A stretch of DNA of 33,013 nt from positions 1 through 33,013 of the forward strand of contig CANREP010000022.1 in NCBI GenBank assembly GCA_947629685.1, given 5' to 3'. Every line of letters starts with the position of its first letter. Within the stretch, counting starts at the first letter, position 1. Under the pieces are notes generated by a model, which worked only from the letters and a program-made list of their open reading frames with translations, searched no databases and was not told the DNA's origin. Below are positions 1-33,013 of the stretch, piece after piece. Source of the DNA: an uncultured Phascolarctobacterium sp. (GTDB taxonomy: Bacteria > Bacillota > Negativicutes > Acidaminococcales > Acidaminococcaceae). The translations under genes and the position numbers were made by a program.

Positions 1-7
1 GAAAAAA

Positions 8-36
8 CGGCATAGCCGCATTCCACGACTATGCCG
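8..36 (-). terminator. Rho-independent terminator downstream of the small secreted protein gene
   Basis: Arms CGGCATAG and CTATGCCG form an 8-bp stem with a 13-nt loop. Read on the minus strand the stem is followed by TTTTTT. It lies about 100 nt after the stop codon at 141. Confidence 0.6.
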
Positions 37-140
37 AATTTTCCAGAGATCATAAATCCCTTAGTTGTACCGCCTTTACCGGGCTTGTTTATTTTTTAAT
101 CAGAAAGTTATCAAAGGGGATTTATTTTTGAGCGTTTATA

Positions 141-581
141 TCAGTCTGCATCATATACATAAACGATATTTTTAGCGGTATCTTTCTGCAGCACATTATA
201 TTTTACATCGCCTTCGCGGATATCTTTGTAATCAACATCTTCAGAAAGGTCATCGCCGATAGCCACCAGTTCGCTGCCGCCGATAACTACGCTGCTGATC
301 TGAACATAGGCATTACCTTGCGTAAATACCAAACGCGCTTTGCCGTCAGCATCAGTGGTTACGGTATGTTTTACTCCCTGATAATCATAATAATTTACTG
401 TTGCATTAGCCAGAGGAGCCCTGTTTTCATCAACAACTACATATACCAGCTGAGCCTTGCCGGGAGTCATTTCATAATGGGAAGCAGCTTCGTAAGCATT
501 GTGGAACGGATTATAACCGCCTGCAAAAGCAGTAGCGCTAACTGCCATAGCCATCACTAAACCTAACATCATTTTCTTCAT
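141..581 (-). CDS. Small secreted protein with a predicted Ig-like/carboxypeptidase-regulatory-like domain
   Basis: About 146 residues. The N-terminus is a clear Sec signal peptide: MKKMM, a hydrophobic stretch, then ATAFAGG with likely cleavage after AFA. The mature part contains a segment of the type VVDENRAPLANATVNYYD followed by TDADGKARL, which is the pattern of bacterial Ig-like or carboxypeptidase-regulatory-like beta-sandwich domains, so I infer an exported beta-sandwich. The ATG at 581 is preferred over a TTG two codons upstream because AGAAGTGA sits six bases before the ATG. The gene stands alone with its own promoter and terminator. No enzymatic motif is visible and the function is unknown. 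Confidence 0.75.
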   Translation of the reverse strand: MKKMMLGLVMAMAVSATAFAGGYNPFHNAYEAASHYEMTPGKAQLVYVVVDENRAPLANATVNYYDYQGVKHTVTTDADGKARLVFTQGNAYVQISSVVIGGSELVAIGDDLSEDVDYKDIREGDVKYNVLQKDTAKNIVYVYDAD

Positions 582-668
582 AAACAATCACTTCTCTTTC
601 TCTTAATAATTTTTTCGATTTGAGAAACTACCTTATTATTGGCAGTTTGCTTTTCTCTTCTTGATTTT

Positions 669-697
669 ATTATATAAAAATATCCTTAAAAATTCAA
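669..697 (-). promoter_or_regulatory. Sigma-70-type promoter of the secreted protein gene
   Basis: On the minus strand TTGAAT and TATAAT are separated by exactly 17 bases. The site lies about 90 bp upstream of the ATG at 581, in AT-rich DNA. Confidence 0.7.
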
Positions 698-742
698 TTA
701 AGGCAAGATTAGAGAAAGATTAAAATTTGATTAGAAAATTGT

Positions 743-776
743 AAAAGCCCTTCTCCACACCAGGAAAAGGGCTTTT
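743..776 (-). terminator. Terminator of dps
   Basis: Arms AAAAGCCCTT and AAGGGCTTTT form a strong stem, which extends inward through TTCC/GGAG. It begins about 20 nt after the dps stop codon. The 3' arm ends in TTTT on either strand. Confidence 0.75.
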
Positions 777-798
777 GTCTGTATTTACGCCATCACAG

Positions 799-1230
799 TC
801 AGGCTTTCAGCTGTTTTAACATCCACACAGCCTTGGTAAAATTCTTAATATAATCATCCATCATAGCGGAGATGATGAAATTTTCTTCGGCGTCGGCAGC
901 TTTTTTGATGTCGATTACTTCTGCCAGCAGCAGGCTGTAGTCTTTCTCCACTTCCGCCAAGATAACGTCAGATTTAACAAACTGCGCTGCCGCCTCTTGG
1001 ATAGACGCATGGGCAGTAAAATCTTTTAAAGAAGCCAGCGGCTGTCCTTCCAGCATCAGGATGCTTTCCGCAACTTCGTCGACTGCTTTGTTAATATCGT
1101 TATAATACTCTTCCAGTTTTGCATGTACGGTGAAGAAATCACTGCCTTTGATATACCAGTGGAAATTTTGCAGTTTATGATATTCTACGACGAGATTTGC
1201 CAGTAAATGATTTAATTTGTTAACTAACAT
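799..1230 (-). CDS. dps: Dps-family miniferritin (DNA-binding protein from starved cells)
   Basis: 143 residues, slightly shorter than many Dps proteins (about 150-165) because the N-terminal tail is short. The intersubunit ferroxidase ligands are present at the family spacing: H24 and H36, then D51 and E55 in a DEVAESILML segment. Dps proteins form 12-mers in the cytoplasm that oxidise Fe(II), usually with hydrogen peroxide, store ferric iron and protect DNA. There are few basic residues at the N-terminus, so DNA binding by a lysine tail is not evident and the protein may act mainly as a miniferritin. The start ATG follows AGGAGGT at good spacing. It is a single-gene unit with its own promoter, palindromes and terminator. 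Confidence 0.93.
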   Translation of the reverse strand: MLVNKLNHLLANLVVEYHKLQNFHWYIKGSDFFTVHAKLEEYYNDINKAVDEVAESILMLEGQPLASLKDFTAHASIQEAAAQFVKSDVILAEVEKDYSLLLAEVIDIKKAADAEENFIISAMMDDYIKNFTKAVWMLKQLKA

Positions 1231-1272
1231 ATTAGTTACCTCCTGAGTTTATTTTAGTTAGTCTTAGCTAAC
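1221..1272. promoter_or_regulatory. Two inverted repeats over the dps leader and start codon, candidate metalloregulator operators
   Basis: TAACTAA-CATA-TTAGTTA (1221-1238) overlaps the start codon and Shine-Dalgarno region. GTTAG-TCTTAG-CTAAC (1257-1272) lies just downstream of the -10 box. Both use the same TTAGTTA/TAACTAA word. The word resembles half-sites of DtxR/IdeR-type boxes (TTAGGTTAG...CTAACCTAA), although the spacing differs. No such regulator gene is in the window. Confidence 0.45.
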
Positions 1273-1282
1273 CTTTGATGTA

Positions 1283-1311
1283 AGTATACTATGCTTTACT
1301 GTTACTGTCAA
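1283..1311 (-). promoter_or_regulatory. Sigma-70 promoter of dps
   Basis: Minus-strand TTGACA, a 17-base spacer and TATACT give an almost perfect consensus. The predicted transcript starts inside or just before the 1257-1272 palindrome, so a bound repressor would block it. Confidence 0.85.
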
Positions 1312-1390
1312 GTGTTTCGAATAATTTTTCTTAATTAAAATTATGTGTTATTTTCGATATTGAATATATTGCTCCGCAACATAAAAATAA

Positions 1391-1415
1391 CAGCGGCTCC
1401 TTAACGGTACTGCTG
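1391..1415. terminator. Weak hairpin after the Mo gene block
   Basis: CAGCGG and CTGCTG can pair with one wobble. There is a T-run on the plus strand and TTATTTTTAT on the minus strand. It lies about 50 nt beyond the stop codon of the ModE-like gene and could end that operon, but the minus-strand pairing has a mismatch. Confidence 0.3.
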
Positions 1416-1465
1416 CTTTTTTTCATTGTCAGCATATATGCTTTAATATCTTACATCAACAGAGC

Positions 1466-1849
1466 TTACGGCTGCCAGCCTGCATCGGCATCAGCTTGCG
1501 CAGCAGCTGCAAAATACCTGCTGAAAGCAGCCGCTGCCTGGCGCTGCACCTCCTGCTCAAAGGCTTCATAGCGCGCGAGCAGTTCTCTTCCCTCAGGCGT
1601 CAAACGGCTGCCTCCCCCGTCGCGTCCGCCGCTGCTGCTGGTCACCAGCGCATAACCCAGGTCTGCTTCCGCACGATGCAGTATCCTCCACGCCTTGCTG
1701 GAAGACATCCCCATAGCTTTATAGGCTGCCGACAGCGAGCCAAAAGCTTCGGTAAGGCGCAGCAGCTGGGCCACACCTTTGCCGAAAGCAATTTCTTTAT
1801 TATATACGCGTACTTTGACGTGAAAATTTTCCGGTTGGGTATACATCAT
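1466..1849 (-). CDS. ModE-like molybdate regulator, DNA-binding domain only
   Basis: 127 residues from the ATG at 1849, placed one base after the stop codon of the preceding gene; an upstream TTG would add six residues. The sequence LTEAFGSLSAAYKAMGMSSS, then KAWRILHRAEADLG and GGRDGGGSRLTPEGRELL, is the winged helix-turn-helix of the ModE N-terminal (LysR-like HTH) family. E. coli ModE is about 262 residues with two C-terminal Mop domains that bind molybdate or tungstate. Those domains are absent here, and the Ala-rich tail (residues about 105-127) shows no Mop motif. It is the last gene of the mod-moa block, so control of molybdenum transport and cofactor genes is likely. How it senses metal is unclear. 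Confidence 0.85.
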   Translation of the reverse strand: MMYTQPENFHVKVRVYNKEIAFGKGVAQLLRLTEAFGSLSAAYKAMGMSSSKAWRILHRAEADLGYALVTSSSGGRDGGGSRLTPEGRELLARYEAFEQEVQRQAAAAFSRYFAAAAQADADAGWQP

Positions 1850-1850
1850 C

Positions 1851-2897
1851 TTACCAGCCCTTACCAAAACCGCAATTTGGGAAAGTGCAGACAGCGCAGT
1901 TCAGGCATAAACCTCCCTGCCCCAGAGCGGCAAGCTCCTCAGCAGTTATCCTGTCGTCGGCAGCTGCGCGCGGCAAAACCAAATCAAATACCGTCCTGCC
2001 GGCGTACATGACGCAGCCCGGCAATCCCATTACCGGCACCACGTCGCCATTATCCTTATGATAATAGGACAGCAGGAACATAGCTCCCGGCAGTACCGGC
2101 GCGCCGTAAGACACAATTTCCGCCCCGGTATTCTTAATCGCCAGCGGCGTGCGGTCGTCCGGGTCCACGCTCATGCCGCCGGTACACAAAACCAGCTCTG
2201 CACCGTGCTCATGGATGGCTTCCAAAACAGCGGCGGTAATGGCCTGATGCTCGTCAGCAAGCACAGTTTTAAAATTTACCTCTATGCCATATTCCGCCAG
2301 CTTTGCTTCTACAACCGGCGTAAAGGTATCCTTGATCCTGCCATGATATACCTCGCTGCCGGTAGTAATAATCGCCGCGTGCTTTTTTACATAGGGCAGC
2401 AGGCTGAAAATCGGCGTCGCGCCGCACTGCTCCTGCATTCTTTGCATTTTTTCCTTAGCAATAACTAAAGGAATTATCCTTGTTCCTGCCAGCTTGTCGC
2501 CTTTTTTTACCGGCGTATTGCCATGACGGGAAGCAATCATCATCTCGCCAAAGTTGTTGACAAAACGCAGTTTATCATTATCCACTTTAAATAGTCCGTC
2601 AAAGGCTGCCGACAGCTCAATTTTACCTTCTTTTACTTCCGAGGCCAGCATCCCCTCATTTTGGCAGACCTGCCGCAGTATTTGCGCCGCATCGTTCTCA
2701 TGCAGCATATTTGCGTCATTTTCCCACACATAAAGATGCTCCTTGCCGATGGAAAGCAGCACGGGAATATCTTCCGCAGTCACGATATGTCCTTTGCGGA
2801 AAACTGCGTCCTTTGTCACCCCTCTGATAATCTGCGTCATATCGTGCGCCAGCACGCAGCCGATAGCTTCTTCTGTCTTAATCAGTTTCATCATCAT
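1851..2897 (-). CDS. MoeA-like molybdopterin-binding protein with a C-terminal four-cysteine tail
   Basis: 348 residues. A MoaB/MogA/MoeA-type molybdopterin-binding fold is seen in TTGSEVYHGRIKD (about 177-189), CTGGMSVDPDDRTP (about 240-253), the YGAPVLPGAM stretch and VMGLPGCVMYAGRTVFD near the end. It is shorter than classical MoeA (about 400 residues). The last 18 residues hold C331, C334, C337 and C342 (CxxCxxCx4C) followed by GFGKG, which suggests a metal or Fe-S site. Three ATGs occur in tandem at 2897, 2894 and 2891; the third is best spaced from GGAG. The first ATG overlaps the modA stop codon as ATGA. Proteins like this recur in SDMH loci. A role in molybdate insertion or cofactor maturation is inferred. 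Confidence 0.8.
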   Translation of the reverse strand: MMMKLIKTEEAIGCVLAHDMTQIIRGVTKDAVFRKGHIVTAEDIPVLLSIGKEHLYVWENDANMLHENDAAQILRQVCQNEGMLASEVKEGKIELSAAFDGLFKVDNDKLRFVNNFGEMMIASRHGNTPVKKGDKLAGTRIIPLVIAKEKMQRMQEQCGATPIFSLLPYVKKHAAIITTGSEVYHGRIKDTFTPVVEAKLAEYGIEVNFKTVLADEHQAITAAVLEAIHEHGAELVLCTGGMSVDPDDRTPLAIKNTGAEIVSYGAPVLPGAMFLLSYYHKDNGDVVPVMGLPGCVMYAGRTVFDLVLPRAAADDRITAEELAALGQGGLCLNCAVCTFPNCGFGKGW

Positions 2898-3685
2898 TGC
2901 TCCTGTCTTACTACGGCAAAACCCGCTTCTTCAAAAACTCCGGCAGCTTCCTTACTGCGCAGGAAATCGTAAAATTTACCTGCTGCCTGCGGATGAGGCA
3001 CCTGTTTTAAAATACCCATGGGATAAATTACCGGTTTAGCTAATACTCCTGCCGGCGCTTCGGCAACCACTTTCACTTTATCGCTGGCAGCCGCATCTGT
3101 AGCGTACACGATGCCTGCATCGGCGCTACCTTCCGCAACCCAGTGCAACACTTCGGTAACATTGGTGCCAAGGCTCGCCTTACTGCTCACCTGCTGCCAC
3201 AGTCCCAGTTTTTCTAACGCTTCTTTAGCATACTGCCCCGCAGGCACGCTTTTGGGGTCGCCGACAGCCGGCTGAACAGCAGCAGCAATATCAGTAAAAG
3301 CAGCCGCCTTTTTTTCACTGGCAGCCGGTACGATAAGCACCAGCTTATTTTCCAGAAGCGGCACTGTTCTCTGCTTATCAATGTAGCCTTTATCTGTCAG
3401 CGCCTGCATCTGCTTAGTAGCCGCAGAGATAAAGATGTCGGCCGCCAACCCCTGCTCAATCTGCATCTGCAGCTTGCCGGAGCTGTCGTAGGTGCCTTCA
3501 ATCTTAATATCAGGATATTTTTTATTAAACATGGGAATCAGTTTTTCCGTAAATACCTTTTCCAGACTGGCTGCTGCGGCAATCCTTACCTGCTGCTTTT
3601 CCGCCGGCTTATCGTTACCGCAGCCTGCCAGCACACCTGCGCATACTGCCAGCAGCAGCAAACCGCTCAAGATTTTTTTCAACAT
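2894..3685 (-). CDS. modA: Molybdate ABC transporter substrate-binding lipoprotein
   Basis: 263 residues. It has a lipoprotein signal peptide with lipobox LAGC, the lipidated residue being C22. The mature part begins VRIAAAASLEKVFTEKLIPMFNKKYPDIKIEGTYDSSGKLQMQIEQG, where the AAASL and DSSGKL segments carry the oxyanion-binding serines of the ModA/WtpA type. DADIFISA-like and GTNVTEVLHWVAEGSADAGIVYATDA segments complete the periplasmic-binding fold. It captures molybdate or tungstate outside the cytoplasmic membrane and hands it to ModB/ModC. It overlaps modC by 7 bp and the MoeA-like gene by 4 bp, so all are co-transcribed. Start follows GAGGG. Confidence 0.95.
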   Translation of the reverse strand: MLKKILSGLLLLAVCAGVLAGCGNDKPAEKQQVRIAAAASLEKVFTEKLIPMFNKKYPDIKIEGTYDSSGKLQMQIEQGLAADIFISAATKQMQALTDKGYIDKQRTVPLLENKLVLIVPAASEKKAAAFTDIAAAVQPAVGDPKSVPAGQYAKEALEKLGLWQQVSSKASLGTNVTEVLHWVAEGSADAGIVYATDAAASDKVKVVAEAPAGVLAKPVIYPMGILKQVPHPQAAGKFYDFLRSKEAAGVFEEAGFAVVRQEQ

Positions 3686-4341
3686 GTTGCACCCTCCTCA
3701 GATAAAATCCCCTGATGAATAAATAACACTTTGTCGCTTAACCGCTCTATTTCCTGCCTGTCGTGGCTCACCAGCACGGAAATACCGCCATATTCTGCCA
3801 GCAGCTGCTGCAGCTGTTCCTGCAGTTTGTCTTTGAGCTGCGTATCCAGAGCAGAAAAAGGCTCGTCCAGCAAAATTACTTCCGGCTCCACCGCCATCAG
3901 CCTGGCTAAGGCTGCGCGCTGCTTCTGCCCGCCGGAAAGCTGCCGCGGATAACGTGCCGCCAGTCCCTGCAGCTGAAATTTGTTCATCATGGCCGTTACA
4001 ATAGCCAGGCAATGCTCTTTCGCCAATCCTTTGGCGCGCGGCCCGCACATGATATTTTCGGCAACACTCATATTAGGAAAAAGGGCATAGCTTTGAAACA
4101 GATAGCCAACCCTGCGCTGCTGAGGCGGCAGGTTGATTTTAGCTGCGCTGTCAAACAGCACCCTGCCGTTTAAGACAATCCTGCCGCTGTCGGGCGTTTC
4201 AATACCCGCCAGACATTTGAGCAGCATACTCTTGCCGCTGCCGCTGCTGCCCATCAGTCCCAGTACCCCGTCCTGCAACACAAGCTCTGCTTGCAGAGTA
4301 AATTCTTTCAATTTTTTGCTGATATTTATTTCCACCTGCAT
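3679..4341 (-). CDS. modC: Molybdate ABC transporter ATP-binding protein (short form without Mop domain)
   Basis: 220 residues. Walker A GSSGSGKS at 31-38, Q-loop FQSYALFP near 82-89, signature LSGGQ at 135-139, Walker B VILLDEP at 155-161 and switch histidine H193 are all intact, so it should be an active ATPase. Classical ModC is about 350 residues with a C-terminal Mop domain that binds molybdate and regulates transport; here the protein stops after the ABC domain. The start ATG follows AGGAGGG and lies one base after the modB stop codon. Its place between modB and modA identifies the substrate as molybdate or tungstate. Confidence 0.93.
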   Translation of the reverse strand: MQVEINISKKLKEFTLQAELVLQDGVLGLMGSSGSGKSMLLKCLAGIETPDSGRIVLNGRVLFDSAAKINLPPQQRRVGYLFQSYALFPNMSVAENIMCGPRAKGLAKEHCLAIVTAMMNKFQLQGLAARYPRQLSGGQKQRAALARLMAVEPEVILLDEPFSALDTQLKDKLQEQLQQLLAEYGGISVLVSHDRQEIERLSDKVLFIHQGILSEEGATC

Positions 4342-4342
4342 C

Positions 4343-5023
4343 TTAGCCCTCCTGCTGCTTTTTACAACGATACAGATACCAGTTCATACCTACTACCATC
4401 ACCAGGCATACTGCCAGAATGATGACAACATACCCGCAAGCAGTATCCATCTCGCCGGCAGCCACAGAGGAATACACCGCCAGCGGCAGCGTCCTGGTCT
4501 TACCGGCAATATTACCGGCAATCATGGCTGTTGCACCAAATTCTCCTAACCCACGGGCAAAGGAAAGCACGCCGCCGGAGACGATACCCGGCAGCGCATT
4601 AGGCAGCAGTACCCGCCAAAAGATGCTGCACTCTGACATTCCCAGCGTGCGTCCTGCCTGCAGCAGCTCCACATCTACCTGTTCAAAAGCGCCGCGGGCA
4701 GACCTGTACATGAGCGGAAACGCGATAACCGCTGCCGCCAGCACCGTCGCCAGCCAGGAAAAAGCTATCTGGATACCAAAATTATCCAGAAAAAACCTGC
4801 CTAATATTCTGTTATTGCCAAACAAATACAGCAGGAAGAAACCTGCAACCGTAGGCGGCAGCACCAGCGGCACCGTCAGCACGCCGTCAGCAATAATCTT
4901 CGTTGCCTCGCGTTTGCGGCTCACTACCCACCAGGCAGTCAGGATGCCCGCAAAAAAAACTATCGCCATGGTCGCCGCCGCTGTCTGCAGGGAAATCCAG
5001 ACGGGAGATAAATCCAGCATCAT
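4343..5023 (-). CDS. modB: Molybdate ABC transporter permease
   Basis: About 226 residues with five or so hydrophobic segments. The ABC-permease EAA-like loop is seen in ELLQAGRTLGMSECSIFWRV followed by LPNALPGIVSGG. GLGEFGATAMIAGN is typical of ModB/CysT-family permeases. The ATG at 5023 is chosen over an in-frame GTG at 5032 because it forms an ATGA overlap with the upstream stop codon and has GGAG eight bases before it. It forms the membrane channel through which ModA-bound molybdate enters, driven by ModC. Confidence 0.94.
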   Translation of the reverse strand: MMLDLSPVWISLQTAAATMAIVFFAGILTAWWVVSRKREATKIIADGVLTVPLVLPPTVAGFFLLYLFGNNRILGRFFLDNFGIQIAFSWLATVLAAAVIAFPLMYRSARGAFEQVDVELLQAGRTLGMSECSIFWRVLLPNALPGIVSGGVLSFARGLGEFGATAMIAGNIAGKTRTLPLAVYSSVAAGEMDTACGYVVIILAVCLVMVVGMNWYLYRCKKQQEG

Positions 5024-5970
5024 CTTCCGCACTCCGCTTCTGTTCCCCGCAAAATCTTCAGTCCATGTTCCAACTGCGGCAGCACCAGCTGCAAGCTTTC
5101 TTCTACAGCTTTTCTGCTGCCCGGAAGATTAACAATCAGCGTCTGATTGCGCAGCACCGCAACGCCCCGGCCCAGCATGGCTCGCGGCGTTATCTGCATG
5201 GAGCCGGCGCGGATAGCTTCCGCAATTCCTGGTACGTTCCTGGTAGCCACTGCCATGGTTGCTTCCGGCGTGCAGTCACGCGGCGACATGCCAGTGCCCC
5301 CGGTAGTGATAATCAGCGCCGCCTGCCTGCCGTCGCACAGACGGATAAGCTCGCGCTCAATGCGCGCCTGATCGTCCGGCAGCAGCAGTTCTTCAATAAC
5401 CTCATAGCCAGCCGCACGCAGCAGCTGCACCGCCAACGGCCCGCTGGTATCCTGCCGCTCTCCGGCAAAGCCTTTATCGCTTAAAGTTACCACGGCAGCT
5501 GTAAAAGGCGCATCCGGCGCAGGCAGCACAGCTTTCATCTCATCGCCCGGCTTAATCGTACCTCCCTGCAGTACTTCGGCAAAAACTCCTTCCCGCGGCA
5601 TGATGCAGTCGCCTACCCGCTTGTAAATCTGACAGTGAGTATGACATTCCTTACCAATCTGCGTCATCTTTAAAATTACCTCGCCGCAAAAAAGCTTAGT
5701 CCCTACCGGCAGGTTTTTAAAATCCAGTCCCTCTACCAGAATATTTTCCCCAAAAGCGCCTACCTGCGCCTGTCCGCCGCGGGCATTAAACTCCTGCACT
5801 TTATTATAAGAAAGCAGGCTCACCTGACGGTGCCAGCTGCCAGCATGGGCGTCATTGACGATGCCATAGCCAGCCCTTAGCTCCGCTTGCGTTACTGGCA
5901 TCTTTTCCGTACCGCGCCGCTCGCTGATGCACACAGCTTTAACGATGCCGCATAAACTTTTTATTTCCAC
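5020..5970 (-). CDS. MOSC domain-MogA/MoaB fusion protein (molybdenum cofactor biosynthesis)
   Basis: 316 residues with two domains. Residues about 15-148 are a MOSC domain ([14 protein letters not shown], then [16 protein letters not shown] with C109, C113 and C122), a fold linked to binding and transfer of sulfur on molybdenum cofactor enzymes. Residues about 155-316 are MogA/MoaB-like: [17 protein letters not shown] and [17 protein letters not shown] are the molybdopterin-adenylation motifs. The fusion suggests coupling of molybdopterin adenylation with sulfur (or selenium) handling; that coupling is inference. The start is GTG inside the end of moaC, with GGTGA upstream. The next Met is too far inside the MOSC domain. 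Confidence 0.88.
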
Positions 5971-6440
5971 GTAAAATCACCGCTCTTTCCGCCCCTTTTT
6001 GCTGTTAAGTGCACGTCCGTAATAACCATGCCTTTATCAATGGCCTTACACATATCATAAATAGTCAAAAGCGCTGTCTGCACGCCTGTCAGCGCCTCCA
6101 TTTCCACGCCTGTCCTGCCGTCCGTTTGCACTGTGCAGACTGCTTTAACAGCGGGCTGCTTGCCGTCCTCAAGGCAAAAATCAACCGCACATTTAGTAAG
6201 CATCAGAGGATGGCAAAGCGGAATCAAGTCTGACGTTTTTTTTGCCCCCATGATACCGGCAATCCTGGCAACGCCCAGCACGTCGCCTTTTTTCACGCTG
6301 CCTGCTTTAATGCTGTCAAAAATTTCCCGGCAGACCAATATTCTCCCCTGGGCCACGGCAACACGCTCCGTAACCTGTTTATCGGATATATCTACCATGA
6401 TGGCATTACCGCTGCCGTCAAAATGTGTTAATTCTGCCAT
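5961..6440 (-). CDS. moaC: Cyclic pyranopterin monophosphate synthase
   Basis: 159 residues, the normal family length. Motifs: [18 protein letters not shown] near the N-terminus, [13 protein letters not shown] in the middle, and [28 protein letters not shown] with the conserved Asp and Lys of the active site, then KRGGKSG at the end. It converts the MoaA product, 3',8-cyclo-GTP, into cyclic pyranopterin monophosphate. The start ATG follows AGGAGG. It is one base after moaA and overlaps the MOSC-Mog gene by 10 bp. moaD and moaE, needed for the next step, are not in the window. Confidence 0.96.
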
Positions 6441-6441
6441 T

Positions 6442-7398
6442 TTATCCTCCTATCTCATTCATCGTAAAAGCTGCCGGAGCATGTTCAAAATCATGTCCCA
6501 GCGGCTTTTGGCTTACTGCCTGTACAAGCGCCTGACGCAGGACTGCTGCATCCGCGCCGCTGCGCAGCAGCTCTCGCAAGTCAACGCCGCTGTGGCCGTA
6601 TAGACAGGTTTTCAGATAACCAGCCGCCGTCAGCCTTATCCTGTTGCAGCAGGAGCAAAATTTTCCGTGCAGCGGCTCGATAAATCCCACCGGCGTTTGC
6701 CCGTCTAAGCGATAATACACTGCCGGCCCGCCGCCATAGATAGTTTTATCCGGCGTCAGCGTAAAGCCCGCTGCCGTCAGCCTGCTTCTGATTTCACTGC
6801 CGGAAAGCCCCTGCACCGCATTATTGCAGCTTAAAGGCATCAGCTCGATAAAGCGCAGCGGCACCTGCAGTTTTTGTGCAAACGTTACCAGCTCCAACAG
6901 CTCTGCCTCAGATGTATCCTGCAAAGGCACGCAGTTCAGCTTTACCTTTATTCCCGCAGCGCAAGCCTGGCTGACAGCACTGATAACTTCATCCAGCCTG
7001 TCTGCACCTGTTATCTGAACATAGCGCTGCCTGTCCAGAGTATCCAGACTGATATTGATGCCGTCCAGTCCCAGACGCACCAGTTCCGGCAGTACCTCCG
7101 GCAGCAGTATGCCGTTCGTAGTCAGAGTCACCTTGCCGCATCCTGCCAGCTGTTTGAGCTTGCGCAGGAAAAAAACGCAGTCACGCCGCAGCAAAGGCTC
7201 GCCGCCGGTAACCTTGAAGCGCCGTATTCCCAGCGATGCAGCTGCACGGCATACGGCCAGTATTTCTTCATAGGTAAGAATCTCGCTGTGAGCCAGTTGC
7301 TGAGCAACCTCCGGCCTGCAGTAACAGCAGCGTAGGTTGCAGCGGTCGGTCAGCGATATTCTCAGATAATTTATTTCACGTCCATATTGATCGCGCAT
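6442..7398 (-). CDS. moaA: GTP 3',8-cyclase (radical SAM)
   Basis: 318 residues, near the usual 325-340. The radical SAM cluster motif is C20-x3-C24-x2-C27, and TGGEPLLRR near 64-72 is the SAM-binding GGEP motif. The C-terminal substrate-binding [4Fe-4S] site is C248, C251 and C265. The protein ends in Gly-Gly, as functional MoaA proteins do. It rearranges GTP in the first step of molybdopterin synthesis. It is the first gene after the hydroxylase terminator and has AAGGAG six bases before the ATG. That Shine-Dalgarno directly abuts a perfect palindrome, which suggests dedicated regulation. Confidence 0.96.
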
Positions 7399-7410
7399 AG
7401 CTATCTCCTT

Positions 7411-7440
7411 AACCGTTTATCTCAAGCAAGATAAACGGTT
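7411..7440. promoter_or_regulatory. 30-bp perfect palindrome abutting the moaA ribosome-binding site
   Basis: The 12-base arms AACCGTTTATCT and AGATAAACGGTT flank a 6-base centre. The right end of the element on the minus strand touches AAGGAG of moaA. A TTTACA / GATAAA pair with 18-base spacing overlaps it, so it could be an operator over a promoter or an RNA hairpin. It has no T-run of its own. The geometry resembles ModE sites (two AT-rich half-sites around a short centre), and a ModE-like gene ends this operon. Confidence 0.6.
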
Positions 7441-7444
7441 GTAA

Positions 7445-7476
7445 AAAACAAATGTGGTATTACCCACATTTGTTTT
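7445..7476 (-). terminator. Rho-independent terminator after the hydroxylase Mo subunit
   Basis: Arms AAAACAAATGTGG and CCACATTTGTTTT form a 13-bp stem with a 6-nt loop. On the minus strand the 3' arm runs into TTTTTT. It begins 9 nt after the stop codon of the molybdenum-subunit gene, so moaA probably needs readthrough or its own promoter. Confidence 0.85.
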
Positions 7477-7485
7477 CTGATTTTT

Positions 7486-9771
7486 TTATTTCTCCGGCAT
7501 CACAATCTGCTCAGGAGTAATAGGCAGTTCGTAATAACGATGCCCGGTAGCATTATATATCGCATGAGCGATAGCCGGTCCCGGCGTATTGATAACAACT
7601 TCGCCGATGGACTTGGCGCCAAAGGGGCCAGTGCCCTCGTAGCTGGATTCAAATTCCACATGGATATGACCGATATCTACACGGGAGGGTATCTTATACT
7701 GCATCAGCGAATTTTCTACAACCCGGCCTTCCGGCGTATAGGTAATATTTTCCATCAGCGCCATGCCGATGCCCTGCAGGATGCCGCCTTCAGCCTGTAC
7801 ACGGGCCAGATTAGGATTGATAGGCGTGCCGCAGTCAACAACTGCGTTAAACTCAATGACTTCCGCCTGACCAGTCAGCAAATCTACCTCTACCTCGGCT
7901 ACGCCGACCATATAAGGCGGCGGCGATACCGGCGACGACTTGGTAACGGTTTCTTCCAGGGCTACGCTGTTGCCGCACATGGAAGCCGTAGCAATATCTG
8001 CCAGAGCTATGCTGTTCTTGCCGTCTGCTGCAGGCTGCGTCCTTGTCACGCAGCGTCCGTCGAAAACGACCTCATCTGCACTGCATCCCAGCAGCTGCGC
8101 GCCTAAAGCACAAATCTTCCCGCGAAGTTTCTGAGCGCATATCTCTACAGCCTTGCCGGTCAGATAGGTAGTGCTGGAAGCATAGGAACCCGAATCATAC
8201 GGAGAAACGTCCGTATCGGCACCGAAAACAGTGACATCATCATATTCGCATTCAAGCACTTCAGCGGCAATCTGCGCCAGTACCGTATCACAGCCGGTAC
8301 CCATGTCCGCGGAGCCGATAATCAGCGTATAGAAACCGTCGTCATTAACCTTGAGCGTCGCACTGCCCACATCTACAAAGGGAATACTGGAGCCCTGCAT
8401 GGACATACCGATACCAAGGCTGCGTACCTTGCCGTTGCCCATATCGCGTACAGGATATTTTTCATCCCAGCGGCTCATTTCCCGTACCCGTTTCAGGCAT
8501 CTGTCCAGCGCGCTGCTGGTATTCCAGCTGTCATAATAAGCAGGCATCATGTCGCCTTCGCGGGCAATATTCATCTCGCGCAGCTCGATAGGGTCTATAT
8601 CCAGCTTGGCTGCCAGTTCGTTCACTGCCGATTCCACAGCAAACAGGCCCTGGGTTGCACCGTAACCACGGTAAGCGCCCGCAGACATCCTGTTGGTATA
8701 TACTACATCGCTTACAAAACGGTAGCTTTCAGTACGGTACAGCGGGATGGATTTATGACCGCTCAGACCTACCGTAGTCGGCCCATGCTCGCCGTAAGCA
8801 CCTGTATTGGACAGAGTATAAACGTCTATCGCTCTGATTTTGCCGTCGTTCATCGCGCCTACGCGCACATGTACTTCCATTTCGTGGCGCGGCGTGGAAG
8901 CAATCATGGATTCCTCACGGCTGAAAATAAGCTTGCTCGGCTTCTTGGTCATCCAGGTGACAAAAGCCGGATAAATCTCGGTTATCGAAGTCTGTTTTGC
9001 GCCAAAACCGCCGCCGATTCTGGGCTTGCTCACTCTGATCTTCGTCTGGGGTATATGCAGCGCATTGGCAATGATGCGACGGCAATGGAAGACGATCTGG
9101 GTGGAGCTTACCACGTTCAGACGTCCATAAGTATCAATGGTACAGAAGGTGCGGAATGTTTCCATCATCGTCTGCTGTACGGCCTTGGTATGGTATACCC
9201 GGTCGATAACTACGTCGCAGTCTGCCAGTACTGCCTCAATATCTCCCGCGCCGCACTCGTCATGGGCACAGAGATTACGTTTATTGTCTGCGCCTACCGG
9301 GCACAGGCTTTCCCAGTTATCTTCAGGATGGATAAGGATCTTGTTATCCAAAGACTGGTGAAAATCAAGGATGGGTTCCAATATTTCATATTGAACTTTG
9401 ATAAGGCTCAGCGCCTTATCTACGGCCTTTTCTGTCTCTCCGGCAACTATGGCAACCGGATCGCCTACAAAACGCACATGCCGGTCCAACAGCAAGCGAT
9501 CATAAGGACTGGGCTCAGGATAGGTCTGCCCGGCGCAGGTAAAACGCCGTGCATCCTGGTCTACATCTTCCCAGGTATAGATAGCTTCAATCCCCGGTAC
9601 TTTGGCAGCAATAGCTGTATTGATACTGGTCACGATAGCATTGGCATGTGGTGAGCGCAGCAGTTTGACAACCAAGCAGTTGGCGGGAGCAATGTCATCC
9701 ATATACACCGGCTGGCCGGTTACCAGCTGCATGGCATCTTTTTTACGCAACGGCTGATTTACTATTTTCAT
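7486..9771 (-). CDS. Xanthine dehydrogenase-family hydroxylase, molybdenum-binding subunit
   Basis: 761 residues, the usual size for a separate Mo subunit. GGGFGAKQ at 253-260 contacts the molybdopterin, AYRGYG at 366-371 carries the conserved Arg, and KSIGE ending at E724 supplies the catalytic base glutamate. It belongs to the xanthine oxidase family, which hydroxylates purines or N-heterocycles. The exact substrate cannot be read from sequence, but the NCS2 purine permease nearby favours xanthine, urate or a related purine. The neighbours yqeB, yqeC, selD, yedF and xdhC point to an enzyme with a labile selenium ligand on molybdenum. The start overlaps the 2Fe-2S gene stop codon as ATGA. 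No selenocysteine codon is present. Confidence 0.92.
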   Translation of the reverse strand: MKIVNQPLRKKDAMQLVTGQPVYMDDIAPANCLVVKLLRSPHANAIVTSINTAIAAKVPGIEAIYTWEDVDQDARRFTCAGQTYPEPSPYDRLLLDRHVRFVGDPVAIVAGETEKAVDKALSLIKVQYEILEPILDFHQSLDNKILIHPEDNWESLCPVGADNKRNLCAHDECGAGDIEAVLADCDVVIDRVYHTKAVQQTMMETFRTFCTIDTYGRLNVVSSTQIVFHCRRIIANALHIPQTKIRVSKPRIGGGFGAKQTSITEIYPAFVTWMTKKPSKLIFSREESMIASTPRHEMEVHVRVGAMNDGKIRAIDVYTLSNTGAYGEHGPTTVGLSGHKSIPLYRTESYRFVSDVVYTNRMSAGAYRGYGATQGLFAVESAVNELAAKLDIDPIELREMNIAREGDMMPAYYDSWNTSSALDRCLKRVREMSRWDEKYPVRDMGNGKVRSLGIGMSMQGSSIPFVDVGSATLKVNDDGFYTLIIGSADMGTGCDTVLAQIAAEVLECEYDDVTVFGADTDVSPYDSGSYASSTTYLTGKAVEICAQKLRGKICALGAQLLGCSADEVVFDGRCVTRTQPAADGKNSIALADIATASMCGNSVALEETVTKSSPVSPPPYMVGVAEVEVDLLTGQAEVIEFNAVVDCGTPINPNLARVQAEGGILQGIGMALMENITYTPEGRVVENSLMQYKIPSRVDIGHIHVEFESSYEGTGPFGAKSIGEVVINTPGPAIAHAIYNATGHRYYELPITPEQIVMPEK

Positions 9772-10244
9772 AAGCTTACTCCCCGCTTTTTATCTTTCTT
9801 CCAGGCCAGGAAATTTAAAATACCGCGCAGCTGACCTTCATAGCCGGAGCAGCGGCACAGATTCCCTGCCAGATATTCCTTGATTTCTTCTTCGCCGGGT
9901 TCAGGATTTTCTCTGAACAAAGCCAGCGCGTTCATAATAAAGCCCGGATTGCAGAACCCGCATTGCTCCGCACCCTGGTCGGCAATAAAAGCGCCGAACT
10001 CAGCAGCTTCCTCCTGCAGCCCTTCCAGCGTCGTTACCTGCTGTCCGTCAGCACGCGCAGCCAATAGCGAGCAGGACAGTACGGGCTTATCATTTAAAAA
10101 TACCGTGCACAAACCGCAGTTGGAAGTTTCACAGCCGCGTTTCACGCTGAAACAACCTTCTTTGCGCACAAAATCAATGAGCAAAAGATCAGGCTCTATC
10201 TCTCTTGTTATTTTCTTACCGTTCAAAACTATATTTATCAGCAT
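9768..10244 (-). CDS. Hydroxylase 2Fe-2S subunit
   Basis: 158 residues, typical of CoxS/XdhC-type small subunits. The N-terminal plant-type ferredoxin cluster uses C38, C43, C46 and C58. The C-terminal cluster uses C95, C98, C130 and C132 (CGFC and CRC). The loop reads RGCETSNCGLC, with Ser where the family usually has Gly. It passes electrons from the Mo site to the FAD subunit. The gene overlaps the FAD gene by 7 bp and the Mo gene by 4 bp, implying coupled translation and fixed stoichiometry. Confidence 0.95.
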   Translation of the reverse strand: MLINIVLNGKKITREIEPDLLLIDFVRKEGCFSVKRGCETSNCGLCTVFLNDKPVLSCSLLAARADGQQVTTLEGLQEEAAEFGAFIADQGAEQCGFCNPGFIMNALALFRENPEPGEEEIKEYLAGNLCRCSGYEGQLRGILNFLAWKKDKKRGVSL

Positions 10245-11035
10245 CCTGCCTTACCTCCAGCTTCCAGCACTGTTCTCTGCGCCAGTACCTTAATCAGATG
10301 CGTGCGGTACTGCGCGCTGCCTCGGTTAGTATTGCCGGTAGGGATAACCTGCGCCGCATATTCGGCAAAGGCTTGAGCGCCTGCTGCCGTTACAGGCAGA
10401 CCTGCCAGCTGCTGCCTGTCTATCAGCAGCATAGCCTTGCCAGGGCGCGCGCCTACGGCGATACGTACATCCTTATCAGTTACAGCAGCCGCACAGGTCA
10501 GCACAGGAAAATCCGTCTTAGATATCCTTACGGTCTGATAACTGAAAGATGCCTTATTTTTTTTAATAATAATTCTAACCAGTATATCTCTGTCATAGGG
10601 CATATTTACAAATTCTGCCAGAGGGATAATGCCGCCTTTATACATTTCCACATAAGCATCCATCACCATCAGGACGGAAATAACGTCAGAAAAGCCGAAG
10701 CGCCCGTATACGCTGCCGCCGACAGTGGCCAGATTGCGGAACTGTACCCCAACGATATGGCGCATCGCTTCTTTTACCGCGCCGCCGGAATAGGCAGCAA
10801 GCCCCGGATGCTCTTCCAGCTGCCGCAACGTCGCCATACAGCCGATACGGAATTCTGTCTCAGTTTCTTCAATCTTATCCAAGCCGAGGCCGGACAGATC
10901 TATTACCGTGCCTACGTTACCCTTGGTCATCTTGACCCACAGCATCCCGCCGATAACACGGTTCATACGCTTCTGATTCAGCTCCCAAGCTTCCTCCAGG
11001 GTAGCTGCTTTCTTATATTCCCGAATAGTAATCAT
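10238..11035 (-). CDS. Hydroxylase FAD-binding subunit
   Basis: 265 residues, a little shorter than CoxM/XdhB proteins (about 290). RNLATVGGSVYGRFGFSDV at 100-118 is the FAD-binding motif of the family. The first flavin loop is divergent (VIGGMLWVKMTKG at 27-39 instead of the usual GGTDL-type). The C-terminus VPTGNTNRGSAQYR-like segment matches the CO dehydrogenase flavoprotein C-terminal domain. It is the first gene of the hydroxylase operon, with GGAGG before the ATG and an extended -10 promoter about 45 bp upstream. Comparable to YgfM in the E. coli xanthine dehydrogenase-like cluster. Confidence 0.9.
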   Translation of the reverse strand: MITIREYKKAATLEEAWELNQKRMNRVIGGMLWVKMTKGNVGTVIDLSGLGLDKIEETETEFRIGCMATLRQLEEHPGLAAYSGGAVKEAMRHIVGVQFRNLATVGGSVYGRFGFSDVISVLMVMDAYVEMYKGGIIPLAEFVNMPYDRDILVRIIIKKNKASFSYQTVRISKTDFPVLTCAAAVTDKDVRIAVGARPGKAMLLIDRQQLAGLPVTAAGAQAFAEYAAQVIPTGNTNRGSAQYRTHLIKVLAQRTVLEAGGKAGC

Positions 11036-11079
11036 ATTAGCCCTCCTGCTCCAGGGTATTTCATCTCATAGTCTATTTT

Positions 11080-11088
11080 ATTTTACCA
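11080..11088 (-). promoter_or_regulatory. Extended -10 promoter of the hydroxylase operon
   Basis: Minus-strand TGG-TAAAAT has the TGn extension. The -35 region (TGTAAA, 17 bases upstream) is poor. The predicted leader is about 35 nt and includes GGAGG. Confidence 0.5.
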
Positions 11089-11132
11089 TATGCAAGAATA
11101 TTTTTACAGCAAATAATTTTGTGCAGATAGTA

Positions 11133-11161
11133 TTGAATAGCCGCCCGCCTGATTATACAAT
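11133..11161 (+). promoter_or_regulatory. Promoter of the mocA-like gene
   Basis: TTGAAT and TACAAT are separated by exactly 17 bases. The leader would be about 30 nt. It is divergent from the hydroxylase promoter in the same 162-bp gap, so one regulator could control both. Confidence 0.65.
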
Positions 11162-11197
11162 AAAAACAAACATATTTTGCTTACAAGGGAGAATAAT

Positions 11198-11833
11198 ATG
11201 ACAAACAATCCCGCTTCCAACCAGCAAACACTGCTGCCTGTAGCCTGCATCATCATGGCCTCCGGCTCTTCCTGGCGTTTCGGCAGCAATAAGCTGCTGG
11301 CCTCTTTTCAAGGCCGCCCGTTAATAGAAAACATCCTGCTGACAACTGCCAAAATTCCTTTTGCATCCCGTCTTGCCGTGACCCGTTCTCCTGAGGCGGC
11401 AGCTGTCTGCAATAAGCTGCGTGTTCCTGTCCTACTGCACTCCGAGCCAGGTCAGAATGACACCGTACGCCTGGCACTGAGCGAACTGAAACGCACGCAG
11501 GCGGCAGGTTACCTGTTCTGCGTAGCCGACCAGCCTTTAATCAGCGCAGCCTCACTGCTTAGACTGTGTCGGGCGTTTACGGCTGCGCCGCAATATATTT
11601 ATCGTACTGTATATAAAGATATTCCGGGCAACCCTATACTGTTTCCAACCGCTTTAACAGCCGAACTGATGCAGCTGCCGCAGGATAAAGGCGGCTCCTA
11701 CCTGCTAAAAAAATATCCTGAACGGGTACGATATGTTCCCGTCCAGGATGCTTACGAACTTTATGATGTTGATACGCAGGAAGATCTGCAGCATTTAGAG
11801 CTGCTGCTTACCTCTCCGGCAGGACAATATTGA
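11198..11833 (+). CDS. MocA-like molybdenum cofactor cytidylyltransferase (NTP transferase family)
   Basis: 211 residues. CIIMASGSSWRFGSNKLLA at about 17-35 is the nucleotide-binding loop of the MobA-like NTP transferase fold, in the variant used by MocA/YgfJ proteins. FCVADQPLIS (about 107-116) is the metal-binding DxP motif and GNPILFP follows. MocA joins CMP to molybdopterin to make the MCD form used by xanthine oxidase-family enzymes. That fits this hydroxylase, and YgfJ sits in the corresponding E. coli cluster. The start ATG has AAGGGAG upstream; an in-frame TTG at 11177 is unlikely. Its 3' end overlaps the convergent permease gene by 26 bp. It is the only plus-strand gene in the SDMH locus. 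Confidence 0.88.
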   Translation: MTNNPASNQQTLLPVACIIMASGSSWRFGSNKLLASFQGRPLIENILLTTAKIPFASRLAVTRSPEAAAVCNKLRVPVLLHSEPGQNDTVRLALSELKRTQAAGYLFCVADQPLISAASLLRLCRAFTAAPQYIYRTVYKDIPGNPILFPTALTAELMQLPQDKGGSYLLKKYPERVRYVPVQDAYELYDVDTQEDLQHLELLLTSPAGQY

Positions 11834-13199
11834 GCAATATAGCCACAATCGCCGCCGGCACGATGCCGGAGCCGCCAAAAATAAGCTGCACTAACTGCGG
11901 CGTATGCGTCAGAATACCGGGATTAGCGCCAATACCGTAACCCACGCCAAGAGCCACTGAAACGATGCTGAGACTTCTGCCGTTCAGCGGCTCTTTTGTT
12001 ATGAGCATAATACCGCTGATAACGATGGAGGAAAACATCATAACAGCTGCGCCGCCCAGTACTGACTGGGGCATGATGGAAACCAGCGCGCCCAGCTTCG
12101 GAATCAGGCCGCATAAAATCAGGAAAGCCGCGCCTGTCGCCAGGGCAAAACGGTTGACAACCTTCGTCATGGCAACAAGTCCTACGTTCTGACTGAAAGA
12201 AGTATTAGGCAGTACGCCTAACAGCGCCGCAAAGGAAGAACCTATACCATCACAGATAACGCCGCCGGACAGTTCCCTGTCAGTAGCTTCGCGTCCCATA
12301 CCTCCTTCGGTAACGCCGGAAATATCGCCGACCGTCTCTACTGCAGTAACAATAAACATAATGGCAACCGGCAGGATAGCGCGCATATCAAAAACTATAT
12401 CTACCGGCAGCAGTTCAGGTACGGCAAACCAGCCCGCTTCTGCCACTTTGTGCCAGTTCAGCACCCAGGCCTTGGTATATTCCACGCCGTTGGCGTCTAC
12501 AGCTGTCGTAGGCAGCACCAGACCCATAACAAAAGCTGCGATATAACCGGCAATAATGCCGCATAAAATAGAAGAATAGCTGACAAAGCCTTTAGTTCCA
12601 TGCTTAAAGAACAAAATAACAGCCAACACGAAAGATGCCAGCAGCATATTTTCCATGGAGCCGAAATCTTTGGCGCCGAAACCGCCCCCAAAAGAATTGA
12701 TACCGACAGCAATCAGCGACAAGCCGATAGACAAAACTACCGTACCTGTAACGACAGCCGGAAAGAAGCGTCTCAACGGCTTCAGGAAAAATCCCAGCAC
12801 GCCTTCAAACAGACCGCCGACAATCGACGCGCCCATCATAGCGCCATAAGCGGTAACACCGCTGCCCATAGTCGCGGCGACACCGTTAAACACACCGATA
12901 AAGCCGGAACTGGTACCCATGATGATCGGCACCTTGCCTCCGCATGGCCCAATCGCATACAGCTGTACCAACGTGACAAGCCCTGCAATAATCATAGCAT
13001 TCTGCAGCAGGCTGATCTGCAAATCAGCCAAATCGCTGCCGCCGACAATACCGCAGGCGCCGGTAATAATCAGCAGCGGCGTCAGGTTACCGACAAACAT
13101 GGCCAAGACATGCTGCAAGCCTAAAGGAATTGCCCGCAGCAGCGGCATTTCTGCTTCAAACTGATAGGCTGCATCCAAAAAATCTTGTTTTTCTTTCAT
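11808..13199 (-). CDS. NCS2-family xanthine/uracil/urate permease
   Basis: 463 residues with about 12-14 hydrophobic segments. Family signatures are VQLYAIGPCGGKVPIIMGTSSGFIG-type early helices, ETVGDISGVTEGG (conserved Glu of the substrate site) and QNVGLVAMTKV, the NCS2 motif with Lys after Thr. It is a proton- or ion-coupled importer in the cytoplasmic membrane. Position among hydroxylase maturation genes favours a purine such as xanthine or urate over uracil, in parallel with the urate permease of the E. coli xdhD region. It has its own promoter in the gap after xdhC. The C-terminal codons overlap the convergent mocA-like gene. Confidence 0.92.
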   Translation of the reverse strand: MKEKQDFLDAAYQFEAEMPLLRAIPLGLQHVLAMFVGNLTPLLIITGACGIVGGSDLADLQISLLQNAMIIAGLVTLVQLYAIGPCGGKVPIIMGTSSGFIGVFNGVAATMGSGVTAYGAMMGASIVGGLFEGVLGFFLKPLRRFFPAVVTGTVVLSIGLSLIAVGINSFGGGFGAKDFGSMENMLLASFVLAVILFFKHGTKGFVSYSSILCGIIAGYIAAFVMGLVLPTTAVDANGVEYTKAWVLNWHKVAEAGWFAVPELLPVDIVFDMRAILPVAIMFIVTAVETVGDISGVTEGGMGREATDRELSGGVICDGIGSSFAALLGVLPNTSFSQNVGLVAMTKVVNRFALATGAAFLILCGLIPKLGALVSIMPQSVLGGAAVMMFSSIVISGIMLITKEPLNGRSLSIVSVALGVGYGIGANPGILTHTPQLVQLIFGGSGIVPAAIVAILLNIVLPER

Positions 13200-13237
13200 T
13201 CAACATCCCTCTGTGCTCTAAAATTTTTTACCTTTTT

Positions 13238-13266
13238 ATTTTAATGAATACAGCTAAAATTGTAAA
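13238..13266 (-). promoter_or_regulatory. Promoter of the purine permease gene
   Basis: Minus-strand TTTACA and TAAAAT with an exact 17-base spacer lie about 40 bp before the permease ATG, within the 71-bp gap after xdhC. No terminator separates xdhC from it, so the permease may be transcribed from both. Confidence 0.7.
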
Positions 13267-13270
13267 GATT

Positions 13271-14242
13271 TTACCCCTTGCCATATCTTTGCGCCCTTTC
13301 CTGAATCAGCTGGGCAGCAATGCTTACGGCAATTTCTGCCGGTGTCTCGCTGCCGATAGAAAGACCGATAGGCGTGATAATCCTGTCTAATTGCTGCTTG
13401 CTGTAACCTTCGGCAAGCAATCTTTCACGGGTCAGCTGCGCTTTTTTACGACTGCCCACCACGCCGATATAGCCCGCATCAGTACGCAGCAGGAAGCGTT
13501 CTACGTCCGCATCATGCAGATGTCCGCGTGTCATTACCGCCGCATAATCGCTCTGCCGCAGGCTAAGGCGTTCTGCCAGCTGTTTAAAATCAAGCTGCAG
13601 TACTTCTGCCGCTCCAGGAAAAAGTTCCGTCCTGCTGAATTCTTCCCGGTCATCAATGACCACACAGGTAAAATCAAGATGAGCTAAAAGCGGCACGACC
13701 TCCTGCGCCAGATGACCGCCGCCAAAGATATATACTTTACCGTCATAGGCAAACTGTTCCGCATAATAAGTCTGCCCATCCATCTCAACCAGACCGGTCC
13801 GGCCCAGCATATCAAGCTGACCGGCAACTGCAAGCGGCCCGGCAGCAAAAGGCAGAAGCAGCCAGTAAGGCTTCTTCCTTTTTGCAGCGGCTGCAGCCTG
13901 CGCCACAGATTGGCGCACCGCCTCATTTTCTGCCTGCAGATAACAAAACAGCACTTGGCAGCTGCCGCCGCAGATCATGCCCAGATTGGCAACACGCTCC
14001 GCCGTCAGTACATACTCAAACAAAAAATTTTCCCGCTGCGCCAGCTGCTGCTGTCCCTTTAAAATTGCCTGGTATTCCAGATTGCCGCCGCCAATGGTCC
14101 CATAAATACGCCCCTGTTCTCCTACCAGCATATAAGCGCCGGCACTGCGCGGCGTAGAGCCGCTGCTTGCGATAACGGTAGCCAACAGACAATCGTGCCC
14201 TGCTGCCAACGTCTGCGTCAATGTTTCCAACAGCTTTAACAT
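13271..14242 (-). CDS. xdhC: XdhC/CoxI-family hydroxylase maturation protein
   Basis: 323 residues. The N-terminal XdhC/CoxI domain has ATVIASSGSTPRSAGAYML (about 21-39) and GTIGGGNLEYQA (about 48-59), plus CGGSC with C91 and C95. The C-terminal Rossmann domain starts FGGGHLAQEVVP at about 173, then VIDDREEFSR, VMTRGHLHD and GVVGSRKK. In characterised systems XdhC binds molybdenum cofactor, promotes sulfuration of the Mo centre and inserts it into the hydroxylase. In this setting it may instead help install selenium; that is inference. It overlaps yqeB by 7 bp and has GGAG upstream. Confidence 0.93.
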   Translation of the reverse strand: MLKLLETLTQTLAAGHDCLLATVIASSGSTPRSAGAYMLVGEQGRIYGTIGGGNLEYQAILKGQQQLAQRENFLFEYVLTAERVANLGMICGGSCQVLFCYLQAENEAVRQSVAQAAAAAKRKKPYWLLLPFAAGPLAVAGQLDMLGRTGLVEMDGQTYYAEQFAYDGKVYIFGGGHLAQEVVPLLAHLDFTCVVIDDREEFSRTELFPGAAEVLQLDFKQLAERLSLRQSDYAAVMTRGHLHDADVERFLLRTDAGYIGVVGSRKKAQLTRERLLAEGYSKQQLDRIITPIGLSIGSETPAEIAVSIAAQLIQERAQRYGKG

Positions 14243-15060
14243 TTTGCATTCTCCAAAGCATAACGGCAGACAAGCTCCAGTACGCTGCCGGCAATGCAGC
14301 GCGCCTTATCGGAAATTGTGAAGCAGTTAGCCAGTTCCTCGCGGCGCGGGTCGATATCGGCTATTTTAAAGCCTTCGGTAACCTGGTAGCCTTCGCGGAT
14401 CATGCCGCGGATGATACCGGGTATTGTCGCAGTAACGGGAATCCTGCCGCCATCAACGACTATCTCGGCAATGACCTCTCCCTGCTCAACGATTTCGCCA
14501 ATGCCGCGTGCCACATGTATCACCCCCGCTACCTGCGCGTGCAGTACACGTTCTGCCGTATAACCGCCGATATTGCCCGGTACGCCGCTGTTAGGAGCAG
14601 CGCTGCCGCTTCTGATAATACGCCCAAGATTATGTCCGCGCTTAGTTTCTACTATGCAGTCCACATCCTCACCGGCAGTAAAGCCAGGCCCCAGCGCTAT
14701 AACCAATGGGGCCATTTTTTTGTGCGTGCCCAGATTTTTCTTGGCAATAATCGCATCGATTACGATATCCGGCTTAAAAGCTTCCAAGCAGCTTCCCGTT
14801 GCATCTACCAGCAGCGGCACCTTGCCCTGCTCCCAGACGCTTTCTGCATCCTGCCAGTCGTTTACCAAAAGACACTCCATGCCTTCCACCACGGCTTTTC
14901 CTTCATAAACGGCTTCACATACGGCAACTTGTCTGCGGATAGCGGCCGGCGCATCGCATTCCAGTACCAGCACTTTAAAACCAGCTCCCCACAACCGATG
15001 GATCGTGCCGGTGGCAAGGTCGCCGCCGCCGCGCACAATTATCCTGCATTCCTTTTGCAT
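14236..15060 (-). CDS. yqeB: EF2563/YqeB-family selenium-dependent molybdenum hydroxylase system protein
   Basis: 274 residues. The N-terminus RIIVRGGGDLATGTIHRLWGAGFKVLVLE looks like a Rossmann-type binding loop. HNLGRIIRSGSAAPNSGVPGNIGGYTAERVLHA in the middle and IGEIVEQGEVIAEIV (a swivelling, biotinyl-like segment) near the end are typical of the family. The family is defined by co-occurrence with SDMH enzymes; its biochemical role is not established. It lies between DUF3343 and xdhC with short spacings, so it is co-expressed with the selenium and Mo maturation genes. Start follows GGAG. Confidence 0.9.
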   Translation of the reverse strand: MQKECRIIVRGGGDLATGTIHRLWGAGFKVLVLECDAPAAIRRQVAVCEAVYEGKAVVEGMECLLVNDWQDAESVWEQGKVPLLVDATGSCLEAFKPDIVIDAIIAKKNLGTHKKMAPLVIALGPGFTAGEDVDCIVETKRGHNLGRIIRSGSAAPNSGVPGNIGGYTAERVLHAQVAGVIHVARGIGEIVEQGEVIAEIVVDGGRIPVTATIPGIIRGMIREGYQVTEGFKIADIDPRREELANCFTISDKARCIAGSVLELVCRYALENAKC

Positions 15061-15078
15061 CTTCTCACTCCGTTCCCG

Positions 15079-15315
15079 CTACATCATTATTTCTCTGCAC
15101 TCTTCTACAGCAAAGCTCCACTGGCTGCGCTGCCGCTCCAAAAGGGCAAAATCCTCCGGCAGCATCCGCCAGGCCAGGCCGCAGCCAGCAGAAATCTCCT
15201 GCGGCACCGGTATCAGTCTGCCACCGATATCATGCTCTAAGCAGAATTTTTCTGCCGCCATGGCCTCGGTCGTCGTGGCAAAAGTTATAATCATATACAG
15301 TCTTTTCAATCGCAT
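15079..15315 (-). CDS. DUF3343 small protein, putative sulfur/selenium carrier
   Basis: 78 residues from the ATG at 15315. An upstream in-frame start at 15342 would overlap the preceding gene more deeply. The core reads YMIITFATTTEAMAAEKFC, then GGRLIPVPQEISAGCGLAW, with C25 and C45. The SAGCGLAW cysteine is the hallmark of the family. The protein looks like a compact alpha/beta carrier similar in size to TusA. The gene sits directly downstream of the cysteine-desulfurase-like gene and upstream of yqeB, which suggests it receives persulfide or perselenide. No function is proven to my knowledge. Confidence 0.8.
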   Translation of the reverse strand: MRLKRLYMIITFATTTEAMAAEKFCLEHDIGGRLIPVPQEISAGCGLAWRMLPEDFALLERQRSQWSFAVEECREIMM

Positions 15316-15319
15316 GTAT

Positions 15320-16477
15320 TTAATCCCTGTTTTCCTGCGCATACTGCAGGGCTATCTCTCTTACCGCCGTTACGGCTGCGTCGACTTCTGCTGCCGTATT
15401 AAAGCAGCCGAAACTGAAGCGCACCGCTCCCTGCTGCTCAGTACCGAAATGGCGATGCAGCAGCGGCGCACAGTGCGCGCCTGCACGCACGCAGATCTGA
15501 TAATCTTCCCACAAGATATCGCTCACGGCGCCGGAATCCAGCGTACCGATATTCAAAGAAACAATAGCGGCTCTTTCAGCCGCCTGATAATCTCCGTACA
15601 ATTTTACCTCAGGCAGCGCTTGCACCCCTTGGACAAAACGGCGCATAAGCATTTCTTCATGGGCGTGTATTTTCTCCACTCCCGTTGCCAGCAGAAAATC
15701 CAGCGCAGCATTCAGCCCCGCAATGCCATGTCCGTTCAGCGTTCCTGCTTCCAGCGCTGTAGGCATTTTATCTGGATGGGTAGTCAAAAAGCTATGCACC
15801 CCGCTGCCGCCTACCTTGAAAGGACGCGGCGCAAGACCAGGCCGCACATAAACGCCGCCCGTACCCTGAGGCCCCATAAGCCCCTTATGCCCAGTAAAGC
15901 ACAGGATATCGATACCCGTCTTAGTCACATCAACAGGCAGGCAGCCGGCAGTCTGAGAAGCATCGACGACCAGCAGCAACCCGTGCTGATGGGTAAAATC
16001 AGCTACTAAATCCAAATCGGTTACGTTACCAGTCAGATTGGAAGCATGAGTAATAACTACCGCTTTCGTCTGTGGACGCAGATTCTTTTCCAGGTCAGCA
16101 TAATCAATCCGACCTAAAGCATCAGCCTGCAGATGCGTCACTTCTACTCCGTTAGTTTTCGCCAAGTACAAGGGCCGCAGCACTGAGTTATGCTCGCACA
16201 CCGTCGTAAGCACATGGTCGCCCGGCGCAAACAATCTCTGCAGCACGCTGTTAAGCGCCTCCGTCGCGTTGCAGGTAAACGCAATACGCGACGGGTCAGC
16301 GGCTCCCAATAATTTTGCCAGTTTTACCCTGGTATCGTAAATCACCCGCGCCGCCTTTAAAGTTGGCTCATGAGCTCCCCTCCCGGCGTTGCCAAGCGAC
16401 TGCAGCGCCTCAAGAACAGCTTCCGCTACAGCAGGCGGTTTTTGCAGCGTCGTCGCCGCATTGTCAAAATAAATCAT
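15320..16477 (-). CDS. Cysteine desulfurase-family PLP enzyme (EF2568 type)
   Basis: 385 residues. N-terminus MIYFDNAATTLQKP is the class V aminotransferase start. H96, D172 (VDASQTAG) and the PLP-binding lysine K198 in FTGHKGLMGPQGTGG are intact. The persulfide-forming cysteine is C336 in RAGAHCAPLLH, the SufS-like short-loop arrangement. The enzyme would release sulfur from cysteine or selenium from selenocysteine. Its place between yedF and DUF3343 and near selD suggests it feeds selenium to SelD or to the hydroxylase. It overlaps yedF by ATGA. Confidence 0.92.
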   Translation of the reverse strand: MIYFDNAATTLQKPPAVAEAVLEALQSLGNAGRGAHEPTLKAARVIYDTRVKLAKLLGAADPSRIAFTCNATEALNSVLQRLFAPGDHVLTTVCEHNSVLRPLYLAKTNGVEVTHLQADALGRIDYADLEKNLRPQTKAVVITHASNLTGNVTDLDLVADFTHQHGLLLVVDASQTAGCLPVDVTKTGIDILCFTGHKGLMGPQGTGGVYVRPGLAPRPFKVGGSGVHSFLTTHPDKMPTALEAGTLNGHGIAGLNAALDFLLATGVEKIHAHEEMLMRRFVQGVQALPEVKLYGDYQAAERAAIVSLNIGTLDSGAVSDILWEDYQICVRAGAHCAPLLHRHFGTEQQGAVRFSFGCFNTAAEVDAAVTAVREIALQYAQENRD

Positions 16478-17085
16478 GGCCGGATAACCGCAGATGCCTG
16501 CAGCATTTTTTCAGTAATTACGTACATATTGGTTACAGAGCCGACCTGCAGCTTTTCGGTTAAACCGTAATGATTCAGGCAGGTACCACAAGTCAGGATT
16601 TCCACGCCCTGGGCTTCCAGCGACTTAAAATCCTCCAGCGCCGGCGAATCCTCGCAAGTCAGCTTAGCGCCGCCGTTATACAGCAAAATTGTTTTTGGCA
16701 GTTCGTCCTGCTGGGTCAGCGCAAAAATAAAGCCTTTCATCAAAAGAGCACCCAATACATCGTCGCCGCTGCCCATTTTATCCGAAGAGATAACAACAAC
16801 CTTATTTTTCCTGCTGTCTGGAATGCACAGCTCCGGCACTTCCACGGCTTCCGATTCCTCAGCTGCTGCACCGACAGTCAAAAGCACCTGATATTTTCTA
16901 TCTTCCAGCTTCTCACTCTTTACGCCGTAGCCTTTCTGATTAGCCATCTTGGTCAAATTCTGCACGGCGATTTCATTATCGACCAGCACGCACACCTGAC
17001 CGCTGCCGTTCAGCTCCTTAATCGCATTTTTTGTTTTCACTACAGGAATCGGACACGCATCTCCCAAAGCATTGACTTGCAGCAT
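16474..17085 (-). CDS. yedF: YedF-family sulfurtransferase-like selenium metabolism protein
   Basis: 203 residues, two domains. Residues 1-75 are a TusA-like domain with the CPxP motif (C11-P-I-P14) that carries persulfide or perselenide in this fold. Residues about 90-200 are a DsrE/F-like domain with ILLYNGGAKLTCEDSPALED and EILTCGTCLNHYGL; the paired cysteines in TCGTC could be redox active. The fusion is characteristic of selenium metabolism loci. It probably relays selenium between the desulfurase and SelD; this is inference from family and position. ATG follows AAAGGAGAG. Confidence 0.92.
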   Translation of the reverse strand: MLQVNALGDACPIPVVKTKNAIKELNGSGQVCVLVDNEIAVQNLTKMANQKGYGVKSEKLEDRKYQVLLTVGAAAEESEAVEVPELCIPDSRKNKVVVISSDKMGSGDDVLGALLMKGFIFALTQQDELPKTILLYNGGAKLTCEDSPALEDFKSLEAQGVEILTCGTCLNHYGLTEKLQVGSVTNMYVITEKMLQASAVIRP

Positions 17086-17100
17086 CTTTCTCTCTCCTTT

Positions 17101-18129
17101 TTACAGTACATATATTTCTTTTTCTCGCTGTTCAACAATCTCGCCTACGATTGCAGCAGGCATTCCCGCCTGGCGCAGTTCCTGCAGCGCTGCCTCGGCG
17201 CACTCCGGCGCTACCGCTGCCAGCAGCCCGCCGGAAGTCTGCGGGTCAAACAGCACTTCTTCCATAGCAAAGGGTATATTTTCAAACTGAACAAATTTTT
17301 CCGTATGGTTCCTGTTGCGCTGCGCTGCCGCCGTCAGTAAAAATTCGTCGGCATAGGCCAGCGCCGCCTCTATCACCGGCACCTGCCCGGACTGGACGAG
17401 ACAGGAAAGCCTGCCGTCCATCATCTCATGCAAATGCCCTAAGAAACTGAAACCGGTTACGTCTGTGCAGGCGTGAACTGTATATTTGCGCAGGATTTCT
17501 GCGGCATATTTATTAAGTTTAGTCATGGATGCGATAGCTTCCGCCATGGCTTCAGCAGAAGCTTCGCCGACCCGGTTAGCCGTACAGATAATACCCACGC
17601 CCAGCTTCTTAGTCAGAATCAGCTTATCACCTGGCTGACCGCTGTTGTTGGTATATATCCGGCGCGGGTCGATAAGTCCCATCACCGAAAGTCCGTACTT
17701 GACGTCACTGTCAGCAATGGAATGCCCGCCAGCCAGCGTACCGCCTGCTTCCATAACCTTGTCCGCGCCGCCGCGCATAATCTCGCCCAAAATATTGAGA
17801 TCCATAGCTTCCGGGAAACAAACGATATTGAGCGCTGTCCTGACCTCGCCGCCCATAGCATAAATATCGCTTAAAGCATTAGCTGCAGCTATCTGTCCAA
17901 AGATATAAGGATCATCGACCATGGGCGGAAAAAAATCCAGCGTCTGAACTACGGCCAGGTCGTCAGCCACTTTATAAACAGCCGCGTCATCCTTGCTGTC
18001 ATAACCTACTAACAGAGCCGGATCTGCGGGTCCTTTCGGCAGTTTTTCGAGAATATGGCTCAAAATTCCGGCTCCTAATTTCGCCGTACAGCCGCCTTTA
18101 CAAAAGACTATTTTTTCTTGTTCACTCAC
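17101..18129 (-). CDS. selD: Selenide, water dikinase (selenophosphate synthase)
   Basis: 342 residues, full length. The N-terminal catalytic pair is C14 and K17 in GGCTAK; the cysteine is encoded by TGT, so this is the Cys form and not a selenoprotein. ATP/metal-binding segments include [60 protein letters not shown] and DPQTSGGLL. It makes selenophosphate from selenide and ATP. The GTG start lies within the end of yqeC, with GGAG nine bases upstream. selA, selB, the Sec tRNA and the selenouridine synthase gene are absent from the window, so its product may serve the molybdenum hydroxylase. Confidence 0.96.
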
Positions 18130-18829
18130 TCTGCCACGCTCCTCTCACCCAGATATCCTCTTTCTTTATCCCATGCTGCCGCAGCAGCGCGCATATCTCA
18201 GCAGCCCTTGCTGCCGCAGCAGCTGTGTCGCATTTATTAAAGACAGGATAAAATTTTCTCCCGTCAACATCCTTCCTGAGACCAAGTTCGGAAGTCATAA
18301 TATACGCCAAATCCTCCGCCGTCAGTAAATGGCTGCCATCGCAGCCAAGCAGCTTCTGCACCAGTTCCGCCCGCAAACAGGCTTGCTCTACAGTCTGACC
18401 CAGCGCGTCAAGTCCTAAAACGCCGATTACAATATCGCACTGGGGCAAAAGCACTGGCTCATGCGCAGCCGGAACCTTACAGGGCCTGCCTTTAGCGCCG
18501 TCCGCTTCCAGCAAAGTAATATCCGCTAACTGCATATACTTTGCCAATACGTTAGGCTCCGGCATCCGCAGTTTTCCAGCATCTTCCGCCTGTCTGCCGC
18601 AGACGGCGTAGCTGCCGCGCTGCCACAAAGACTGCAGCTGCTGCAAATTTGCTGCGTAGACAGCTTTCGGCGGCTTATAAATATGTGTCGTCGTAGCTAT
18701 CAATACCCTTTTGCCTTTACTGCTCAGATACTCAGCCAGCTCGTACATTATCGTCGTCTTGCCGCCGGCGCCGACGATGGCTGCCACGTGTTTAGCGCCA
18801 TCCAGCAAGTTCCATACTTTTATCTGCAT
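18122..18829 (-). CDS. yqeC: YqeC-family putative selenium-dependent hydroxylase accessory protein
   Basis: 235 residues. The N-terminal P-loop is GAGGKTT at 20-26, followed by [53 protein letters not shown] in the middle and PVFNKCD near residue 200 are typical. The family is a P-loop NTPase known only by its tie to SDMH loci. NTP-dependent insertion of selenium or cofactor is a reasonable hypothesis but unproven. The gene begins 11 bp after the FAH-family gene and overlaps selD by 8 bp. The Shine-Dalgarno site is weak, so translation may depend on coupling. Confidence 0.9.
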
Positions 18830-18840
18830 CTTCTGCCTGG

Positions 18841-19749
18841 TTATTTTACCGTATTTTCCAGCCTGCCGATTTTTTCAATCTCACAGACCACGGTATCGCC
18901 GCTGTGCAGGAATGTAGGCGGCTGCATTCCCATTCCGACTCCTGCCGGCGTGCCTGTGGCGATAATCGTACCTGCCTGCAGCGTCATCCCTTGCGACAGC
19001 TCGGCAATAGCGCCGGCTACCGTCTGCATCATATATTTTGTATTGCTGGACTGGCGCAGCTGTCCGTTAACATAACAGCTGATATCAAGATCCTGCACGT
19101 CTTCAATCTCATCGGCAGTAACGATGCAGGGGCCCATAGGCGTAAAACCGTCCAGGCTCTTACCGCGATACCACTGTTTATGCCTGGTCTGCAGGTTTCT
19201 CGCGCTGACATCATTGATAACCGTATAGCCGAAGACATATTCTTCAGCCTGCTCTTTGCTCACATCTTTAGCGTCTTTACCCAAAATAACGCCTAATTCC
19301 GCTTCATAGTCCAGACTGTCTACTAATCCCTCATAAGCAGGAATAAAATCGCCAGACCCAGTTGCCATGCTCACGCGCTTGGAAAAATAAATCGTATAGG
19401 GGCGTTCTCCGCCAAAGGCTTCATCAGAAAACCTGCCTGCTTCCTGCGCATGAGCGTCATAATTGATGCCCAGGCAGATAACATCCTGCCGCGGGTGCAC
19501 AATAGGAGCGCACAGCTTTACGTCAGCAAGCGCTACCAGCGCTCCCTGCAGAGCGTCAGTATTTTTTCCCAAGAGCTGTAACTGCGCCATTTCTTCTTTT
19601 CCCCAAGCGCATATCAGCTCGTTCATATCCCGGTATGCCAGCCTGCCGCTCAGCTTCTGCAGCATATTCAGCCTGTAGGCTGCTCCGTCATCGGCAAAGG
19701 CTACAAGGATTTCCTGTATTCCGTTGATTTCTGCCGTATAAAATTTCAT
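18841..19749 (-). CDS. Fumarylacetoacetate hydrolase (FAH)-family protein
   Basis: 302 residues. The C-terminal FAH domain begins near residue 75 (VICLGINYDAHAQEAG), with the metal ligands in LDYEAELGVILGK (two glutamates) and a conserved Asp later. GYTVINDVSARNLQ, KSLDGFTPMGP and IIATGTPAGVG complete the family pattern. Members include fumarylpyruvate and acylpyruvate hydrolases, oxaloacetate decarboxylase and so-called ureidoglycolate lyases, and sequence alone does not choose among them. It heads the selenium gene block, with GGGGGA before the ATG, and may act on the hydroxylase product or a downstream carboxylic acid. This link is only contextual. Confidence 0.88.
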   Translation of the reverse strand: MKFYTAEINGIQEILVAFADDGAAYRLNMLQKLSGRLAYRDMNELICAWGKEEMAQLQLLGKNTDALQGALVALADVKLCAPIVHPRQDVICLGINYDAHAQEAGRFSDEAFGGERPYTIYFSKRVSMATGSGDFIPAYEGLVDSLDYEAELGVILGKDAKDVSKEQAEEYVFGYTVINDVSARNLQTRHKQWYRGKSLDGFTPMGPCIVTADEIEDVQDLDISCYVNGQLRQSSNTKYMMQTVAGAIAELSQGMTLQAGTIIATGTPAGVGMGMQPPTFLHSGDTVVCEIEKIGRLENTVK

Positions 19750-19863
19750 AAGTAATCCCCCATTTTCTTTATCTGCTTTACTGTACTTTTCTGCACAGAC
19801 TGTTATCTGCTTATAATTATACTATATTTTCTGCCGGCAAATAAATATATCCGCAGTTAATTT

Positions 19864-19881
19864 CTGCAACAGCCGTTGCAG
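19864..19881. promoter_or_regulatory. 18-bp palindrome in the divergent gap
   Basis: CTGCAAC-AGCC-GTTGCAG has perfect 7-base arms. It lies between the divergent FAH-family and YitT genes, some 25 bp upstream of a plus-strand extended -10 element, a suitable operator position. Confidence 0.35.
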
Positions 19882-19904
19882 CTATACCAAACCGCCGGAA
19901 ATTG

Positions 19905-19913
19905 TGATAAAAT
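19905..19913 (+). promoter_or_regulatory. Extended -10 promoter of the YitT gene
   Basis: TGA-TAAAAT matches the TGn-extended -10 pattern. No good -35 box is visible 17 bases upstream. The predicted leader is about 57 nt. Confidence 0.45.
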
Positions 19914-19976
19914 GCTGTCGATGTATTTTTTTACAGTCTTCCCGTTTTCCCGGGCAATAATCTTCAGGAGGCCTTT

Positions 19977-20843
19977 ATGAAATATCTGCAGTCATTGCTC
20001 CTTATCACCATAGGCAATTTTATCTGCGCCTTTGCCATCAACACCTTTATCATACATAATAACTTCATCATCGGCGGCGTTACCGGCTCGTCCATCATCG
20101 TCAATCATTTTTTCGGTCTGAACATATCCACCGTCATGTATATTATCAACAGCTGTCTGTTCGTGCTGGGTCTGTTTTTCCTTGGCAAAAAATTTGCTTT
20201 TTCAACCCTGCTTTCCAGTCTGCTGCTGCCGTTCTTTATATCGCTGTTCGAGCAGATGCACTGGCAGGATCAGCTGCTCCTTGACCCCTTTCTGGCCTGC
20301 GTGCTGGGCGGTATGCTTACCGGCGCAGGCAACGGCCTGATTATCCGGCAGGATGCCTCTACCGGCGGCTTTGATATTTTAGCACTGATTTTAAAAAAAT
20401 TCTTTGCCATCCCCGTACATATCACTGTTTATGTTATTGATACCGCTCTCATCCTCTGTATGCTGACTTTTTCCAATCTTACCCATCTGGTTTACGGTCT
20501 CATTACCACCTTCCTGCTTTCTTACGCCATGAACAGGGTACTGACCATGGGCAAGGCGCAGCTGCAGGTCATTATCATCTCCGCCCACTACGACGCTATC
20601 CGCCAGGCTCTGCTGCAAAAGCTGGATACCGGCGTAACCTTGCTGCACAGCCAGACAGGCCTGCAAACCCAGGAACTGGAAGTCATCCTGTCCATCATCC
20701 CCAACTATAAATTATCCCTGCTGAAGAAAACAGTTACGGGCATAGACCCCGCAGCCTTTATCACCGTGGCCGCAATTACCGACGTTGGCGGACGCGGCTA
20801 TACTTTAGCACGCAAACCAATTCCTCTTGAAGATACCATCTGA
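19977..20843 (+). CDS. YitT-family membrane protein (DUF161/DUF2179)
   Basis: 288 residues. About five membrane segments occupy the first 185 residues, with IIGGVTGSSIIVNHFFGLN and RQDASTGGFDILALILKKFF as the paired conserved loops of the family. The C-terminal cytoplasmic DUF2179 domain (about 200-280) includes QLQVIIISAHYDAIRQAL, TGVTLLHSQTG and DPAAFITVAAITDVGGRGY. The family is widespread in Firmicutes; transport is suspected but the substrate is unknown. Start ATG follows AGGAGG. The metallophosphoesterase gene follows 83 bp later on the same strand and may share the transcript. Confidence 0.9.
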   Translation: MKYLQSLLLITIGNFICAFAINTFIIHNNFIIGGVTGSSIIVNHFFGLNISTVMYIINSCLFVLGLFFLGKKFAFSTLLSSLLLPFFISLFEQMHWQDQLLLDPFLACVLGGMLTGAGNGLIIRQDASTGGFDILALILKKFFAIPVHITVYVIDTALILCMLTFSNLTHLVYGLITTFLLSYAMNRVLTMGKAQLQVIIISAHYDAIRQALLQKLDTGVTLLHSQTGLQTQELEVILSIIPNYKLSLLKKTVTGIDPAAFITVAAITDVGGRGYTLARKPIPLEDTI

Positions 20844-20926
20844 ACTTACGGTACTTGCCTTGAAGCCTGCTTCAAGCTGTACAATGACAATATGCCCTTT
20901 ATTCCTAAAATTAAGGAGCAAAATCC

Positions 20927-22018
20927 ATGCGCGTCGTCTTTTTTATCGGTTCTGTAGGTATCGTCCTCAGTTTAATTTCTTACATCTACTACAGACAAAA
21001 CTTTGGCTTTGCCAGAACACTGCCTTTTGCCCTCATCTATCTGGCGCTGGCATTTAACACCGTTATTTCCCGCCTGTTAGGCGAAAACACCCCAGCGCTG
21101 CTGCTGAAACTTTCCGCCTGGATGAGCGGTCTCTGGATAGCCTTTATCTATTATTCTTCCCTGCTGGCAATCCTCCATCTGCTGCTCTGGTGCTGCAGTA
21201 AGCTGACTCCCTGGCAGCTGCCGTCAGTTAAACTGGCTGCCGTCGGAGCCATCTTTATTATTACTTTTATCGGCTGGGGCGCTTACCGCGCTTTCCATCC
21301 TGTTATCCGCACGGAACACATTATAACAGACAAACTGCCCGCCGGCCAGCATACCAAAATAGTCCTGCTCAGCGATATCCATCTGGGACGCATCCTGGAA
21401 CGCAACTACGCTGAACATCTTGCAACCCGAGTGAATGAGCAAAATCCTGACCTTGTGCTTATTGCCGGGGATATACTGGATGAACGTATCACCTATGTCA
21501 TGCAGGAAGATGCACTGAAGCCATTTCAAAACATCTCTGCACCGCTGGGCATCTGGGCAGCCTACGGCAACCACGATTATTTAGACAGGCCTTCTGCCTG
21601 GCGGCAAATACTGGCAGCTAACAATATCAATGTACTGCAGGATGAAAGTCACTATATCGGCCAGCTCAAGCTTACCGGCCTGAACGATTACAGCAGAGGC
21701 GGCAACAGCAAGATGCTGACGGCACTCGGCAAAGACAATGCTTCCTATTACAGCATCCTGCTGGATCACCAGCCGCGGCGTATCCAGCCTGCCGCCGCAG
21801 CAGGCTACGACCTGTATCTTGCCGGCCATACGCATACAGGCCAGCTCTTTCCTAATCGTCTGGTAACACAGAGAATGTATCTGCTGGATTACGGACGCAA
21901 AGAATTCGGCAGTCTGACCGCTATTACCAGCAACGGCTACGGCTTCTGGGGCCTGCCCGTCCGTACCGAGCTTGCACCGGAAATCGTCGTCATCGACTTG
22001 CAAGGCATTCAATCATAA
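20927..22018 (+). CDS. Membrane-anchored metallophosphoesterase (YkuE/YaeI type)
   Basis: 363 residues. Three or four membrane segments lie in the first 120 residues; the catalytic domain follows. Metal-binding motifs are in order: D150-x-H152 in LLSDIHLGR, GD at 181-182, GNHD at 214-217, and GHTH at 300-303. The end GYGFWGLPVRTELAPEIVVIDL is typical of the family, some members of which are linked to cell-envelope phospholipid or UDP-diacylglucosamine hydrolysis, with others unassigned. The N-terminal membrane part suggests the catalytic domain faces the membrane surface. Start ATG follows AAGGAG; a strong terminator closes the unit. Confidence 0.9.
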   Translation: MRVVFFIGSVGIVLSLISYIYYRQNFGFARTLPFALIYLALAFNTVISRLLGENTPALLLKLSAWMSGLWIAFIYYSSLLAILHLLLWCCSKLTPWQLPSVKLAAVGAIFIITFIGWGAYRAFHPVIRTEHIITDKLPAGQHTKIVLLSDIHLGRILERNYAEHLATRVNEQNPDLVLIAGDILDERITYVMQEDALKPFQNISAPLGIWAAYGNHDYLDRPSAWRQILAANNINVLQDESHYIGQLKLTGLNDYSRGGNSKMLTALGKDNASYYSILLDHQPRRIQPAAAAGYDLYLAGHTHTGQLFPNRLVTQRMYLLDYGRKEFGSLTAITSNGYGFWGLPVRTELAPEIVVIDLQGIQS

Positions 22019-22025
22019 ATATACA

Positions 22026-22051
22026 AAGCCTTTGTCACATGACAAAGGCTT
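22026..22051 (+). terminator. Terminator after the metallophosphoesterase gene
   Basis: Arms AAGCCTTTGTC and GACAAAGGCTT form an 11-bp stem with an ACAT loop, 8 nt after the stop codon. The tail CTATTTTGCATTT is moderately T-rich. Confidence 0.8.
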
Positions 22052-22080
22052 CTATTTTGCATTTACATTTGTACCAACAT

Positions 22081-22109
22081 TTTACAAATGCAGGCCTATC
22101 TGTTATAAT
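22081..22109 (+). promoter_or_regulatory. Sigma-70 promoter of the YczE-like gene
   Basis: TTTACA and a perfect TATAAT are separated by 17 bases. The predicted start near 22116 leaves a leader of about 90 nt containing a hairpin. Confidence 0.8.
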
Positions 22110-22134
22110 AATAAATATACAACATAGCTAAATT

Positions 22135-22162
22135 AAAATTCCTTCGGGAATTTTTTATTTTT
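22135..22162 (+). terminator. Attenuator-like hairpin in the leader of the YczE-like gene
   Basis: Arms AAAATTCC and GGAATTTT form an 8-bp stem closed by a TTCG tetraloop. It is followed by TTATTTTTTTC. It lies between the promoter and the gene, so it would stop transcription before the coding region unless bypassed. Confidence 0.5.
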
Positions 22163-22206
22163 TCTGCAGCTTGACTGTAGTTTTTATTTTTTTAAGGGGG
22201 AATTAT

Positions 22207-22866
22207 ATGACACAAGTACATGCAAATCAACATTTAAAACCACGTATCATTATGTTTCTGTCCGGCATCTTCCTGATGACCTTCGGAATTGCGCTCTCCT
22301 GCAAAGCAGACCTGGGTACTTCACCTATTTCCAGCGTCCCCTGGGTTCTGAGCATGTTCCTGCCGCAAAGCGTCGGCAATCTTACTATTATAATGAATAT
22401 TATCATGATCCTGCTGCAGCCTTTAATTCTGCGGGCTCTCTATATACGCGAACTCATTGGTCAAATCATTACGACCCTGTTCTTCGGCACCAGTATAGAT
22501 TTTTCCATGCATCTTTTAGACTGGTTTACGCCTGATAATACCATTGAAAAATGGCTGGCCTGTTTATTAAGCATCGTCATCCTTGCTTTCGGCGTTTTTC
22601 TGGAAGTGCACGCCAACATCTTCCTTGTTGCCGGCGAAGGGGTGGTTAAAGTACTTTCTTTCGTTACCCGTAAAAAATTCAGTTTGATTAAAAACTGCTT
22701 CGATATTACACTGGTAGCCATCAGCATCGTTATCTCACTCTGTGAATTCCATGGTCTGAAAGGTATCGGCGCCGGTACTATCGCCGCAGCCATCCTCGTG
22801 GGCCGCATGGTCTATATTTACGAAAAAAATCTGCATTTCGTCAAAAAGTGGAAAGCAGAAAGCTGA
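22207..22866 (+). CDS. YczE/YyaS/YitT-family membrane protein
   Basis: 219 residues from the ATG at 22207, which has AAGGGGG upstream; earlier in-frame starts lack a ribosome-binding site. About six membrane segments are seen. The first helix region FLSGIFLMTFGIALSCKADLGTSPISSVPWVLS is the family signature (KADLGTSPISS), and FLEVHANIFLVAGEGVVKVLS plus FDITLVAISIVISL follow. The role of this family is unknown; a transporter-like function is often assumed. It is distantly related to the YitT gene 1.4 kb upstream but has a separate promoter. A strong terminator follows. Confidence 0.85.
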   Translation: MTQVHANQHLKPRIIMFLSGIFLMTFGIALSCKADLGTSPISSVPWVLSMFLPQSVGNLTIIMNIIMILLQPLILRALYIRELIGQIITTLFFGTSIDFSMHLLDWFTPDNTIEKWLACLLSIVILAFGVFLEVHANIFLVAGEGVVKVLSFVTRKKFSLIKNCFDITLVAISIVISLCEFHGLKGIGAGTIAAAILVGRMVYIYEKNLHFVKKWKAES

Positions 22867-22871
22867 TAAAC

Positions 22872-22907
22872 AAAATCCCGTACTGCAATAAAACAGTACG
22901 GGATTTT
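22872..22907. terminator. Bidirectional terminator between convergent genes
   Basis: Arms AAAATCCCGTACTG and CAGTACGGGATTTT form a 14-bp stem with an 8-nt loop. T-runs are present on both strands. It serves the YczE-like gene and, from the other side, the YbjN-like gene ending at 22915. Confidence 0.9.
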
Positions 22908-22914
22908 TTATTTT

Positions 22915-23346
22915 TCATTTCCAAATAAGTTGCATCAATTTTTTGTATTCACTATTCAGATTTCTGATAATTACCTCAAACATAGTGTAGAGCAAATCGC
23001 CATCAACTGTTCCATCCTTCAATAATACACAGCAATCTACCACTAAGGAGCCGTCGCCATCAAAATAGTACTTAAAGGATTTATAGGTTTTATTGAGAAT
23101 ATTCACTTCTTTCAATAATTCTGTTTCATTTTTATCGTTCAGTACCTTTGGTGCAACTAAAACTCGGATCATACCGTAAATACTACTGTCAAGTACAACG
23201 ATAGTAGGCAACTGCTGTCCATTGATTTCAATATTGGAACGGAAAACAACACTGTTTAACGTGTCACCTTTAATTTCATCAATAACAAAACAGGTAATAT
23301 TTTTTTCTTCTAAATAAGCTTTAAAAGCTTCTGCTTTACTGTTCAT
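22915..23346 (-). CDS. YbjN-like small cytoplasmic protein
   Basis: 143 residues, acidic, with no signal peptide or membrane segment. The alternating strands and helices (SVVFRSNIEINGQQLPTIVVLDSSIYGMIRVLVAP, then YKSFKYYFDGDGSLVVDCCVL and a C-terminal helix) resemble the YbjN/type III chaperone-like fold. This assignment rests on pattern only. It follows the adhesin gene by 57 bp with its own GGAGG, so it is probably co-transcribed. A chaperone-like role for the exported adhesin is possible but speculative. Codon use is more AT-rich than in the molybdenum block. Confidence 0.6.
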   Translation of the reverse strand: MNSKAEAFKAYLEEKNITCFVIDEIKGDTLNSVVFRSNIEINGQQLPTIVVLDSSIYGMIRVLVAPKVLNDKNETELLKEVNILNKTYKSFKYYFDGDGSLVVDCCVLLKDGTVDGDLLYTMFEVIIRNLNSEYKKLMQLIWK

Positions 23347-23365
23347 TTTATATCCTCCATTTTTG

Positions 23366-23396
23366 GCAGGTGTAGAATAATTTATCCTACACCTGC
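23366..23396 (-). other. Intercistronic hairpin between adhesin and YbjN-like gene
   Basis: Arms GCAGGTGTAG and CTACACCTGC form a perfect 10-bp stem with an 11-nt loop. On the minus strand no T-run follows, only CCAAAAATGGAGG leading into the next ribosome-binding site. It may stabilise the upstream mRNA or tune the gene ratio. Confidence 0.45.
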
Positions 23397-23403
23397 ATTT
23401 TTA

Positions 23404-25233
23404 TTAAACTTCCACTACGATTTCATCTTCATCGGCACTTTTTGCAGTATTATTATAATCTGATAAATCATACAAATTATAACGATTGCCAAAGACAACA
23501 TAAGGAGTGTAAGTTAAATCATAATAATCTACTGCATCTTCACCCAGCAAGAAGCGTAAATAATTTTCCCCGCTGAAACGTTGATTGTACACGTAATTAT
23601 ATTCGGTAAGTCTCAACAAAACGCCATTACTTTCCTGAACATTTTCTTGCCCAGTAAACCTCAGATACATCCATTGGCCATTATTTTGCTCATTCCGCCA
23701 AGCATCAAGATTGCCTTTAGGATTGTTCTTAGCAGTATTATACCAGAAAATACTGTCACTGTCATCACGCAACGGAGAATTACCATATACCGAAGTAGAC
23801 ATTGCATTATTACTGAAATATGCCACATCTTCTACAGCAAGTTTATCAAACCACAACTGTCCGTTATCAATATGGATATCAGCATTATTCACCCACAGAT
23901 AATCAAAGCGTAATCCACTGCCATTACTAACAGAAATATCGCCTATATTCAAATTATCTATTGGCTCATCATCAGCAACACTATCAAGAGTAACGATGAG
24001 TAAACCATCAGCATCAGGACGCTGAGAAATATGATCCAAAGAAATATCGTCATCTTTCACAATAATATGTGACCCGGCAATCAGTTCATCAACAGCAAGA
24101 ACTTTTTCTTTGGTACGCAGTTGAATAGCTACTAACTCTCCATTGATCTTATGCAGCCTCAAATCACCATCAGCTACATCTACTCTGGCATCATTAGTCG
24201 CATACAGATCGTACAAATCAAGGTCGCCTATGCCTTGAAGTTTAATATTGATATTGCCTTTATCTTTATTACCGTCAGGAGACAACGCAGTCAGCGTATT
24301 ATCTCTATTATCGGCATCTCTTAAATTACCACTACCAGTAATAGTAATGTTAATGTTACCACCACTACCTTGTGGATCTGCTGCAGTCGGGTTATAACCG
24401 CTCTGTATATTGCCACCTAAAATGACATCGCCCGTATGTACATTAAGGTTTACATCTTCATCAGAAGCAAGATTATTCCCAGTAATAATACTACCAATGT
24501 TAGTAATAAAGTTGATATTTGTACCATTTACTTCAGATTTTTCTGTTGTTGTAATATCACCTTGTCCACCAATATTCGCTTCTACATTGCCAGCAGCACT
24601 GACATTTCCGATAAATTGAATATTGCCGTCACCCATTACCGTTGCAGAAACATTCTGAGTTTCAGATTCAGTCGTACCATTAACCGTAATATCGCCATTT
24701 ACACTGGTCAAAATTACATCTTGCTTACCACTGATTGTTCCACTGGTACTAATATTACCTTTTCCAGATTTTACATCAATGTAACCTTGTTCAGCGTCTA
24801 CGCTGCCATTAAGTTCGATATCGCCTTCTGCTGTTTTAATCCCTACATCAGTTCCTGCTGTAACTTGTTTAACAATACTAATTTTGCCGCTGCCACTGTT
24901 AATGTCTACAGCGCCTTCCTCGGCATTTACTTTTTCTTTAAGCTCGATATCGCCTTTCCCAGTAGCTATGTTCACATTTGTGTTACCGCTAATATCTGCA
25001 TTTGCAATAATATTACCTTCATCTGTGCTCACTGCTACATCGCCGGCATTGGCATCTACGCTGCCATTAAGTTCGATATCGCCTTCTGCTGTTTTAATCC
25101 CTACATCAGTTCCTGCTGTAACTTGTTCAACAATACTAATTTTGCCGCTGCCACTGTCAATGTCTACAGCGCCTTTCTCGGCATTTACTTTTTCTTTAAG
25201 CTCGATATCGCCTTTCCCAGTAGCTATGTTCAC
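23404..25233 (-). CDS. 5'-truncated filamentous adhesin (hemagglutinin/LktA-like exoprotein fragment)
   Basis: Up to 609 residues in frame from a GTG that has no Shine-Dalgarno site; the frame stays open only nine codons more before a stop. Residues 1-200 are beta-helix-like repeats (GDIELKEKVNAE, GKISIV, GIKTAEGDIELNGSVDA) as in filamentous hemagglutinins. Residues about 200-350 continue with GNINITITGSGNL-type strands. Residues about 350-609 form a distinct C-terminal domain (GDLRLHKINGE, ADIHIDNGQLWFDKL, DAWRNEQNNGQWMYLRF, ENYLRFLLGEDAVDYYDLTYTP) like the end of LktA-family adhesins. No signal peptide or secretion domain remains. It is most likely the 3' part of a much larger surface-protein gene; see the junction at 25239. 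Confidence 0.7.
   Translation of the reverse strand: MNIATGKGDIELKEKVNAEKGAVDIDSGSGKISIVEQVTAGTDVGIKTAEGDIELNGSVDANAGDVAVSTDEGNIIANADISGNTNVNIATGKGDIELKEKVNAEEGAVDINSGSGKISIVKQVTAGTDVGIKTAEGDIELNGSVDAEQGYIDVKSGKGNISTSGTISGKQDVILTSVNGDITVNGTTESETQNVSATVMGDGNIQFIGNVSAAGNVEANIGGQGDITTTEKSEVNGTNINFITNIGSIITGNNLASDEDVNLNVHTGDVILGGNIQSGYNPTAADPQGSGGNINITITGSGNLRDADNRDNTLTALSPDGNKDKGNINIKLQGIGDLDLYDLYATNDARVDVADGDLRLHKINGELVAIQLRTKEKVLAVDELIAGSHIIVKDDDISLDHISQRPDADGLLIVTLDSVADDEPIDNLNIGDISVSNGSGLRFDYLWVNNADIHIDNGQLWFDKLAVEDVAYFSNNAMSTSVYGNSPLRDDSDSIFWYNTAKNNPKGNLDAWRNEQNNGQWMYLRFTGQENVQESNGVLLRLTEYNYVYNQRFSGENYLRFLLGEDAVDYYDLTYTPYVVFGNRYNLYDLSDYNNTAKSADEDEIVVEV
24797..24981 (-). repeat. 185-bp internal repeat of the adhesin, copy 2
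   Basis: Nearly identical to copy 1 at 25055-25239, offset exactly 258 bp (86 codons), with three base differences that change three residues (K/E, D/N, E/K). The remaining part of the 258-bp unit differs between copies. Confidence 0.9.
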
Positions 25234-25239
25234 ATTTGT
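25055..25239 (-). repeat. 185-bp internal repeat of the adhesin, copy 1, at the truncation point
   Basis: Matches copy 2 until base 25239, where similarity stops abruptly. Copy 2 continues into TTACCGCTAATATC while this copy continues into AAATTCAATTTTATAGG of the neighbouring ORF. Confidence 0.9.
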
Positions 25240-25688
25240 AAATTCAATTTTATAGGATCAACATAACACCCATCTTTATAAAATGGATCTGTATCATACA
25301 ATTGCTTAATGAATTCATCTTTACATAAATATAAACTTCTTAAAACCATACTATTTGAAGGTACTGGTACATTTCTTGTTGCAATATATAAAAATAAATA
25401 GAAATTATAATAATCTTCCAATAGAGGAGAAATCTTATTATAAAGAAGTAATCTTCTTTTTGCATTTTCCATTTCTACCATTTTTATTTGAATTCTGTCA
25501 ATACACCATACTATAATCATAGATGAAAAAGTTCCAACTGAAATATCATATAATATATTCTTAGCTATCGGCCAAGAAAAGCAAATATCATTAATGTTTT
25601 CCCAAGATATATCACTACCAAATATAATAGTAAATATAAAACTTATAACTGTAAGGTACCGCATAAATTTCCAAAAATTATTTATCAT
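25230..25688 (-). CDS. AT-rich hypothetical membrane protein, probably 3'-truncated
   Basis: 152 residues from the ATG at 25688, which has AGGAGA four bases upstream; an ATG at 25727 is less likely. Two hydrophobic segments: FMRYLTVISFIFTIIFG near the N-terminus and ILYDISVGTFSSMIIVWCI at about 50-68. They are followed by a charged segment RIQIKMVEMENAKRRLLLYN that may be helical, then a soluble part. I do not recognise the family. Its last codons (Leu-Gln-Met-stop) are supplied by adhesin repeat DNA, so the original 3' end is probably lost. Base composition is much more AT-rich than the flanking genes, consistent with recent acquisition. Confidence 0.55.
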   Translation of the reverse strand: MINNFWKFMRYLTVISFIFTIIFGSDISWENINDICFSWPIAKNILYDISVGTFSSMIIVWCIDRIQIKMVEMENAKRRLLLYNKISPLLEDYYNFYLFLYIATRNVPVPSNSMVLRSLYLCKDEFIKQLYDTDPFYKDGCYVDPIKLNLQM

Positions 25689-25907
25689 TTTTTCTCCTAA
25701 TTTATATACAGTTAATATTTTATTCATTAATATACTTTTGTACGCTTTAGTTTTTTAATTTTATTTTATCTGCAATATATCATTTTTCAATTTCTATATT
25801 TATCGCTAACTTCTTATCTTTATTCAAAACAATTTAATTATTTAACAAATAGTAAAAATTTGTACATTTATATAATTTATCTATTATTTTTTGTTATATA
25901 TAATAAA

Positions 25908-25954
25908 TATGGCAGATAGTCAATATCGAATTAATCGATTGATTACCTGCCATA
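25908..25954. other. Long imperfect dyad downstream of guaA
   Basis: Outer arms TATGGCAG and CTGCCATA, inner arms ATCGA and TCGAT with partial pairing between. It lies 20 bp after the guaA stop codon, in the 286-bp AT-rich gap between guaA and the hypothetical gene. The U-tract is weak, so it is either a poor terminator or a protein-binding site. Nothing else is evident in this gap. Confidence 0.45.
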
Positions 25955-25974
25955 AAACAATTATATAAAATTTT

Positions 25975-27528
25975 TTATTCAAACTCAATCGTTGCAGGCG
26001 GTTTGGTAGTATAGTCAAACAACACGCGATTGATATGTTTTACTTCGTTAACAATACGGTTAGCCGCTGTAGTAATAGTAGCAGGCGGCAGCATGGTAAC
26101 TTCCGCAGTCATAAAGTCAGTAGTAGTTACAGCACGCAGTGCGATAGCGTAATCATAAGTGCGTTCATCGCCCATAACACCTACGCTGCGCATATTGGTG
26201 AGTGCTGCAAAATACTGGCTGGGACGTTCAGCAGCAGGCAGCTTGTCTACTTCTTCACGATAGATAGCGTCAGCATCCTGTACGATAGCAACTTTTTCAG
26301 GAGTTACTTCGCCAATGATACGGATAGCAAGTCCCGGTCCCGGGAACGGCTGACGAGCAACCAGATATTCCGGCAGGCCAAGTTCTCTGCCAGCCTGACG
26401 CACTTCGTCTTTGAACAGGTCGCGCAACGGTTCAACAATCTCTTTAAAATCAACAAAATCAGGCAGACCGCCTACATTGTGATGACTCTTAATAGTAGCA
26501 GATTCGCCGCCCAGGCCGCTTTCTACCACGTCAGGATAAATGGTACCCTGCGCCAGGTAGTCAACAGCGCCGATTTTTTTAGCTTCTTCTTCAAAAACAC
26601 GAATAAATTCTTCGCCGATAATTTTACGTTTACCTTCAGGAGCGCTTACGCCTTTCAGTTTGCCGTAGAAGCGTTCACGAGCATCTACGCAGATGAAGTT
26701 GCTGTCAAACTGACCGCCTTCACCAAATACGGAGCATACTTCTTCGCGTTCGTTTTTACGCAGCAGGCCATGGTCAACAAATACGCAGGTCAGCTGTTTA
26801 CCGATAGCTTTAGCCAGCATAGCTGCGCATACGCTGGAATCTACGCCGCCGGACAAAGCGCACAGTACTTTGCCGCTGCCGATTTTTTCCTTCAATGCTT
26901 TTACCGTTTCTTCTACAAAGGAATCCATTTTCCAAGTACCAGCGCAGCCGCATACATTGTAGACGAAATTGCTCAGCATCTTGGTGCCGTTATCGGTATG
27001 CAGCACCTCCGGGTGGAACTGTACGCAATAGAGACCGCGCGCTTTATCCTGCGCTGCAGCAACCGGGCAGTTAGGAGTATGTGCCACGATTTCAAAGCCG
27101 GGAGCAGCAGTTTCAATGTAATCGTTATGGCTCATCCAGCAGACATTCTGAGCAGGCAGGCTGCTGAACATGGGGCTGTTTACGTCAAGGTCTACTACAG
27201 TTTTGCCGTATTCACGTTCCGGCGCTTTGCATACTTTGCCGCCCAGCATATGCATCATCAGCTGGCTGCCATAGCAGAGACCCAGCACAGGCACGCCCCA
27301 GGTGTAGATTTCCGGGTCAATAGTAGGAGAATCCTCTAAATAAGCGCTATTAGGGCCGCCGGTAAAAATAATGCCTTTGGGGTTTTTAGCTTTGATTTTG
27401 TCCAGACTCGCTCTGTAAGAAACAATTTCACAGTATACGCCGCATTCACGTACACGTCTTGCAATCAGCTGGTTATACTGACCGCCGAAGTCGATTACCA
27501 GTATCATTTCCTGTTCTTTGGTTTGCAT
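25975..27528 (-). CDS. guaA: GMP synthase (glutamine-hydrolysing)
   Basis: 517 residues from the ATG at 27528 ([17 protein letters not shown]). An AAAGGAG lies 13 bases upstream, rather far; upstream in-frame codons lack homology. The N-terminal class I amidotransferase domain has the nucleophile in GLCYGSQ and QFHPEVLHT. The ATP-pyrophosphatase P-loop is [10 protein letters not shown], and the C-terminal dimerisation domain ends in [13 protein letters not shown]. It converts XMP, ATP and glutamine to GMP in the cytoplasm. It is monocistronic, with its own promoter. No purine riboswitch is visible in the roughly 80-nt leader; a small TGCTGC/GCAGCA hairpin lies at 27556-27571. Confidence 0.97.
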
Positions 27529-27606
27529 ACCTACCGTCACACTCCTTTTATTTTCGTGCTGCTCATGCAGCAAAATATGTAAAATTTATAACGATTTTAT
27601 CTATAA

Positions 27607-27635
27607 ATATTATCATAAACAGGTATAAAAATCAA
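27607..27635 (-). promoter_or_regulatory. Promoter of guaA
   Basis: Minus-strand TTGATT and TAATAT with a 17-base spacer. It starts right after the groEL terminator and gives a leader of about 75 nt. Confidence 0.65.
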
Positions 27636-27648
27636 TTTTTAACTAAAA

Positions 27649-27676
27649 AGACCCCGCAGAAAAATCTGCGGGGTCT
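27649..27676 (-). terminator. Terminator of groES-groEL
   Basis: Arms AGACCCCGCAG and CTGCGGGGTCT form an 11-bp GC-rich stem with a 6-nt loop. On the minus strand TTTTT follows. It begins about 30 nt after the groEL stop codon. Confidence 0.93.
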
Positions 27677-27708
27677 AAATATTTTCAGTTCGCTTTACTG
27701 AGGCAGAA

Positions 27709-29361
<1,653 letters not shown>

Positions 29362-29375
29362 TTAATCAGTAAAAT

Positions 29376-29666
29376 TTATTTTTCAATTACTGCGAGGATA
29401 TCGCGTTCAGACAGGATCAGGTATTCTTTACCGTCCAGTTTTACTTCGGTACCGCTGTATTTAGCAAAAACTACTTCGTCGCCGGCTTTTACTTCTGGAG
29501 CAACGCGGGTACCGTTGTCGGTAACTTTACCTGCGCCTACAGCTACAACTTTGCCGGTCTGCGGTTTTTCCTTAGAAGCAGTATCGGGAAGATAAATGCC
29601 GCTGGCAGTTTTTTCTTCCTTAGTTACGATTTCAACAACAACATGATCAGCTAACGGTTTCAACAT
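29376..29666 (-). CDS. groES: 10-kDa co-chaperonin
   Basis: 96 residues, normal length. [20 protein letters not shown] begins the beta-barrel, and [17 protein letters not shown] holds the mobile loop that contacts GroEL, with the usual IYLP-type motif. [34 protein letters not shown] is the conserved end. It forms the heptameric lid of GroEL. It is the first gene of the operon, with GAAAGGGG upstream. Confidence 0.98.
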
Positions 29667-29715
29667 CTTTGAAAACCCCTTTCAATAATATGTAATGTAA
29701 GTATTATTTATCTTG

Positions 29716-29742
29716 TTAGCACTCTTTTTATCCGAGTGCTAA
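29716..29742. promoter_or_regulatory. CIRCE operator (HrcA-binding site)
   Basis: TTAGCACTC, nine bases, GAGTGCTAA: an exact match to the CIRCE consensus. It lies between the promoter and groES. HrcA repression relieved by heat or misfolded protein is the known mechanism; hrcA itself is not in the window. Confidence 0.97.
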
Positions 29743-29753
29743 TTACAATTATT

Positions 29754-29781
29754 ATTATAATCAAGAGTAAAAAAAATGCAA
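29754..29781 (-). promoter_or_regulatory. Promoter of groES-groEL
   Basis: Minus-strand TATAAT with TTGCAT 16 bases upstream. CIRCE begins about a dozen bases downstream, the normal arrangement. The remaining gap to 29934 holds no gene, only a 20-bp imperfect direct repeat (GAACGCCTATTT and GAACGGCTATTT) at about 29891-29922. Confidence 0.6.
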
Positions 29782-29934
29782 TAGCCTGTGCTTGTTTTTT
29801 TACAATTTTTTTGCAAATTTCTTTTAGCAACAGGAATTTTATCTTTGTCAATGCATTTTTTTGTTTGACGAAGCCGGTTTTTATTCTTTTGAACGCCTAT
29901 TTCACGCTTCTGAACGGCTATTTTGCCATAGCAA

Positions 29935-29963
29935 AAAATAAGAGCCTCAAAGGCTCTTATTTT
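29935..29963 (-). terminator. Terminator overlapping the response regulator stop codon
   Basis: A 13-bp stem pairs AAAATAAGAGCCT with AGGCTCTTATTTT around a 3-nt loop, and a T-run follows on the minus strand. The TAA stop of the response regulator gene (29957-29959) lies within the stem. Confidence 0.85.
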
Positions 29964-30544
29964 CTATATTTTTCGTCTGCGGCTATTATTTCCTCGGCCA
30001 GTTTTTTCAAAGTAATGCGTTTCGCCATACTGAACTGCTGCATCTTTCTGTAAGCTTCCTGCTCCGTCATCTGATGCGCAGTCATCAGGATGCCTTTGGC
30101 CCTGTCAACCAGCTTTCTGGTTGCAAGGCTTTCTTTGAGTTCTTCAAGTTCGCGTCCCAGCTCCTGCCAGGCACGAAAACGGCTTACAGCCACTTCGACA
30201 GCCGGAAAAAGCTGCTGCTCGCGCACCGGCTTAACCAGATAGGCGATAACGCCTGCTTCCGTAGCTCTTGCCACAATATCCTGCTGGCTGTAAGCCGTAA
30301 GCAAAAGTACCGGGGCTATTTCCGCCGCCGTTATCTGCTGGGATGCTGTCAGCCCGTCCATGACAGGCATTTTGACATCCATAATCACGATGTCAGGACG
30401 CAGCTCCTGCGCCAACCGTACTGCCTCCTGTCCGTCCGCAGCCTCGCCGACTATCTCATGACCGGCCTCTGTAAGCATCTCGCGCAGATCCAGGCGGATC
30501 AGCGCCTCGTCATCAGCCAGTATGATTCTCAACTTTTGCATCAT
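29957..30544 (-). CDS. ANTAR-domain response regulator (transcription antiterminator)
   Basis: 195 residues. The receiver domain (about 5-120) has the acidic pair D11-D12, phospho-acceptor D56 in IMDVKMP and the conserved Lys in YLVKPV. A coiled linker (RELEELKESLATRK) leads to a C-terminal ANTAR domain (about 140-190: LVDRAKGILMTAHQMTEQEAYRKMQQFSM), an RNA-binding module of the AmiR/NasR/EutV type. Such proteins bind paired RNA hairpins and prevent termination. It overlaps the kinase gene by ATGA, so the two form a signalling pair. Target RNAs are not identifiable here. Confidence 0.94.
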   Translation of the reverse strand: MMQKLRIILADDEALIRLDLREMLTEAGHEIVGEAADGQEAVRLAQELRPDIVIMDVKMPVMDGLTASQQITAAEIAPVLLLTAYSQQDIVARATEAGVIAYLVKPVREQQLFPAVEVAVSRFRAWQELGRELEELKESLATRKLVDRAKGILMTAHQMTEQEAYRKMQQFSMAKRITLKKLAEEIIAADEKYRK

Positions 30545-31917
30545 TTTTCTCCACCGCCTTTAGGAATAATTACCGAAGCCAATACGCCGCCTTCTGCCAG
30601 CGGTGTCAGTGAAAAACTGCCTTTTAAATCGGCCTCTGCCATAGTCTTGATGATTTTAAGGCCCAAACTGCCGCTCTGCTGCCAGGAAAAATCAGACGGC
30701 AGCCCTACACCGTTATCGGCAATCAAAAGCTCATAGCAGCTGCCGCTGTCATTAAAACGCACCGTCAGCCTGCCGCTCTGCCTGCCTGCAAAAGCGTGCT
30801 CTATAGCGTTTTGCAGCAGTTCGTTTAAAATCAGCGCGATACTGGTCGCCTTTTCTGACGGCAGCATCACATCATCTGTGGCAAAATCTGTTTCCAAGAC
30901 AAAATCAGAATTCAGCATACTGCTGACAAGAGCCTGATAAATACTTTTGGCTACCTTTCCCACATCGATCATACCGTCGCCCTGCTGAGAAAGATATTCA
31001 TGTACTACGGCAATGCTGTTGACCCTGCCGATACAGTCCTGCAAAATACTTTTTGCTTCGCCGCTCACGGTACGCCGTTCCTGCAGCCGCAGCAGGCTGA
31101 CAATCGTCTGCAGATTGTTCTTTACCCGGTGATGAATTTCTTTGATGACCGCCGATTTTATCAGCAGCTCTTCATCTTTTTTGTGCAGCTCGGTGATATC
31201 CTGCAAAATGACGACGGCGCAACTGCTTTTCGGACGCGCCGGTACAGGCAGTACCTTCATCAAAAGCAGCCTGCCATGCATGAAGAACTGCTTACTTTCA
31301 GCGATGCCGGTGTCGATGACCATGCCTACCAGCGGCCAGTTGATAGCCAGATCGTTGGTTCTGCGCCCCAGTACATCCGCTACATGCAGCACCTGGAAGA
31401 TATGCCGCGCCTTATTATTGACCGCGATAATCACCTTATTGGCGTCCACCACCATCAGTCCGTCTTCTGGCGACAGCCTTTCATACTGCCGCCCGCTGCC
31501 TCCCGACAAATTCAGCAGGAAATCCAGCGCCGTGCGCAGCATGGTTTCATCCGGGTCGTCCGTATCAAAGCTGAGCGCTCCGAAGCATTTACCGTAGCCG
31601 TCCCTGAGCGGGAAAACACGAAAACTGCTGAAAATTCCCAGCTTCCATTCTCTTTTACCGCTTACAGCAACATTCTGCTGCATGGCGCGCGCTACCAGCG
31701 GTTCCTCCAGGCAGCGCACTCTCTGGCTCGTCATATCGGCTCCAGCTTCCCCCAGCAGCGTCAGCGGTCTGACCTGCTTGTAGATGTTAAAAAATTTTCT
31801 GTCACCGTCCGGCAGGAAAACGGTCAGTTTAGCTCTCGCCATATCGGCTGCCAGTCCCAATGCCGGCAGCATATTCTGTAAAATATTTTTCTGTTCTGCC
31901 GTCAAATTGTTCAGCAT
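30541..31917 (-). CDS. HisKA_2-family sensor histidine kinase (PdtaS/EutW-like)
   Basis: 458 residues with no membrane segment, so cytoplasmic. Residues about 5-140 match the GAF-like N-terminal sensor domain of the family. About 148-245 is a PAS domain (DGLMVVDANKVIIAVNNKARHIFQ). The HisKA_2 helix is EIHHRVKNNLQTIVSLLRLQ, with H262 the likely phospho-site. The HATPase domain has LNELLQNAIEHAF and DNGVGLP. It passes phosphate to the ANTAR regulator. The signal is unknown. Start ATG follows GAGGGG. Its upstream region holds the DnaA-box cluster. Confidence 0.94.
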   Translation of the reverse strand: MLNNLTAEQKNILQNMLPALGLAADMARAKLTVFLPDGDRKFFNIYKQVRPLTLLGEAGADMTSQRVRCLEEPLVARAMQQNVAVSGKREWKLGIFSSFRVFPLRDGYGKCFGALSFDTDDPDETMLRTALDFLLNLSGGSGRQYERLSPEDGLMVVDANKVIIAVNNKARHIFQVLHVADVLGRRTNDLAINWPLVGMVIDTGIAESKQFFMHGRLLLMKVLPVPARPKSSCAVVILQDITELHKKDEELLIKSAVIKEIHHRVKNNLQTIVSLLRLQERRTVSGEAKSILQDCIGRVNSIAVVHEYLSQQGDGMIDVGKVAKSIYQALVSSMLNSDFVLETDFATDDVMLPSEKATSIALILNELLQNAIEHAFAGRQSGRLTVRFNDSGSCYELLIADNGVGLPSDFSWQQSGSLGLKIIKTMAEADLKGSFSLTPLAEGGVLASVIIPKGGGEK

Positions 31918-31944
31918 GTTTACCCCTCATTCAGACACAATGTT

Positions 31945-32071
31945 TTTTCCACATCCTGCCGTAAAATAATCCACAGTTACTAAGCCTTATACACATTCTT
32001 ATCCACAGCATAAACGGCATATTTATGTGATTTTCTATTTTTTATCCACATTATCCACAGCCTTATGCACA
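31945..32071 (+). promoter_or_regulatory. Cluster of seven DnaA boxes
   Basis: All read on the plus strand: TTTTCCACA (31945-31953), TAATCCACA (31967-31975), TTATACACA (31987-31995), TTATCCACA (31999-32007), TTATCCACA (32042-32050), TTATCCACA (32051-32059) and TTATGCACA (32063-32071). Three are the perfect consensus, two fit TTATNCACA and two have one mismatch. Two are directly abutting. A 34-bp AT-rich stretch separates the two groups. They fill the gap between tsaD and the kinase gene. Confidence 0.85.
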
Positions 32072-32085
32072 AAATGTACTTTTGT

Positions 32086-33013
32086 TTAACCAAGTTTCAA
32101 AGATGGAACAGCGTTTAAGTCCAGTGGACTGCTCATACCTGCCTGGAACATAAAATACCCGCGGCAGGCAATCATGACTGCATTGTCTGTACACAGGATC
32201 GGCGTCGGATGCACCAGACGGGCGCCAACAGCGCTGACAGCGCGAGCTAATTCTGTCTGCAGCGTTTTATTGGCGGATACGCCGCCGGCCAGCACGATTT
32301 CTTTCAAGCCTGTATCCTGCAGCGCCTGTACCGCTTTCTGTACCAGCGCATTAACTACTGCCTGCTGGAAAGACGCTGCCACATCGGCATAATTGATGTC
32401 TGCGCCGCGCTGTTTCTGAGTATGCAGATAATTGATCACCGCCGACTTCAAGCCGCTGAAACTAAACTCATAGGGAGCGTCCAGCCTGGCTACAGGAAAT
32501 TCGACAGCCTGCGGGTCGCCGTTTAAAGCCAGTTTTTCTATTTCCGGCCCGCCCGGATAAGGCAGTCCCATAACGCGGGCAATTTTGTCGAAAGCTTCAC
32601 CGGCAGCATCGTCGCGGGTCTGCCCTAACAGCTCGAAGCTGTTATAGCCGGTTACTTTCAGCAGCGCCGTATGTCCGCCGCTGACTACTAAGGCCATAAA
32701 AGGCGGCTCCAGTTCAGCATCGGACAAAAAATTAGCGAAAACGTGTCCTTCCAGATGGTTGACGCCGATTAAAGGTTTATCCGCAGCCCAGGCCAGCGAT
32801 TTGGCCGCAGACAAACCAACCAGCAGCGCCCCGACCAGTCCCGGTCCGTAGGTAACGGCTACAGCATCGATATCCGCCAAAGTCTTATCCGCCTGGCGCA
32901 GCGCTTCATCAATAACCGGCATGATATTTTCAATATGCTTGCGGGACGCTATTTCCGGCACTACTCCGCCGAATTTACGGTGCACTACGATCTGTGAGGA
33001 AATAATATTGCTC
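32086..33013 (-). CDS. tsaD: tRNA N6-adenosine threonylcarbamoyltransferase (partial, N-terminus beyond window)
   Basis: About 308 residues of the C-terminal part; the full protein is about 340. The frame continues to the window edge as SNIISSQIV ahead of HRKFGGVVPEIASRKH, so the GTG at 32985 is internal. The metal-binding HLEGH, AVTYGPGLVGALLVG, VSGGHTALL, AGEAFDKIARVMGLPYPGGPEIE and FSFSGLKSAV motifs, and GGVSANKTL, are all conserved. With TsaB and TsaE it transfers threonylcarbamoyl to A37 of tRNAs that read ANN codons. No clear terminator follows; the DnaA-box cluster begins 15 bp after the stop codon. Confidence 0.97.
   Translation of the reverse strand, partial: SNIISSQIVVHRKFGGVVPEIASRKHIENIMPVIDEALRQADKTLADIDAVAVTYGPGLVGALLVGLSAAKSLAWAADKPLIGVNHLEGHVFANFLSDAELEPPFMALVVSGGHTALLKVTGYNSFELLGQTRDDAAGEAFDKIARVMGLPYPGGPEIEKLALNGDPQAVEFPVARLDAPYEFSFSGLKSAVINYLHTQKQRGADINYADVAASFQQAVVNALVQKAVQALQDTGLKEIVLAGGVSANKTLQTELARAVSAVGARLVHPTPILCTDNAVMIACRGYFMFQAGMSSPLDLNAVPSLKLG

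What the first reader, a model, noticed from the sequence alone, without database searches (positions are those of the whole stretch)
31945..32071. Seven co-oriented DnaA boxes in 127 bp next to tsaD
The gap between tsaD and the sensor kinase gene holds seven TTATCCACA-like 9-mers in one orientation, three of them perfect and two tandem. This density is what is expected of an origin or a DnaA-titration cluster, not of chance. As I recall, one of the oriC-proximal DnaA-box clusters of Bacillus subtilis lies beside gcp (the tsaD homologue), with groES-groEL a few kb away. The same neighbourhood here would mean the position of the cluster is conserved across distant Firmicutes. The boxes also sit in the promoter region of the kinase-ANTAR operon, so DnaA could tie that operon to replication.
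Basis: partly seen in the sequence, partly recalled or inferred. Interest (0 to 1): 0.8.

Follow-up and report, generated by a model that had tools for sequence, protein, structure and literature searches.

The report
Conserved DnaA-box array after tsaD
Just after the tRNA-modification gene tsaD this bacterium carries seven binding sites for DnaA, the protein that starts chromosome copying, and the same ordered array sits at the same place across the Bacillota, including close relatives of Bacillus subtilis, where DnaA is known to bind it, so it looks like an ancient control site for replication timing rather than an accident.

Summary
In detail: seven co-oriented DnaA boxes (five exact TTATNCACA, two with one mismatch) fill the 168-bp gap between tsaD and a PdtaS-type kinase gene. 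Shuffles of the gap give at most three. It is not oriC, because dnaA and dnaN lie on another contig. The array is conserved. A congener keeps all 63 box bases while 30 of 105 spacer bases changed. Across Bacillota, 188 of 285 tsaD loci have at least three boxes in this orientation within 400 bp of the tsaD stop; control regions give 4 of 278. Spacings recur (9, 12, 21, then 42-44 and 52-54 bp). Downstream genes vary (kinase, radical SAM, lgt, 5-FCL, ABC-F), so the array is tied to tsaD, not to the kinase. In Bacillaceae it is the gcp-ydiF region, one of the strongest DnaA-binding regions of B. subtilis and ATP-DnaA-preferring. Best reading: an orthologous extra-oriC DnaA-box cluster that sequesters ATP-DnaA and tempers initiation. 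Binding is very likely; the role in timing is inferred from B. subtilis. The kind is known; I found no report of its phylum-wide conservation and spacing, nor of a second recurrent array after comFC (24 genomes).

The parts
31945..31953 (+). DnaA box 1, TTTTCCACA (one mismatch)
   Evidence: identical in congener G001
31967..31975 (+). DnaA box 2, TAATCCACA (one mismatch)
   Evidence: identical in G001
31987..31995 (+). DnaA box 3, TTATACACA (exact TTATNCACA)
31999..32007 (+). DnaA box 4, TTATCCACA
32042..32050 (+). DnaA box 5, TTATCCACA, first of the abutting pair
32051..32059 (+). DnaA box 6, TTATCCACA, second of the abutting pair
32063..32071 (+). DnaA box 7, TTATGCACA; with boxes 5 and 6 the recurrent 9-12 spaced triple
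31918..32085 (.). 168-bp gap that holds the whole array
   Evidence: 7 boxes against shuffle mean 0.52, maximum 3
32086..33012 (-). tsaD (gcp), cut by the contig end; its 3' end is the anchor of the array
   Evidence: Pfam TsaD 5.6e-98
30541..31917 (-). PdtaS-type histidine kinase gene; the array lies 28-154 bp upstream of its start
   Evidence: Pfam HisKA_2, GAF_PdtaS
29957..30544 (-). ANTAR response regulator gene, partner of the kinase
   Evidence: Pfam Response_reg, ANTAR

Best explanation
This is an extra-oriC DnaA-box cluster, positionally orthologous to the gcp (tsaD) cluster of Bacillus subtilis, and part of an ancestral Bacillota element anchored at the 3' end of tsaD. Proposed working: DnaA binds the strong TTATCCACA boxes, including the abutting pair. 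It spreads cooperatively onto co-oriented, partly weaker boxes at fixed spacings (9, 12 and 21 bp, then about 42-54 bp), giving an array that prefers ATP-DnaA. The array holds ATP-DnaA away from oriC, and its capacity doubles when the fork copies tsaD, so it damps early or repeated initiation. Shown here: sequence, orientation, spacing, positional conservation, selection on the boxes, and independence from the downstream gene. Shown by others in B. subtilis: DnaA binding at gcp-ydiF, ATP preference, and early initiation when six clusters are deleted together. Inferred: binding in this organism, and that this one cluster affects timing.
For: Density far above chance. 0/63 box bases against 30/105 spacer bases changed in a congener. 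Antisense arrays after tsaD in 24/63 Negativicutes, 69/114 other Bacillota, 21/30 genomes of the class of G047 and 74/78 named Bacillaceae; control stretch 4/278. Spacing peaks at 9, 12, 21. 65 of 147 tandem 18-mers in 119 genomes lie after tsaD, 63 of them in the same orientation. Independence from the downstream gene. B. subtilis binding and ATP preference (PMC4447404); six-cluster deletion (PMC5295017; PMC13220808). DnaA of this genome has the GGRDHTTVIHA recognition motif.
Against: No binding data for this organism. In B. [quoted passage not shown] About a third of the Bacillota loci and 39/63 Negativicutes lack the array at tsaD, so it is dispensable.
Confidence: 0.72

Rival explanations
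1. Transcriptional control: DnaA bound here regulates the kinase-ANTAR operon, or blocks read-through from tsaD, linking that operon to replication status.
For: The array lies 28-154 bp upstream of the kinase start, and tsaD-kinase adjacency is common in Negativicutes. DnaA is a known transcription factor in B. subtilis (PMC4447404).
Against: Arrays occur before unrelated or convergent downstream genes and without the kinase. Many Negativicutes have the kinase there without an array. The only sigma-70-like hit in the region is at chance level.
Confidence: 0.15
2. A datA-like or DARS-like catalytic site: the array assembles DnaA in a geometry that changes its nucleotide state, rather than only holding it.
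For: Fixed spacings and a conserved weak third box, and strong ATP-DnaA preference at the B. subtilis counterpart, fit a specific complex rather than a loose sink.
Against: No accessory-protein site was sought. B. subtilis is reported to lack IHF, Hda and datA (PMC13220808). No biochemical evidence.
Confidence: 0.1
3. The array is a replication origin or part of one.
For: Box density is origin-like.
Against: dnaA-dnaN lies on contig C25 with its own boxes on both sides. No GC-skew switch in the window, though only one side of the array is visible. In complete genomes with the array, tsaD lies 0.20-0.78 of an arm from dnaA.
Confidence: 0.02

Closest known systems
B. subtilis extra-oriC DnaA-box cluster at gcp-ydiF (one of the strongest DnaA-binding regions in PMC4447404)
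   Same: Same place (after gcp/tsaD), same box, several boxes within about 200 bp, shared 9-bp and about 43-bp spacings, and most boxes antisense to tsaD
   Different: B. subtilis relatives also have one to three opposite boxes near the gcp stop and a convergent ABC-F gene; here all seven boxes are co-oriented and the next gene is a co-directional kinase gene
E. coli datA and DARS
   Same: Non-coding DnaA-box loci away from oriC that modulate initiation, conserved in sequence and relative position among E. coli strains (PMC4585315)
   Different: Other genes, other spacing; datA works with IHF; no catalytic activity shown for the Bacillota arrays
oriC (dnaA-dnaN) box clusters
   Same: Same 9-mer, dense boxes
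   Different: Not beside dnaA or dnaN; all boxes in one orientation

Membership tests
B. subtilis-type extra-oriC DnaA-box cluster (gcp cluster) | Several DnaA boxes within a few hundred bp, above chance | tested here: met
B. subtilis-type extra-oriC DnaA-box cluster (gcp cluster) | Lies outside oriC, after gcp/tsaD | tested here: met
   dnaA on C25; tsaD adjacent; same place in B. spizizenii and 74/78 Bacillaceae
B. subtilis-type extra-oriC DnaA-box cluster (gcp cluster) | Bound by DnaA, with ATP-DnaA preference | not testable with these tools
   Known only for B. subtilis
B. subtilis-type extra-oriC DnaA-box cluster (gcp cluster) | Loss, together with other clusters, causes early initiation | not testable with these tools
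   Known only for B. subtilis
oriC | Adjacent to dnaA-dnaN | tested here: not met
oriC | GC-skew switch | tested here: inconclusive
   Negative throughout, but the contig ends 1 kb past the array
datA / DARS | IHF (or Fis) site and catalytic effect on the DnaA nucleotide state | not tested
   No accessory-site search made; the effect needs biochemistry

The most novel reading that the evidence does not exclude
The tsaD-3' array is an ancestral Bacillota replication-control locus with a fixed box grammar that builds a defined ATP-DnaA complex and actively lowers initiator activity, functionally like E. coli datA, and it works with a second array after comFC, often on the other chromosome arm.
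Probability: 0.22. Interest if true: 0.9.

Novelty: new member of a known kind. Interest (0 to 1): 0.72.

Why it matters
The extra-oriC DnaA-box clusters of B. subtilis are usually treated as a set of weak, redundant sinks in one species. Finding the gcp cluster at the same place, in the same orientation and with recurring spacings from Bacilli to Negativicutes, and under selection between congeners, says that this site has long been worth keeping. It gives a concrete locus and a box grammar with which to test how Bacillota, whose model species lacks datA and Hda, restrain DnaA. The ATP-DnaA preference seen in B. subtilis could be mapped onto particular spacings and the conserved weak box.

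Tried and rejected
Origin: rejected, dnaA is elsewhere. Kinase-operon regulation as the main role: rejected as the conserved function, because array and kinase dissociate both ways and promoter hits are at chance level. Polar fork barrier: not favoured. Boxes keep their orientation to tsaD in G062, where tsaD is head-on to the fork, and at comFC the boxes run the other way relative to the gene. Chance in AT-rich gaps: rejected by shuffles and by the plus-strand and 600-1010 bp controls. Origin-proximity as a condition for the array: a trend only (Mann-Whitney P 0.03, not corrected for relatedness; Negativicutes alone P 0.10), not claimed. A locus id cannot be a search centre, so Bacilli beyond the named loci were sampled through G047, whose class name is inferred from its ABC-F neighbour, not shown. 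Okumura 2012 is not held in the library.

Full report
WHAT IS THERE. The gap between tsaD (32086-33012, minus strand, cut by the contig end) and a PdtaS-type histidine kinase gene (30541-31917, minus strand) is 168 bp and holds seven DnaA boxes, all reading TTATNCACA on the plus strand. Five are exact (TTATCCACA three times, TTATACACA, TTATGCACA) and two have one mismatch. Start-to-start distances from the tsaD side are 12, 9, 43, 12, 20 and 22. In 3000 dinucleotide shuffles of the gap the mean is 0.52 and the maximum 3; Poisson P for seven in 127 bp is about 4e-14. The kinase is followed by an ANTAR response regulator and, from their translations, groES-groEL and guaA.

NOT THE ORIGIN. The genome (1.78 Mb, 44 contigs) has dnaA on contig C25, with boxes in the dnaA-dnaN gap and upstream of dnaA. 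GC skew is negative through the window with no switch, though the contig ends 1 kb past the array. Another dense cluster lies on C37 (see noticed items).

CLOSE CONSERVATION. The congener G001 has the same seven boxes at the same distances from the tsaD stop. Over the gap, 0 of 63 box bases differ and 30 of 105 spacer bases differ (Fisher P 1.4e-7). The two imperfect boxes are as frozen as the perfect ones, so selection acts on the boxes, weak ones included.

WIDE CONSERVATION. tsaD was located in relatives, in an even sample of 119 genomes of the phylum (about 80 families), in 60 Negativicutes, in 41 genomes of the class of G047, and in 80 named Bacillaceae loci; the stretch after tsaD was read. 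Loci with at least three same-orientation boxes within 400 bp of the stop: Negativicutes 24/63, other Bacillota 69/114, class of G047 21/30, Bacillaceae 74/78. The same criterion on the opposite strand gives 3/177, 3/30 and 9/78; in a control stretch 600-1010 bp downstream, either strand, 4/278. Per 50-bp bin in 133 genomes, antisense boxes number 107, 122, 96 and 47 in the first 200 bp and about 3 beyond 500 bp.

GRAMMAR. Distances between antisense boxes peak at 9 (85), 12 (67) and 21 (68), then 42-44, 52-54 and 63-66. Two forms recur: type A, box-9-box-12-box (39 genomes), whose third box is usually the degenerate TGTTRATAA; and type B, box-12-box-9-box (20 genomes, the window among them). 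In Bacillaceae the peaks are 31, 9, 22, 12, 40, 42/43 and 52.

GENOME-WIDE SPECIFICITY. The tandem 18-mer TTATCCACATTATCCACA with at most one mismatch occurs 147 times in 119 genomes (reversed-pattern control: 1). Sixty-five sites in 58 genomes lie within 5 kb after tsaD, 63 of them antisense to tsaD; of 69 exact copies, 34 lie there. Another 24 lie just after comFC, 23 of them in the orientation of comFC.

TIED TO tsaD, NOT TO THE KINASE. Homology groups among the genes after tsaD include, named by inspection of their translations, radical SAM (22), PdtaS kinase (21), lgt (17), 5-formyl-THF cyclo-ligase (15), murC (11), LCP, groES and convergent ABC-F, and the array occurs with most of them. 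In Negativicutes the array occurs without the kinase (G016, G019), and the kinase often occurs without the array. In G047 and G091 the array lies 2.7-3.2 kb away, past another gene and beside an ABC-F gene.

LINK TO EXPERIMENT. B. spizizenii, a named complete genome very close to B. subtilis, has the array between gcp and ydiF. In B. subtilis that region is among the strongest DnaA-binding regions in vitro: 10 boxes, apparent Kd 0.15 uM for ATP-DnaA against 0.33 for ADP-DnaA, and 16-fold more DNA recovered with ATP-DnaA than with ADP-DnaA at low concentration (PMC4447404). Removing six extra-oriC clusters causes early initiation, and one reinserted cluster partly restores timing (PMC5295017; PMC13220808). 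The original paper, Okumura 2012, is not held here; that the gcp cluster is one of those six is from memory. DnaA of this genome carries the GGRDHTTVIHA recognition motif.

MECHANISM. Most likely DnaA loads on the strong boxes and spreads to the neighbouring weak ones in the same orientation, holding ATP-DnaA away from oriC; passage of the fork through tsaD doubles the capacity. Binding here is very likely; the effect on timing is inferred from B. subtilis. In 30 complete or nearly complete genomes, arrays tend to go with origin-nearer tsaD (P 0.03, not corrected for relatedness); this is only a hint.

PRIOR KNOWLEDGE. No paper in the open library joins DnaA boxes with tsaD, and only PMC4447404 joins DnaA with gcp and ydiF; searched for the words, it does not discuss other species or phyla. 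Subscription papers were not searched, so a report of conservation within Bacillus may exist. The kind is known; the phylum-wide conservation, the spacing grammar and the comFC array appear new.

LIMITS. No other phylum was sampled. Boxes were called by one-mismatch match to TTATNCACA, which misses weaker sites. Genomes sharing families are not independent observations.

Noticed in passing
L154, L156, L157, L158, L159, L161 (about 1500-1610 in each); counts: A second recurrent DnaA-box array with the same 9-12 spacing lies 24-542 bp after comFC in 24 genomes, 23 of them in the orientation of comFC, often next to hpf. In several complete genomes it is on the opposite arm from tsaD.
   Followed up: partly
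L002 (contig C37) 2496-3003: The largest box cluster of this genome: about 16 exact or one-mismatch boxes in 500 bp, between an EamA transporter gene and a uxaE-like gene, not beside dnaA. Its role is unknown.
   Followed up: partly
type A rows: The third box of the type A triple is conserved as a non-consensus TGTTRATAA (TTATYAACA in box direction), as if a weak site were kept on purpose.
   Followed up: no
G038:C1:2139544: In G038 no array follows tsaD directly, but a tandem 18-mer lies about 20 kb further on; possibly a relocated array.
   Followed up: no
window 1851-19749: A run of genes read from their translations as molybdenum-cofactor, molybdate-transport, molybdenum-hydroxylase, selD and cysteine-desulfurase-like genes; looks like a selenium-dependent molybdenum hydroxylase cluster.
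   Followed up: no
window 23404-25233: An AT-richer ORF with long internal repeats (GDIELNGSVDA...), resembling a surface or haemagglutinin-like repeat protein.
   Followed up: no
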